Shown: positions 1 to 53,574 of the stretch, one piece after another | Numbering within the stretch: the first letter of the stretch is position 1 | How the letters are laid out: every line of letters starts with the position of its first letter | Assembly: GCA_017541205.1 (NCBI GenBank) | Contig: JAFXZO010000025.1 | Coordinates: 1 to 53,574 of the forward strand | Length of the DNA stretch: 53,574 nucleotides | Source: Clostridia bacterium | Lineage (GTDB): Bacteria; Bacillota; Clostridia; Christensenellales; Aristaeellaceae | Direction of reading: 5' to 3' | Notes under the pieces: model-generated | Seen by the model: the letters and a program-made list of their open reading frames with translations, nothing else | Database searches by the model: none | Told to the model about the DNA's origin: nothing | Made by a program: the position numbers and the translations under genes

Positions 1-916
<916 letters not shown>

Positions 917-971
917 TTACGCCGCGGGGCAATGCCGCGTTTCCGCTTTTCGCGGCGGGTAACAGTTCCTC

Positions 972-1256
972 TTATTCAACCACGGCCAGGATGTCGCTCT
1001 GGCGCACGATAATCATTTCCTCGCCGTCCAGCTTCACTTCGGTGCCGGCATACTTGGAATAAATGACCTTCTGGCCAACCTTTACCTGCATGTTCACTTC
1101 TTTGCCGTCCACCAGGCCGCCGGGGCCCACGGCCAGCACTTCCGCCATCTGGGGCTTTTCCTTGGCCGTACCGGCCAGCACGATCCCGGACTTGGTGGTG
1201 GTTTCAGTTTCCACGTTCTTGATGACCACGCGGTCAAACAAAGGCTTAACGTTCAT
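972..1256 (-). CDS. groS: Co-chaperonin GroES (Hsp10)
   Basis: This 94-residue protein has the family's full length. It starts MNVKPLFDRVVIK and ends with a typical DILAVVE tail. The central segment GIVLAGTAKEKPQ corresponds to the mobile loop that docks onto GroEL. GroES forms the heptameric lid of the chaperonin cage. An AGGAGGAG ribosome binding site stands just before the ATG at 1256. It is the first gene of the groS-groL operon, with a sigma-A-type promoter and CIRCE operator directly upstream. Confidence 0.98.
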   Translation of the reverse strand: MNVKPLFDRVVIKNVETETTTKSGIVLAGTAKEKPQMAEVLAVGPGGLVDGKEVNMQVKVGQKVIYSKYAGTEVKLDGEEMIIVRQSDILAVVE

Positions 1257-1295
1257 AAGGCTCCTCCTTGCGTTCGATCACTGTTTCTTGGTTTG

Positions 1296-1322
1296 TTAGC
1301 ACTCTTTAGCGTTGAGTGCTAA
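1296..1322. promoter_or_regulatory. CIRCE operator (HrcA site) of groS-groL
   Basis: A perfect TTAGCACTC - 9 nt - GAGTGCTAA inverted repeat. It lies just downstream of the groS promoter and upstream of the start codon, the classic position for repression by HrcA. hrcA itself is not in the window. Confidence 0.97.
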
Positions 1323-1335
1323 ACCATCCTTGCAT

Positions 1336-1364
1336 AGTGTACTTCATTGTAAAAGATTTATCAA
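1336..1364 (-). promoter_or_regulatory. Sigma-A-type promoter of groS-groL
   Basis: Read on the minus strand: TTGATA (1364-1359), 17-nt spacer, TACACT (1341-1336). The predicted start near 1329 is a few bases before the CIRCE operator. Confidence 0.7.
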
Positions 1365-1618
1365 GCGGAATTTTTCTTGATTTTCCCGGTATTTCAGCGA
1401 TTTAGCTCATTTACCATTGTTTAATCCGTTATTTTCTATGTTTTCTTCTGTTTTCTTTTGTTTTTGCAAATTTCTATTTTTGGAAAACGAAAGCTCATCG
1501 TTCCCTGGCCCGCGTCGTCCGCAGCCGGCCTTTTCGCATCGGGACGCTTTTGATCGATCCTGGCGAAAAATCGCGCAATTTTTTGCAAATTCCTGCTATA
1601 AAAACGTCGGCCTATCCC

Positions 1619-1647
1619 TTGACAAAAGCGGAACCAATGTGTACAAT
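1619..1647 (+). promoter_or_regulatory. Consensus sigma-A promoter of rny
   Basis: TTGACA at 1619-1624, a 17-nt spacer, and TACAAT at 1642-1647. It is one of the strongest promoter matches in the window. Confidence 0.82.
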
Positions 1648-1950
1648 ATAATGTGATCGGCTGAAAACCGGCGCCGCAGCGCGGCGTTGGGAAGCTGTTT
1701 TCGATACAGGTTGCTTTCCGTATTCTTGATTGCAGGCGTTTGCCGCTTTTCCATTATTGCGCGGGGGAAGAATCATTGGCCCGCGCCGTGTGTTTGGGTG
1801 TGTGTATGCTTGCGTGCAAAGAGCACGCGGTATCGGGATTCAGCTTTGCCGTGCGAAATGGTTTGTTTTCGCGCGGTTTTTGGCTTGTGAAAAAGCAAAT
1901 GAAACGACAAAGATGAATGAGAAATTCGAGGAAGGGAGGCGCTAAGAACC
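1648..1950 (+). other. Long untranslated leader of rny
   Basis: About 297 nt separate the predicted transcription start (about 1654) from the rny ATG. I see no protein gene here and recognise no riboswitch class. The segment holds short GC-rich self-complementary stretches near 1670-1685. The remaining part of the 694-base gap between groS and rny (1365-1618) is AT-rich and holds nothing I can name. Confidence 0.4.
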
Positions 1951-3513
1951 ATGCCGACGATCGTATGGATCCTTCTGATCCTCGCGGCCGCCCTGATCGG
2001 CGGATACGCGGGATATCTGTACAGGAAAAACGTGGCGGAGAAGAAAATCGGCCGCACGGAAGAATACGCGAAAAAGCTGCTGGACGACGCGACGCGTAAA
2101 GCGGAAGACAATAAAAAAGAAATGATCCTGGCCGCCAAGGAAGAAATCCTGCATTTGAAGAGCGAATTGGACAAAGAAAGCCGCGCCCGCCGCACGGAAA
2201 TGCAGCGCTCGGAACGCCGCATCGAGCAGCGCGAGGAAACCCTGGACAAGCGCGAAGCCCAGCTGGATAAGCGCAAGGACAGCCTGGCCGCCCGCGAGGA
2301 GGGCCTGGAACAGAAATATCAGGACGTGCAGAAGCTGGAACAGGAAGCCGAGGAAATCAAGCAAAAGCAAGTGACCGAGCTGGAGCGCATCGCCACCATG
2401 ACCCAGGACGAGGCCCGGCAAATGGTCATCGACCGGGTCCAGAAAGAAGCGTTCCACGACGCCGCCGCCACCGTGCGCGAGATCGAAAGCCGCGCCAAGG
2501 AGGAAGGCGAAAAGAAAGCCCGCAACATTATCGCCCTGGCGATCCAGAAATGCGCCGCGGACCACGTGGCCGAAACCACCGTATCCGTTATCAATCTGCC
2601 CAATGACGATATGAAGGGCCGCATCATCGGCCGCGAAGGCCGCAACATCCGCGCCCTGGAAACCGCGACGGGCGTCGATCTGATCATCGACGATACGCCC
2701 GAAGCCGTCATCGTTTCCGCTTTCGATCCGGTGCGCAGGGAAATCGCCCGCATCGCCATCGAAAAACTGATTATGGACGGCCGCATCCATCCCGCCCGCA
2801 TCGAGGAATGCGTGGAAAAGGCCAAGAAGGAAGTCGAAAACCAGATTCGGGAGGCGGGCGAGCAGGCCGTGTTCGAGACCGGCCAGCACGGCATCCATCC
2901 CGAGCTGGTGAAGCTCCTGGGCCGCATGCGGTACCGCACCAGCTACGGCCAGAACGTGCTCAAGCACTCCATCGAGGTCAGCCACCTGGCGGGCCTGATG
3001 GCGGCGGAATTGGGCGCGGACGTGGCCCTGGCCAAGCGCGCGGGCCTATTGCACGATATCGGCAAGGCCGTGGACCACGAGCAGGAGGGCACCCACGTGT
3101 CCCTGGGCGGCGAACTGGCCCGCAAGTATCATGAGAGCCCCGACGTGATCCACGCGATCCTGGCTCACCACAACGACGTGGAACCCCAGACGGTCGAGGC
3201 CGTGCTGGTGCAGGCCGCGGACGCGATCAGCGCCGCCCGCCCCGGCGCACGCCGCGAATCCCTCGAAAATTACATCAAGCGCCTCACCAAGCTCGAAGAA
3301 ATCGCCAATTCCTTCAACGGCGTGGAAAAGTGCTTCGCTATCCAGTCCGGCCGCGAGGTGCGCATCATGGTCAAGCCCGACGACGTCACCGACGAGGGCA
3401 CCAAGGTCATGGCCAAGGAAATCGCCAAGCGCATCGAAAAAGAAATGGAATACCCCGGCCAGATCCGCGTGAACGTGATCCGCGAAACCCGCAGCACGGA
3501 ATACGCCAAATAA
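1951..3513 (+). CDS. rny: Ribonuclease Y
   Basis: The 520-residue protein matches RNase Y in length and order: an N-terminal membrane anchor (about residues 4-23), a long charged coiled coil (about 27-200), a KH RNA-binding domain with [15 protein letters not shown] (about 215-230), and an HD metal-hydrolase domain containing [10 protein letters not shown] and [12 protein letters not shown]. RNase Y is the membrane-tethered endoribonuclease that starts mRNA decay in many Bacillota. A GGGAGG site precedes the ATG at 1951. The gene is monocistronic, between a strong promoter and a terminator. Confidence 0.97.
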
Positions 3514-3530
3514 CAAAAAAAACAGCAATC

Positions 3531-3560
3531 AAAAGCCGTCGGCGCAAACCGGCGGCTTTT
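3531..3560. terminator. Terminator between rny and the convergent ABC ATPase gene
   Basis: A 12-bp stem, AAAAGCCGTCGG pairing with CCGGCGGCTTTT (one G-U pair), around a 6-nt loop. The A and T runs at the stem ends let it act for either strand. Confidence 0.75.
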
Positions 3561-3581
3561 GCTCATGCACGTTTTTTTCGA

Positions 3582-4667
3582 TCAGGCGGTGGGATCGATC
3601 ACGTTTTCCGTTTCCCCGTCAAAGAGATACACGCTTTCCAGCGGGATGGAGAAGGTGATCTCCGCGTCCGTTTCCGGGGTGTCGTGGCTGTCCACCTTCA
3701 GGATCGCGTGATCCTTGCCCGCGGCGACATACACGTTCGTATTGTCGCCGAGCATTTCGGTCAGCTCTACCCCGCAGGTGATCTGGTAGGCGTTTTCCTG
3801 TTTGCCCAGCTGAACGGCCTCGGGCCGGAACCCGAACACGATTTCCTTGCCTTCCCACGCTTTGATGCCGGGCAGCTTCCTGCCAAGCTCCAGCTTCGTT
3901 TCGCCAAAGGACAGCGCGCCGTCCGTGACCGCTCCGCGCAGGAAATTCATGGGAGGCTCGCCGATGAAGCCGGCCACGAACACATTTTGCGGCCGATAAT
4001 AGAGCTCATACGGCGTGCCGATCTGCATCACGTACCCGGCGCGCATGACCACGATCCGGTCGGCCAGCGTCCTGGCCTCGGTCTGGTCGTGGGTCACATA
4101 AATCGTGGTCGCGCCGGTTTCGCGGTGGATCTGGGCGATCTCGTAGCGCATGGTCACGCGCTGTTTGGCGTCCAGGTTGGAGAGCGGCTCGTCCATCAGA
4201 AACACGCCCACCTTGCGGATGATGGCGCGGCCGATGGCGACGCGCTGGCGCTGGCCGCCGGAAAGCGCGCGGGGCAGGCGGTCCAGATAATCCTTTAGGC
4301 CCAGAATGCCCGCCACGCGGTTCACCTTCTGCTCGATCACGTCCTCATCCACGCCCTGGAGAGTCAGACCAAAGGCGATATTATCATACACCGTCATCTG
4401 TGGATAGAGGGCGTAGCTCTGGAAGACCATGGCGATCTGCCTTTCGCGGGGCCCCCATTCGTTGGCGCGCTTGCCATCGATCAAAAACTCGCCGTTGGAA
4501 ATATCCTCCAGGCCGGCGATCATGCGCAGCGTGGTGGATTTTCCGCAGCCCGAGGGGCCAACGAAGACAACAAATTCCCCCTTCTCAATCTCCAGATTGA
4601 AATTGTGTACGGCGTGGAAGCCGTTGGGGTATATTTTGTTGATGTTTTTCAGCGTCAGATACGCCAT
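3582..4667 (-). CDS. CUT1 sugar ABC transporter ATP-binding protein, MsmX/UgpC type
   Basis: The 361-residue protein has an N-terminal nucleotide-binding domain with Walker A GPSGCGKST (about 37-45), Q-loop VFQSYALYP, signature LSGGQRQR and Walker B VFLMDEPLSNLD. A C-terminal TOBE/OB regulatory domain containing FGFRPEAV follows. Length and order match MsmX, which energises several sugar importers. A strong GGAGGAGGG site precedes the ATG. The gene stands alone, divergent from an AraC regulator. It is a plausible shared ATPase for the permease set at 21.2-23.1 kb, which lacks one; this is inference. Confidence 0.9.
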   Translation of the reverse strand: MAYLTLKNINKIYPNGFHAVHNFNLEIEKGEFVVFVGPSGCGKSTTLRMIAGLEDISNGEFLIDGKRANEWGPRERQIAMVFQSYALYPQMTVYDNIAFGLTLQGVDEDVIEQKVNRVAGILGLKDYLDRLPRALSGGQRQRVAIGRAIIRKVGVFLMDEPLSNLDAKQRVTMRYEIAQIHRETGATTIYVTHDQTEARTLADRIVVMRAGYVMQIGTPYELYYRPQNVFVAGFIGEPPMNFLRGAVTDGALSFGETKLELGRKLPGIKAWEGKEIVFGFRPEAVQLGKQENAYQITCGVELTEMLGDNTNVYVAAGKDHAILKVDSHDTPETDAEITFSIPLESVYLFDGETENVIDPTA

Positions 4668-4696
4668 GGCATGACCCTCCTCCAGTTACTCAATCA

Positions 4697-4725
4697 TGGA
4701 CAAAACGGATGCGGTTTGGTATAAT
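4697..4725 (+). promoter_or_regulatory. Sigma-A promoter of the AraC-type regulator gene
   Basis: TGGACA (4697-4702), 17-nt spacer, TATAAT (4720-4725). It overlaps the in-frame ATG at 4709 and so rules that start out. The motif CAAAACGGAT (4701-4710) overlaps the -35 box. Confidence 0.72.
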
Positions 4726-4771
4726 CAGGACAGATCGCAAGGGCATGGAGCCCGGGAAAGGAGCGCGCACG

Positions 4772-5545
4772 GTGAACGATATCCTCTACGTCGGCAAGCA
4801 TCCCCAGCCCCGCGCGTCCTGGCGCAGGAACCAGGAAAGCTGGGAATTCGTTTACTGCGTTTCAGGCGAGGGAACACTGCGCTTTGAGGGCGAGGCCCTC
4901 CTGTGCAAGCGGGGCGACGTGGCGATCATCCCGCCGCAGTATCCCCACAGCTTTGTCCGTGAAAAGGGCAGCCGCTGCATCCATATCAGCATGGCCGCGC
5001 CGACGCTGTCGCCGGGCAGCCCCACGGTGATCCACGACGACGCGCATCATTTTCTGCTGGACGCAATGACCGCCGCGCTGTTTTACTTCCGCGGGAACAG
5101 GCCGGAAAGGGCCGTGCTGCTTTCCCTCTACAGCAGCGTCATCTGCTGCTATCTGGCCGCGTACCAGAACGTAAAGCGCAGGTCCCGCGTGGTGGAGGAG
5201 ATCGAAAAGCATATCCTGGCCCATTACACCGATCCCGGGTACGAGCTGGACCAGCACCTCAAATCCCTGCCCTTTAACTACGATTACCTGCGAAAGCTGT
5301 TCCAGAAGGAAATGCTGGTTACGCCCCATCAGTTTCTGACCGGCCTGCGGCTGCAAACCGCGGCGGAGGCCCTGACCAGCTACGGCCCCAAGGCGGGCAA
5401 CATCACCGACATCGCCCGGATGTGCGGCTTCCGGGAGCCGCTCTACTTTTCCCGGATGTTCAAGAAAAAGTACGGCGTCGCCCCGAGCTTTTATTTCCAG
5501 GCGCGCGCGGACGGGAAGGGCGGCCCTACGCGTTCAGACGCTTGA
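4772..5545 (+). CDS. AraC-family transcriptional regulator
   Basis: I place the start at GTG 4772, giving 257 residues. The longer frame from ATG 4709 begins inside the promoter, while GTG 4772 follows AAAGGAG at good spacing. The N-terminal half is a cupin-like ligand-sensing domain (EFVYCVSGEGTLRFEG, GDVAIIPPQYPH). The C-terminal half has two helix-turn-helix motifs ending in ARMCGFREPLYFSRMFKKKYG and PSFY. AraC regulators of this kind activate sugar-use operons on binding a sugar. Its 3' end overlaps the convergent GH105 gene by 20 bp. It may control the 14.9-5.5 kb operon, with which it shares a 10-bp promoter motif. Confidence 0.9.
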   Translation: MNDILYVGKHPQPRASWRRNQESWEFVYCVSGEGTLRFEGEALLCKRGDVAIIPPQYPHSFVREKGSRCIHISMAAPTLSPGSPTVIHDDAHHFLLDAMTAALFYFRGNRPERAVLLSLYSSVICCYLAAYQNVKRRSRVVEEIEKHILAHYTDPGYELDQHLKSLPFNYDYLRKLFQKEMLVTPHQFLTGLRLQTAAEALTSYGPKAGNITDIARMCGFREPLYFSRMFKKKYGVAPSFYFQARADGKGGPTRSDA

Positions 5546-6677
5546 TCTCCGTGTAACACAGCAGGAAGGGCGCAACGCCCTTGGCGTCGTCCTTCACGAC
5601 GGGCTCGGAGATGTAATAGGCGAAAGTGCCGTCGCGGCGGCGGTTGTTTTCCGGGCCGAGGCCCGCCACCAGGCAGATATGGTCCAGGCTCAGCTGATCG
5701 CCGGACAGGGCAAGGCAGGCGCGGCAAATGCCGTCAAAGGTCTTTTTGCCAAGCGCGGCAAAGCGCCTGTCCAGCGCGCCCAGGCGCGCGCCTTTGAGCA
5801 TGGCGTAGGCCAGCATGGAGCTGCCGCTGCTTTCCGGATAATTGCCTTCCCTTTCTCCCTGGTCCACCACCTGGAAATACATCCCGGTTTCCGCGTCCAT
5901 ATAGCGGGAAATATCGGCCATCAACCGGGCGAACACGCCGGTCAATTCCTCCTTATCCCGGGACGGGGGAAGGATCTCCGTCAGATCGGCCAGCGCGACG
6001 GAAAACCAGCCCATGGCCCTTAGCCAGAAGGAAGCGGAGCGCCCGGTCTCGGGATCGCACCAGAAGGCCTTCCTGCTCGCGTCATACCCGTGATAATAGA
6101 GGCCGGTTTTTTCATCCCGCATGCGGTCGCGCACCGTGAAAACCTGGCGGTACACATCGGCATAATCGCCGGCGCCGAAGGTTTTCTGGTACAGGGCGGA
6201 AAACGGCTGGGCCATGTAAACGCCGTCCAGCCACACCTGGTCGGGATAAATCTGCTTGTGCCAGAAGCTGCCCTCCCGGGTGCGGGGCTGGGCCTGCAGC
6301 TGCCGATAGAGGAAATCGGCGGCTTTTTTATATTTCTCCCTGCCCGTTTTTTCATAGAGCTCAAACAGCACCCGGCCTTCGTTGATGTCGTCCAGGCTGT
6401 GCTTGTCCACGGCATAGGTGCGGATGCTCCCGTCGTCGCCCACGAAGGAATCGATGAACCGATCCACGAATTGGAAATACTGTTCGTCCCCGTCGATCCG
6501 GGCAAGGGAAAGCAGGGCCGTCATCATACAGCCGTCGATGTAGTTCCAGTCCGCGGGCTTTCCCTGGCGGATGCGCTCCACGTTCCAGACCGTACGCTCC
6601 GGGGATGAACGTTCCACCAGGCTCCTGACAAACCGATCCAGGTCCTGATACAGCGTGCTGTCTGCCAAATGCTCCAC
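5526..6677 (-). CDS. Unsaturated uronyl/rhamnogalacturonyl hydrolase, GH105 (GH88-like)
   Basis: This 383-residue protein resembles the YteR/YesR family, which hydrolyses the unsaturated galacturonyl end left on pectin fragments by lyases. Family-like segments are WNYIDGCMMTALL, QVWLDGVYMAQPF with Asp151 at the likely catalytic position, FWLRAMGWF, and ESSGSSMLAYAMLKG near the end. No signal peptide is seen, so it should act in the cytoplasm on imported disaccharides. It is the last gene of the operon that starts at 14911. The GTG start at 6677 is uncertain: an in-frame stop lies two codons upstream, but the purine-rich site is very close to it. TTG at 6668 is the alternative. Confidence 0.85.
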   Translation of the reverse strand: MEHLADSTLYQDLDRFVRSLVERSSPERTVWNVERIRQGKPADWNYIDGCMMTALLSLARIDGDEQYFQFVDRFIDSFVGDDGSIRTYAVDKHSLDDINEGRVLFELYEKTGREKYKKAADFLYRQLQAQPRTREGSFWHKQIYPDQVWLDGVYMAQPFSALYQKTFGAGDYADVYRQVFTVRDRMRDEKTGLYYHGYDASRKAFWCDPETGRSASFWLRAMGWFSVALADLTEILPPSRDKEELTGVFARLMADISRYMDAETGMYFQVVDQGEREGNYPESSGSSMLAYAMLKGARLGALDRRFAALGKKTFDGICRACLALSGDQLSLDHICLVAGLGPENNRRRDGTFAYYISEPVVKDDAKGVAPFLLCYTEIKRLNA

Positions 6678-6680
6678 CCC

Positions 6681-7340
6681 CTAAATTCGTCTTGATGAAC
6701 GGGGCCTCCCGGCGTTCTTCCGGGCGTCCCCAACGATCCTGCCGGCCAGGCGTTTCGCCCCCAGCAGCAGCATATCCCACCCCGTCGCAAACAGCCCGAA
6801 CAGGATGGGCCCCACGCCCAGGGGAATGGTATCCTGCGCCTTGGTGACGGCAAGGACCGCGGCGTTGATAACGCTGTACGTGGTCACCACCAGGAACAAA
6901 AGCAGGAACGCGTACAATACGTTCAGCGGCAGGGAAACGAAGCCTTTCTTCGGAAACATCATCCAGCGGTCGTTGCCGCCGGGCGTTTTGGCGTAATAGC
7001 GGAAAATGGGGTTTACCATGAGGTCCGTCACGAACCCCAGGGCGATGCCCACGATGAACAGCAGATCCAATTGGCTTGGAACATACGTGCCGAGGCCCCA
7101 GAGGAAGAAGAAGCACACCATGCCCGAAAACCAAGCCTTGATCAGCGTGATCTTCACCCATTCTGTGAGATGGATCCGGGGGCCGGAGGTGTATTTTCGC
7201 AGCTCCCGCTCGCTCACGGGGGGCGAATTTTCCTGCGTGGCGTTCACCAGATCGTCCACGGCCTGGGTTTTCAGCTTATAATACTCCGCGGCTGCCCGTG
7301 GCTCTTCCCGGGCAAAGTCGTCTTTCCGTTTTTTGGCCAT
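6681..7340 (-). CDS. Unrecognised four-helix membrane protein (carbohydrate operon)
   Basis: I do not recognise this 219-residue protein. A long charged N-terminal tail (about 1-62) precedes about four hydrophobic helices near residues 67-84, 90-108, 137-157 and 172-195, and a basic C-terminus follows. There is no signal peptide and no catalytic motif I can name. It lies 3 bp upstream of the GH105 gene and 8 bp downstream of another small membrane protein, so co-transcription is nearly certain. A part in the transporter, as accessory subunit or assembly factor, is inference from position only. It does not resemble the DUF624 (YteU-like) proteins found in comparable Bacillus loci. Confidence 0.75.
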   Translation of the reverse strand: MAKKRKDDFAREEPRAAAEYYKLKTQAVDDLVNATQENSPPVSERELRKYTSGPRIHLTEWVKITLIKAWFSGMVCFFFLWGLGTYVPSQLDLLFIVGIALGFVTDLMVNPIFRYYAKTPGGNDRWMMFPKKGFVSLPLNVLYAFLLLFLVVTTYSVINAAVLAVTKAQDTIPLGVGPILFGLFATGWDMLLLGAKRLAGRIVGDARKNAGRPRSSRRI

Positions 7341-7348
7341 GCTGATGT

Positions 7349-7912
7349 TCAGGCGTCCTCGCCGCTGATGTCGATCTTGCCCATATCGGCGTTTTCTTCC
7401 ACCTGGATGTTGGTGTTGATCCTGCGCAGGAGCTTGCTGTATACCGGCAGCAGCGCGACCAGCGCAAGCCCGATGGCGAGCAGCGCGATATGGACGTGAA
7501 GCATGCGGGCGGCGTTGGCAATGAAGGCATTATTGCCGGTGGGATCAATGGCGTTTTCAGCGCGGGTGATGGCGGCGGTGATGCGGCCGCCGTAATAAAT
7601 ATCGCAGAAAAGCACGACGCCCGTCATCAGCAGCATCAGCACCAGCATGGGGATGTTCACCTTTTTGCGGTGCGGGAACGCGTTCAGAAAGCACACCAGC
7701 GACAGGATGGAAAACAGCATCGTCGCGAAGCCCGCCAGGCCCATGCCGGGGCCCTGGATGCGGGCGGTGGTGTTGGAAACCTGGGTCAGGTTCAGGGAAT
7801 AATACAGGAACGCGATGGCCAGCATCACCAGCGGGATCATATGCGGCTTGCGCTTCAAGCCAACCAGGCGTTTGCGGAGGAATTCTTTGAAGCCGGAAGG
7901 ATTCTTTTCCAT
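7349..7912 (-). CDS. Unrecognised four-helix membrane protein (carbohydrate operon)
   Basis: The 187-residue protein has a basic N-terminus, helix 1 (about 24-43), a short outside loop, helices 2 and 3 (about 56-78 and 86-105) joined by the basic turn FPHRKK, a loop of about 30 residues, helix 4 (about 137-160), and an acidic cytoplasmic tail. This plan is close to that of the protein at 9489-10079, including a histidine at the start of the last helix, so the two may be distant paralogues. It sits directly downstream of the operon's ABC ATPase gene (12-bp gap). Function unknown. Confidence 0.75.
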   Translation of the reverse strand: MEKNPSGFKEFLRKRLVGLKRKPHMIPLVMLAIAFLYYSLNLTQVSNTTARIQGPGMGLAGFATMLFSILSLVCFLNAFPHRKKVNIPMLVLMLLMTGVVLFCDIYYGGRITAAITRAENAIDPTGNNAFIANAARMLHVHIALLAIGLALVALLPVYSKLLRRINTNIQVEENADMGKIDISGEDA

Positions 7913-7924
7913 GTTTTTGCCTCC

Positions 7925-8986
7925 TTACCTGATCGCGTTCTCGGTTTCCTGGTCGAAGAAGTGCATCTTGTTGCATTGGAGCGTCACGCGGTCGCCGTTG
8001 CGGTAATTGGCCCAGCCGCGCAGCTTGGCGGTGACGCGCAGGTTATCGCCGATCAGGCCGTGCACGAGGGTGTTCATGCCCAGGTTTTCGTTGGTGACCA
8101 CCTTCATTTCCAGGCCCTGCCCCTCGCTGATGTCCTCGGGCCGCACGCCCAGGGTGACGCGCTTGCCCTTGTAGGGCGCAAGGAGCGCGCGCTGATCTTC
8201 GCTCAGCGCCACGGTAAAGCCCTTGCCGTGCAGCTGCCCGTCTTCCACCGCCACATCCAGCATGTTCATGGGCGGCAGGCCGATAAAGCTGGCGACGAAG
8301 ATATTGTTGGGCCGGTCGTAGAGCTCCAAGGGCGTGCCCACCTGCTGCACGTGGCCCATGGACATGCACACGATCCGGTCGGCCAGGGTGAGCGCCTCGG
8401 TCTGGTCGTGCGTCACATAGAGCATGGTGGCCTTGAGGCGCTTGTGCAGGAGCAGGATCTCGCGCCGGGTCGCGCCGCGGAGCTTCGCGTCCAGGTTGGA
8501 CAGCGGCTCGTCAAAGAGGAACACCTTGGGATTGCGCACGATGGAGCGCCCCATGGCCACGCGCTGGCGCTGGCCGCCGGACAATTGCGCCGGCTTTTTG
8601 TTGAGCTGGCTGGTCAGGTCCAGGATCTCCGCCGCGGCCAGCACCTTTTTATGGATCACGTTGGGGTTTTCCTTGCGCAGCGTCAGGGAAAAAGCCATGT
8701 TTTCATAAATGGTCATGTGGCCGTACAGGGCGTAATTCTGGAACACCATGGCCATATCGCGGTCCTTGGCGGGGGCCTGGGTGATGTCCTTTCCGTCCAG
8801 GAGCAGCTTGCCCTTGGAAATATCCTCCAGCCCGGCCACCATGCGCAGCGTGGTGGATTTGCCGCAGCCGGAGGGGCCCACCAGCACGATCAGCTCCCCG
8901 TCCTTCACTTCCAGGTTGAAATCGAACACGGCCTGCACGTTGTTATCGTAGATTTTATCGATATGCTGTAAGCTTAATTCCGCCAT
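7925..8986 (-). CDS. CUT1 sugar ABC transporter ATP-binding protein, MsmX/UgpC type
   Basis: A 353-residue ATPase with Walker A GPSGCGKST, Q-loop VFQNYALYG, signature LSGGQRQR, Walker B VFLFDEPLSNLD, the switch histidine in YVTHDQTEA, and a C-terminal TOBE domain (TLGVRPEDI). It is the second of three paralogues in the window. Here it is embedded in an operon, flanked by pairs of small membrane proteins, which suggests a dedicated role with the LplB/LplC permeases and the binding protein upstream. Gaps on both sides are about 12 bp. Confidence 0.92.
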   Translation of the reverse strand: MAELSLQHIDKIYDNNVQAVFDFNLEVKDGELIVLVGPSGCGKSTTLRMVAGLEDISKGKLLLDGKDITQAPAKDRDMAMVFQNYALYGHMTIYENMAFSLTLRKENPNVIHKKVLAAAEILDLTSQLNKKPAQLSGGQRQRVAMGRSIVRNPKVFLFDEPLSNLDAKLRGATRREILLLHKRLKATMLYVTHDQTEALTLADRIVCMSMGHVQQVGTPLELYDRPNNIFVASFIGLPPMNMLDVAVEDGQLHGKGFTVALSEDQRALLAPYKGKRVTLGVRPEDISEGQGLEMKVVTNENLGMNTLVHGLIGDNLRVTAKLRGWANYRNGDRVTLQCNKMHFFDQETENAIR

Positions 8987-8997
8987 GTTGCCCCTCC

Positions 8998-9492
8998 TTA
9001 AGACGCTGTTTTCAGGGCGCTGATGTGGGCTTCGAGGATGCGGCTCTTATGCAGATTGATATACCCCGCGGCGATCAGGCAGGCGGCGGACAGGGCAAGG
9101 CACGCCACCACGAACCAGTACTGCGGATTCTGCATCACAACGGTTTCCGTGCCGCTGATCTTGACCACGGCCTTGTGCGCCTGCGAAGGCAGGATGAAGA
9201 TGCGCGCCACCTGCATCGCGCCGACCGCGAACAGCAGATACGAATACCCCTTCTGGTAATTCTTGACGCCTTCGGACGCCAGGAACACCACCAGCATAAA
9301 CAGCAGGTTATACACGATGGAGCCGCCCACCAGGATCTGATAATACCAGGACGCCACATCGGATTTATATATGGAAACGAAATACAGAACATTCAGCAGG
9401 ATGCCCAGATAACACAGCCTGGACGACGCCTTGTTTTTTACGTAGCGCATCCTGTCCAAACGGATTTGACGATCATCCATGGCCTGCGTCAT
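8998..9492 (-). CDS. Unrecognised four-helix membrane protein (carbohydrate operon)
   Basis: This 164-residue protein has a charged N-terminus, helices near residues 26-43, 50-71, 83-100 and 124-146, and a short basic C-terminus. A polar loop of about 22 residues lies between helices 3 and 4. No family is recognised. Its start codon overlaps the stop of the preceding gene in an ATGA arrangement (9489-9492), indicating translational coupling and a likely fixed ratio of the two products. It is followed after 11 bp by the ABC ATPase gene. Confidence 0.75.
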   Translation of the reverse strand: MTQAMDDRQIRLDRMRYVKNKASSRLCYLGILLNVLYFVSIYKSDVASWYYQILVGGSIVYNLLFMLVVFLASEGVKNYQKGYSYLLFAVGAMQVARIFILPSQAHKAVVKISGTETVVMQNPQYWFVVACLALSAACLIAAGYINLHKSRILEAHISALKTAS

Positions 9493-10079
9493 GCGACCGC
9501 CTCCTTTCCCTGCTTCAAGAGGGTTTGTTCTTCTTTCATGAGCTTGCGTTTCCAGATCAGATTGGCGATGAGCAGCACGATGCCGAGCATCAGCAATCCG
9601 AAGGCCAGATAATGGATGTCGAACCAGAACGTGGATTCGGTGTACAGGGTCTTTTTCTTGGCTGCGTGCGCCGCCAATTCCTCAAAGTTGATTTGCAGGA
9701 ACTGGGCCTTGAACGCTTCGATCTGCCGATGCGCCCACACCGTAAAGGCGCATCCGCCCGCCGCGACCAGCCCCACGGAAACATAATTGCCGATGTAGTA
9801 TTTGCGCCGGCTGTGCGTATTGGTCACAAACAGCGTCAGGCACAAAAGGAGCATGCCGATGGACGCGTGAAGGAAATCTTTGTTGAAGCCCTGCATGTCG
9901 TAATAGATCCGGGACCCGGTCACGGTGGTCTTTTCCAGCTTTTCCGGGTTGCGGATCGTATCGTACAGCGCGTCGTAGAGGTCCGTCATGATGCCCAGGG
10001 AATAAAGGAAGATCAGCGCGCAGACAATCAGCATGCCGATGCATAGGATTTTCTGCAGGGCCACTTGTTTTTTGTACAT
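9489..10079 (-). CDS. Unrecognised four-helix membrane protein (carbohydrate operon)
   Basis: The 196-residue protein has helix 1 (about 12-33), an outside loop of about 35 residues, helices 2 and 3 (about 69-87 and 96-113) joined by a basic turn, an outside segment of about 35 residues rich in Lys and Glu, helix 4 (about 153-173), and a charged tail. It is the first of four small membrane proteins after the binding-protein gene. It is separated from that gene by a strong stem-loop and coupled by a 4-bp overlap to the next gene. Function unknown. Confidence 0.75.
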   Translation of the reverse strand: MYKKQVALQKILCIGMLIVCALIFLYSLGIMTDLYDALYDTIRNPEKLEKTTVTGSRIYYDMQGFNKDFLHASIGMLLLCLTLFVTNTHSRRKYYIGNYVSVGLVAAGGCAFTVWAHRQIEAFKAQFLQINFEELAAHAAKKKTLYTESTFWFDIHYLAFGLLMLGIVLLIANLIWKRKLMKEEQTLLKQGKEAVA

Positions 10080-10120
10080 GGTTGACTAACCTCCTGCGCT
10101 TGGAAGATCGGGGCCGCCGC

Positions 10121-10148
10121 CCGCCCGGGGCTTTTATGCCCCGGGCGG
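10121..10148 (-). terminator. Stem-loop between the binding-protein gene and downstream operon genes
   Basis: A perfect 11-bp stem, CCGCCCGGGGC and GCCCCGGGCGG, around a 6-nt loop. No U-run follows on the minus-strand transcript, so it is more likely an mRNA-stabilising or partial-attenuation structure than a full terminator. Confidence 0.6.
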
Positions 10149-10176
10149 ACGGTGTCAAGTCGGTTTGTTAAAAGGA

Positions 10177-12264
10177 TCAGAATTCGCTCTCGTAGTAATC
10201 CAGCAGAGCTTCCCAAGCGCCTTGCTTGATGCCCAGGTACTGGGCGCCCATCCAATTGTCCGCCACGGTGGCGGCGGCTTCTTCCGCGTCGCCCATGCCT
10301 TCGAGCACAAAGCCGCCGACGATGATATCAACCAGCACGTTCTCCTGGCCCTTGCCGCCCTGGAACTTGCTGTTCAGGTCGGTATATTCGCCCAGCTTCT
10401 GGTTTTCGGTCTTGGTGGTGGGCAGCACGGTGGGGATGGAGGTGTACCAGGGATTCTCGGCCACGGCCAGCAGCGGATGCTTGATGGTGCCCAGGCCGAT
10501 GGCGACGGAGATCTTGCCGGCGCCTTCGCGGCCCACTTCATGCGTGCACTGATACTCGAACGCCTGGCTCTTCATGAAGCTCAGGGTGGAGCCCAGATAC
10601 TGGCGGGCGTAGTTGGTGTAGTTGCCGGAGGCCTTGGCCCACAGCTCTTCGCGGGTGGCGTCGGCGATCTCGGGCATTTCCTTGCCGTTGAAGGTGAAGG
10701 TCACATAGGAGCCGTCTTCGTTGGTCTTGATGAAGGCGTCGGGGCCGTAGCTCATCAGGATGACGCCTTCTTCGGAGTACGCGTAGTCGATCAGGGCCAG
10801 GGCGGCGTACAGCTTGTTATCGTCCCCGGCGACACCGGCCTTGGAGATGCCCCAGCCGTCGGTCTTGACCGAGCGCCAGGATTCGGTGAAGCGCATGTAG
10901 ACGCCTTCTTCGTTGGTGCCGTCATACCAGCGGGCCACAGGCACCATAACGGCCATGTACTTTTCACCGGCTGCGTTATCCAGCTTGGTGTTCAGGATGG
11001 TCTGGGTCTGGTTGTAGTCATAGTGCATAAAGCCCAGATCCTGCTCCAGATAGTTGGCGGTCTTCACGTCTTCGCTGTTGACGAACGCCTGGGAAATCAG
11101 GCCCTCTTCGACCAGCGAGTGCATACGGGCCATGGCTTCGTAGGTGGCCACTTCCTGGCGGGCGTCATGCAGTTCGCCGTCGGAATCCAGGTACAGGTAA
11201 TCCTGGCGGGATTCCAGACCGCGCACGCCGAAGAGATGGCCGGCGAAGCGGAACATATCCACGCGGCGCTGGTTGTTGGCGTCTTCACGGGAGAACAGGC
11301 CCTGCACGGAATCGGTCCCGTTCAGGGTCTGGGGATTGGCGACCACGCAGCGCAGCAGGGCGACGAGCTCATCCGCGTCCCAGGCGGCGTTCTGGCCGAT
11401 GAAGAGGTTGGAACGGGCGGTGCCGTAATAGCCGTTGTACGCCTTGTCGATGTATTCGCGCAGCATGTTCACGGCTTCCACGCCGCTCATCACGCCCTTG
11501 TCGTTCATCAGGGCGATGATGTTGCCGGCGGCGTCGTAATCCTTGGTCACGATTTCGGTGGCGGTGCCTTCCAGGTTGGGGGTTTCAATTTCCACCTTGC
11601 CCTCGGTCGGCATGTAGGGGGTATACACGGGAGCGGCGATGTCCTTGCAGGCTTCGGCGGTGAATTCGCCTTCGCCGTCCAGCAGCTTCATTACCCAGTC
11701 CACGCGCATCAGGGGCATGCGTTCGATATCGTCCACGCCGTCAAAGTAGGGGCTGAAGTAGATGGCGCCGGTATCGGTGTCGCCGGTGATGGACAGGCGA
11801 ACGATGGGATTGGCTTCCAGATACGCCTTGAAGTTGGGCATCTGGTCCAGATAGTCGGCGATGTTCACGACCAGCTCCGCAATGCCGGCTTCGGTCAGCT
11901 TGGCGGCGGTGCCGCTGAGCACGTCCACCTGATCCAGCTGCGCCTTCCAGTAATCGAATTCGGCGGAAGCGCCGTTGCCCTGGTATTTATTTTCGATCAC
12001 GATGCCCAGCCTGTTCTGAACCTCCACCCAGGTGGGCTTCAGATCGCCGGAGTTGTAGGTCTTGCCGTCGGCCAGGGTGATGCCTTCGCCGGCGATTTCG
12101 GGGTCAAAGGTCAGGCCGGTCTTGGCGTTGTTGTAGCCGGTGGCCATGCGCAGCACGGTGCCTTCCGCGTAGGGAAGCGCGCTTTCCGCAGAGGCAACGC
12201 TGCACAGGGACAGCAGCATCAGCATCGCCATCAGCAGAGAAAGAACCTTGGTGTACCTTTTCAT
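10177..12264 (-). CDS. Secreted substrate-binding protein of the LplB/LplC-type ABC transporter
   Basis: The 695-residue protein starts with a signal peptide (MKRYTKVLSLL, hydrophobic core, likely cut after ASA near residue 26). There is no convincing lipobox, so it may be held at the surface by the permeases or released. Placement next to two LplB/LplC-type permeases and the mixed alpha/beta sequence with aromatic clusters mark it as a family 1 extracellular binding protein. It is clearly longer than typical LplA-like proteins of about 500-560 residues. The substrate is probably a pectin-derived oligosaccharide because the operon ends in a GH105 gene; this is inference. Confidence 0.82.
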   Translation of the reverse strand: MKRYTKVLSLLMAMLMLLSLCSVASAESALPYAEGTVLRMATGYNNAKTGLTFDPEIAGEGITLADGKTYNSGDLKPTWVEVQNRLGIVIENKYQGNGASAEFDYWKAQLDQVDVLSGTAAKLTEAGIAELVVNIADYLDQMPNFKAYLEANPIVRLSITGDTDTGAIYFSPYFDGVDDIERMPLMRVDWVMKLLDGEGEFTAEACKDIAAPVYTPYMPTEGKVEIETPNLEGTATEIVTKDYDAAGNIIALMNDKGVMSGVEAVNMLREYIDKAYNGYYGTARSNLFIGQNAAWDADELVALLRCVVANPQTLNGTDSVQGLFSREDANNQRRVDMFRFAGHLFGVRGLESRQDYLYLDSDGELHDARQEVATYEAMARMHSLVEEGLISQAFVNSEDVKTANYLEQDLGFMHYDYNQTQTILNTKLDNAAGEKYMAVMVPVARWYDGTNEEGVYMRFTESWRSVKTDGWGISKAGVAGDDNKLYAALALIDYAYSEEGVILMSYGPDAFIKTNEDGSYVTFTFNGKEMPEIADATREELWAKASGNYTNYARQYLGSTLSFMKSQAFEYQCTHEVGREGAGKISVAIGLGTIKHPLLAVAENPWYTSIPTVLPTTKTENQKLGEYTDLNSKFQGGKGQENVLVDIIVGGFVLEGMGDAEEAAATVADNWMGAQYLGIKQGAWEALLDYYESEF

Positions 12265-12334
12265 GGGGATTACCTCCTATATTTTGATGGCCCTCCGGGA
12301 CCATGGGGAGCGAGGGGAAGTGAAATGAGGGATG

Positions 12335-12370
12335 AGGAATGAGGGACATGAATTTCAATTCCTCATTCCT
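12335..12370 (-). repeat. Inverted repeat between permease and binding-protein genes
   Basis: AGGAATGAGG (12335-12344) and CCTCATTCCT (12361-12370) form a perfect 10-bp stem that overlaps the stop codon of the LplC-type gene. It may separate the expression levels of permeases and binding protein. The left arm lies in a short run of GAGGGATGAG-like repeats. Confidence 0.5.
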
Positions 12371-13253
12371 TCACGCCGCCGGCGTTGGTGCCCTTGGCGA
12401 AGTATTTCTGGATGAAGGGATAGATGATGAGGATGGGCACGATGGAGCATACGATCAGCGCGTAGATCATGGAGTCGGAGGCGTAGATTTCGGCCCAGCC
12501 GGTCATCTGGTCCGGGTCGGTATACATTTCCAATTGCAGGCGGATGAAGACCTGCAGGGGATGCTCGTTCTGGTTGGAGATCATCTGGCGCGCCCAGAAA
12601 TAGCCGTTCCAGCGGGAAATGGCGAAGAACAAGGACACGGTGGCGATGGTGGATTTGCTCATGGGGATATAGACCTTGCCCAGCACCTGGAATTCGCTCG
12701 CGCCGTCCACGATGGCGGCTTCCTCGATTTCGCTGGGCACGTTTTCAAACGCGTTGCGCAGAAGGATGATGTTCATCGCCGCCATGCCCATGGCGATGAC
12801 CACCAGCCATTTGTCGTCCATGATGCCCACCGCGCGGAACACCTTCTGCGTGTCCAGGTAGTTTAAGTACTGGGGCACGATGCCGGCGGAGAACCACATG
12901 GTGAACACCAGGAAGAAGTTGAAGCCCTTGCGGAACAGAAGGCGCTTTTTGCTCAGGGCGTACGCGCCCAGGATGGAAACGCCCAGGGCCCAGATCGTGC
13001 CGTAGAACGTGAGGAACAGGGTGTTGGAGTAGGCGTTCCAGAACATGTTGTTGCCGAACATTTTGGCGAACGCTTCAAACTGCACGTCCTTGGGGAAGAG
13101 CACCACCCGCCCGTATTCCACCGCCTCGCGGCCGCTGAGCGAAGCGCTGACGGCGTACACGAACGGATACAGGCAGGCCAGGGCAAACACGGTGAGCAGC
13201 GCGTAGCTGATGATCTTAAAGATCAGCTCGGAGATTTCCAGCTTTCTTTTCAT
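12363..13253 (-). CDS. Sugar ABC transporter permease, LplC/YtcP type
   Basis: A 296-residue integral membrane protein with six predicted helices and the coupling (EAA) loop EEAAIVDGASEFQVLGKVY near residues 187-205, which docks onto the ATPase. The end, NAGGVKE, is typical of LplC-like permeases. It lies 15 bp downstream of the LplB-type permease gene and upstream of the binding-protein gene. Confidence 0.9.
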   Translation of the reverse strand: MKRKLEISELIFKIISYALLTVFALACLYPFVYAVSASLSGREAVEYGRVVLFPKDVQFEAFAKMFGNNMFWNAYSNTLFLTFYGTIWALGVSILGAYALSKKRLLFRKGFNFFLVFTMWFSAGIVPQYLNYLDTQKVFRAVGIMDDKWLVVIAMGMAAMNIILLRNAFENVPSEIEEAAIVDGASEFQVLGKVYIPMSKSTIATVSLFFAISRWNGYFWARQMISNQNEHPLQVFIRLQLEMYTDPDQMTGWAEIYASDSMIYALIVCSIVPILIIYPFIQKYFAKGTNAGGVKE

Positions 13254-13268
13254 GCCGCAGCCACCTCC

Positions 13269-14324
13269 TTAATACAGCGACGTGTTGGCGGCCTTGCGGG
13301 CGATGGTGTTGGCCCCGATCACCAGCAGCATGCCGACCACGTTGTTCATCATTTCCGCCGCGCTGGCGATGCCCGTGCCCGCGCCGCCGGAGAGGCCCGT
13401 GCGATAGGACAGGGTGGAGATCACGTCCGCCGTCACGTAGGTTTTGGTGTTGTACAGCAGCAGGACCTTTTCATAGCCGATGTTGAGGAGGGAGCCGATG
13501 CGGGTAATCAGCATGATGACGATGGTGGACAGGATGGAGGGCAGCACCACGTAGCGCATCTGGGCCCACTTGTTCGCGCCGTCGATCTGCGCGGCCTCAT
13601 AGCTGGTGGGCGAAATGGCGATGATGGCCGCGAAGTACACGATACTGTCATAGCCCGCGCCTTCCCAGATGCCGCTGATCTGGTAAATGGCGCGGAAGAA
13701 GCTGGGGTTGTTGAGCAGGCCCGCGTTGCCGACCTCCTCGCTGATGAGGCCCAGCCGGACCAGCGCCTGGCTCACGATGCCCATCTGGCCGATGAGCGAG
13801 CCCTGCTTGACCAGCATCGTGACCAGGGAGGTCATGACGACGGTGGACATGAACTTGGGCAGGTAGGTGAGCACCTGGTAAACGCTGCGGGCCGCGTTGG
13901 AGCGGACCTCGTTAAAGAACAGGGCCAGGATGATGGGCATGGGGAAGCCGAAGCACAGCCCGTAAAAGCTGAGCAGGAAGGTGTTGCGCATGGCCATCCA
14001 GAAATTGGAGCTCAGGCTGTCCCCGCCGATCAGCAGGCGCTTAAAATAACTGAAACCGGAAAAGAGCTGTTCGCTCACCGGCAGCACCGTGTCCGACACC
14101 TTGAAGCAGCCCAGCAGCTCGTACATTGGAAAATACCGCCAGAACAGGAATACCAGCAGCATCGGCACCAGCATCAGATAGAGCCGCCAATCCTTCAGGA
14201 TCGTGCGCCCAACGTGGAGCCAGTAATGCTTTTCCACATCGTCGCGGACCGCCTGTTCCGGGTTTTCCCGATAGGCGCCGGTGGCTTTGTCGAGGATCAA
14301 ATAATCCCCCGCCTGACTCTTCAT
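13269..14324 (-). CDS. Sugar ABC transporter permease, LplB/YteP type
   Basis: The 351-residue protein has a hydrophilic N-terminal extension of about 48 residues, then six helices. The coupling loop YEAAQIDGANKWAQMRYVVL is clear. The tail with NTIARKAANTSLY resembles LplB-like permeases, which typically run about 300-330 residues, so the N-terminal extension is somewhat long. The start codon overlaps the stop of the upstream gene by 4 bp (ATGA). It pairs with the LplC-type permease to form the import channel. Confidence 0.9.
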   Translation of the reverse strand: MKSQAGDYLILDKATGAYRENPEQAVRDDVEKHYWLHVGRTILKDWRLYLMLVPMLLVFLFWRYFPMYELLGCFKVSDTVLPVSEQLFSGFSYFKRLLIGGDSLSSNFWMAMRNTFLLSFYGLCFGFPMPIILALFFNEVRSNAARSVYQVLTYLPKFMSTVVMTSLVTMLVKQGSLIGQMGIVSQALVRLGLISEEVGNAGLLNNPSFFRAIYQISGIWEGAGYDSIVYFAAIIAISPTSYEAAQIDGANKWAQMRYVVLPSILSTIVIMLITRIGSLLNIGYEKVLLLYNTKTYVTADVISTLSYRTGLSGGAGTGIASAAEMMNNVVGMLLVIGANTIARKAANTSLY

Positions 14325-14911
14325 CGATATCCTCCTCTTTCCTCCTCCTGCTCTCGCTGCACGCGGACCAGGTAATGGTACTGGTTTTCAAGCATTCCAT
14401 CCAGCCGCCGGGCGATCCAAACGATCACCAGCGTGAACAGGTCTGAAATCACGTCCGTGGTAAAAAAGCCGACGGCCTGCGCGGGCGCCGTCCCAAAAAA
14501 CAAAGAAACCAAGGCTCTTCCAAGCTGCATCAGCAGCACCGTTGCAAGGCCGTACAGCAGGGTTTTGAGCACGTCGTCCCGCGTTTTTTCCCGGCCGCCC
14601 AACCCCTTGATGAGCAAAAGCGAAAGCAGCGAAAGCAGGTTGCCCGCCCCGTAAATCACATACTGCGCGCCGGTCGCGCCGGACGCCCGGCACAGCGCCA
14701 GCCCGCCCAGCACCGCGTGGATCGCAGCCCAGGGGCCCCAGCGGAACATCACGATCGCGGTCACCGCCGGCACCACCGATACCGTATACGGCTCGTTGGG
14801 GAACCATCGGGTGGCGGCCGTTACCACGATCCATTCAAACACCGCCAGCATCACCGCGAACAGCGTCAGGTCGATGGCCCGGTACCGCCCCACGGTCCTT
14901 TGCCCATTCAC
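14321..14911 (-). CDS. Small membrane protein resembling an ECF-type S component
   Basis: The 196-residue protein has about six hydrophobic segments (near 12-33, 42-58, 61-75, 81-103, 114-139, 150-165). Its size, the opening RAIDLTLFAVMLAVFE and the small-residue-rich region around GPWAAIHAVLGGLA recall substrate-binding S components of energy-coupling-factor transporters. I cannot name a substrate. GTG 14911 follows GGGAGG at good spacing. It is the first gene of the operon and overlaps the permease gene by 4 bp, an unusual partner for a CUT1 transporter. The S-component reading is tentative; an unrelated membrane protein is possible. Confidence 0.5.
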   Translation of the reverse strand: MNGQRTVGRYRAIDLTLFAVMLAVFEWIVVTAATRWFPNEPYTVSVVPAVTAIVMFRWGPWAAIHAVLGGLALCRASGATGAQYVIYGAGNLLSLLSLLLIKGLGGREKTRDDVLKTLLYGLATVLLMQLGRALVSLFFGTAPAQAVGFFTTDVISDLFTLVIVWIARRLDGMLENQYHYLVRVQREQEEERGGYR

Positions 14912-14958
14912 GGCTCCACCTCCCGGACAAGAAAACGAAATCTTTTCATTTATATCAT

Positions 14959-15022
14959 ATTATACATTTTTATCACTTTTCCGTACATAGCAAAAACATC
15001 CCGGCTTATGCACAAAACGGAT
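14959..15022 (-). promoter_or_regulatory. Promoter region of the ten-gene carbohydrate operon
   Basis: A TATAAT -10 box on the minus strand (14964-14959) has no good -35 box at 16-18 nt, which suggests an activator-dependent promoter. About 50 bp upstream, ACAAAACGGAT (15012-15022) repeats a motif found in the promoter of the AraC gene at 4772. Confidence 0.5.
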
Positions 15023-15080
15023 ATTTTCTTTTCGCCCCGAATCTCCGTTCTATGCATCCAAAAAACCGCGAAGGAGGGAC

Positions 15081-15110
15081 AAAAAATTGCCTCCCGGAGA
15101 ACCGGGAGGC
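15081..15110 (-). terminator. Terminator of the secreted flavin reductase gene
   Basis: A perfect 9-bp stem, GCCTCCCGG and CCGGGAGGC, with a 4-nt loop. The minus-strand transcript continues into a U-run (A-run at 15081-15086 on the plus strand). Confidence 0.88.
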
Positions 15111-15129
15111 AGGGGAAACGGGGAAAGGA

Positions 15130-16887
15130 TCATTTCACGTATTCGATGGCGCTCAGCGCGGCGATGCGGCCGAAAATGACGATATCGGCCACGGCGTTGC
15201 CGCCCAGGCGGTTGCCGCCGTGCACGCCGCCGGTGACCTCGCCCGCGGCGAAGAGGCCGGGGATCACTTTGCCTTCGGTATTGATGACCTCGGCGGCGGT
15301 ATTGATCTTGACGCCGCCCATGGTGTGGTGGATACCGGGAGCGATCTTGATGGCGTAGTAGGGAGGCGTGGTCAGATCGGCGTTCATGCCGGTGGTGCGG
15401 CCGAAGTCGGGATCGCGCTGGTTCTTGACGATCTCGTTCCAGTCGGCCAGGGTCTTGGCCAGGGTGGCGGGATCGATGCCCAGCTGCTCAGCCAGGCCCT
15501 CGATGGTGTCGGCCTGTACGGTGAGCTCGGCCTTCACGTATTTCTCGATGGCCTTTAAGTGGTCGCGCAGGTTCTGGTCAAACAGGATATAGGCGTACTG
15601 GCCTTCCTGCGCCAGCTCCGCGGCGGAAACCGCGTCGCGGGTGAGGAGCTCGTTGGTGAAGCGCAGGCCCTGCTGGTTCACCAAGATGGCGCCGTCGCCG
15701 CGCACGGATTCGGTAATCAGCATGGAGGTGGTCTGTTCCACGGTGGGATGGAGCTGGATCTGCTCGATATCCACCAGATCCGCGCCCAGGGCCTTCGCCA
15801 TCAGGATGCCGTCGCCGGTCGCGCCGGGGGCGTTGGTGGTCACGGTGCCCTGCAGGTCCGGCCGATATTCGGCGATCATGTCCAGGTTCGCGCCAAAGCC
15901 GCCGGTCGCCAGGACGACGGCCTTGCAGTTGAAGGTATAGAGCGCGTCCGCGCCTTCGGCCTTCACGCCGCAGATCTTGCCTTCCGCGTCAACGAGCAGC
16001 TCGGTCGCGGTGGTATTGAGCATCACTTCCACGCCGAGCTCGTCCAGCTTGGCGGAGAAGCGGTCCACCAGGTAGTTGCCCACGCCGGAGCCGTCCGCGG
16101 GCGCGTGGATGCGGTTCACGGAAGCGCCGCCGGAGAAGGAGATCTTGGGCAGCTCCGCGCCGATGGAATCCAGCCAGTCAATGGCGTCGGAAGAGCTGTT
16201 AGCCAGCATGGCGACCAGCTGCGGATCGTTGAGCGCATGGCCGCCCTGCATGGTATCGGCGGCGAAGAGCGCCTTGCTGTCCTCGATGCCCTGTTCCTTC
16301 TGATAGTGGGTCTCCGCGGCGTTCATGCCGCCGGTGGCCTTGGTGGTGTTGCCGCCCACATAAGGCATTTTTTCCAGGATCACGAAATCCTTGCCGGCCT
16401 GCTGGGCCATGATGGCCGCGGTCATGCCCGCGCCGCCCGCGCCGATGATGACGATTTCGGTGTCGATGGTCTTTTCTTCCTTGACGGCGTTTTCATCGCC
16501 GGTATCGCGCCGGTTCGCGTCCAGCGCGGCGATGTCCGCGCCCGCGGCTTCCAGGGCTTCCGTCGCCGCGGCGATGATGGCGTTGCTGCTCACGGTCGCG
16601 CCGCTCATGATGTCCACGTTGGGGGTCTGGGCGGTCAGGATCTCGTCCGCCAGGATGGACGCGGCGGCCCCGCCCAGCGTAGCCGTTTCGCCGGAAGCGT
16701 CGATGAACACGTTGGTGATTTCGCTTTCCGTCACGGTGATCTGCACTTTGATGGTGGAAAGCAGGCCCTGGGCCTCGGCTTCATAGGTGCCGGGGGTGAA
16801 CAGGCCTTCCGCCGGCAGCGCTTCCGCGAATGCGGACGCGCCGCACAGCAGCATCAGGGACAGGATCAGGCATACCAGTTTTTTCAC
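15130..16887 (-). CDS. Secreted FMN/FAD-dependent reductase (fumarate/urocanate reductase family)
   Basis: Starting at GTG 16887, which has GGAGGAG at good spacing, the protein has 585 residues. A signal peptide (likely cut after AFA near residue 21) is followed by an FMN-binding domain with DIMSGATVSS, whose Thr near residue 98 is the expected covalent FMN site. A flavoprotein domain with the FAD motif IIGAGGAGMTAA (about 149-154) comes next. FDQNLRDHLKAI carries an Arg at the position used as proton donor in fumarate reductases, and HHTMGGVKI is also family-like. It should reduce an unsaturated acid outside the membrane as a respiratory electron sink. The substrate (fumarate, urocanate, acrylate, cinnamate or other) cannot be read from the sequence. 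It has its own promoter and terminator. Confidence 0.88.
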   Translation of the reverse strand: MKKLVCLILSLMLLCGASAFAEALPAEGLFTPGTYEAEAQGLLSTIKVQITVTESEITNVFIDASGETATLGGAAASILADEILTAQTPNVDIMSGATVSSNAIIAAATEALEAAGADIAALDANRRDTGDENAVKEEKTIDTEIVIIGAGGAGMTAAIMAQQAGKDFVILEKMPYVGGNTTKATGGMNAAETHYQKEQGIEDSKALFAADTMQGGHALNDPQLVAMLANSSSDAIDWLDSIGAELPKISFSGGASVNRIHAPADGSGVGNYLVDRFSAKLDELGVEVMLNTTATELLVDAEGKICGVKAEGADALYTFNCKAVVLATGGFGANLDMIAEYRPDLQGTVTTNAPGATGDGILMAKALGADLVDIEQIQLHPTVEQTTSMLITESVRGDGAILVNQQGLRFTNELLTRDAVSAAELAQEGQYAYILFDQNLRDHLKAIEKYVKAELTVQADTIEGLAEQLGIDPATLAKTLADWNEIVKNQRDPDFGRTTGMNADLTTPPYYAIKIAPGIHHTMGGVKINTAAEVINTEGKVIPGLFAAGEVTGGVHGGNRLGGNAVADIVIFGRIAALSAIEYVK

Positions 16888-16915
16888 AGGCAACTCCTCC
16901 TCTATTCAATTGATG

Positions 16916-16925
16916 ATCCGTTTTG
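16916..16925 (-). promoter_or_regulatory. Third copy of the CAAAACGGAT motif, in the reductase leader
   Basis: The motif reads on the minus strand between the predicted start of transcription (about 16940) and the GTG at 16887. The other copies are at 4701-4710 and 15013-15022. A regulatory role is inference. Confidence 0.3.
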
Positions 16926-16946
16926 ATTTGTTTTTTCCCTGCGCCT

Positions 16947-16975
16947 ATTATATCAGAAGATCAAGTTTTTTGCAA
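16947..16975 (-). promoter_or_regulatory. Promoter of the secreted flavin reductase gene
   Basis: Minus strand: TTGCAA (16975-16970), 17-nt spacer, TATAAT (16952-16947). Confidence 0.65.
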
Positions 16976-17017
16976 TCGTTTTTGCGTTTTCCCGCGTCCG
17001 GTGGAAAAAGCTTCCGT

Positions 17018-17896
17018 TTACAGCAGGACCGGTACGCCGCACAGCTCCTGCAATTCGTTTTGCCAGCGGCGCGCGGTTTCTTCATCCGGCGCGCGAAAGC
17101 CGTCGGCGTCAAGGCCCAACTGGGCGCGTTTATCGTTGCCCAGGGCGTGATAAGGCAAAATGTCCACCTGGATAAGCCGGGGAAGCTCCTTTGTCAGGCG
17201 GGCGATGCCGTCAAAATGCGCGGGGGTGTCGTTGACGCCCGGAATGATCGGACAGCGCAGGACGATGTCCGCCCCGCTTTCATGCAGTTTTTTCAGGTTT
17301 TCGCGGATCAGCCCATTGTCCGCGCCAGTCCAGAAACGGTGCTGTTCCGGGTCCGTCAGTTTCCAGTCGAACAAAAAGCGGCTGACGTACGGAAGGAGGG
17401 CGGCCAGGTCTTCCCACGGAGCGAAGCCGCAGGTTTCGACCACGACGCCGATGCCCCTTTGGCGCAGCAGGGAAGAGAGCGCGCGGGCAAATTCGGGCTG
17501 GAGCAAGGGCTCGCCGCCGGTCAGCGTGACGCCGCCCCTGCCGCGGAAAAAGGGCTTGTCCGGCAGGATGCGGGCAAGCGTTTCCTCCGGCGTCAGGGCC
17601 ATGCCGCTGATGCGGCAGGCCTCCGCCGGGCAGAGGGAAGCGCACAGGCCGCAGCCCGTACACCGCGAAGCAAAGTATTCCCCCGCTTTTCCCCTCGCCC
17701 CGGAAGGGCATGCGGCACAGGCCCCGCAATGGATGCAGCGGCTTTGCAGCACCATCGCCTGAGGCCCGGCGCTTTGCGTTTCCGGGTTATGGCACCATCG
17801 GCAGCGCAGCGGGCAGCCCTTGAAAAACACGCTGGTGCGGATCCCCGGCCCGTCGTTGACGGAGAAGGGGATGATGTCGGTAAGCACGCCGCGCAT
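17018..17896 (-). CDS. Glycyl radical enzyme activating enzyme (radical SAM)
   Basis: The 292-residue protein opens with GPGIRTSVFFKGCPLRCRWC, which holds the CX3CX2C cluster that binds the [4Fe-4S] used with S-adenosylmethionine. A ferredoxin-like insert follows with CIHCGACAAC and CTGCGLCASLC, as in activases of non-PFL glycyl radical enzymes, then GGEPLLQPEF. It abstracts a hydrogen from the radical glycine of its partner, whose gene ends 3 bp upstream. The pair is surely co-transcribed. The reaction partner's substrate is not evident. Confidence 0.94.
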   Translation of the reverse strand: MRGVLTDIIPFSVNDGPGIRTSVFFKGCPLRCRWCHNPETQSAGPQAMVLQSRCIHCGACAACPSGARGKAGEYFASRCTGCGLCASLCPAEACRISGMALTPEETLARILPDKPFFRGRGGVTLTGGEPLLQPEFARALSSLLRQRGIGVVVETCGFAPWEDLAALLPYVSRFLFDWKLTDPEQHRFWTGADNGLIRENLKKLHESGADIVLRCPIIPGVNDTPAHFDGIARLTKELPRLIQVDILPYHALGNDKRAQLGLDADGFRAPDEETARRWQNELQELCGVPVLL

Positions 17897-17899
17897 GGC

Positions 17900-20170
17900 T
17901 CAATACAGGGCGCGGGCAAGCATATCCGCCTGTGTGCCCGGGTCCAGATTGACGAACCTCGCGCTGAACCCGCCCACGCGCACGAACAGGTTTTGATGAA
18001 GCTCCGGATGCGCCATGGCGTCCTCCATTTCGCCGCGGCTTAAGACGCTGATGTTGAGCGAAAGGATGCCCATGTCAAAAGCGGTGTCGATGAGGTCCCG
18101 CACGGCGTCCGGGTGTTTGACGAACAGCTCCTTGGTGAGCTTCAGGTTCTGGGCGGTGCCGGCGGTCAGGTCCATCCGCGTGGAGGAAATCGAGCGCAGC
18201 AGGGCCGGGAGCCCCTCGTGATCCATGCCGGCCATGGGATTATTGCCGTTTGAAAGATAGGTAAAGGCGCGGCGGCCGTCCGCCGTGGCCAGGGTGTTTT
18301 TTCCCAGATCCACGTTGGCGCCGTTGTTGATCATCACCACCAGATAGGAGGAAAGCCCCTGGGCCTTCGCCTGGCGGGCCGTCGCTTCAAAAACGTGGGT
18401 GTTGATTTCGCGGGCCATGGCGTCCGCGGCCGGATCGGAGTTGCCGAACTTGGGGCAGCGCAGGAGCCGCTTGCGCATCTCCTCGTGCCCGGCGAAATCC
18501 GCGTCCAGGATCGTAACCAGCTCCCGCAGGGAAAGCAGCTTCTTTTCGTACACGATTTCCCGGATGGCGGTAAAGCTGTCGGCCACGGTGGTATTGCCGT
18601 AGGTTTCGTAGGTGCCGGCCAGGTAACGCACGCCGCCTGAAACGAGCGGCCTGGCGCGGGCGATGCAGTCGTCCATGAGCAGGCTCATCAGCAGCATCGC
18701 GCTGTTTTCGCTGACGGTATCATACACCAGGCGCTGATGGCGGGCGGCAATTTCGGTAAAGTATTCCACCTGGCGCTTATAGGCGTCCAGCAGTTTATCG
18801 AAGGTATCAAAGCTCTCCGGCGCGCCCAGGTTCAGCCCGTGCGGACAGCCCCGGATGGGATCGACGCCTTCGTGCAGCGTGACCTCCAGCGCTTTGGCCA
18901 GGTTGATGATGTCGTTGGGCGTTCCAATGCTGCGATGGCCCAGCACATATTCGCCGCAGCCGAAAAAGCCGTACTGCTCCGCTTCCTCGGGCGATACGTG
19001 CATGGTGTTTTCCACCGCGCGGACGGAGGCCTCGTCGTTGAATAAAAGCGGATACGTCATCCCGTCGGCCAGCATCCGGAAAGCGAGACGGATCACCTCT
19101 TCGGACATGCCCTTGTACATGCGGAGCGAAAATTCCGGCTTCAGCTGCCGAAAACGCAGCCCCGCCTCCATGATGGCCAGGGACACCCGATCCGCGTTTT
19201 CCGGGTTCCTGCGGCCCAGGCCGCCCATCACGATGCGGCCGTCCCGGCTGTCCGTGTCCTGCATCAGGCGATAAAAGGAAAGCAAAAGCCGGATCGCTTC
19301 TTCTTTTGTCAGCGCGCCCTGATCCAGGTCGTGCGCGTACAGATCGCCCAGGTATACGTCCATCCGCCCGAAATCCCGGCCGCCGGTCATGGCGGAATAG
19401 AACCAGACCAGCTGCAGCGCGTCGCGGAAGCAGGCGGGCGGGCCGGCTTTGAGGCGCTCCAGGCTGTCCAGGATCGGCCCGAGCCAATCCGGGTCCGCGC
19501 CTGCGCAGAGCTTTTCGCGCAGCTGCGCTTCATACAGCCCCAGGAGCTCGGTCAGCAGATCGACCAGCGAACAGAGCGAACGCAGGAAATCGCGCTGCTC
19601 CTCAGTCAGCGCGCCGTCGCTCAGGCGTTCCGCCGCTTCGCTTTTCAGCCCCGGCAGGCCAAGGCGCACCAGCTTATCATAATCCAGCTGTGAAAAAACC
19701 AGGCGGTACAGCCCGAAAATCACGCCGGAATCTTTGCTCCAAAGGTCGCTGGGCATCTCGCGGCGCATGACCGGATCAAATTTCGCCCGGACCTTGGCGT
19801 TCACGTTTTCCTTTTTCCAAAATTCGATCAGCCCGGCGATGGCGTCCCGGCTTTCCCGGGTCTGCGAGGGGCGGTTCATCACCCGTTCCATCCGGCCCAG
19901 GTCCGCGTAAAAGGAGACGTTATCCAGGCCGTCGGTATCGTCGTCCCAGTAACTGGGGGCGACGCCCAACGGGCGGAACATGCGGCGGCCGGCTAAAAGA
20001 TCCCCGTCCCGGATCGGGGCGATCGCGGCCGGCAGGGCGATTTCCAGGCACTTAAGCTCCCGGAAGGCGAGGCCCTTTCCCTGGCATTCCCTGTACGCCT
20101 GCGTATAGCGGAATTCAACGGAAAGCCCGTCATCCAGATGCGCGTCATCCCAAGCCAAATAGCCTCTCAC
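17900..20170 (-). CDS. Glycyl radical enzyme, PFL-like, class not assigned
   Basis: I start it at GTG 20170 (756 residues), since GGAGGG sits 6 nt before it and the longer frame would begin with TTG upstream of the -10 box. The radical loop RVGGFSARFV is near the end with Gly734. The active-site loop YGFFGCGEYVLGH has Cys405 and Glu407, the C-x-E spacing seen in dehydratase, lyase and decarboxylase members, not the Cys-Cys pair of pyruvate formate-lyase. GCGEY differs from the GCVE seen in glycerol dehydratase and choline lyase. The enzyme is strictly anaerobic and cytoplasmic. Its reaction is unknown to me. It is divergent from an AraC gene at 20380. Confidence 0.92.
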   Translation of the reverse strand: MRGYLAWDDAHLDDGLSVEFRYTQAYRECQGKGLAFRELKCLEIALPAAIAPIRDGDLLAGRRMFRPLGVAPSYWDDDTDGLDNVSFYADLGRMERVMNRPSQTRESRDAIAGLIEFWKKENVNAKVRAKFDPVMRREMPSDLWSKDSGVIFGLYRLVFSQLDYDKLVRLGLPGLKSEAAERLSDGALTEEQRDFLRSLCSLVDLLTELLGLYEAQLREKLCAGADPDWLGPILDSLERLKAGPPACFRDALQLVWFYSAMTGGRDFGRMDVYLGDLYAHDLDQGALTKEEAIRLLLSFYRLMQDTDSRDGRIVMGGLGRRNPENADRVSLAIMEAGLRFRQLKPEFSLRMYKGMSEEVIRLAFRMLADGMTYPLLFNDEASVRAVENTMHVSPEEAEQYGFFGCGEYVLGHRSIGTPNDIINLAKALEVTLHEGVDPIRGCPHGLNLGAPESFDTFDKLLDAYKRQVEYFTEIAARHQRLVYDTVSENSAMLLMSLLMDDCIARARPLVSGGVRYLAGTYETYGNTTVADSFTAIREIVYEKKLLSLRELVTILDADFAGHEEMRKRLLRCPKFGNSDPAADAMAREINTHVFEATARQAKAQGLSSYLVVMINNGANVDLGKNTLATADGRRAFTYLSNGNNPMAGMDHEGLPALLRSISSTRMDLTAGTAQNLKLTKELFVKHPDAVRDLIDTAFDMGILSLNISVLSRGEMEDAMAHPELHQNLFVRVGGFSARFVNLDPGTQADMLARALY

Positions 20171-20206
20171 AGCAGACCCTCCTATCCTTTTCCACGTTCC
20201 AAATCC

Positions 20207-20212
20207 ATTATA
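20207..20212 (-). promoter_or_regulatory. -10 box of the glycyl radical enzyme operon
   Basis: TATAAT on the minus strand about 37 bp before GTG 20170, with no clear -35 box. This is consistent with activator control, possibly by the divergent AraC protein. Confidence 0.5.
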
Positions 20213-20326
20213 AAAAAACCACTTTTTCAATCGAAGTGCAGGAACAAGCGAAATATATGCAAAAAGTAAGATCGTTCACGTTCCGTTTTTGCACAAAAAC
20301 GCGCGCCGCTTTTCGTGCGTTTCGTA

Positions 20327-20355
20327 TTTACTTTTTTGCGCTTTGGTTGTATAAT
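20327..20355 (+). promoter_or_regulatory. Promoter of the second AraC-type regulator gene
   Basis: TTTACT (20327-20332), 17-nt spacer, TATAAT (20350-20355). The predicted start of transcription, about 20362, favours translation from ATG 20380. The sequence TTTTTGCACA just upstream (from about 20286) recurs upstream of the permease gene at 21256. Confidence 0.62.
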
Positions 20356-20379
20356 TATCCTATGACGGAGGACGAATAC

Positions 20380-21111
20380 ATGCTGATCGAATTTGGGAAC
20401 ACGGTCGTATTGCCGACCTGGGAGCTGAATGAGGAAGTGCCGACGGGTTATTCCCGGATCTATTATATATTGGCGGGCGATATCACGTACGAAGCGGCGG
20501 ATGAGCGCCGCGCCTTGAAGCCCGGCTTCCTCTACGCCCTGCCGTCCACCGCGCCTTACCACGTCTTTCGGGACCTCAGGCTGGACTTTGCCTGCACCTA
20601 TCTGCACGTGGATTTCAGCAATTACCGGGTGAACAGCCTGATCGAGCTGCCCGTGGAGGAAGGCAGCTGCCTGAGCGATTTTATCCGCACGGTGTCCAAG
20701 GCGATCAGCGAAAAAAGGATCGAGCTGTTGGAACAGCTGGCGGAGGATTTCTCTTTTTTCTTTAAGGGCAGCGACGGCTTCATCCAGAATTCGCAGATGC
20801 TGACCAAGGTACAAAAGCACATCGTCCGCCATATTTCGGAGGAGCTGACCATCGAAAGCTTAAGCCAGCTGTTCAGCTACCACCCCAATTACTTCATCCG
20901 CCTCTTCCGCCGCGAGACGGGGTATACGCCCTACCAGTACATCGTGCAGCAGCGGATGCAGTACGCGGTGACCCAGCTGAATAAGGGCCTGCCCAACGAG
21001 GAGGTCTGCTACGCCTGCGGATACACCGATTCCAGCACCTTTACCCGCGCTTTCCGCAAGTATTACGGCGTCGCCCCGCAGAAATACCGCAAGGGATTCC
21101 GCAAGCCGTAA
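20380..21111 (+). CDS. AraC-family transcriptional regulator
   Basis: ATG 20380 follows GGAGG (20367-20371) with an 8-nt spacer and gives 243 residues. Upstream in-frame ATGs lie before or at the transcription start. The N-terminal half is cupin-like (TGYSRIYYILAGDITYEA, HVDFSNYR). The C-terminal half has two helix-turn-helix motifs, LSQLFSYHPNYFIRLFRRET and the AraC signature with CYACGYTDSSTFTRAFRKYYG. It stands between the divergent glycyl radical enzyme operon and the permease operon it probably activates; both have -10 boxes with poor -35 boxes. Confidence 0.92.
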   Translation: MLIEFGNTVVLPTWELNEEVPTGYSRIYYILAGDITYEAADERRALKPGFLYALPSTAPYHVFRDLRLDFACTYLHVDFSNYRVNSLIELPVEEGSCLSDFIRTVSKAISEKRIELLEQLAEDFSFFFKGSDGFIQNSQMLTKVQKHIVRHISEELTIESLSQLFSYHPNYFIRLFRRETGYTPYQYIVQQRMQYAVTQLNKGLPNEEVCYACGYTDSSTFTRAFRKYYGVAPQKYRKGFRKP

Positions 21112-21255
21112 GCCCCCCTCCCGCATTTTTATGCCGAAGCATAGTTAGTTTTTGCACATTTTGTATTCGCTGCGGCACTTTTCGGAGCGGGCGGGAGTTG
21201 TTACAATTACATTATGGTCACATGGGGAGATACATGGCGCAAGGGAGGGATGAAT

Positions 21256-22218
21256 ATGACCGGGCTCGAGATGCGCGCTCCGCGCCGGGAAAACGCGTTC
21301 ATGCGCTGGCTGCACGGGTTTGTCGGGTATAAAAAGCATCTGGCCCTGACGCTGATGTTCCTCCCTGTGATCGTGTATTTTTTCATTTTCAAGTATATCC
21401 CCATGGGCGGCATCGTGATCGCCTTCAAGAATTACAAAATCAGGCAGGGCATTTTCGGCAGCGCCTGGTGCGGGCTGGACAACTTTACCAAGGCGTTCAA
21501 TACGCCCACGTTCGCGCGCTCCGTCCGAAATACGCTGGTGATCAGCGGGCTCAAGCTGCTCTTCGGCTTCCCCGCGCCCATCATCCTGGCGCTCATGCTC
21601 AACGAGGTGACGCATGTCCGCTTCAAAAAAACGGTGCAAACGATCACCTACCTGCCCCATTTCCTCAGCTGGGTCGTGCTGGCCGGCATGTTCCAGCAGC
21701 TGCTTTCGCCCAATAACGGCGCGGTGAACGCGTTGCTCAGGCAGCTGTTCGGGATGAAGGAGTCCATCTATTTCCTGGGCAGCAACCAGTATTTCCGCGG
21801 CACGCTGATCGTGACGGATATCTGGAAAAACGTGGGCTGGTCCTCCATCCTGTATCTGGCCACGATATCCGGCATCGATCCGGCGCTCTATGAGGCGGCG
21901 ACCGTGGACGGCGCGTCCCGCTGGCAGTGCACAAGGTATATTACCATCCCTTCGCTGGTGAGCACCATCGTGATCATGCTGATCCTGAGCATCGGCTCCA
22001 TTATGGACGCGGGGTTTGACCAGGTGTTCAACCTCTACAACAGCGCCGTGTACCAGACGGGCGACATCATCGACACCTACGTATACCGCTACGGCCTCGG
22101 GGATATGAAGTATTCCCTGGCGACGGCGGTCGGCCTCTTCAAGAACGTGATCGCCTTCGTGCTGGTGGTGGGGACCAATCTGATCACCCGCAAAATCAGC
22201 GGCGACGGCATCTGGTAA
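21256..22218 (+). CDS. Sugar ABC transporter permease, LplB/YteP type
   Basis: ATG 21256 is chosen because GGGAGGG lies 6-7 nt upstream; the ATG at 21250 is too close to it. The 320-residue product has six helices. LTLMFLPVIVYFFIF and KYIPMGGIVIAFKNYKIRQG are typical LplB sequence, and the coupling loop is YEAATVDGASRWQCTRYITI. The ending KISGDGIW is typical. It is the first gene of a plus-strand operon with an LplC-type permease and a binding protein. No ATPase gene accompanies it. Confidence 0.92.
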   Translation: MTGLEMRAPRRENAFMRWLHGFVGYKKHLALTLMFLPVIVYFFIFKYIPMGGIVIAFKNYKIRQGIFGSAWCGLDNFTKAFNTPTFARSVRNTLVISGLKLLFGFPAPIILALMLNEVTHVRFKKTVQTITYLPHFLSWVVLAGMFQQLLSPNNGAVNALLRQLFGMKESIYFLGSNQYFRGTLIVTDIWKNVGWSSILYLATISGIDPALYEAATVDGASRWQCTRYITIPSLVSTIVIMLILSIGSIMDAGFDQVFNLYNSAVYQTGDIIDTYVYRYGLGDMKYSLATAVGLFKNVIAFVLVVGTNLITRKISGDGIW

Positions 22219-22233
22219 AGGGGGCGGCCGGAT

Positions 22234-23115
22234 ATGACCCAGAAAAAAATGACGGTCGGCAAGGCGATCATCTACCTTTTGCTGACGCTGCTGAGCGCTT
22301 CCATCGTGCTGGCCTTCTGGCACCTGCTGAACCTGAGCTTTTCTCCCAGCTATATCGCCACCAAGGGCGGGCTGCTGCTGTACCCAAAGGACGCGACGAT
22401 AGACAATTACGCCCGGGTGATTGGCAACCGCTACATCTGGCTGGGGTATAAAAACACGATCATCCGCACGGTGGTCGGCACGGTGCTGCAATTGTTCTTT
22501 ACCGCGATGGGCGCCTACGTATTAAGCAAGCGCTTTTTCCCGCACCGCACGTTCTGGACGCTCTTCATCGTCTTTACGATGTTCTTTTCCGGCGGATTGA
22601 TCCCCACCTACCTGCTTGTCAAAGACCTGGGCCTGCTCAACACCTATGCTTCCATGATCCTGCCGGGCTTCATCAGCGCGTACAACATGGTCATCATGCG
22701 CAACTATTTCCAGTCCCTGCCCGAGGAGATCGAGGAAAGCTGCCTGATCGACGGCGCGGGCCGGTTCCGCATTTTTTTGCAGATCGTGCTGCCCCTGTCC
22801 AAGCCGATCCTGGCCACGGTGGCGCTGTGGCTGGTGGTGGGGCATTGGAACAGCTGGTTCGACGTGCTGATCTATATTGCGGACGATACCAAGTTTACCC
22901 TGCAGATCGTGCTGCGCCGCATCATCATCACCGGCTCCAAGGAGATATTGGATACCAGCGCAGCGGCCAACGCGGCGGAAATGGAAACCGTCGTTTCCTC
23001 CGAGGGCCTCAAGGCCGCCTGCATTTTCGTTACCACCCTGCCCATCCTCTGCGCGTACCCCTTCGTGCAGAAGTTCTTCGTAAAGGGGATCATGATCGGA
23101 TCCTTGAAAGGATGA
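22234..23115 (+). CDS. Sugar ABC transporter permease, LplC/YtcP type
   Basis: The 293-residue protein has six helices, the family segment FSGGLIPTYLLVKDLGLLNT, and the coupling loop EESCLIDGAGRFRIFLQIVL. The C-terminal KFFVKGIMIGSLKG is the canonical LplC ending. It lies 15 bp after the LplB-type gene and 34 bp before the binding-protein gene. Confidence 0.93.
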   Translation: MTQKKMTVGKAIIYLLLTLLSASIVLAFWHLLNLSFSPSYIATKGGLLLYPKDATIDNYARVIGNRYIWLGYKNTIIRTVVGTVLQLFFTAMGAYVLSKRFFPHRTFWTLFIVFTMFFSGGLIPTYLLVKDLGLLNTYASMILPGFISAYNMVIMRNYFQSLPEEIEESCLIDGAGRFRIFLQIVLPLSKPILATVALWLVVGHWNSWFDVLIYIADDTKFTLQIVLRRIIITGSKEILDTSAAANAAEMETVVSSEGLKAACIFVTTLPILCAYPFVQKFFVKGIMIGSLKG

Positions 23116-23149
23116 AATCCTTTCAAAAATAAATAAGGAGGTCAAAGAC

Positions 23150-24790
23150 ATGAAAGGTTCCCGTATTCTTGCGCTGGTGCTTGCCCTCATCATGGTCATG
23201 ACACTGGTGCCCGCGATGGCTGAGGATGAGCCCGTCAAGATTTCTGTGGCTGGCTATATGTTCGGCCCCATCGACAACGAGAAGGACGTCATCACCCCCC
23301 TGATCGAGCAGCAGCTGAAGGAAAAGCACGGCATCAACGTGGACATCGAAGTGGTCTACATCGAGCAGACCAACTACGCCGAGATCATCAACACGCGCCT
23401 GGCCCCGGGCAAAAACAACACGGCCCCCGACGTGTTCCTGGCCCAGAGCGCGACCGCGCTGAACACCTACTATGACCAGGGCGTTATCAAGACCTGGGAC
23501 GAAGAGTTCTTCAAGGCCAACGCCCCCCATGTGTACGAATTCATCATGAACGGCGCCGCCTACGGCGATCTTGCGCCCTATGTGGATCAGTGGAAGGCCG
23601 CTTCCATGGTGAACGGCGAAATGTGCGTGATCCCCTCCTTCAAGCCGGACGGCTCCATGCCCTACAAGACGCTGATCTACCGCGGCGACTGGCTGGAGAA
23701 GCTGGGCGTGACGGAAGAAAACCTGCCCAAGACCGTGGATGATTTCGTGGCCCTCATGACCCGCTTTGCCAAGGAAGACCCGGACAACAACGGCCAGGAT
23801 GACACCTACGGCATGAGCGTTACCGCCATGAAGGCGCTGTTCGGCGCTTACGGCTTGGGCGAAGAAGGCCTCGCGGGCAACGGCACCGGCATCTTTGTGG
23901 AGCGGGACGGCAAGCTGGTCAGCTCCGACGTGGCCGATGAAGCCAAGCAGGTGATCGAGCTGCTGGCCAAGATGTACGCCGACGGCCTGATCGATCCCGA
24001 ATTCGTGGCCGGCAAGGAATCCGTTGCGGGCAGCTACTGGGCTGTTTCCCAGGGATTTGTGAACGGCCTGTACGGCGTTTCCGCCAACGCCTCCATCGAC
24101 CATTACCGCCTCAAGGGCATCACCGGCCCCGATGATGCGGGCGGCCGCTGCGCCAATGAATACTGGCTCGTGAACGGCGAGGATTCCACCTTCGTATACG
24201 GCCCCTGGCCGGCCGGCCCGAACGGCGATTACGGCTGGGTGACCGGCTATGCCGTGGCTGTGAGCGAGAGCGCCGTGTACAACATCAATATGAGCGATGA
24301 AAAGCTGGCCCTGATCTTCCAGATCATGGACGCCTTCGCCACCGACGATGAACTGTACATGACCGCTTTCGCCGGCATTGAGGGAGAGCATTATACGAAG
24401 AACGAGGACGGCACCATTTCCCGCTTGATGACCAACGAAGAACTGAACGCCGTTGGCGTTTGGGGCTGCCGCAGCCTCTACGGCGCGGACCGCGCGTTCT
24501 CCCAGTTGGCCTATGATATGGCCTTCTACAAGGATCCCTCCATTGCCAACCGTCTGAACTGGTTCAAGAAGGATCAGTACAACAGCTACCTCCAGGATGC
24601 CGTGTCCGTGACCCTTCCCAGCGCGGACCTGTTCTCGGAGCTCAATCTCCTCCGTGACGAAACCTGGGTCGCCATGATCCGCGGCGATAAGAAGCTGGAT
24701 GAATGGGACGATTATGTGCAGGCCTGGCTGGAAGCCGGCGGACAGACGCTGACCGACGAAGCCAACGAGTGGTATCAGTCCCAGAAGTAA
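23150..24790 (+). CDS. Secreted oligosaccharide-binding protein
   Basis: The 546-residue protein has a signal peptide likely cut after AMA near residue 24, with no lipobox cysteine. The mature start EPVKISVAGYMF and the segments KNNTAPDVFLAQ, YRGDWLEKLGV and DNNGQDDTYGMSV (near 200) are typical of LplA-like family 1 binding proteins, including the DxNxxDDTYG loop. An AAGGAGG site precedes the ATG. A strong stem-loop follows the gene. The downstream GH38-like gene suggests mannosides or other complex glycans; this is inference. Confidence 0.92.
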   Translation: MKGSRILALVLALIMVMTLVPAMAEDEPVKISVAGYMFGPIDNEKDVITPLIEQQLKEKHGINVDIEVVYIEQTNYAEIINTRLAPGKNNTAPDVFLAQSATALNTYYDQGVIKTWDEEFFKANAPHVYEFIMNGAAYGDLAPYVDQWKAASMVNGEMCVIPSFKPDGSMPYKTLIYRGDWLEKLGVTEENLPKTVDDFVALMTRFAKEDPDNNGQDDTYGMSVTAMKALFGAYGLGEEGLAGNGTGIFVERDGKLVSSDVADEAKQVIELLAKMYADGLIDPEFVAGKESVAGSYWAVSQGFVNGLYGVSANASIDHYRLKGITGPDDAGGRCANEYWLVNGEDSTFVYGPWPAGPNGDYGWVTGYAVAVSESAVYNINMSDEKLALIFQIMDAFATDDELYMTAFAGIEGEHYTKNEDGTISRLMTNEELNAVGVWGCRSLYGADRAFSQLAYDMAFYKDPSIANRLNWFKKDQYNSYLQDAVSVTLPSADLFSELNLLRDETWVAMIRGDKKLDEWDDYVQAWLEAGGQTLTDEANEWYQSQK

Positions 24791-24805
24791 TCCCCGGTTG
24801 ATGCA

Positions 24806-24837
24806 AGGGGCTGCCGCAGACCGCTGCGGCAGCCCCT
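24806..24837 (+). terminator. Strong stem-loop after the binding-protein gene
   Basis: A perfect 14-bp stem (AGGGGCTGCCGCAG with its complement) around a 4-nt loop, followed only by GTTT. Either a leaky terminator or a stabilising structure; the GH38-like gene begins 42 bp further on. Confidence 0.75.
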
Positions 24838-24879
24838 GTTTCAAATTCGCGGCACCAAAGGAAAGGACAGGGCGGCTGC

Positions 24880-27324
24880 ATGACAGAGTTAAAAAGAAAA
24901 TGGCATATCGACGTGCTGCATCATTCCCACACGGATATCGGCTATACGGCCAGGCAGGAATTGATCTGCAGGCAGCACGCCGATTTCCTGCGCCAGGCGC
25001 TGGACATCCTGCGCGGGGAAGACGCGCGGGCGCGCGTTTTCCGCTGGCAGTGCGAAAACTGGTGGCAGATCGAAAATTTCCTGAGCCATGCGAGCGATGC
25101 GGACCGGGAGGATCTGGTCCGGTTCGTCCGGGAAGGCAGGATCGGGCTGAGCGCGAGCTATCTGAACCTGACGGATCTGATCGACGAAACGGTTCTGCGG
25201 GAGCATTTGGCGATGGCCCGCGCATGGGCGGACGGGATCGGCGCGCCGATGAAAAGCGCCATGACGGCGGATGTGAACGGCTATTCCGCGGGCCTGCCGG
25301 ACGCGCTTTCGGACGCCGGCGTGCGGTATTTTTACAGTGCGGTCCACACCCACCACGGGATGTATCCCCTGCACGAAAACCCGGCGTTTTTCCGCTGGCG
25401 CGGGCCGAAGGGCGGGAGCGTGCTGGCCTTCGCCGGCGAGCACTACCACTGGGGCCATGTGCTGGGCCTGTGCCCGGGGGGCGTTTCTTCGTTTATGCTG
25501 AACGACGATTTCCTGCAATCGATCGAAAGCGGAAGAATTTTGTCCACGGACGCAAAAACCACGGAAAGCGAAGAAATGGACCTGGCGCAAGCGCGCATCA
25601 CCCGCTATCTTGCCGCGCTGGAGGCGCACGGCTGGCCGCTTGATTTCGTGCCCGTCTTCGTCAGCGGCATCCTGTCCGATAATTCCCCGCCGAATGTCCG
25701 CGTCGCGCAGCGGGTGGAGAGGCTGAACGAACGCTTCGGCGGCCGGGTTTCCCTGGGCATGACCACCCTGGACGCGTTTTTTGAAAAGCTGGAAAGCGCC
25801 GGGGCGAAGATCCCCGAATACGCCGGCGACTGGACCGATTGGTGGGCGGACGGCGTCGCCTCCACGCCGGAAGCGGTGAAGCTTTATCGGGGCGCGCAGC
25901 GATGCCGGAACCTGGCGGCGAGATTGGACCCCGGACAAAAATGGATCGACCGCGCGCTCTGGCGGGAATCCGGGCGCAATATGATGCTCTACGCCGAGCA
26001 CACCTGGGGACATTCCGCTTCCGTTTCCGATCCTTACAGCTCGCTGGTGGCGGAAATGAACCTGAAAAAGACCGCTTATGCCGTGAACGCGAACACCCAG
26101 GCGAACGCCCTGCTGGACGGCGTGACGGAGGCTTTGGGCAGCCGCGCGATCCGTCCGGACAGGGCGCACAGGGTGCGTATCGTCAATCCCTATCCCTTCG
26201 CCGTTACCGCCCCTGTCGATGCGCCGCTGCTTGGCTGGGAAAGCCTGGACGGGCGAAAGCAGGAGGAGCGCCCCCTGCAGCTGACGGACGTGAAGACAGG
26301 CGAAAGCCTGCCCACCCAGACGGGCCGGGGGCCGCGCGGAAGACTGGCGGAAGCGGTGCTGCATCTCAAAAGCGGCGAAAGCAGGGAATTGCAGATCGCT
26401 TACGCGCAGCCAAGCCGCGATATGCCGCCGCATACGGCCTGGATGTGCGCGGACGCCGTGACGGATCAGGCCGGCATTGCGGCGCTTTCCATGCCGGAAT
26501 ATATCGAGACGGATTTCCTGACCGTCCGGACGGACGCGGCCCGGGGCGTCGCCTCCATCGTGGAAAAACGGACGGGGCGGGAGCTGCTTTCGCCCGAATC
26601 GGCGCACGGCGCGTTTGCCTGCCTCTACAAAGTGACGCCGACGGCGGGGCCGCGAAACGCTTTCCGCAGAAAAATGGGGCGGCAGCGGGAAACGGTGAAC
26701 ACGCGGGAATTTTCGGCCCGCCCCAAGCGCTTTGCCGTGACCGACCGGGGGCCCGTGTCCGTCACGCTGAGCATCGAAAGCGAACTGGAGGGCACGGACG
26801 AATGCCTGCTGGATATCAGGCTCTACCGCCATCTGCCGCGGATGGACGCCCGCCTCCGGATCAAAAAGAAGAGCTGCGCCGATCCCGAGGAGATCCAGGT
26901 GGCGCTGCCCTTTGTGACGGACGGCGGCAACGAAACCTGGATCGATAAGACCGGCTGCGTGATCCGGCCGGGGCTGGACCAGCTGCCGGGCACGTGCCAG
27001 GCGTTCTGGAGCCTGCAAAACGGCATCCTGCGAAGGGGAAACGCCTTCGACCTGCTGATCGCCTGCCCGGATACCCCGCTCGTTTCCTTCGGCGAGCACA
27101 AAAAAGGGCCCGTCACGTTATGCGACGGGCAAAGCGCGGAGCTCAACCGCGCGGAAATCTTCAGCCGGGCGATGAATAATTATTGGGAAACCAATTTTGC
27201 CCTCGACCTGGGCGGATGGCACGAATTCCGCTACGTGGTTTCCCTGGAAAAACCGGACGGCCCGGCGCGCCAGCTTGAGCGCTGCGAAGCCCTGAGCACG
27301 GGTCTGGCGGTCTTGGAGCTGTAA
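24880..27324 (+). CDS. Divergent GH38-like glycosidase (DUF5054-type)
   Basis: The 814-residue protein lacks a signal peptide. Its N-terminal domain resembles the GH38 fold: HHSHTDIGYTARQE holds the His17/Asp19 metal pair, and MTADVNGYSAGLPDAL holds Asp131 at the place of the GH38 nucleophile, though the usual DPFGHS or DTFGYS motif is changed to DVNGYS. SSFMLNDDFL and EHTWGHSASVSDPYSS are further clear blocks, followed by long beta-rich domains. Probably a cytoplasmic retaining glycosidase with altered specificity. It is the last gene of the plus-strand transporter operon, and its stop abuts the stop of the opposing GH106-like gene with no gap. Confidence 0.75.
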   Translation: MTELKRKWHIDVLHHSHTDIGYTARQELICRQHADFLRQALDILRGEDARARVFRWQCENWWQIENFLSHASDADREDLVRFVREGRIGLSASYLNLTDLIDETVLREHLAMARAWADGIGAPMKSAMTADVNGYSAGLPDALSDAGVRYFYSAVHTHHGMYPLHENPAFFRWRGPKGGSVLAFAGEHYHWGHVLGLCPGGVSSFMLNDDFLQSIESGRILSTDAKTTESEEMDLAQARITRYLAALEAHGWPLDFVPVFVSGILSDNSPPNVRVAQRVERLNERFGGRVSLGMTTLDAFFEKLESAGAKIPEYAGDWTDWWADGVASTPEAVKLYRGAQRCRNLAARLDPGQKWIDRALWRESGRNMMLYAEHTWGHSASVSDPYSSLVAEMNLKKTAYAVNANTQANALLDGVTEALGSRAIRPDRAHRVRIVNPYPFAVTAPVDAPLLGWESLDGRKQEERPLQLTDVKTGESLPTQTGRGPRGRLAEAVLHLKSGESRELQIAYAQPSRDMPPHTAWMCADAVTDQAGIAALSMPEYIETDFLTVRTDAARGVASIVEKRTGRELLSPESAHGAFACLYKVTPTAGPRNAFRRKMGRQRETVNTREFSARPKRFAVTDRGPVSVTLSIESELEGTDECLLDIRLYRHLPRMDARLRIKKKSCADPEEIQVALPFVTDGGNETWIDKTGCVIRPGLDQLPGTCQAFWSLQNGILRRGNAFDLLIACPDTPLVSFGEHKKGPVTLCDGQSAELNRAEIFSRAMNNYWETNFALDLGGWHEFRYVVSLEKPDGPARQLERCEALSTGLAVLEL

Positions 27325-30300
27325 TCATTTTTCTGCTTCAAACAGATGCGGTTCGCTCAGCAGGCCGGAGGGCGTCAGGCGGTAGGTGCGCGTCCAGCGC
27401 ATGCCGGCGGTGCGCCAGGCCTGCGGGCCGAACCAGAGAACCGAAGCGTCGTTCAGGTGGAAGGCGCCGAACGAATTGATGCGGCTGGGGTAAACCGTGA
27501 TATCCAGGATGTGATCGCCCGGAGGTAAGCGCCCAAGATCGGTTTCCGACGGGGAGAGGGACAGATGGGCGGCGCGTTTTCCATCCAGCTCCGCCGTAAC
27601 GCAGGGCGCGGAAAACAGCCCAAGCCGCAGCCGCAATCTCTCCCCGCCCCGGATATGCCAGCGGTAGGTGAGCGGACCGGAATAGAAGGGCAGGCCCTGC
27701 TGCGTCCAATCGCCAAAGGCGAGGGTCCTGGGCGCGGGAATGAGCGCCGTTTCCGCGCCGGTCACGCGGACGCCGAAATCACCCAGCAGGAACAGGTTTT
27801 CCGTGCAGATGGATGCGGCGATGGGCTTTACGATTTCCACGGTATTGACGCCCGGGCGCACCGGCCCGACCCGGAAGCACCGGATGGATTCATCCGTAAA
27901 GTATCCGTCCTGCCGCCGATCCAGCGCTTCGCCGTTGAACCGCACCTGGGAAATATCCGCGTCCTCGAGCGCGAGGCGGGCGGAGGGCAGCGCGATTTCC
28001 GATCGGAAGGCGATGCGCAGAAAAAGGGTGTGCTCCGGCTTTTCGGGCGGCAGCGCCCAAGGCTGCGCCCCGGATACGGCCGCCGTGGAAATGCCCAGCA
28101 GCTCCTTCGCCGCGACGCCGATCCGCAGCATCTCTTCTTTTTCCTGCCAGGGGCCACTGTCGGCGCGCCACTGCGCCGTATCCAGGACCAGCACGTTGTC
28201 TTCGCCCAGGATGATTTCGTCCGGGGGCGGCAGCATCCTCTCGGTCTTGGGCTCCCGGGCCAGGGAAAATTCTTCCGCCATACGGATGCCATAGCTGCCG
28301 TTCAGCCCGGATGCGCGGACGGCGCTTTTTGCCAATTCGCCGTCCGCGGGAGACAGGCGCAGAAGCAGGCTGTCCTGCGCAAAGCAATGCCAGGAAAGGC
28401 AGGTCATGTTTTCTCCGTATTCCGCCTGGAGCGGCGCGATTTCGCCGGTCCCGGTATCGCAGACGGATACGTTCCACAGGCCGCGCAGCTCCACGCGGTA
28501 ATCCTCCGGCTTGTCCGGCGCGCCCTTGGCCGCGGGCATCACATGGCAGAGAAAGACGCTTCGGCAGCCGCCGTCCTCGCGCAAAGCGCACAGCAGGTTT
28601 TCGGCGGGGCGGCCGCGCTGCGTCAGGATCCTCACCTGGCGCAGGGGACGCAGGCTTTCGCTGAGCCGGTCCATATCCCATGGCAGGTTTTCGCAGCGAA
28701 GGCTGAACGCCTGCGCGTCCCCGGAGGGCAGGGCGTCCACATAGCGCGGCGCCGCGCCCAGGAAGACGACCTGCCCGCCCCGCTCCCGGAACGCGTTCAG
28801 GGCGTTCAGCGTGGTGCGGCGCAGGGTGTCGCACATGGGCACGATCACCGCGTCGTATGCCATTTCGCCCACGTTGAAGGTATCGCCGGGGCGGAAAAGC
28901 GAGGGCAGCGTGGATTCGCAGATAAAATCGAAATCGAGGGTATCAAACAGCAGCCACCGGGTGATCTGCTCAAACCGCCGGTACATTTCCCCGCGCTTTC
29001 CAGCCGTCTGGTCGTCGGGCCCGAAGGCGATCCAGTTTGATTCGATGGGGTGGATGACGCCGATGCGGATCAGCGGCTTTCCCCGGGTCATAACGGTATT
29101 GACGCGGGCGAAATGATCCTCAATGAAGGGATATTCGCGCCACCACGCGCTTTGATGCCCGATGGAGGCCGGATAATCGCGCTTGGATTCCCCGTGCATG
29201 GAGCACCAATACAGGTGCGGTACGCGCACCGTGACGCCAAGCGCCGCCTGCCAATCGCCCTGCAATTTATGGCCCTTGAAATCAAAATCCCAATTCGTGA
29301 CGCCGTACATTTCGCTTGCGACGCCGGGGCAGCCCTGCTGGTGCGCCGCGGAGGCCGCCTGCTTGAGGGTCGTGAATTCGTGCCCGTCGCAGAGCTGGTC
29401 CACCCCGGGCAGGGTAAAAGCGCGGTAGGCGCGCATGGCTTCGCCCACGGCCCGGGTCTGGCTGTCCAGGGTGGCTTCGTCCATCATGTGCCCGGTCATC
29501 AGGATGCCGTGGCTGCGGCACCAGGCGCCGATTTGATCGCAGAAGGCGGAAACGAAGCGCTCCGTGGTATGGTCGAAAAAGCGATAGCGCACGGGGGAGA
29601 TCCCGTCTTTTTGTTCCCATACGATTTCCGGCAGCCTGTCCAGCAGGCTTTCGCCAAACGCCGCGCGGTACGTTTCCTCCAGATCGCCCGTCCAGGGCAG
29701 AAGCACGTCCTGCCTGTCCCTCGCGTGGGAGAGCGTCGTTTTGCGGGGCATCTGCGGCTCGTCCGTAAAGATGGCGGGGCAGATCGACCCGAGATCATCG
29801 CCCAGGACGGCCAGATAGCGGTCGTGGGTGATATGGATGAAATCCCGGATCGCGGACGGATTCATGGTGTCCGTGTAGCCGTTGAAATGGAACCAGGGGC
29901 CGGCCTCGGTGCGCTTTTCGAGCGCGTACCAGACAGGCCCTTCCGCCGGTTCATGCTCCCAAAGGCGGCGGTAGGACGCAAGGTATCCTTCGCCGTCGAG
30001 CGTGACCTCGTACTTTGCGAGCAGCCGCCCGCCGCCGCTTTCCGGCTCGTTCGGGGAGAGCAGAAGAAAGCGCTGGCGGTTTTCTTTGTTTTTCGTCACA
30101 TAGCCGCCCGCGAACCCGGAGGGCCACTTGTCCTCGTCGTACAGCCAGGCCAGCATATGCTGTTTTTTGGCTTCCTCCACGCAGACGCGGATCTTTTGCA
30201 TGAACGCGTCGGACAGGTAGGGAACGGACATGCCGCTGCGGGTGTGCATGTGGAAGCCGCCCATGCCCATCTGCTTCATATAGCCGATCTCGCGGCGGAG

Positions 30301-30417
30301 CAGGCCTTCCTCCAAATCGCAGTTCCATGCCCAAAAGGGCGTGCAGCGGTATTCCGCGCCCGGATCCTTAAACAGCTCGGGGTCCAGGGCGCTTTCTTTG
30401 CTGCGGGGATACAGCAT
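27325..30417 (-). CDS. GH106-like glycoside hydrolase (alpha-L-rhamnosidase family)
   Basis: A 1030-residue protein without signal peptide. The N-terminal block YRCTPFWAWNCDL, then GMGGFHMHTRSG and MLAWLYDEDKWPSGFAGG, matches the TIM-barrel of GH106-like enzymes. DEPQMPR and GHMMDEATLDSQ follow. The C-terminal part is built of beta-sandwich domains with jelly-roll-like segments. GH106 enzymes remove alpha-L-rhamnose from rhamnogalacturonan and related glycans; many homologues of this type are unassigned. AAGGAG precedes the ATG. It lies 27 bp downstream of the GH38 gene and is co-transcribed with it. Confidence 0.75.
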   Translation of the reverse strand: MLYPRSKESALDPELFKDPGAEYRCTPFWAWNCDLEEGLLRREIGYMKQMGMGGFHMHTRSGMSVPYLSDAFMQKIRVCVEEAKKQHMLAWLYDEDKWPSGFAGGYVTKNKENRQRFLLLSPNEPESGGGRLLAKYEVTLDGEGYLASYRRLWEHEPAEGPVWYALEKRTEAGPWFHFNGYTDTMNPSAIRDFIHITHDRYLAVLGDDLGSICPAIFTDEPQMPRKTTLSHARDRQDVLLPWTGDLEETYRAAFGESLLDRLPEIVWEQKDGISPVRYRFFDHTTERFVSAFCDQIGAWCRSHGILMTGHMMDEATLDSQTRAVGEAMRAYRAFTLPGVDQLCDGHEFTTLKQAASAAHQQGCPGVASEMYGVTNWDFDFKGHKLQGDWQAALGVTVRVPHLYWCSMHGESKRDYPASIGHQSAWWREYPFIEDHFARVNTVMTRGKPLIRIGVIHPIESNWIAFGPDDQTAGKRGEMYRRFEQITRWLLFDTLDFDFICESTLPSLFRPGDTFNVGEMAYDAVIVPMCDTLRRTTLNALNAFRERGGQVVFLGAAPRYVDALPSGDAQAFSLRCENLPWDMDRLSESLRPLRQVRILTQRGRPAENLLCALREDGGCRSVFLCHVMPAAKGAPDKPEDYRVELRGLWNVSVCDTGTGEIAPLQAEYGENMTCLSWHCFAQDSLLLRLSPADGELAKSAVRASGLNGSYGIRMAEEFSLAREPKTERMLPPPDEIILGEDNVLVLDTAQWRADSGPWQEKEEMLRIGVAAKELLGISTAAVSGAQPWALPPEKPEHTLFLRIAFRSEIALPSARLALEDADISQVRFNGEALDRRQDGYFTDESIRCFRVGPVRPGVNTVEIVKPIAASICTENLFLLGDFGVRVTGAETALIPAPRTLAFGDWTQQGLPFYSGPLTYRWHIRGGERLRLRLGLFSAPCVTAELDGKRAAHLSLSPSETDLGRLPPGDHILDITVYPSRINSFGAFHLNDASVLWFGPQAWRTAGMRWTRTYRLTPSGLLSEPHLFEAEK

Positions 30418-30444
30418 AGGCAGACTCCTTTCATGCAGACGCGT

Positions 30445-33400
30445 TCATCCTTTGGCCGCGCTTAATCCGTCCGGACGGGAGAGGCGTACGGTGATGATTT
30501 CAAAGGGCCTGAACGTTAGCTCAAACGCTCCGTCCGTTTTTTTCAGCGCTTCCCCGGGCTCCTCCGCCAAGGTGCACAGGCGGGCTTCGCCATAGGGCAG
30601 GCATGGCCGAACGGCGGCCGTACGGGCGCCGCCCATGCTTTCAAACAAACGGATCAGCATCTCGCCCGAGCCATCGTCGGCCAGCTTCACGCTCTCCACG
30701 GCGACGGCGGGATCGCTGCAGGCCAGCAGGCGCAGCGGCGCGCAGCGGCCCGGCAGGACGATCAGCGGATCGTTCAGCGCTTCGGCGGCTTCGGCGACGC
30801 CGCTTTCCTCCAGCGTCCCGCTCCAGGGCCTAAAAGCGTATACGAAACGGTGGTATCCCCGGTCCGCTTCCGCGTCCGGGAAGGTGGGGGCGCGCAGCAG
30901 GCTCAGCCCGATCACCCCGTCGTTGACGGAAACGCCGTATTTGCAGTCGTTGAGCACCGCCGCGCCGTGGGTGGCGTCCCGAAGGGCTGTCCAGGCGTGG
31001 GCGCTGACCTCGAAGCGGTCGGTATCGAACCTGCGGGAACGGTGGGCAGGGCGGGAGATGAAGCCAAACTGGATCTGGTGATCCGCTTGATCCGCGTCGA
31101 TGCCCGTATCAAAGGATACCTTCAGCAGCCGATGGCGCTCCTGCCAGTCCGCTTCGGTTTCAAACACGAGCTGCTCCGCGTCCGCGGTCAAAAGGATATG
31201 CTGGGTGAGGACGGAAGCGGAAAAACGGGAAACGATTTTCAGCTTCGCGGTCAGACCCCGGGCACAGACGATTTCCGCTTCGCAGGCGGCTTCCAGCGGC
31301 ACCTCGCGCCGCTCGGTCTGGCTGTCCAGGTCCCAGGCGTCGAAGCGCCGGGGCAGATCGCGGTACAAATGGAATACGTTGGAGGCGGAACGCACGCGCT
31401 CCTTCCCGTCCGAAAGGGTGACCAGGGAAACGAGCGCGCCTTTTTCCGTTACCACAGCGCGCAGGCGGGTATTTTGCAGGATAAAGCGGTCCCCATCCCG
31501 GCGGACGGAGGCGCTGCTCAACGCGGGCGTTTGGGCCGGATAGAGCGTCACGGCGGCCATGGGCTCCAGGGAAGCTAAGATCAGCGCCCCGTCCCCGTCG
31601 GCCTCGGCAGGAAAGCGTTCGCCGCTTTCGCTCACGGCCCCGTCGACAAAGCGGCTGTCGGCCCGGATCAGCCGGGTGGTGCGATGGGAGGAGGGATTGA
31701 AAACGGTCAGCCCCCCGCCGTTCTCTAAGAACGCGCCGAGCGCTTCCTTCGCGCCGCGCATGGCTTCGTCCCGTATGCCGTTCAGCTCCGCGCGCGCCCG
31801 CTCGTAGACCCGGGCGATGGAGGAGCCGGGCAGGATATCGTGGAACTGGTTGATCAGCAGCTGCTTCCAATTTTTTTCCAGCGCCGGCCCGGGGTAGGCG
31901 GCGCGGCCGGAAAACGCCGCAATGGCGGCCAGCATTTCCCAGGCCCGCAGGGCGTGCTCGGCGCGCCGGTTGCCTTTTTTGATCGCCGCCTGGGTGGTAT
32001 AGGTGCCCCGATGGCAGGGAACGTACAGTTCGCCCCGGTATACCGGCAGTTTTCCGTTATCGCGCTTTTTCAGGTAATCCCCGGGGCTGATCCAGTACAG
32101 CTTCGGCGCGCCCTGCAGATCCCGCTGGCGGCGCACCTGCTCCATGTCGTCCCGGGTGGGGCCGCCGCCCCCGTCGCCATAGCCGAAGGGAAGGTAGAAA
32201 TCGCAGCTGCCGTCCCGCTCCAGCCGGTTGACCCATCGGGTATGCACCGTTTTCGCGTCGACCTGGGTTTCGTAGAACATGTGCAGGAAGCTGGGGATCG
32301 CGGTGCCGTCCAGCCCGCGCCACAGGAAGGCATGATGCGGGAAGGGCTCGGCGTCGTTATAGGACCAGAAGATCTTCTGCGTCGTCAGGCCGGTCATCCC
32401 GAAGCCTTTGATGATCTGGGGCAGCGCGGCGCTGTAGCCAAAGGTGTCCGGCAGCCAGGCCACGCGGCTTTCCACGCCCAAAACCTCCCGGAAATACCTT
32501 TGCCCGTACAGGAACTGGCGCACCAGCGCTTCGCCGCCGGCCATGTTGGTATCCGGTTCCACCCACATGCCGCCGTCGGCGATCCAGCGGCCTTCCCGGA
32601 TGGCGGCCTTCACTTCCTCGAACAGCTCGGGGTAGTGCCGGCGGCACAATTCATATTCGGCGCACTGGCTTTGCAGGAAAATGGCCTCCGGGTATTCCTT
32701 CAGCAGGCGGAGCTGGGCCGCGAAGGTGCGGGCGGTTTTCCGGCGCGTTTCATCCATGGGCCACAGCCAGGCCAGATCCAGATGGGAATTGGCAACCACG
32801 CCCATGGAAGCGGCAAAGGTTCCGTTATGCGCGTTGACGAGCGGAGCAATCAGCGCGCGCGCCTGCACGCAGGCCTGCCTGCGCGCGGGCAGGGGAAGCT
32901 CCAGATCCAGAAAATCCAGGAGCCTTGCGAATCCGTCCTCCAGCGCCTCGCGAAACCCGTCGTTTGGGTCCAGATAGGCATGCACATCCCGAAGCACGGT
33001 CAGATCGAGCCACAATTGATAGGCTTCCTCGTTCCACCAGCCAAAGGTGCTTTTCCCCACCACGGCGGGGCCGCTGCGGGTAAAGGCGACGCCCTCCTCC
33101 GGGAAAACCGGGCGGCTGGGATGGTCGGGCAGCGGCGTGCCCCCGTAAACCTCCATGGCGATGGAGACGCTTTCCCCGCCTTCCGCTTTTTGGGCGATCG
33201 TCAGATCCTCCGCATACTGGTGGGGATGATCCAGCCGGTCCGCGCGGCGCGCGCCGAAGGCTTTTGAGTTGACGAACAGCGTGGCCTCCCCGCCGGGGTT
33301 CAGCTCCATCACGATACGCTCGCCCCGCGCTTGGGGCGGAAGCGTAAAATCGGCGAACATCCAGGCGTAATCCCAGGGCCCGCCCCATACCGTTCCCGCC

Positions 33401-33555
33401 GGCCAGGGCTCGCGGGCGTGGGCCTGCGCCTCCCGCAGGGACAGATCTCCGGGCGCAAGGAACCCTTCCAGAAAAATATCTCCCAGGGGATGATACAGAT
33501 CCGCCGCCAGGGCGTCGATTATATGCTGAAGCTGTTCGGACAGTTCGTTTACCAT
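30445..33555 (-). CDS. Alpha-mannosidase, GH38
   Basis: ATG 33555 has GAGGTG at 7-nt spacing and gives 1036 residues. An N-terminal beta domain (about 1-245) precedes the GH38 catalytic domain. NSHLDLAWLWP holds the zinc pair His258/Asp260, WVEPDTNMAGGEALVRQ follows, and WLPDTFGYSAALPQ holds the nucleophile Asp370. FGYGDGGGGPT, the helical bundle around QLLINQFHDILPGSS, and a long beta-rich C-terminus complete the family plan. It removes alpha-linked mannose from imported oligosaccharides in the cytoplasm, as no signal peptide is present. It is the first gene of a two-gene operon with the GH106-like gene. Confidence 0.93.
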   Translation of the reverse strand: MVNELSEQLQHIIDALAADLYHPLGDIFLEGFLAPGDLSLREAQAHAREPWPAGTVWGGPWDYAWMFADFTLPPQARGERIVMELNPGGEATLFVNSKAFGARRADRLDHPHQYAEDLTIAQKAEGGESVSIAMEVYGGTPLPDHPSRPVFPEEGVAFTRSGPAVVGKSTFGWWNEEAYQLWLDLTVLRDVHAYLDPNDGFREALEDGFARLLDFLDLELPLPARRQACVQARALIAPLVNAHNGTFAASMGVVANSHLDLAWLWPMDETRRKTARTFAAQLRLLKEYPEAIFLQSQCAEYELCRRHYPELFEEVKAAIREGRWIADGGMWVEPDTNMAGGEALVRQFLYGQRYFREVLGVESRVAWLPDTFGYSAALPQIIKGFGMTGLTTQKIFWSYNDAEPFPHHAFLWRGLDGTAIPSFLHMFYETQVDAKTVHTRWVNRLERDGSCDFYLPFGYGDGGGGPTRDDMEQVRRQRDLQGAPKLYWISPGDYLKKRDNGKLPVYRGELYVPCHRGTYTTQAAIKKGNRRAEHALRAWEMLAAIAAFSGRAAYPGPALEKNWKQLLINQFHDILPGSSIARVYERARAELNGIRDEAMRGAKEALGAFLENGGGLTVFNPSSHRTTRLIRADSRFVDGAVSESGERFPAEADGDGALILASLEPMAAVTLYPAQTPALSSASVRRDGDRFILQNTRLRAVVTEKGALVSLVTLSDGKERVRSASNVFHLYRDLPRRFDAWDLDSQTERREVPLEAACEAEIVCARGLTAKLKIVSRFSASVLTQHILLTADAEQLVFETEADWQERHRLLKVSFDTGIDADQADHQIQFGFISRPAHRSRRFDTDRFEVSAHAWTALRDATHGAAVLNDCKYGVSVNDGVIGLSLLRAPTFPDAEADRGYHRFVYAFRPWSGTLEESGVAEAAEALNDPLIVLPGRCAPLRLLACSDPAVAVESVKLADDGSGEMLIRLFESMGGARTAAVRPCLPYGEARLCTLAEEPGEALKKTDGAFELTFRPFEIITVRLSRPDGLSAAKG

Positions 33556-33784
33556 ACGCACGCACCTCTTTTTTCATTTGTTGAACGCGGCGCTTTCACC
33601 GCGGCCCTCCGGCGTTAAGTTTTTCTGCCGCGAACACACGCGCCGGATAAAGATCCCTTTTGCTTCATCATACCGTTGAGTCCTTGCGCGCCGCAAGGAA
33701 AATCATAACAAAAAATATGCACAAATTCACCTGCGTGCGTTTCGGCCGCGTACTGCCGCATCCGGCGTGCGGGCGGGGAAGCGA

Positions 33785-34591
33785 TCATTTTGTCATCAGC
33801 GCGTCCTGCGGCGACGGGCCGCGAAAGAGGGTTTCGCCGGACAGGAGGGACACCGCGCCCAGGCAGGGATCGCACACCATTAGGCCGGTCTTTCCCGCCC
33901 GCAGCCGCGCAGGGAAAGGAAAGGCGCGGGCGTGAAGGGGCCGAAGCGCAGTGTTCAGGCAGGTGACCGCCCCGTGGCAGCCGACGGCGCAGCCGCCCCC
34001 CGGCAGCGCGCACAGGCAGGCGGGCACCAGGGCCTGCTTGAACATTTCCTCCGCGACCCCCCGAAAGCTGATGCGCAGAAGGCGCGCCGACAGATTTTCG
34101 TCCTCCACCGCGCAAAGCGCCATCAGGCACCGGGGCAGGAAGCACACCCCGCAGGCCGTGCCCGGTACCCGGTATTTTTGCACGCAGCGAAGGGCCGCGT
34201 CCATCACCAGGATCTCGCCCGCCGCGCCGCCCGCGACGGCCAGATAGCGGCCCTGCGGATCGGCGCACAAATCGCGCGGATACACGCCCGCAGGCGCTGT
34301 AAACAGGGCTTCGCCGCTGCTTGCGCAAAGCGCGGTCACGCTGTCCGCGTCCTGGGAAAGGGCGCAGATCAGGTCCCCAAGCCCTGCCAGCGCGCAGACC
34401 TCGCCGGGCACGGCGGCGTCCCACTGCTGCCGCCCCGTTTTCAGATCGTAACCCGCGCACCGGCCGCGCCCCGCGCAGCACACCAGGCCCCGGCATTCGC
34501 ACAGCGCGTCTCCCGGCGGGCCGATGCGCTTTCGTCCCTCCCTGCCGAGCAGGTACAGTCCGTCTTCCCCATCCGCCACCCATAGCCGCAT
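33785..34591 (-). CDS. Cysteine-rich beta-propeller-like protein of unknown function
   Basis: The 268-residue protein consists of repeats of about 40 residues with patterns such as GYDLKTGRQQWDA and GRYLAVAGGAAGEILVMD, as in WD40/PQQ-like propellers. It has no signal peptide. It contains 21 cysteines (about 8 per cent), which is very high for a propeller, but no clear CxxC or heme-binding CxxCH motif. A GGAGGGGGGAG run precedes the ATG at 34591. It is divergent from the sporulation-linked genes at 34690. A cell-structure or sporulation role is only suggested by that neighbourhood. Confidence 0.7.
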   Translation of the reverse strand: MRLWVADGEDGLYLLGREGRKRIGPPGDALCECRGLVCCAGRGRCAGYDLKTGRQQWDAAVPGEVCALAGLGDLICALSQDADSVTALCASSGEALFTAPAGVYPRDLCADPQGRYLAVAGGAAGEILVMDAALRCVQKYRVPGTACGVCFLPRCLMALCAVEDENLSARLLRISFRGVAEEMFKQALVPACLCALPGGGCAVGCHGAVTCLNTALRPLHARAFPFPARLRAGKTGLMVCDPCLGAVSLLSGETLFRGPSPQDALMTK

Positions 34592-34689
34592 CCCGTCTCC
34601 CCCCTCCTTTTCATGCTATGCCGAAAAGGGCAGGGGGTGCCGCATGGTTTGCCCGCGTTTGGTTCATACTGTCAACGGAGGGATTTGCC

Positions 34690-35253
34690 ATGGCGTGGGT
34701 GCTGACCATCCTTTATGTGCTCCTGGTATCGCCGCTTCGTGCGGGGATCCTTTTCAGGTGGAAGGCGGGCCGGGCGGACTGCCGCCTCGGCGTGCTGATC
34801 TGGGGCGCGCGGCGGACGGCGGAAGTGAAGCTGCGGCGGGATGAGAAAGATTATCTTGGGATCAGCCTGCGCTCGGGCCGAAGGGAAAGAGTTTTCCCCC
34901 TCCGCTTCAAGCGTTCCGGGGCGTGGAAAAACCGGTGGAGAAAGCCCGGGTTCCATTTCCTGCTGCGGCGGCTGCTCCCGCTTTTCTCCGTAAAGGCTGA
35001 TCTTTGCCTCGGCTTTGATAACGCGGCGGAAACGGCGCTGCTTTGCGGCGCGCTGAACGGCGTCGGGGCGCTGCTCCCGCGCGTGCGCCTGCGCTGCAAG
35101 CCCCGCTACAACGGCGCGTCCAGCCTTTCCCTTCTTTGCATAGCAACGGCGCGCCTGGGCACGATAATAGCGCTGTGCCTGTGGGCGTGGATGATCGGAC
35201 GCCGCGCGGGCAGGAAGGAGGAAAACGCATGGACCGTCCTATCGGGAACCTGA
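34690..35253 (+). CDS. DUF2953 family protein (YtfI-like)
   Basis: ATG 34690 follows GGAGGG; longer frames run back through the divergent neighbour. The 187-residue product has a hydrophobic N-terminus and a C-terminal helix (about 153-169). The pattern FLLRRLLPLFSVKADLCLGFDNAAETALLCG and RLRCKPRYNG, with a C-terminal helix, is typical of DUF2953, the family of Bacillus YtfI. In Bacillus, ytfI lies directly before ytfJ as here, supporting the call. The two genes overlap by 25 bp. Confidence 0.75.
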   Translation: MAWVLTILYVLLVSPLRAGILFRWKAGRADCRLGVLIWGARRTAEVKLRRDEKDYLGISLRSGRRERVFPLRFKRSGAWKNRWRKPGFHFLLRRLLPLFSVKADLCLGFDNAAETALLCGALNGVGALLPRVRLRCKPRYNGASSLSLLCIATARLGTIIALCLWAWMIGRRAGRKEENAWTVLSGT

Positions 35254-35627
35254 TGCAGATTACTTTGGAAAATATCAAGGATATGGTGGATGTGAACACC
35301 GTGATCGGCGAGCCCATCCCCACTTTGGACGGAGGTACGATCCTGCCGGTGTCGCGGGTCAGCTTTGGGTTTGTGGCGGGAGGCGGCGAATATGACCCGA
35401 GCCATCTGCCGGAGGAAGGCCTGCCCTTCGCGGGCGGAAGCGGCGCGGGCGTATCGGTGCAGCCGGTCGGCTTCCTGGTGGTGGGCAAGGATGGGGTGAA
35501 GGTGCTGCCCGCCCAGCAATTGACCGCCTGGGAGCGCGCGGTCAACTGCGCGCCGCAGATCCTGGAGGAAGTAAAATCCCTGCTGCCCAGGAAAGAAAAG
35601 CAGGAGCAGGACGGCGAGCAGGTATGA
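35229..35627 (+). CDS. ytfJ: Sporulation protein YtfJ (GerW family)
   Basis: ATG 35229 follows AAGGAGG and gives 132 residues. MDRPIGNLMQITLENIKDMVD and VIGEPIPTLDGGTILPVS, the glycine-rich middle GFVAGGGEYD, and VQPVGFLVVGKDGVKVLP are hallmarks of the family. In Bacillus the protein is made in the forespore and affects germination. Its presence is a marker of a spore-former. The stop overlaps the start of the carboxypeptidase gene by 4 bp. Confidence 0.93.
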   Translation: MDRPIGNLMQITLENIKDMVDVNTVIGEPIPTLDGGTILPVSRVSFGFVAGGGEYDPSHLPEEGLPFAGGSGAGVSVQPVGFLVVGKDGVKVLPAQQLTAWERAVNCAPQILEEVKSLLPRKEKQEQDGEQV

Positions 35628-36727
35628 AAAAAAGCGTGGCTGCGTTTGCCCTTTCGCTGCTGATCCTCTTCCTCGGCTGCCGGGGCGCTCTGGCCGAGGC
35701 CCGCGCCGCGATCCTGGTGGAAAGCACGACGGGCCGGGTGCTGTACGAAAAAAACGCGGACGAACGGCTGCCCATGGCTTCGACCACGAAGATCATGACC
35801 GCGCTGCTCGCCATCGAGCGGGGCGACCCCGCCGATATCGTGACCGCAGGGCCAAACGCCTTTGGCGTGCCCGGCACCAGCCTGTATCTTTCCCTGGGCG
35901 AGCAATTGACGCTCGAAGAAATGCTCTACGGGCTCATGCTGGCCAGCGGGAACGACGCGGCGGTTGCGATCGCCGAGCATATCGGCGGGACGGTGGAGGA
36001 ATTCTGCGGCATGATGACGGCGCGCGCCCGGGAGCTCGGCTGCGAAAACACCGTGTTTCTGACCCCGCATGGCCTGCCTGCACAGGGGCATTATACCACC
36101 GCGCGGGACCTTTCGACGATCACCCTCTCGGCGATGCGCCTGCCCCTGTTCCGCCAGATCGTATCCACCCAGCGGGTGTCCCTGCCCTGGCAGGATCACG
36201 GCTACGACCGGGTGCTGGCGAACAAAAACAAGCTTTTATCCACCTACGCGGGCGCGCTCGGCGTCAAAACCGGCTATACCCGGGCGGCGGGCCGCTGCCT
36301 GGTGTTCGCCGCGGAACGGGAGGAGCTCTCGCTGGTCGGCGCGGTGCTCAACTGCCCGGATTGGTTCGACCAGGCGGCGGCGATCCTCGACGAGGGCTTT
36401 GCGGAATGGAAGATGGCCAAAGTGCTTTCCAAGGATGAGACCGTGCGCTTTGTGGCCGTTCGCGGCGGAACGGCGGAGGCGGTGCGCGTTGTGGCGGGCG
36501 CGGACGCCGCCGCCCCGGTCCGCAGGGAGGATTGGCCGCAGCTGACGATCTCGCTCCCCGATTTGCTGGACGCCGGTATCCGGGCGGGGCAGCAGGTGGG
36601 CACGGCCAGCCTGGTCGATCACGGGCAAACGCTGCTCACCGTGCCGCTGCTTGCCGCAGAGGATGTGCCTCAGCGCTCCTTTCGCACAGGATGGCAGCGC
36701 TTCCTCTCCTTCTGGCTCCTCCGATAA
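35624..36727 (+). CDS. dacF: D-alanyl-D-alanine carboxypeptidase, DacF-type penicillin-binding protein
   Basis: The 367-residue protein has a signal peptide (cut after ALA near residue 24). All three serine-peptidase motifs are present: STTK with Ser53 and Lys56, SGN at 108-110, and KTG at 215-217. The order and spacing are those of low-molecular-weight S11 carboxypeptidases. A C-terminal beta domain and a hydrophobic tail (RFLSFWLL) follow. It trims peptidoglycan stem peptides outside the membrane. Coupling by ATGA overlap to ytfJ points to use in spore cortex formation, as for DacF; a vegetative role is possible. Confidence 0.88.
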   Translation: MKKSVAAFALSLLILFLGCRGALAEARAAILVESTTGRVLYEKNADERLPMASTTKIMTALLAIERGDPADIVTAGPNAFGVPGTSLYLSLGEQLTLEEMLYGLMLASGNDAAVAIAEHIGGTVEEFCGMMTARARELGCENTVFLTPHGLPAQGHYTTARDLSTITLSAMRLPLFRQIVSTQRVSLPWQDHGYDRVLANKNKLLSTYAGALGVKTGYTRAAGRCLVFAAEREELSLVGAVLNCPDWFDQAAAILDEGFAEWKMAKVLSKDETVRFVAVRGGTAEAVRVVAGADAAAPVRREDWPQLTISLPDLLDAGIRAGQQVGTASLVDHGQTLLTVPLLAAEDVPQRSFRTGWQRFLSFWLLR

Positions 36728-36814
36728 AAAGAACGCCCCGTCCCTGTGGCTGTGCGCCTTTGCCGGGGCGGGGTTCGTCTGCTGGGTGCTCGCGCTGCGG
36801 AGGATATGATTCAA

Positions 36815-36840
36815 ACTATTCGCGTTCTAAGAAGAATAGT
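36815..36840. terminator. Possible terminator between convergent genes
   Basis: ACTATTC (36815-36821) and GAATAGT (36834-36840) form a 7-bp stem next to the stop codon of the gene at 36842. A GC-rich inverted repeat (CGCCCCG 36734-36740, CGGGGCG 36764-36770) lies just after dacF. Confidence 0.4.
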
Positions 36841-36841
36841 A

Positions 36842-37321
36842 TCAGTAGAGGCGCGGCATGCGCTCGCGGGCGTACATCAATTCGGTCTTGTAGGCGCTGC
36901 GGATGATGAAGCGGTAGGCCTGGTCCTTTTGCCCGTTGGGGCGGGTGACCTTATAGCGCTGCAGGCGATAGCAGCGGCTTTCCTGCAACACGGGCAGATC
37001 GTCCGCGATCACCTGGGCCAGGGCCAGGGTGCGCCGCGGGTTGAGCGGGCGATGGCCCCATTCCGAAAGCACGAAGGAGCCGATTTCGCCCGGCGGGCAT
37101 ACGGCATAGAACACGACGCGGGTGCGCTCGATCAGCACGTGGTCGATCTCGTGCTTGCGCGCTTCCACCACCAGCGGATAAATCTCATAATACAGCATGC
37201 TGCCGTGCATGCGCTCCTGATCGATGCGTTCATGCTGACGGCGGGTATGGTCTGCCCACAGCGTAATAAGCGCCCCGAGGGCAGCAGCACAAAAAAACAG
37301 CGTCCAGCCGCTCATCCGCAT
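36842..37321 (-). CDS. Hypothetical membrane-anchored protein
   Basis: The 159-residue protein has one N-terminal hydrophobic segment (about 6-22) followed by a hydrophilic domain rich in Arg, His and Tyr (MLYYEIYPLVVEARKHEIDHV, RCYRLQRYKVTRPNGQKDQAYR). No family is recognised. AAAGGAG precedes the ATG. It may be transcribed alone. Confidence 0.65.
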   Translation of the reverse strand: MRMSGWTLFFCAAALGALITLWADHTRRQHERIDQERMHGSMLYYEIYPLVVEARKHEIDHVLIERTRVVFYAVCPPGEIGSFVLSEWGHRPLNPRRTLALAQVIADDLPVLQESRCYRLQRYKVTRPNGQKDQAYRFIIRSAYKTELMYARERMPRLY

Positions 37322-37477
37322 GAACTCCTTTCATCCACAAGATATAGTATATTTTAGCATCGCCCCGCCCCAATTGCAACACGGATTTGAGATTGTTGGC
37401 AAAATGTAACAGATTTGAGACCTCTGTCGAAATAACGCAACAGGGGGCAAAAAAGGTGAAAGAAAGGGGCTTTTTGG

Positions 37478-37506
37478 CAAAAAAACAGCCCCGCCGCACA
37501 GGCGGC
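37478..37506 (-). terminator. Terminator of the GH31 gene
   Basis: On the minus strand GCCGC, a 4-nt loop and GCGGC are followed after six bases by a run of seven U (A-run at 37479-37485 on the plus strand). The stem is short. Confidence 0.5.
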
Positions 37507-37519
37507 AGAGCCGTAAAAA

Positions 37520-39931
37520 TCATGCGAACGGGACCGTGACCGCTTCGCCCGTATAGACGATGCGCTTTTCCATCCTGCCCAAGACGCGGAGGATAAGCGC
37601 CTGCTCCGCGCGCATGCCGGGCCAGGCGCCTATGCGCTTCGCGATCTGAAGCGATTGCGCCGCCTCCTGCCAGGCAAAGCGGACGCAGGCGCATTCGCCC
37701 CGTTCATAGCCGCTGCCGTCGCCCGCGTCGTCATACCAGCAGAATTCGCCGTCCGCGCCGGGGAATACGTGGATTTCCAAAGGCGCGTCCGGGTTTTCAT
37801 CGACATATTGGCGCACCGGGCCCAGCGGGATCACGCTGCCCGCGCGGATGAACAGGGGCACGGTGTCCACCGGCGCGCGGACGGTCACGCTTTGCCCGCC
37901 CGCGTACTTTTTTTCTGTGTTCCCGTCGTACCAGTCCGCGCCCGCGGGCAGATACACCGAAACAGTATCGTCGTCCTTTTCGGCGGGTTTTCCCTTTGGC
38001 AAAAACGCCATGGGGCGGGTGACGGGCTTGATGAGCAGGAAGGGGCCGAGCATCATCTGGTTTTCCACCTCTGTGAGGCGGCTGTCCGCGGGAAACGCCA
38101 GCGCGGGAACGCGCACCATGGGCGTTCCAAAGCGGGAATACGCGGCGGCGAGGGAATAGAGATACGGCACCATGCGGCTGCGCAGGCGGATCATCTTTTC
38201 GACGGCGTCATACCAAATTTCGCCCTTTTCGCCAAACTGCCAGATTTCGCGCGGCGTGCCGGTGCCATGGGCGCGCATCATGGGCAGGAACGCGGAAAGC
38301 TGGATCCAGCGGACGAACAGCTCCCGATACCCGGGGTCGCGCACGCCCCCGTCAAAATCCCCCGCGATAAACCAGCTGCGTTCATCCGTACCCACGAAAA
38401 ACGCGCCGGCATCCAGCGTCCAGTAGTTTTCGCCGGTCGCCATGAAGTTGAGGCCCTCGGGCACCTGGCGGCGCAGCGTTTCCCAGGTGGCGCTGATATC
38501 GCCCGACCAGGTGAAGGTGGCGAAGCGGTGCTGGCCCGCCCAGGAGGAGCGCGTCAGGTTCAGCACGCGCTTTTCCCCGGTTGCTTCGCGCTGGCCTTCA
38601 TAAATGCCCTGGGCGTGGCGCAGGCTGTAGAGGCTGATCTGGCCGGGATCGAGGTATTTTTTCGCCTCCCGGGTATTCAAAAGCGCGCGTTCCCACATCT
38701 CGGGGCGGAGCGGGCCGTGCCAGTCGGATTCAAACGGCTCGCTGCAATCGCACCACCAGGCGTCCACGCCGTAGCGGAACAGGCCGTCGTTAGCCTGCCG
38801 CCAATAGGTCGCCCGGGCGCCGGGATCAAAGGCGTTGTAAATGGCGCGGTTGCCGAGCATGCCTTTGCTTTGGAGCATTTCCTTCCGGTTTTCGTTTTCG
38901 TCGCCGTGCATGGAGGGCCAGATCGAGATCATCATTTTCGCGCCGAGGGCGTGCAGCTCATCCGTCAGCGCCCGCGGATCGGGAAAGCGCGCGCGGTCAA
39001 AGCGCTTATCGCCCCACTGGCCGTCCGGCCAGCTCATCCAGTCCAGTACGATCACATCGAGCGGCACGCCCCTTCGGCGGTATTCCTTCACGACGGACAA
39101 AAGCTCCTCGCCGGTCTGGTAGCGTTCCTTGCTCTGCACATAGCCAAAGGCGTACCGGGGCGGCAGCGGGGCTGGCCCCGTCAGGGCGCGGTACTGCGCG
39201 CAAACGCTTTCATAGCCGCCCGCCATGAAATAATAATCCATCTCATCCGCGCAGTCCGCCCATAGATACGATCCCTCCGCGTCGTCATGGAACGCCATCA
39301 TGCAGCCAAGATCAAAGAGCAGTCCATAGCCGCGGGTGGAAACGAGCACCGGCACCACGGCCTTCATATTATGCTGATAAAGCAGCCGCGCTTTGCCGCG
39401 GAGGTTCCCGTACCCTTCCTCGTGCGAGCCCAGGCCGTAGAGCCCCTCGCCCTCGCTGAACACGAAGCCCAGACGGCAGGCATACGCCCGCCGCGCCTCA
39501 TAGGGCACGCCGGATTCCGCCTCCGCGCGGCCTCCGTCGGCTGTTTCCACAAAGGCGATGGAGGCGTCCGGATCGAACCGGTTCAGATAGACCGGCTTTT
39601 CCTCCATCTCGCACGGGCGCTTTTCCCGCTCCCGGAAAAGGACGTTCCCGCGCTCATCCAGGAACTGCACGCTGCCCTCGGCTTTATCGATCAGGAGGCG
39701 GAGCGGGCCGCAGTCCGCCTGATACCGCGCGCCGTTCTCCGAAACGGTGCACGCGCCCGGCGCGCGGTCGATGACCGCGATATCGGGGTCGGGCAGAAAA
39801 TGATCCCTGAGCGTGCGCGTCAGGCGCACCGCGCCGCATTGCAGGGCTTGGACGCGCAGGCGCACCGGCGCGCCATGGGGCCGCGGAAAGGTGAATTCGG
39901 CGGCGTTTTTCCAGGTGCTTTCAAGGGGCAT
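37520..39931 (-). CDS. GH31 alpha-glycosidase (alpha-xylosidase/alpha-glucosidase type)
   Basis: ATG 39931 with AGGAGG upstream gives 803 residues; the longer frame begins inside the preceding terminator. An N-terminal beta-sandwich is followed by the GH31 barrel: GLYGLGSHEEGYG, PPRYAFGYVQSKERY, the WWCDCSEPF block with nucleophile Asp395, FTWSGDISATW with acid/base Asp478, and PMMRAHGTG. The C-terminal beta domains contain PLFIRAGSVIPLGP. There is no signal peptide, so it acts inside the cell. WWCDCSEP in place of the classic WxDMNEP form leaves glucose versus xylose specificity open. It lies downstream of mrp but behind its terminator. Confidence 0.92.
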   Translation of the reverse strand: MPLESTWKNAAEFTFPRPHGAPVRLRVQALQCGAVRLTRTLRDHFLPDPDIAVIDRAPGACTVSENGARYQADCGPLRLLIDKAEGSVQFLDERGNVLFREREKRPCEMEEKPVYLNRFDPDASIAFVETADGGRAEAESGVPYEARRAYACRLGFVFSEGEGLYGLGSHEEGYGNLRGKARLLYQHNMKAVVPVLVSTRGYGLLFDLGCMMAFHDDAEGSYLWADCADEMDYYFMAGGYESVCAQYRALTGPAPLPPRYAFGYVQSKERYQTGEELLSVVKEYRRRGVPLDVIVLDWMSWPDGQWGDKRFDRARFPDPRALTDELHALGAKMMISIWPSMHGDENENRKEMLQSKGMLGNRAIYNAFDPGARATYWRQANDGLFRYGVDAWWCDCSEPFESDWHGPLRPEMWERALLNTREAKKYLDPGQISLYSLRHAQGIYEGQREATGEKRVLNLTRSSWAGQHRFATFTWSGDISATWETLRRQVPEGLNFMATGENYWTLDAGAFFVGTDERSWFIAGDFDGGVRDPGYRELFVRWIQLSAFLPMMRAHGTGTPREIWQFGEKGEIWYDAVEKMIRLRSRMVPYLYSLAAAYSRFGTPMVRVPALAFPADSRLTEVENQMMLGPFLLIKPVTRPMAFLPKGKPAEKDDDTVSVYLPAGADWYDGNTEKKYAGGQSVTVRAPVDTVPLFIRAGSVIPLGPVRQYVDENPDAPLEIHVFPGADGEFCWYDDAGDGSGYERGECACVRFAWQEAAQSLQIAKRIGAWPGMRAEQALILRVLGRMEKRIVYTGEAVTVPFA

Positions 39932-39946
39932 AAGCGTCCTCCTTCG

Positions 39947-39982
39947 CAAAAAAACGCCGCGGCGGAGTCTGTCCGCCGCAGC
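39947..39982 (-). terminator. Terminator of mrp
   Basis: On the minus strand GCGGCGGA, a 5-nt loop and TCCGCCGC, extended by flanking G-C pairs, lead into a U-run (A-run at 39948-39954 on the plus strand). Confidence 0.85.
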
Positions 39983-39995
39983 GTGCCGCAAATGA

Positions 39996-40817
39996 TTATT
40001 TCAGGAGCTCCGTGAGCGCGCCGTTCAGCCAATCGCCTTCAAACAGCTCGATCAGGCCGGAATCGCACGCGGCGGCGAGCTTGCCGTTGATCGGCAGCTT
40101 GCCCAGCACCGGCACGCCGAAGCGCGCGGCGATTTCATCGGCGTGGCTTTCGCCGAATACATCCACATGCCGGCCGCAGTCCGGGCATTCCACGTAGCTC
40201 ATGTTTTCCACGATGCCCGCCACGGGAATGTTCATCATGCCGGCCATGTTCATGGCCTTTTCAACGATCATGCCCACCAGCGCCTGCGGGGTGGTGACCA
40301 CCACGGAGGCGTCCACGGGCACGGACTGGAACACGGTCAGGGGCACGTCGCCGGTTCCCGGCGGCATATCGATGAACATAATGTCCAATTCGCCCCAGAG
40401 CACGTCCGTCCAGAACTGCTTCACGGTGCCGGCGATCACGGGGCCGCGCCAGACGACGGGGGCGGTTTCGTCCTCCAGGAGCAGATTGACGCTCATCATT
40501 TTGATGCCCGTTTTGCTCACGACCGGCAGAATGCCTTCTTCGTTGCCCATGGCGTTTTCCTGGATGCCGAAGGCCTTGGGGATGGAGGGGCCGGTCACGT
40601 CCGCGTCCAGGATGGCGGTTTTATAGCCCGCCCGCTGGGCCAGAACGGCCAAAAGCGCCGTGACCATGGATTTGCCGACGCCGCCCTTGCCGCTCATCAC
40701 CGCGACGACCTTTTTGATGTTCGTGCCCGCGTGGGGCTTTTCCAGCAGGCTCTGCTTGTCCCGGCTGGGGCAGTTGGCCCCGCAGGTGGAGCAGTCATGG
40801 GTGCAGTTTTCGCTCAT
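39996..40817 (-). CDS. mrp: Mrp/ApbC family iron-sulfur carrier ATPase
   Basis: I choose ATG 40817 (273 residues): the promoter at 40855-40882 places transcription start near 40848, which excludes the longest frame, and GGGAG precedes this ATG. The N-terminus has four cysteines (5, 9, 12, 16) in a probable metal site. A deviant Walker A, SGKGGVGKS (42-50), follows, then DADVTGPSIPKAFG, IDMPPGTGDVPLTV and a CPDC pair (VECPDCGRHVDVFG) near the end that bridges a [4Fe-4S] cluster in the dimer. Mrp proteins hold and hand over iron-sulfur clusters to apo-enzymes in the cytoplasm. Confidence 0.94.
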   Translation of the reverse strand: MSENCTHDCSTCGANCPSRDKQSLLEKPHAGTNIKKVVAVMSGKGGVGKSMVTALLAVLAQRAGYKTAILDADVTGPSIPKAFGIQENAMGNEEGILPVVSKTGIKMMSVNLLLEDETAPVVWRGPVIAGTVKQFWTDVLWGELDIMFIDMPPGTGDVPLTVFQSVPVDASVVVTTPQALVGMIVEKAMNMAGMMNIPVAGIVENMSYVECPDCGRHVDVFGESHADEIAARFGVPVLGKLPINGKLAAACDSGLIELFEGDWLNGALTELLK

Positions 40818-40854
40818 TTCGTTTTCTCCCTTTTCCATGTTTCGATCCCAATTC

Positions 40855-40882
40855 ATTGTAGCAAAGGAACGGGATTTGTCAA
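40855..40882 (-). promoter_or_regulatory. Sigma-A promoter of mrp
   Basis: Minus strand: TTGACA (40882-40877), 16-nt spacer, TACAAT (40860-40855). Confidence 0.78.
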
Positions 40883-40939
40883 CAAAAAGAAATCACTTGG
40901 TCCGTTATTTGGCGTCTGTTTTCCCCTCAGAAAACCCCT

Positions 40940-42799
40940 TTACGCCTTCTCCGCCAATTCCGCCACGAGCTGATTGCTCCGGGCGATGAAGGCCTTCAGG
41001 TCTTCCGCTTCGAGGGGGCGGGAGGAGAGGCGGGCCAGATCGAACAATTGCTTGCACAGCAGGGCGCTTACGTCGCCCTCCTCCATGGACGCCAGGGCGC
41101 GGATGGTGGGGCAGAGGCGGTTGAGCACCAGGGTATATTTGGTGGGCAGGCCGAAATCCTGGCCGTACATGGCGCTCATTTCCTTGTAGCGGCGCACCTG
41201 TTCTTCCTCAGTGAGGATGACGGGCAGGGAATGATCGGACAGCGCTTCGAGCCTGACGGTCAATTCCTGGTTGCCCAGGGCGTCGCGGAACAGCTTTTCC
41301 ATCTGCGCCTGGTCGATGTCCTTGCCCTCGTCGCTCTCTTCGGTCAGGCCGGATACGTCCGCGTCCACGCGCACGAACTGCACGCCGTCCGCGCCGCCGC
41401 CGAATTCCATGAAGCTCATGAAGTTCATATCGATCAGCGTGTCCATCACCGCCACATCGATGCCCTTGTCGGTATACAGGGCCACGGCCGCGGCCTGGCG
41501 GTTCTGTTCGGTGGTGTAGAAGATTTTCTTTTCGGCTTTGCCCTCGTTGCGGGATTTGTATTCATCCAAGGTCAGGTATTCGCCCGCGGTGGTCTTGAGG
41601 AGCAGGCTGCCCTTGACCATATCGAAGAACTTCTGATCCCGCACGCAGCCGTATTTGACGAAGGGGTGGATATCGTCCCAGTAGGTTTCGTACTGCTTGC
41701 GCTCGGTGTTGAACAGGCCGTTGAGCTTGTCCGCCACCTTCTTGGTGATGTGCGCGGACAGCTTTTTCACGTACCCGTCGTTTTGCAGGAAGGAGCGGGA
41801 AACGTTCAGCGGCAGATCGGGGCAGTCGATCACGCCCTTAAGGAGCATCAGGAATTCGGGAATGACCTCCTTGATGTTGTCCGCTACGAACACCTGGCGG
41901 TTGAACAGCTTGATTTCGCCCTCCTGGCCGCCGAAATCGCGCTTGATGCGGGGGAAATAGAGGATGCCCTTTAAGTTGAAGGGATAATCCACATTGAGGT
42001 GCACCCAGAACAGCGGGTCTTCAAACGTATGGAACAGCTTCTGGTAGGTTTCCTTGTATTCCGCCTCGGTGCAGTCCTTGGGGTTTTTGAGCCAGAGGGG
42101 ATGGGTTTCATTGAGGGGCTTTTCTTCCTTGGCCTTTTCCTCTTCCTCGGTGCCGGTGGGCTCGTCCGGGTCCTTCTTTGCTTCTTCGGGCTTCATGTCC
42201 TTTAGGTAGATCGGCACGCTCATATAGCCGCAGTAACGGTCCAGCACCTGGCGCACGCGGAAGGAATCCAGGAATTCCTTTTCATCCTCCATGATGTGCA
42301 GGATGACGGTGGTGCCGCGCTCGGCGCGCCCGCCGTCGCGCATGGAGAAGGACATGCCGTCCTCGCTTTCCCAGAGCACGGGGGCCGCCCCGTCCTGATA
42401 GCTCAGCGTGTCGATGGTCACCTTGTCGGCGGCCATGAAGGCGGAATAAAAGCCCAGGCCGAAATGGCCGATGATGCCGCCCTTGTCGTCGCCCGTGTAG
42501 TTCTTCAGGAATTCCTCGGCGCTGGAAAACGCCACCTGGTTGATGTACTTTTCCACTTCCTCGGCCGTCATGCCGATGCCGTTGTCGGTGAAGCGCAGTT
42601 CGCCCACGTCCTTGTCCACGGTGACGGTCACGCGGAGGTCCTCGTCCGTTTCGCCCTTGAGCATCTTATACTTGGTGATGGCGTCGCAGCCGTTGCTGAC
42701 CATTTCGCGGATAAAAATGTCCTTATCGGAATACAGCCAGCGCTTGATGACCGGCATGATGTTTTGCGCGTGAATGGAAATATTGCCTTTGGTTTCCAT
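40940..42799 (-). CDS. htpG: Molecular chaperone HtpG (bacterial Hsp90)
   Basis: ATG 42799 has GGAGG at 8-nt spacing; the frame continues five codons upstream only from a TTG. The 619-residue protein has the GHKL ATP-binding domain (IREMVSNGCDAITKYK, DNGIGMTAEEV, IGHFGLGFYSAFM), a middle domain (WVHLNVDYPFNLKGILYFPR), a charged linker rich in Glu and Lys, and a C-terminal dimerisation domain. It assists late folding of client proteins. A perfect CIRCE operator upstream indicates HrcA control, whereas Bacillus subtilis htpG is not in the HrcA regulon. Confidence 0.97.
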   Translation of the reverse strand: METKGNISIHAQNIMPVIKRWLYSDKDIFIREMVSNGCDAITKYKMLKGETDEDLRVTVTVDKDVGELRFTDNGIGMTAEEVEKYINQVAFSSAEEFLKNYTGDDKGGIIGHFGLGFYSAFMAADKVTIDTLSYQDGAAPVLWESEDGMSFSMRDGGRAERGTTVILHIMEDEKEFLDSFRVRQVLDRYCGYMSVPIYLKDMKPEEAKKDPDEPTGTEEEEKAKEEKPLNETHPLWLKNPKDCTEAEYKETYQKLFHTFEDPLFWVHLNVDYPFNLKGILYFPRIKRDFGGQEGEIKLFNRQVFVADNIKEVIPEFLMLLKGVIDCPDLPLNVSRSFLQNDGYVKKLSAHITKKVADKLNGLFNTERKQYETYWDDIHPFVKYGCVRDQKFFDMVKGSLLLKTTAGEYLTLDEYKSRNEGKAEKKIFYTTEQNRQAAAVALYTDKGIDVAVMDTLIDMNFMSFMEFGGGADGVQFVRVDADVSGLTEESDEGKDIDQAQMEKLFRDALGNQELTVRLEALSDHSLPVILTEEEQVRRYKEMSAMYGQDFGLPTKYTLVLNRLCPTIRALASMEEGDVSALLCKQLFDLARLSSRPLEAEDLKAFIARSNQLVAELAEKA

Positions 42800-42875
42800 G
42801 GTGAATGCCTCCAATTTACTGGGTTTTTACGGCGGAAAAAGGCGCTTTTTCCTTTCCCTTTTCCTGCCAGGCAGC

Positions 42876-42904
42876 ATTATACCACGCCGGAGCACAAAAT
42901 GCAA
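42876..42904 (-). promoter_or_regulatory. Promoter of htpG
   Basis: Minus strand: TTGCAT (42904-42899), 17-nt spacer, TATAAT (42881-42876). The CIRCE operator lies just upstream of the -35 box. Confidence 0.6.
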
Positions 42905-42911
42905 GCGAAAA

Positions 42912-42938
42912 TTAGCACTCAATAGAAAAGAGTGCTAA
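42912..42938. promoter_or_regulatory. CIRCE operator (HrcA site) between htpG and a divergent nucleotidyltransferase gene
   Basis: A perfect TTAGCACTC - 9 nt - GAGTGCTAA, identical in its arms to the operator upstream of groS. It is placed 7 nt upstream of the predicted htpG -35 box and about 75 bp before the GTG of the plus-strand gene. Confidence 0.95.
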
Positions 42939-43013
42939 CAATCCGGATTTCCTTTTGTTTTCCTTGCAAGGCACAGCATATTTATGGTACACAATAAAAA
43001 AGGAGGCGATAGC

Positions 43014-43307
43014 GTGATTTACACCATTGACCAGATTCGGCGGATCGCCGCGCCGATTGCCGCGGCATATGGCGTAAAAAGCGTGCGCCTTTTTGGCTCC
43101 TATGCCCGTGGCGAAGCCACCGAGCACAGCGATGTGGATCTGCTTATCGACCGGGGCGCTGTGCGCAGCGGCTTTGCGATGGGCGGGCTGTACGCCGATC
43201 TGCGGGACAGCCTGCACAAAGAATTGGATCTGGTGACGACGCAAGGCGCGACCGCGGAATTTTTAGCGCGAATCCATCCGGATGAGGTTTTGATTTATGA
43301 ACAGTGA
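43014..43307 (+). CDS. Minimal nucleotidyltransferase (MNT, MntA-like)
   Basis: GTG 43014 follows AGGAGG at 7 nt and gives 97 residues. The catalytic motif GSYARGEATEHSDVDLLID has the two metal-binding aspartates, and a third Asp sits in HKELDLVT. These match the small nucleotidyltransferases that serve as antitoxins by adding AMP to a HEPN-domain toxin. The expected HEPN gene is absent: only a 29-codon frame begins at the overlapping ATG. It is divergent from htpG, and the CIRCE operator lies between them. Confidence 0.88.
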   Translation: MIYTIDQIRRIAAPIAAAYGVKSVRLFGSYARGEATEHSDVDLLIDRGAVRSGFAMGGLYADLRDSLHKELDLVTTQGATAEFLARIHPDEVLIYEQ

Positions 43308-43386
43308 TTTATCCAGGATTTGCCACCCCTGCGGGCATTCTGCGAAAACTGGATCAAAGAACACGCGTAGCTTGAAGGCAAAATGA
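43297..43386 (+). pseudogene. Possible remnant of a HEPN-domain partner gene
   Basis: ATG 43297 overlaps the nucleotidyltransferase stop, as HEPN genes often do, but the frame ends after 29 codons (MNSDLSRICHPCGHSAK...) just before a terminator. The start MNSDLSR is compatible with a HEPN N-terminus; the rest is not. It may be an eroded gene or chance. Confidence 0.3.
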
Positions 43387-43391
43387 AAAAA

Positions 43392-43430
43392 CAGCGCGGA
43401 GAGAGCGGCTATTCCGTTCCCTCCGCGCTG
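43392..43430 (-). terminator. Terminator of the 48.8-43.4 kb ABC operon
   Basis: A perfect 10-bp stem, CAGCGCGGAG (43392-43401) and CTCCGCGCTG (43421-43430). The plus-strand A-run at 43386-43391 gives a short U-tail on the minus strand. Confidence 0.75.
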
Positions 43431-43447
43431 CTGCTTTGAATCAGCGA

Positions 43448-44575
<1,128 letters not shown>

Positions 44576-44600
44576 GAGCTTTTATCTCCTTTCAATATTG

Positions 44601-44804
44601 CATCCGCAGCCTCAATCGGCGCGGCTCTCCGCAGGAGAGACCGCTTGTTTCGGCTGATTTCACCTCGGATAGGATTTCCGCCACTGGCGGCTATCCGAGG
44701 TTCATCCGCAGCCTCAATCGGCGCGGCTCTCCGCAGGAGAGACCGCTTGTTTCGGCTGATTTCACCACCGATTTTTTGCCGCCACTGGCGGCAATCGGTG
44801 GTTC
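44601..44804 (-). repeat. Two tandem 102-bp repeats with covarying hairpins
   Basis: Copy 1 is 44601-44702 and copy 2 is 44703-44804. The first 64 bases are identical. Each copy then ends in a hairpin whose outer arms differ in sequence but pair perfectly within the copy: CCTCGGATAG with CTATCCGAGG in copy 1, and CCACCGATT with AATCGGTGG in copy 2. Both share an inner CCGCC-ACT-GGCGG stem. The common part also has a CTCTCC-GCA-GGAGAG stem. The element lies between the malG-like stop codon and the ATPase gene, within the operon transcript. Confidence 0.9.
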
Positions 44805-45693
44805 ATCCTTTAACCGCGCCGCCGGTGACGCCTTCCACGTAGTACTTCTGCAGGCACATGAACAGCACCGTGACCGGGATGGCCACCAATACGCCGCCGG
44901 CGCAGAACATGGTGTAGCACTTGGCGATCTGGTCCTGGTTCAGCCAGTTATAGAGACCGACGGCCACGTTCATGCCGGAGGATGTGCCGAAGGAAATGTA
45001 CTGGGCGAATACGTAATCGCCCCAGGGCCCCATGAAGGCGGTCAATACGGTGTAGATCACGATGGGCTTGGAAAGGGGCAGGATGATTTTTTTGAGCACC
45101 TGGAAGCGGGTGGCGCCATCGACGCGGGCCGCCTCGTCCAACGATTTGGGCAGGGTGTCAAAGAAGCCCTTGGATACGTAATACCCCATGCCGGAGGACG
45201 CGATATACACCAGGATCAGGCCGGGGACGGCGTTTGCCTGCACCATGCCCAGATCCTTGAGGACACGGAAGAGGATGATCATGGTCAGCATCCCGGGGAA
45301 CATGCCCAGGATCAGCATGAAGCGCATCAGCGGCTTCCTCATCTTGAAGCGGAAACGGGACAGGGTATAGCTCATGCAAAGCACGATGATGGTTTGCAGC
45401 GCGGCGGTGACAAGCGCCGCGATGAAGGTGTTCAGATACCACTTGGGGAAATCCGTGTTGAACAGGTTCCTGTAGTTATCCAGGCCCCATTTCTGCGGGA
45501 TCACATAGCCCACCTGCCAGGTGCTTTCCACGCGGAAGGACTGCAGCAGGATGCAGAAGAAGGGGATCAGCCAGACGATCGAGATGACCACCAGCAGGAT
45601 ATAGATGCCCGTGTTGGCCATGGCCCGGGAGGCGCGCAGTCCCATGTGGCGCTTGACCGGCGCGGCGTTCACTTCTTTCGATACGCTCATCAC
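44803..45693 (-). CDS. Sugar ABC transporter permease, MalG/GanQ type
   Basis: The 296-residue protein has six helices. The coupling loop is DEAARVDGATRFQVLKKIIL, and the ending KYYVEGVTGGAVKG is the canonical MalG-family end. GTG 45693 (7 nt after GGAGG) or ATG 45690 (10 nt) may be the start. It overlaps the MalF-type gene by 4 bp. The MalG/GanQ distinction cannot be made by sequence alone; the nearby GH53 galactanase favours galactan oligosaccharides. Confidence 0.93.
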   Translation of the reverse strand: MMSVSKEVNAAPVKRHMGLRASRAMANTGIYILLVVISIVWLIPFFCILLQSFRVESTWQVGYVIPQKWGLDNYRNLFNTDFPKWYLNTFIAALVTAALQTIIVLCMSYTLSRFRFKMRKPLMRFMLILGMFPGMLTMIILFRVLKDLGMVQANAVPGLILVYIASSGMGYYVSKGFFDTLPKSLDEAARVDGATRFQVLKKIILPLSKPIVIYTVLTAFMGPWGDYVFAQYISFGTSSGMNVAVGLYNWLNQDQIAKCYTMFCAGGVLVAIPVTVLFMCLQKYYVEGVTGGAVKG

Positions 45694-47231
45694 TGGAAAT
45701 CCTCCTCATTCTTAATGGACGGCAGCACGTTGTACACGACCAGCGAAATCAGCGCGACCACCACGAACACCAGGATACCGACGACGGACGCCAGATAATA
45801 CTTGGATTCCGCGCCGGTGGTGATCTTGAACAGCCACGTGATCAGCAGGTCCGTATACCCCACGCTGCCCGCCGCGGAGGACGCGGCCGCGTTGGTTGGC
45901 GCGCCGCCGGTGAGCAGATAGATCACGTTGAAGTTGTTCATGTTGCCCGTAAAGCTGGTGAGCAGGTAAGGGCCGGTTACGAACAGCATATAGGGCAGGG
46001 TGATCTTGCTGTACTGCTGCCAGGCGTTTGCGCCATCAATGCGGGCGGATTCGTACAGGTCCGCGGGGATGTTCATCAGGATACCGGTGGTGATCAGCAT
46101 CAGATACGGGATGCCGATCCAGATATTGATGATGATGACCGTGATGCGCGCCCAGGTGGCGTCCTCCCAGAAGGGAAGGGCTTTATCGATCCACCCCATG
46201 CTCATGAGGAACCCGTTGACGATGCCGTTCTTGGCGAACATTTTGCCCACGTACAAAAGGGAAATGAACTGCGGGATGGCGATGGTCAGGACCAGGATGG
46301 TGCGCCACAGCTTTTTCAGGTTGATGCCCTTTTTGTTGATGGCCATGGCCACGAACATACCGAGGAAATAGTTGGTAAACGTGGCGAAGAAGGCCCAGAT
46401 CAGCGTCCAGGACAGGACCTCGCCGAACGTCGCGGCGTAGCTCTGCGTGCCCGAGCCGGTGCCCGAGGTCCAGGAAAGCATGGTGTTGAAGTTATCCATG
46501 CCCACCCAGGTGAACAGGTTGTTGTAGTAGCCGTCGTGCGTGCCGTCGTAGTTGGTGAACGCGACCAGCACCATGAACACGATGGGCATGACGGTAAAGA
46601 TCAGGATACCGGTCATGGGCAGGGCCAGCAGGGTCTTGTGGAACTGATCGTCCACCATGGAGCGCAGATCCTCCCTGCCGGACCGGAGCTTTTTCCCGGA
46701 GGCCAGGATCTTTTCCGCCAGCTTGTTCTGCTTCACGTTCACCCGCCAGGTATAGATGAAGGCGATGATGAAGAAGATGGTCAGCACGCCGTAAAGCAGG
46801 ATCTTGAAGGAGTTGTCGTTATACTGGGTCACGTACACGTCGTAGATTTCGTTGTAGGATTTGGTGGGGCCCACCTTGCCCAGGGACGGCAGCATGCCCA
46901 GCCAGTAAGCGCCGTACAGCACCATATAGCCGATGAAAACGACCTCGAACAAGAGGAACAGGAGCCCCCTTAAGATCTGCCCCCGGGCCAGGTTGCCAAA
47001 GCCCATGACCAGATACGAAAGCTTGGTTTTCCAATCGCCGTGGACGAAGGTGGTGATAATGTCTTTGGCCTCTTCGCCCACCTTTGCGCCCAGCCCCTTT
47101 AAGCCCCTGCCGATCCCCAGGAACAGGTTTTTGAGGCCCGTGGGGATAGCGGCGAAAAAGCGCTGGAACTTATAGAGGATTTTCTGCCCTTTCGACAGCT
47201 TCAAAAACTCCAGATCGCTGTATGTTTTCAT
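45690..47231 (-). CDS. Sugar ABC transporter permease, MalF/GanP type
   Basis: ATG 47231 gives 513 residues. The N-terminal segment is long and basic (about 1-60). Several helices with an extended second section follow, as in MalF. The coupling loop is YESARIDGANAWQQYSKITL, and FNVIYLLTGGAPTN is typical of MalF-like permeases. AAGGAG is present but about 12 nt from the ATG, so the start is not certain. Downstream the stop overlaps the MalG-type gene. Confidence 0.9.
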   Translation of the reverse strand: MKTYSDLEFLKLSKGQKILYKFQRFFAAIPTGLKNLFLGIGRGLKGLGAKVGEEAKDIITTFVHGDWKTKLSYLVMGFGNLARGQILRGLLFLLFEVVFIGYMVLYGAYWLGMLPSLGKVGPTKSYNEIYDVYVTQYNDNSFKILLYGVLTIFFIIAFIYTWRVNVKQNKLAEKILASGKKLRSGREDLRSMVDDQFHKTLLALPMTGILIFTVMPIVFMVLVAFTNYDGTHDGYYNNLFTWVGMDNFNTMLSWTSGTGSGTQSYAATFGEVLSWTLIWAFFATFTNYFLGMFVAMAINKKGINLKKLWRTILVLTIAIPQFISLLYVGKMFAKNGIVNGFLMSMGWIDKALPFWEDATWARITVIIINIWIGIPYLMLITTGILMNIPADLYESARIDGANAWQQYSKITLPYMLFVTGPYLLTSFTGNMNNFNVIYLLTGGAPTNAAASSAAGSVGYTDLLITWLFKITTGAESKYYLASVVGILVFVVVALISLVVYNVLPSIKNEEDFQ

Positions 47232-47258
47232 GCCTGTGATCCGCTCCTTTTTACGAGA

Positions 47259-47292
47259 ACGGCCGGAACCAATGAACATTGGCTCCAGCCGT
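47259..47292 (-). terminator. Stem-loop between binding-protein and MalF genes
   Basis: Outer arms ACGGC/GCCGT and inner arms CCAAT/ATTGG with a GAAC loop. No U-run follows; likely attenuates or protects the upstream binding-protein message, as known for malE-malF. Confidence 0.5.
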
Positions 47293-47339
47293 CTGGTTTA
47301 CCGATTGCCGGAATCAGTCAATCGGGCGCTTGGCTTTGA

Positions 47340-48827
47340 TTATTCGGCAGCCAGGCTCACTTCACCGGTGGCTTCGTCAAAGAGCACGTAATAGGTGCCC
47401 GCTTCTTCCACCTTGAAGTTGTCGGCGGGGAAGTTGTTGTCCCAGCTCTTGCCCTGGCGGACCTTGAATTCGGTGCCGGCATCCATCGCGTACGCTTCGT
47501 CGGTCTTCCAGATGCCGTCGTCGCCCTTGGTCATGGGCAGGTCGGTATCCCAGTTGGTGCCGTTCACGGTGCCGATCACGGCCCAGGCATTCTTTTCAGC
47601 GTCGCTCATCTGGAACAGGGCGCTGATCTTGTCGTAGTAGTTGTCCAGGGCGGCCTGCAGGCCGGCCTCGTCCTCGGCGTCCTTCACGTCGTCACCGATG
47701 ACCTTGGCGATGTCCCACCAGGAGCCGTGGATCTGGCCCTGCGGGATGGAGTAAGCGCTCTGGGCGAAGAGGGCGACCAGGCCGGGGTTGGTCTGGACCG
47801 CTTCGGAAGCCTGGGCGTTCAGGTTGGAGGGCCCCCAGGACTTGGCTTCGAAGCGCTCGAGTTGGCACTGTTCGCCGGTCAGGTACTGGGCCAGGCGATG
47901 CAGAACGGCCTGACGGACAGGATCGGTCTGGGGCTTGACGCCCATCAGCTTGCAGCCGTTGAAGGAGCCCAGGTGATAGGAAACGCCGTCCACCTCGAAG
48001 GAGGGCAGATCGGTCACGCCCATGTTGTCGCCCAGGATGCTCTTGATGGTTTCATAGTTCCAGATACCGGTCACCACGACGGCGGCGTTGGCGTCGAAGG
48101 CGTCGCCGGCGGAGGAGGAGAGATGGAAATCGGAACTGACCAGCTTCTTCATGCCCTTGACGGCGATCAGGCCCTCGGGGCTGTTGAAGGTGTCATGCAC
48201 TTCGATGAACGCGCCGGATTCGTCCGTGGTCCATTCGGAGACGCAGCCGGTGGCGAAGAAGAAGGAGGCCAGATACCAGGCGGAGGACTGCATTTCAAAC
48301 GCGAAGTACTTCTGGGCCGCTTCGCAGTCCGCGATCAGCTTTTCCAGGCTGTCCACATCCTCGTCGGGGATGATGGACTTGTCGTAGTACATGAAGTAGC
48401 CGTTATCGGCGGTGAGGGGATAGGCGTAGAGGTCGTCGCCGACCTTGGCGGCGGCCACAACGCCCGCGGCGTTCGCGGCGGCCACGGTCTCGGCGGCCTT
48501 CACGCCCAGCTTGGCCAGCGCGCCGGCCTGCACCAGACGGGCGAACTGATCCTGCGGGAAGCAGAACAGATCGCCGCCCAATTCGACGTCGGCCACCATG
48601 GTGGTCGCGGCGACGGATTCGGAAACGGCTTCGATGGTGGCGTTGATGACGATGCCCGCGTCGTTGGAGGCGTTGAAGGCTTCGATCTGCTGCGCGGTCA
48701 GGTCTTTGATTTCTTCGGCGACCCAAACCGTGATGTCATAGGTGCCTTCCAGGCCGGAAGCGCTGGCGGAAACGCACAGCGACAGGCTCATTGCCAAAGT
48801 CAGCAGGATCGCAAGGAACTTTTTCAT
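47340..48827 (-). CDS. Secreted sugar-binding protein (MalE/GanS-like) with an added C-terminal beta domain
   Basis: The 495-residue protein has a signal peptide cut near ASA (about residue 24), without a lipobox. Residues to about 400 form a maltose-binding-like domain: YDITVWVAEE, YAYPLTADNGYFMYYDKS and AAVVVTGIWNYE. The last 88 residues (about 408-495) form a separate domain with IGTVNGTNWDTDLPMTK, GIWKT, EFKVRQGKSWDNNF and YYVLFDEATGEVSL. It resembles SusE/SusF-type or other starch-binding modules. Such a fusion on a binding protein is uncommon. The ligand could be a malto- or galacto-oligosaccharide: the added domain points to the first, the GH53 neighbour to the second. Confidence 0.88.
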   Translation of the reverse strand: MKKFLAILLTLAMSLSLCVSASASGLEGTYDITVWVAEEIKDLTAQQIEAFNASNDAGIVINATIEAVSESVAATTMVADVELGGDLFCFPQDQFARLVQAGALAKLGVKAAETVAAANAAGVVAAAKVGDDLYAYPLTADNGYFMYYDKSIIPDEDVDSLEKLIADCEAAQKYFAFEMQSSAWYLASFFFATGCVSEWTTDESGAFIEVHDTFNSPEGLIAVKGMKKLVSSDFHLSSSAGDAFDANAAVVVTGIWNYETIKSILGDNMGVTDLPSFEVDGVSYHLGSFNGCKLMGVKPQTDPVRQAVLHRLAQYLTGEQCQLERFEAKSWGPSNLNAQASEAVQTNPGLVALFAQSAYSIPQGQIHGSWWDIAKVIGDDVKDAEDEAGLQAALDNYYDKISALFQMSDAEKNAWAVIGTVNGTNWDTDLPMTKGDDGIWKTDEAYAMDAGTEFKVRQGKSWDNNFPADNFKVEEAGTYYVLFDEATGEVSLAAE

Positions 48828-48905
48828 GACGGATCATCCTTTCTTTTGCGCACGGAAAAAGCCATCACAGTTTTCGCCCTTCCGTGTGATTTGTCTTCAT
48901 GTAGT

Positions 48906-48934
48906 ATTCTATATTTTTTGTACCGGTTTGTCAA
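48906..48934 (-). promoter_or_regulatory. Consensus promoter of the MalE/GanS-type operon
   Basis: Minus strand: TTGACA (48934-48929), 17-nt spacer, TAGAAT (48911-48906). The leader of about 70 nt has a 7-bp inverted repeat, CACGGAA (48851-48857) and TTCCGTG (48880-48886), which could be an operator or a hairpin. Confidence 0.78.
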
Positions 48935-49000
48935 TTACAAATTTTGAAAGAATGGCAAAAAAACGGGGAAAAAACGGCGTGGATGAAATGGCCGCGGCCG

Positions 49001-50941
49001 TCATTTCACGGAAAGGAGCATGGCGTCGTCGATCTTGCCCCAGGCGCCGTTGCCCGTGCCCTCGCACTTGACGTACACGCCCACGACGACCTTGCTTCCG
49101 GCGGGGCAGTCGAAGGCCGGCACGACGCCGGTTTCCCAATTGTTATAGGATGTGATCCGCATCGGCGCGGTGCCGATGAGATCGCCGTTGAGGATCACGT
49201 ACGCGTAGATCGTGGTTTCCCCGCCGTCGCCGCCCATGATGGACACGGAGAACTGATACCTGCCCTCCGGCAAGCCTTCCACCTCCTGCTCCAGGGTGAA
49301 TTCCACGCTGTTTTTTGCCGCGCTCCAGAAATGGGCGTGCTTGGTGCCGGTGAGGGAGTCCGATTTCTTATCCTCCACATAGAGCTCCTTCGTCGCGCCT
49401 GCGTTATGGAACACCCAGCCCACGCCGCCGTCCTCAAAGCTGTAATCCTGCAAATAATTGTAGGCGAGCATGGAGACCTGACAAAAGACCTGCATTCCTT
49501 CGGCTTCGCCCCGGATCTCATATTTTTTCGCGCCGCCGCTGTGCATGGCACGATCCATTTCCGCGGTGAAATCCCATTGGACGGGGACCGCCCGGCGGCT
49601 GTTGTCGTTCATGACGATGTTCACCTCTTCGGGCAGGACGATCGGCGCGTTGAGATCGCAGATCAGCGTCACGTTTTCCGCCGAGACGGGATACAGCGCG
49701 GCCTGCCGCCCCTCGCGCATCAGGGAAAACACCTGCAGCGACGAAAGCGCGCGCCCCTTCTCGTCAAAGAACGCCTGGTTGTCCACCGCGCTGCCGCCGT
49801 AGTATTTCCCCGCGTCGTTGGGGTCATAGGACGCGGCATAGGAGGTGGCCCAGCCGGAGCCGTATTTTTCCCACAGGACGCTGTTTTCTTCACGGCTGCT
49901 TCCGCCCACGGTGATCCACGCGCCTTCCCAATAGCAAAGGCCGACGGCGCTGCGGGTGCGGTTCACCAGGGTATCGGTGAGATCGCAGAGGAAATTGACC
50001 TGGCCCTGCGCGGAAAAGGGATAGGAATTATACGCCTCGTCGCCTTCGTTCATGGTATTGCCGGAAAAGTCCGTATCCCCGCCGGTATAGGGATAGGAGG
50101 TCTCCATCACCATCACCTTTTTGCCGTAGGTATCCGCGATTTCGGAAAGGACGGCGCTCAGGTTTTCCAGCGAGCCGTGCCAGAACGGGTAATAGGACGT
50201 GCCGAACACGTCGTAATCCACCTTGTAATAATCCAGCTTGCGGGCATAGGTGGAGAGGACGCCGTTTTGCGGGTCGGTAAAATGCAGGGCGACCAGCGCT
50301 TCGGGATAGATTTCCCGCGTGGCGCGTGCCCCGGCCTGCATCAGGTACTGGATGTTGAACCAGGTTTTTTCGCCGCACAGCCATTGGTTGGTTTCGTTGC
50401 CGACCTGCACCATGCCGACGTCCACCCCTGCCGCCCGCAGCTTTTCCAGGCATTGCCTGGTGTACCGGTACACGGCCTCGGTTTTTTCCTCGATCCCCAT
50501 GCCCTTCCAGGCCTTGGGCTCCATCTGCTTGGAGGGATCGGCCCAGAAATCGGAATAATGGAAATCCACCAGCAGCTTCATGCCGCTGGCCGTCGCGCGC
50601 CGGCCGATGAGAACGACCCTGTCGATATCGCAGTTGCCGCCGCCGTAGCCCCGGCCTTTTGCGTCGTACGGATCGTTCCATACGCGCACGCGGATGTAAT
50701 TGATGCCGTTTTGGCTCAGCAGCTCGAACAGGTCCGTTTCCCGGCCGTCGAAATCGTAATACTTTACGCCGCTTTCTTCCTCCGAAAGCACGCTGGAAAC
50801 GTCCATGCCGAAAATGAAATCATCCGGCAGGTTTTCCACCTTTTTCACGAACAGCGTTTCGCCTGCTTCCGCCCGGGCCGCGGGCATGAGGGGCGGCAGG
50901 AGCATCAGGACGAAGAGGAGACACAGGATGTTTCTGGTCAT
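49001..50941 (-). CDS. Secreted arabinogalactan endo-beta-1,4-galactanase, GH53, with C-terminal carbohydrate-binding module
   Basis: A 646-residue protein with a signal peptide (cut near ARA, residue 24). The GH53 barrel includes FIFGMDVSSV, NYIRVRVWNDPYD, LLVDFHYSDFWADP, QVGNETNQW with acid/base Glu183, and MVMETSYPYTGG with nucleophile Glu280. An Ig-like segment (about 430-500) and a C-terminal beta-sandwich (about 505-646, DYSFEDGGVGW onward) that looks like a CBM61-type galactan module follow. It cuts the beta-1,4-galactan side chains of rhamnogalacturonan I outside the cell. AGGAGG precedes the ATG. No LPXTG anchor is seen. Its products may be imported by the neighbouring operon. Confidence 0.93.
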   Translation of the reverse strand: MTRNILCLLFVLMLLPPLMPAARAEAGETLFVKKVENLPDDFIFGMDVSSVLSEEESGVKYYDFDGRETDLFELLSQNGINYIRVRVWNDPYDAKGRGYGGGNCDIDRVVLIGRRATASGMKLLVDFHYSDFWADPSKQMEPKAWKGMGIEEKTEAVYRYTRQCLEKLRAAGVDVGMVQVGNETNQWLCGEKTWFNIQYLMQAGARATREIYPEALVALHFTDPQNGVLSTYARKLDYYKVDYDVFGTSYYPFWHGSLENLSAVLSEIADTYGKKVMVMETSYPYTGGDTDFSGNTMNEGDEAYNSYPFSAQGQVNFLCDLTDTLVNRTRSAVGLCYWEGAWITVGGSSREENSVLWEKYGSGWATSYAASYDPNDAGKYYGGSAVDNQAFFDEKGRALSSLQVFSLMREGRQAALYPVSAENVTLICDLNAPIVLPEEVNIVMNDNSRRAVPVQWDFTAEMDRAMHSGGAKKYEIRGEAEGMQVFCQVSMLAYNYLQDYSFEDGGVGWVFHNAGATKELYVEDKKSDSLTGTKHAHFWSAAKNSVEFTLEQEVEGLPEGRYQFSVSIMGGDGGETTIYAYVILNGDLIGTAPMRITSYNNWETGVVPAFDCPAGSKVVVGVYVKCEGTGNGAWGKIDDAMLLSVK

Positions 50942-51005
50942 GGGGGAAGCCTCCTTTATGAACGTATTCAGGATCGGTCCGATGGGCGAGAGGCGGGCTG
51001 TTTCG

Positions 51006-51515
51006 TCAGCCTTTCCGCGGGATACGCACGAAATAATGCCCCCCGTCTTCGCCGACGATGCGGCCGCCGTTTTTGAGCATTACGCGCAGCGAGGCGGGGT
51101 TGTCCCGGTTCACCCGGAGATAAAATTCGCTCTCGGGCACGACGCGCTCCGCTTCTTTGAGCGTGAGCCGCAGGCCCTCGGTGGCATAGCCCCTTCCCCG
51201 GTACGGCCTGGCGATAAAATACCCGATGTGGCCTGCGCCGTCGCGCAGCGCGTCGTTCAGATAATGCCGGATGCGGAACTGCCCGACGATCTCCGCTTCA
51301 TCCCACAGGAACAGGAAGGTTTCGGGCACCATCCAGTCCGGCAGATCGATGCCCCGGGCATAGCGCAGCATGTCCGGCAGCACCCCGGCTTCAAAGTCCT
51401 CCCGGCTGATCCCGTGCCAGCGGTTGGTCAGCCCGTTTTCATCCTCCGGCATATCCCGGACGAACTGCCATTCCTTTTGCGCGTCGCCAGGGTTCGCCTC
51501 CTTCAGATACAGCAT
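51006..51515 (-). CDS. GNAT-family N-acetyltransferase
   Basis: The 169-residue protein has the acetyl-CoA pyrophosphate loop RPYRGRGYATEGL and the following helix-strand with RVNRDNPASLRVMLKNGG, both standard in GNAT enzymes of the RimJ/PaiA-like type. The acceptor substrate is unknown. Its gene ends 64 bp upstream of the GH53 gene on the same strand, so read-through is possible, but no functional link is seen. Confidence 0.88.
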   Translation of the reverse strand: MLYLKEANPGDAQKEWQFVRDMPEDENGLTNRWHGISREDFEAGVLPDMLRYARGIDLPDWMVPETFLFLWDEAEIVGQFRIRHYLNDALRDGAGHIGYFIARPYRGRGYATEGLRLTLKEAERVVPESEFYLRVNRDNPASLRVMLKNGGRIVGEDGGHYFVRIPRKG

Positions 51516-51531
51516 GTTTCCGCACCGCCTT

Positions 51532-51737
51532 TACTTTTCTCAGGCTAAAACCTCATCATCTTTGGGCGTCGCTTCAAACGCCCCGCGCTTTTTCGCTCCG
51601 CGAAAGCGCGGGTTTCGGGCGGCGATCCAAGGATCGCACGCCCTCAGCCTCGCCAGAGGCTCGGCGCTGCTCCGGTCAACTTCACCGGAACGAAAAATCC
51701 ATCCCAAATCTGATAATCTTTTCACCCGAGAAAAGTA
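51532..51737. mobile_element. MITE-like element with 10-bp terminal inverted repeats and internal hairpins
   Basis: TACTTTTCTC (51532-51541) and GAGAAAAGTA (51728-51737) are perfect inverted repeats bounding 206 bp without a gene. Inside are five hairpins: GGGCGT/ACGCCC (51564-51583), CCCGCGCTTT/AAAGCGCGGG (51582-51612), GGGCGGCGATCC with GGATCGC-A-CGCCC (51617-51643), GCCTC/GAGGC (51647-51660), TCCGGT/ACCGGA (51671-51689). The first two share two bases and so could be alternatives. No target-site duplication was identified. The right end abuts the stop codon of the gene at 51738. Confidence 0.5.
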
Positions 51738-52286
51738 TTACTGAAGCTCCAGGAGCTTTTTTGCGTATAGGACCGCCTTGCCGTCCTCGATATGGACGGA
51801 ATGGACGCCGAAAAACAGGTAATAATCCTCCGGCGTTTCCGTCTCCTCATAGGCGATAAAACCCGCGGCAGCGCCCGCGTGGGTGCTGGCGTCATAGATT
51901 TTCAGGCCCCAGGGCGCGCCGTCCCGCGTCAGGCAGTCTCCGAGCGCGGCGATTTCTTCGGGCAGCGGGCCGAGCCATTCCCGGTACGTATCCGCGTGGG
52001 ACGCGGGCACGATCAGCAGATCCGCCTGCTCCAGGGGCCCTCCGTCGAACATGGCGAAGGAAAAGGGCCGGGCCTGCACCATGCGGATGCCGTCCGCCTT
52101 CACATCCTCCAGGGCGACGGAGAGGGCGGTGCCGTCCTGCACCTGCGCGTCCGCGTACAGGGTGATCTTGTTTTCCCGCGGCGCGTCCGTGATGCGCACG
52201 AACACGCTGCCCCACAAAAGCACGCTGAACATCGCCCACAGCAGCAGGGCCGGGATCAGGCTCAAAAATTTACAGCGCTTTTTCAT
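51738..52286 (-). CDS. Hypothetical membrane-anchored protein
   Basis: ATG 52286 (182 residues) has a GAGGTGCAGG site. A basic N-terminus and one helix (about 8-30) are followed by an outside domain of about 150 residues (DGIRMVQARPFSFAMFDGG, DLLIVPASHADTYREWLG, YYLFFGVHSVHIEDG). No family recognised. It overlaps the preceding gene by 17 bp, so the two products are probably made together. Confidence 0.75.
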   Translation of the reverse strand: MKKRCKFLSLIPALLLWAMFSVLLWGSVFVRITDAPRENKITLYADAQVQDGTALSVALEDVKADGIRMVQARPFSFAMFDGGPLEQADLLIVPASHADTYREWLGPLPEEIAALGDCLTRDGAPWGLKIYDASTHAGAAAGFIAYEETETPEDYYLFFGVHSVHIEDGKAVLYAKKLLELQ

Positions 52287-52764
52287 CCTGCACCTCGTAG
52301 GCGAAAATGTACCGGTGCGCTGCCCGCACCCAAACCCGGCTCCCATCCGGCGGCAGCCGGGAAGCGTATCGGGCGTTCACGTTCAGCGTGACCGGCTCTT
52401 CCCCGCCGTCCAGGCAGGCCTTGCGGATGGCGATGCTCTTGGGGATTTGCAGCGTTTCCGTCCCGATGCGCAGCATGCCGGAAAATTCCTCCGCGGGGCC
52501 CTTGAGCACATTTTCCATGTGCGCGGCCTGGACCTTCGCGGGCGACGCCGCGAGCGCGTAAATCAGGATCGCCGCCCATCCGCCCAGGATGGACAGGGCC
52601 AGGACCGCGATAAACAGGGCGTGGGCGCTGCCGGTGCGCACCAGAAAGCACAAAGCCGCGCACGCCGCCGTCGATAAAGCCAGGATGCCCAGGGCCGTCC
52701 ATTTTCCGCGTTTTGCCCGCGCCTTCATTTTTGCCGCTTCATCGGCGGTATACAAATCAGTCAT
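52270..52764 (-). CDS. Hypothetical two-helix membrane protein
   Basis: The 164-residue protein has a charged N-terminus, two helices (about 22-41 and 46-70) and a cytosolic or outside beta-rich domain (MLRIGTETLQIPKSIAIRKA, VTLNVNARYASRLPPDGSRVWV). I do not recognise a family. It is the first gene of a two-gene operon with its own promoter and a structured 5' leader. Confidence 0.75.
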   Translation of the reverse strand: MTDLYTADEAAKMKARAKRGKWTALGILALSTAACAALCFLVRTGSAHALFIAVLALSILGGWAAILIYALAASPAKVQAAHMENVLKGPAEEFSGMLRIGTETLQIPKSIAIRKACLDGGEEPVTLNVNARYASRLPPDGSRVWVRAAHRYIFAYEVQDEKAL

Positions 52765-52793
52765 CGTTTCTGTTCCTTAATTCCAATTATTCC

Positions 52794-52888
52794 TGCGCGA
52801 AGCGCATATCACGCCCGAAGGACATATCGACGATCCGTTGCGCCTTACGGCGCTTGATCGGGCAACGTCTCGATATGCGCCGCGCGCA
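52794..52888 (-). repeat. Nested 95-bp palindrome in a 5' leader
   Basis: Outer arms TGCGCG/CGCGCA and GCGCATATC/GATATGCGC, middle arms GCCCGA/TCGGGC and inner GCGCC/GGCGC all pair around one centre near 52847. It lies between the promoter at 52914-52942 and the ATG at 52764, so it is transcribed. It looks like a palindromic intergenic repeat or a structured leader. Confidence 0.6.
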
Positions 52889-52913
52889 AGGGAAGCATGT
52901 TCTATCATGAAAA

Positions 52914-52942
52914 AGTATAGCATATTTAGCCTTGAATGACAA
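52914..52942 (-). promoter_or_regulatory. Promoter of the two-gene hypothetical operon
   Basis: Minus strand: TTGTCA (52942-52937), 17-nt spacer, TATACT (52919-52914). Predicted start near 52907. Confidence 0.65.
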
Positions 52943-52944
52943 CG

Positions 52945-52978
52945 AAAAAAAGGACTGCCGCGCTTTCACACGGCAGCC
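52945..52978 (-). terminator. Terminator of the pyruvate:ferredoxin oxidoreductase gene
   Basis: On the minus strand GGCTGCCG, a loop, then CGGCAGTCC followed by seven U (A-run 52945-52951 on the plus strand). Confidence 0.88.
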
Positions 52979-53010
52979 CCGGGTTTCATGAGGTTTGTTC
53001 CGATCCCGGA

Positions 53011-53574
53011 TTATTGGCCGGCCATCCGCTTGTAGTTGGCAAGACGGACCTTGGCATCCTCTTCGTTCTGGGCAAAGAGCGTCTCGGCGGCGTCGGGGAA
53101 CATCTTCAGCAGCGTCTGGTAACGGGTTTCGCCGCGGATGAAGTCCTGATAGCTTTCGGTGGGATCCTTGCTGTCGATGGTGAGGGGCTGTTCCAGATCG
53201 GGGTTGTAGCGGTACAGCGGCCAGTAGCCGGCGGCAACGGCCTTGCGGATCTCGGCCTGGGCCTTGCTCATGTTGATGCCATGGTTGATGCAGGGCGCGT
53301 AGGCGATGATCAGGGACGGGCCGTGATACTTTTCGGCTTCGATCATGGCCTTGATCAGCTGGGCGGGATTGGCGCTCATGGCGACAGTCGCCACATAGAC
53401 GTAGCCGTAGCTCATGGCCATCATGCCCAGATCCTTCTTCTTGGTGCGCTTGCCGGCGGCGGCGAACTTCGCGACCGAGCCGGTGGGGGTGGACTTGGAG
53501 GCCTGGCCGCCGGTATTGGAGTACACTTCGGTATCCAGCACCAGCACGTTGACATCCTGGTTCTGGGCCAGCAC
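53011..53574 (-). CDS. nifJ: Pyruvate:ferredoxin (flavodoxin) oxidoreductase, C-terminal part, cut by the window edge
   Basis: The last 187 residues are present; the family is about 1170 residues. VLVLDTEVYSNTGGQASKSTP is the end of the thiamine-diphosphate binding region with the characteristic NTGGQ. AYAPCINHGI and the terminal domain IDSKDPTESYQDFIRGETRY match. The enzyme converts pyruvate and CoA to acetyl-CoA and CO2 and reduces ferredoxin, the core step of clostridial fermentation. The gene ends at TAA 53011 and is followed by a strong terminator. Confidence 0.96.
   Translation of the reverse strand: MLAQNQDVNVLVLDTEVYSNTGGQASKSTPTGSVAKFAAAGKRTKKKDLGMMAMSYGYVYVATVAMSANPAQLIKAMIEAEKYHGPSLIIAYAPCINHGINMSKAQAEIRKAVAAGYWPLYRYNPDLEQPLTIDSKDPTESYQDFIRGETRYQTLLKMFPDAAETLFAQNEEDAKVRLANYKRMAGQ

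Follow-up and report, generated by a model that had tools for sequence, protein, structure and literature searches.

A CUT1-type ABC importer in a Clostridia genome is encoded together with five small membrane proteins in a block of nine genes, whose order is kept in the relatives examined; both the nine-gene system and the co-occurrence of its parts are well supported. The block lies in the window, by which we mean the whole stretch of 53,574 nucleotides analysed. We read the operon as an importer for pectic oligogalacturonides that carries five conserved accessory membrane proteins, and we put the chances of this reading at about even. A first-pass annotation had described four small membrane proteins around an ABC ATPase; these are present on the minus strand (Table 1), and their number rises to five with orf14.9, which had been missed. 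No description of such a block was found in the literature searched.

Table 1. Features of the nine-gene block and its surroundings in the window.
Feature	Position	Strand	Basis or remark
orf14.9, fifth small membrane protein, first gene of the conserved block	14321..14911	-	five TM segments (averaged hydropathy)
PermB, ABC importer permease	13269..14324	-	BPD_transp_1, E 1.1e-9 (Pfam)
PermC, ABC importer permease	12363..13253	-	BPD_transp_1, E 1.5e-11 (Pfam)
SBP, large solute-binding protein, 695 aa	10177..12264	-	signal peptide read by eye; without lipobox
Hairpin, 15-bp, G+C-rich, in the SBP/M4 gap	10117..10152	-	without T run
M4, four-TM membrane protein	9489..10079	-	ORF, Pfam scan, homologs, hydropathy
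M3, four-TM membrane protein, 4-bp overlap with M4	8998..9492	-	ORF, Pfam scan, hydropathy
ATP, UgpC/MalK-type ATPase between M3 and M2	7925..8986	-	ABC_tran + OB_MalK (Pfam); UgpC (NCBIfam)
M2, four-TM membrane protein, basic N-terminus conserved	7349..7912	-	ORF, Pfam scan, hydropathy
M1, four-TM membrane protein, cytoplasmic N-terminal segment conserved	6681..7340	-	ORF, Pfam scan, hydropathy
GH105 (GH88/105 family), presumed unsaturated galacturonyl hydrolase	5526..6677	-	Glyco_hydro_88, E 7.7e-81 (Pfam)
AraC-type regulator	4709..5545	+	HTH_18 + cupin domains (Pfam)
ATP2, second UgpC-type ATPase	3582..4667	-	UgpC subfamily (NCBIfam)

Conservation of the nine-gene block

The order orf14.9-PermB-PermC-SBP-M4-M3-ATP-M2-M1 is complete in 57 of 80 loci. 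Over the countable loci on genome contigs, junctions are kept for orf14.9 (57/57), PermB (57/58), PermC (61/61), SBP (64/64), M4 and M3 (73/73 each), ATP (74/74) and M1 (78/80), the misses (one for PermB, two for M1) being over-extended ORFs. Each junction is also kept in all six deep relatives, and a further family of the class has the entire block (L238). The count covers 23 of 24 close loci, with L039, which lacks M2 at a contig end, excluded; L063 ends inside M2. Nine of the 30 loci from the genome search share their M4 gene with genome-contig loci, and the two sets therefore cannot be counted as independent. M4 is found in 24 of 60 related genomes and SBP in exactly the same ones, which, together with the kept junctions, bears out the co-occurrence with the same binding protein and ATPase on which the first-pass annotation had staked its proposal. 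The genome itself encodes 28 PermC-like permeases, PermC included, against a single M4.

The genes are tightly packed. M4 and M3 overlap by 4 bp, and the gaps that follow measure 11 bp (M3-ATP), 12 bp (ATP-M2), 8 bp (M2-M1) and 3 bp (M1-GH105); computed from the coordinates, these agree with the earlier description of gaps of 12 bp or less and one 4-bp overlap. The overlap recurs in 57 of 57 loci when ORFs shorter than 80% of full length and ORFs truncated at a contig end are excluded. Between SBP and M4, the hairpin has a stem of at least 8 bp in 52 of 64 loci (gaps of fewer than 30 bases excluded).

Five small membrane proteins and the search for their families

M1-M4 are real genes, since 24 of the 60 related genomes, the own one included, encode an M4 homolog, and dN/dS values against three relatives range from 0.07 to 0.30 for the four. 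Family-averaged simple hydropathy gives each of them four TM segments, and a topology with both termini inside is predicted because positive charge lies on the N-terminal, 2-3 and C-terminal sides. The plan earlier ascribed to M2 and M4 holds as far as the four helices and the basic turn between helices 2 and 3 are concerned, but this topology is shared by all four proteins and profile comparison gives no sign of kinship between M2 and M4. The histidine placed early in the last helix, part of the same plan, is likewise half sustained: in M2 it is H141, conserved in at least 95% of 112 rows, whereas H156 of M4 is conserved among close relatives only and not in the diverse set. Stronger conservation on the cytoplasmic than on the outside face is clear for M4 only.

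As the first-pass annotation had stated, M1-M4 belong to no recognised family: none matches Pfam or NCBIfam at cut-off, while orf14.9 has no Pfam family and NCBIfam matches below cut-off. A separate scan for M2 gave 193 relatives. In a Pfam scan of relatives (at most 29 per protein family), M1-M4 gave only scattered weak matches, listed by E value without their cut-off status, with a best E of 1.8e-4. Among these were EI24 (5 of 28 M2 members, best 1.8e-4), DUF6057 (16 of 28 M2 members, best 8e-4), SpoIIIAC (10 of 29 M4 members, best 7e-4) and DUF7641 (9 of 28 M3 members, best 9e-4), all of which were set aside as scattered. The M4 and M2 profiles matched no PDB sequence at E 5, and a resemblance of orf14.9 to EMC4 in the PDB (E 0.004 over 56 positions) was judged to be chance. 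Chance was also the verdict on an M2-like match in genome G464 (24%, with two in-frame TAG codons), whose 3.4-kb locus lacks any other core gene. No relative of M4 was found in viral contigs.

Origin of M1-M4 by duplication of one family finds no support in hhalign profile comparison, where each pair scores at most 0.8%; with orf14.9 included, the probability for any pair is at most 2.0%, and the PermB-PermC pair reaches 94% in the same comparison, which used the ORF exclusions given above for the overlap. DUF624 proteins occur at the Bacillus subtilis YtcQP-YteP and YesOPQ loci. M1-M4 differ from these in that they do not match DUF624, as the first-pass annotation had already recognised: they have no Pfam match to it, and hhalign gives 0.1-1.1% against 18 DUF624 proteins of relatives (18 of 19 loci used). 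ECF transporters, which have a small membrane subunit (the S component) and two ATPases, offer another likeness, as small membrane subunits and two ATPases are found here too and orf14.9 looks S-like by eye. They differ in that the present system has CUT1 permeases and an SBP, and profile comparison does not bear out the S-like look of orf14.9, which scores 0.5% against an alignment of 23 S-component proteins of relatives (23 of 24 loci used) and at most 1.3% against single members; an ECF_trnsprt match in Pfam appears in one of 29 orf14.9 members, at E 0.71.

Importer core, substrate and binding protein

The description of the locus as a pectin-type CUT1 operon is upheld by the permeases, by the UgpC/MalK-type ATPase and by the genes nearby in relatives. 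PermB and PermC both exceed the Pfam cut-off for BPD_transp_1, and ATP combines a C-terminal OB domain (OB_MalK, 53.7 bits) with a UgpC score of 444.5 bits against an NCBIfam cut-off of 432. SBP matches no Pfam binding-protein family up to E 1; its family profile resembles AlgQ1 (PDB, E 1.3e-6) along part of its length, with the best stretch at 117-190. Within 7 kb in the relatives' loci, GH105 is found in 55 of 58, GH28 in 33 and KduI in 22, and these neighbours point to oligogalacturonides as the probable substrate. In the window itself no GH28 gene lies between M1 and GH105. No N-terminal hydrophobic stretch was found in 63 GH28 and 96 GH105 proteins.

Among known importers, YtcQP-YteP and YesOPQ of B. 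subtilis are CUT1-type systems for galacturonan and rhamnogalacturonan driven by MsmX; like the present system they have one SBP and two membrane domains, but both rely on the shared ATPase MsmX, and no such membrane proteins are mentioned in the sections consulted of the paper describing them (PMC5730181). The enterobacterial oligogalacturonide importer TogMNAB is of the same transporter type, with the same inferred substrate. It is not known to have more than the standard four kinds of subunit. The alginate importer AlgS-AlgM1M2, with AlgQ1/AlgQ2, also takes a uronide oligomer and shares the partial AlgQ1 likeness of SBP; it is not known to have extra membrane subunits.

The SBP of the window has no lipobox, and a search of the genome, which is 85% complete, gave no Omp85 protein, so neither of these would explain how SBP is retained. 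This would suit a role of the membrane proteins in tethering SBP or the cell surface, as would the conservation of the outside loops of M4, where 13 of 80 outside positions are 95% identical. Such a docking role is nonetheless very improbable. Position, length and signal peptide identified 12 further putative SBPs in the genome; eleven of them also give no lipobox-like match, yet no M homologs adjoin their permeases. Conversely, the block stands beside a clear-lipobox SBP in L121, L137, L144 and L147 and in the deep loci L054, L056 and L057; only such clear cases were used, as the pattern count over relatives (28 of 64 SBPs) is an overcount: many matches fall within the hydrophobic stretch, and the starts of some SBPs were placed too far downstream. 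The block is thus independent of how SBP is anchored. Since no S-layer domain or other domain for surface attachment was detected in M1-M4 or SBP (Pfam, up to E 1) either, the S-layer or surface docking device suggested earlier gains no support.

Membrane proteins and importer as one machine

Covariation lends mixed support to a physical assembly. M2 is the best partner of ATP in 467 of 500 bootstraps (57 loci), and M4 and M2 show partial correlations of 0.63-0.75 with the permeases (30 loci). With neighbours controlled, ATP-PermC (0.64) exceeds ATP-M2 (0.59), and over 30 loci ATP correlates with the soluble enzyme GH105 (0.80) as it does with M2 (0.81) and PermC (0.80). Linked inheritance could be the source of both the fixed order and the correlated divergence.

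The five proteins might instead form a separate membrane device for the same substrate, such as a sensor, a regulator, a membrane chaperone or a pectin-handling unit. This is consistent with the low partial correlations of M1, M3 and orf14.9 with the permeases (0.29-0.40), and the genome's other CUT1 systems manage without the five. Contact with the importer is, moreover, something that we infer. The covariation of M2 and M4 with the permeases argues against such a device, as does the position of the ATPase, which in the countable loci is embedded between M3 and M2 and separated from them by short gaps; we consider this alternative rather unlikely.

A further alternative is a second ABC transporter of split type, powered by ATP, whose membrane part would consist of M1-M4 and perhaps orf14.9, with ATP2 driving PermB/PermC. 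Two ATPases are indeed present at the locus: downstream of M2, ATP2 is found at a distance of up to 7 kb in each of the 58 countable close genome-contig loci, but an ATP2-like gene is that near in just two of six deep loci. By hhalign (86%, 66 columns), the N-terminus of M2 is similar to the stretch with which the second half of one ABC-2 permease begins, and an M2/ABC-2 HMM match of E 1e-4 occurs in one of 398 genomes, the own genome being excluded as a test; the reverse search gave no HMMER match, and against 18 ABC_tran_2 proteins M2 reaches 25.7% over 24 columns and M1, M3 and M4 at most 1.0%. As ATP also carries a MalK-type OB domain, as in importers of the PermB/PermC kind, and covaries with PermC, a split transporter appears improbable.

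The larger assembly envisaged by the first-pass annotation is still the best reading; from the sequences we infer that the five proteins associate physically with the importer, the covariation being mixed. SBP would capture oligogalacturonides and pass them to PermB/PermC, with import powered by ATP and perhaps also by ATP2. Around this permease/ATPase core orf14.9 and M1-M4 would be arranged in fixed proportions, with M2 and M4 the likeliest direct partners, and may make the path for long acidic substrates wider or more stable, or act as its gate. The oligomers would then be cut inside the cell by GH28 and GH105. More tentatively, the whole may be one machine of a new architectural class among ABC importers, which takes in long acidic pectin chains and joins one or two ATPases to seven or more distinct membrane subunits, the two canonical permeases and members of five new families.

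In the usual picture, a type I ABC importer is a machine built from four kinds of part. If the proposed architecture is true, a group of Clostridia from rumen and gut departs from the textbook rule of an SBP, two permeases and an ATPase, and five families linked to pectin genes and unnamed by Pfam or NCBIfam models would gain a function and become real importer subunits, with relevance to the uptake of pectin fragments by uncultured rumen bacteria.

Composition of the operon

The presumed importer of pectin fragments is encoded by a block of nine genes, in which two CUT1-type permeases (PermB and PermC), a solute-binding protein (SBP) and an ATPase (ATP) are accompanied by five additional membrane proteins, M1–M4 and orf14.9. 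Averaged hydropathy gave four transmembrane segments each for M1–M4, in N-in/C-in orientation, and five for orf14.9. M1–M4 had been described in the first-pass annotation as four-helix proteins of no recognised family, and this description holds: neither they nor orf14.9 of the window have a match at cut-off in Pfam or NCBIfam, and 28 or 29 members per family compared with Pfam returned only scattered weak matches (best E 1.8e-4). The nine genes show dN/dS values of 0.06–0.33 relative to three relatives. Just upstream of the operon (15130-16893) lies a gene for an FAD-binding reductase with an FMN_bind domain and a signal-like N-terminus. No description of such a block was found in the titles or abstract starts of the open-access matches listed.

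Genes of the block and its downstream neighbours, with family assignments
Feature	Position	Strand	Assignment
orf14.9	14321-14911	-	no Pfam/NCBIfam cut-off reached
PermB	13269-14324	-	BPD_transp_1 permease
PermC	12363-13253	-	BPD_transp_1 permease
SBP	10177-12264	-	solute-binding protein
M4	9489-10079	-	no Pfam/NCBIfam cut-off reached
M3	8998-9492	-	no Pfam/NCBIfam cut-off reached
ATP	7925-8986	-	UgpC subfamily above cut-off
M2	7349-7912	-	no Pfam/NCBIfam cut-off reached
M1	6681-7340	-	no Pfam/NCBIfam cut-off reached
GH105	5526-6677	-	Glyco_hydro_88 match
AraC	4709-5545	+	beyond GH105
ATP2, second ATPase	3582-4667	-	UgpC subfamily above cut-off

Conservation and distribution of the block

Of 193 M2 relatives matched in genome_contigs, 80 loci were kept (large set); a smaller set comprised 30 loci from related genomes (24 close, 6 deep), nine of which duplicate genome_contigs loci. 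Counted on contigs of sufficient length only, the junctions of the large set were kept for orf14.9 (57/57), PermB (57/58), PermC (61/61), SBP (64/64), M4 (73/73), M3 (73/73), ATP (74/74) and M1 (78/80), the three misses reflecting over-extended ORFs at places where the expected gene is nonetheless present. Among the close loci, 23 of 24 were countable and all junctions were complete except those of PermB (15/16) and M1 (21/23), where the misses stem from over-extended ORFs in two cases and from a contig end in the third. Every junction was kept in all six deep loci, whose M2 and M4 share only 24–34% identity with those of the window, and a genome from another family of the class carries the whole block together with GH28 and ATP2 (locus L238). 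The expected co-occurrence of the membrane proteins with the same SBP and ATPase is thus borne out, M4 and SBP being present in the identical 24 of 60 related genomes (own genome included), and the 4-bp overlap noted for one gene pair, M4/M3, recurs in all 57 complete loci. Three contigs of one MAG (CAMMYM; L085, L092, L093) each carry a block, through duplication or mixed assembly.

In wider samples matches are sparse. With the own genome counted, M2 was matched in 9 of 200 genomes at the level of the order; at the level of the class, 5 of 391 genomes have a match to M2 (one judged to be chance) and 4 of 381 a match to M4. The two M2 matches among 398 genomes of the phylum are the own genome and a doubtful one. 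Record titles of all 80 kept loci say MAG or uncultured, many naming ruminant gut sites. The named relatives are likewise MAGs or uncultured, and none of the organisms identified as carrying the block is a cultured one.

The block also stands out in its own genome. PermC finds 27 other matches there (best 38% identity), whereas M4 matches only once even at E up to 10 (assembly 85% complete). No homologue of M1–M4 or orf14.9 was found at E 1e-3 beside 11 other PermB–PermC pairs in fetched regions or two more in the window. Short ORFs with at least three hydrophobic segments occur in 3 of 12 regions (L229, L232, L234), separated from the permeases by about 1 kb or more. The two further ABC sugar importer loci of the window (21214-24790 and 43448-48833) lack extra membrane proteins; one has a neighbouring ATPase (43448-44575), so that this feature is not unique to the block.

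Substrate and anchoring of the binding protein

All six deep loci carry GH28 and GH105 genes on the downstream side of M1. In genome_contigs, 58 loci extend 7 kb downstream; of these, 55 have GH105, 33 GH28, 22 KduI and 18 a dehydrogenase resembling KduD. KDPG aldolase follows in 9 of the 80 loci. Pfam confirmed one representative each of GH28, KduI, GH4, short-chain dehydrogenase and KDPG aldolase; the gene names KduD and KdgK presumably apply. An N-terminal hydrophobic stretch is absent from all 63 GH28 and 96 GH105 proteins, which are therefore probably cytoplasmic, so that oligomers would need import. The SBP family profile matched AlgQ1 (E 1.3e-6) and the family 1 SBP 5gub (E 0.003) in the PDB, the latter of which we take to be the uronide-binding Smon0123. 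From the enzyme neighbours and these matches, we infer that oligogalacturonides are the imported substrate.

Among the other putative SBPs of the genome, 11 of 12 carry a plain signal peptide that lacks a lipobox. Since a search of this Clostridia genome for Omp85 proteins gave none, this is unusual (SBPs concerned: window 10177-12264, 23108-24790 and 47340-48833; L225-L236). An S-layer or surface docking device had been among the roles suggested for M1–M4; a docking role is unlikely, because the presence of the block does not track the mode of SBP anchoring.

Possible roles of the membrane proteins

In covariation over 57 loci, M2 ranked first among the partners of ATP in 467 of 500 bootstraps, exceeding the best permease by 0.004 to 0.097. 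In partial correlations over the 30 loci also having GH105, ATP2 and AraC, M4 and M2 reached 0.63–0.75 with the permeases. Other values speak against this: in the same partial correlations ATP lies nearer to PermC (0.64) than to M2 (0.59), M1, M3 and orf14.9 reach 0.29–0.40 with the permeases, and without control GH105 correlates with ATP as well as M2 does (0.80 and 0.81; 30 loci). Covariation thus points to M2 and M4 as putative partners of the permease/ATPase core but is not decisive, as a similar pattern can arise from linked inheritance. It is also possible that the five proteins form a separate device using a common operon. A split second ABC transporter formed by the membrane proteins is hinted at by one ABC-2 permease resembling M2, although 18 relatives of that permease lend this little support. 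The permease (ABC_tran_2; L192 607-2271) comes from another class, and the start of its second half resembles the M2 N-terminus.

Residues identical in at least 95% of rows are located, for M1 and M2, in the cytoplasmic N-terminus and, for M4, in the 2-3 loop and the outside loops. The contrast of cytoplasmic over outside conservation is clear for M4 only (shifts reaching the observed value: M4 6/195, M3 47/163, M2 33/186, M1 35/218).

The second UgpC-type ATPase, ATP2, is present downstream in all 58 countable close loci but in only 2 of 6 deep loci; a two-ATPase importer is possible. Of 64 loci, 52 have a hairpin of at least 8 bp between SBP and M4 (with a T run in 2 of 64), compared with 6 of 42 PermC–SBP gaps; that of the window (10117-10152) is strong and lacks a T run. 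The genes of the block adjoin closely or overlap, and ATP sits between M3 and M2; this arrangement suggests that the parts would be made in fixed proportions. The SBP–M4 hairpin may shield the message upstream of it, which would allow SBP to be produced in excess.
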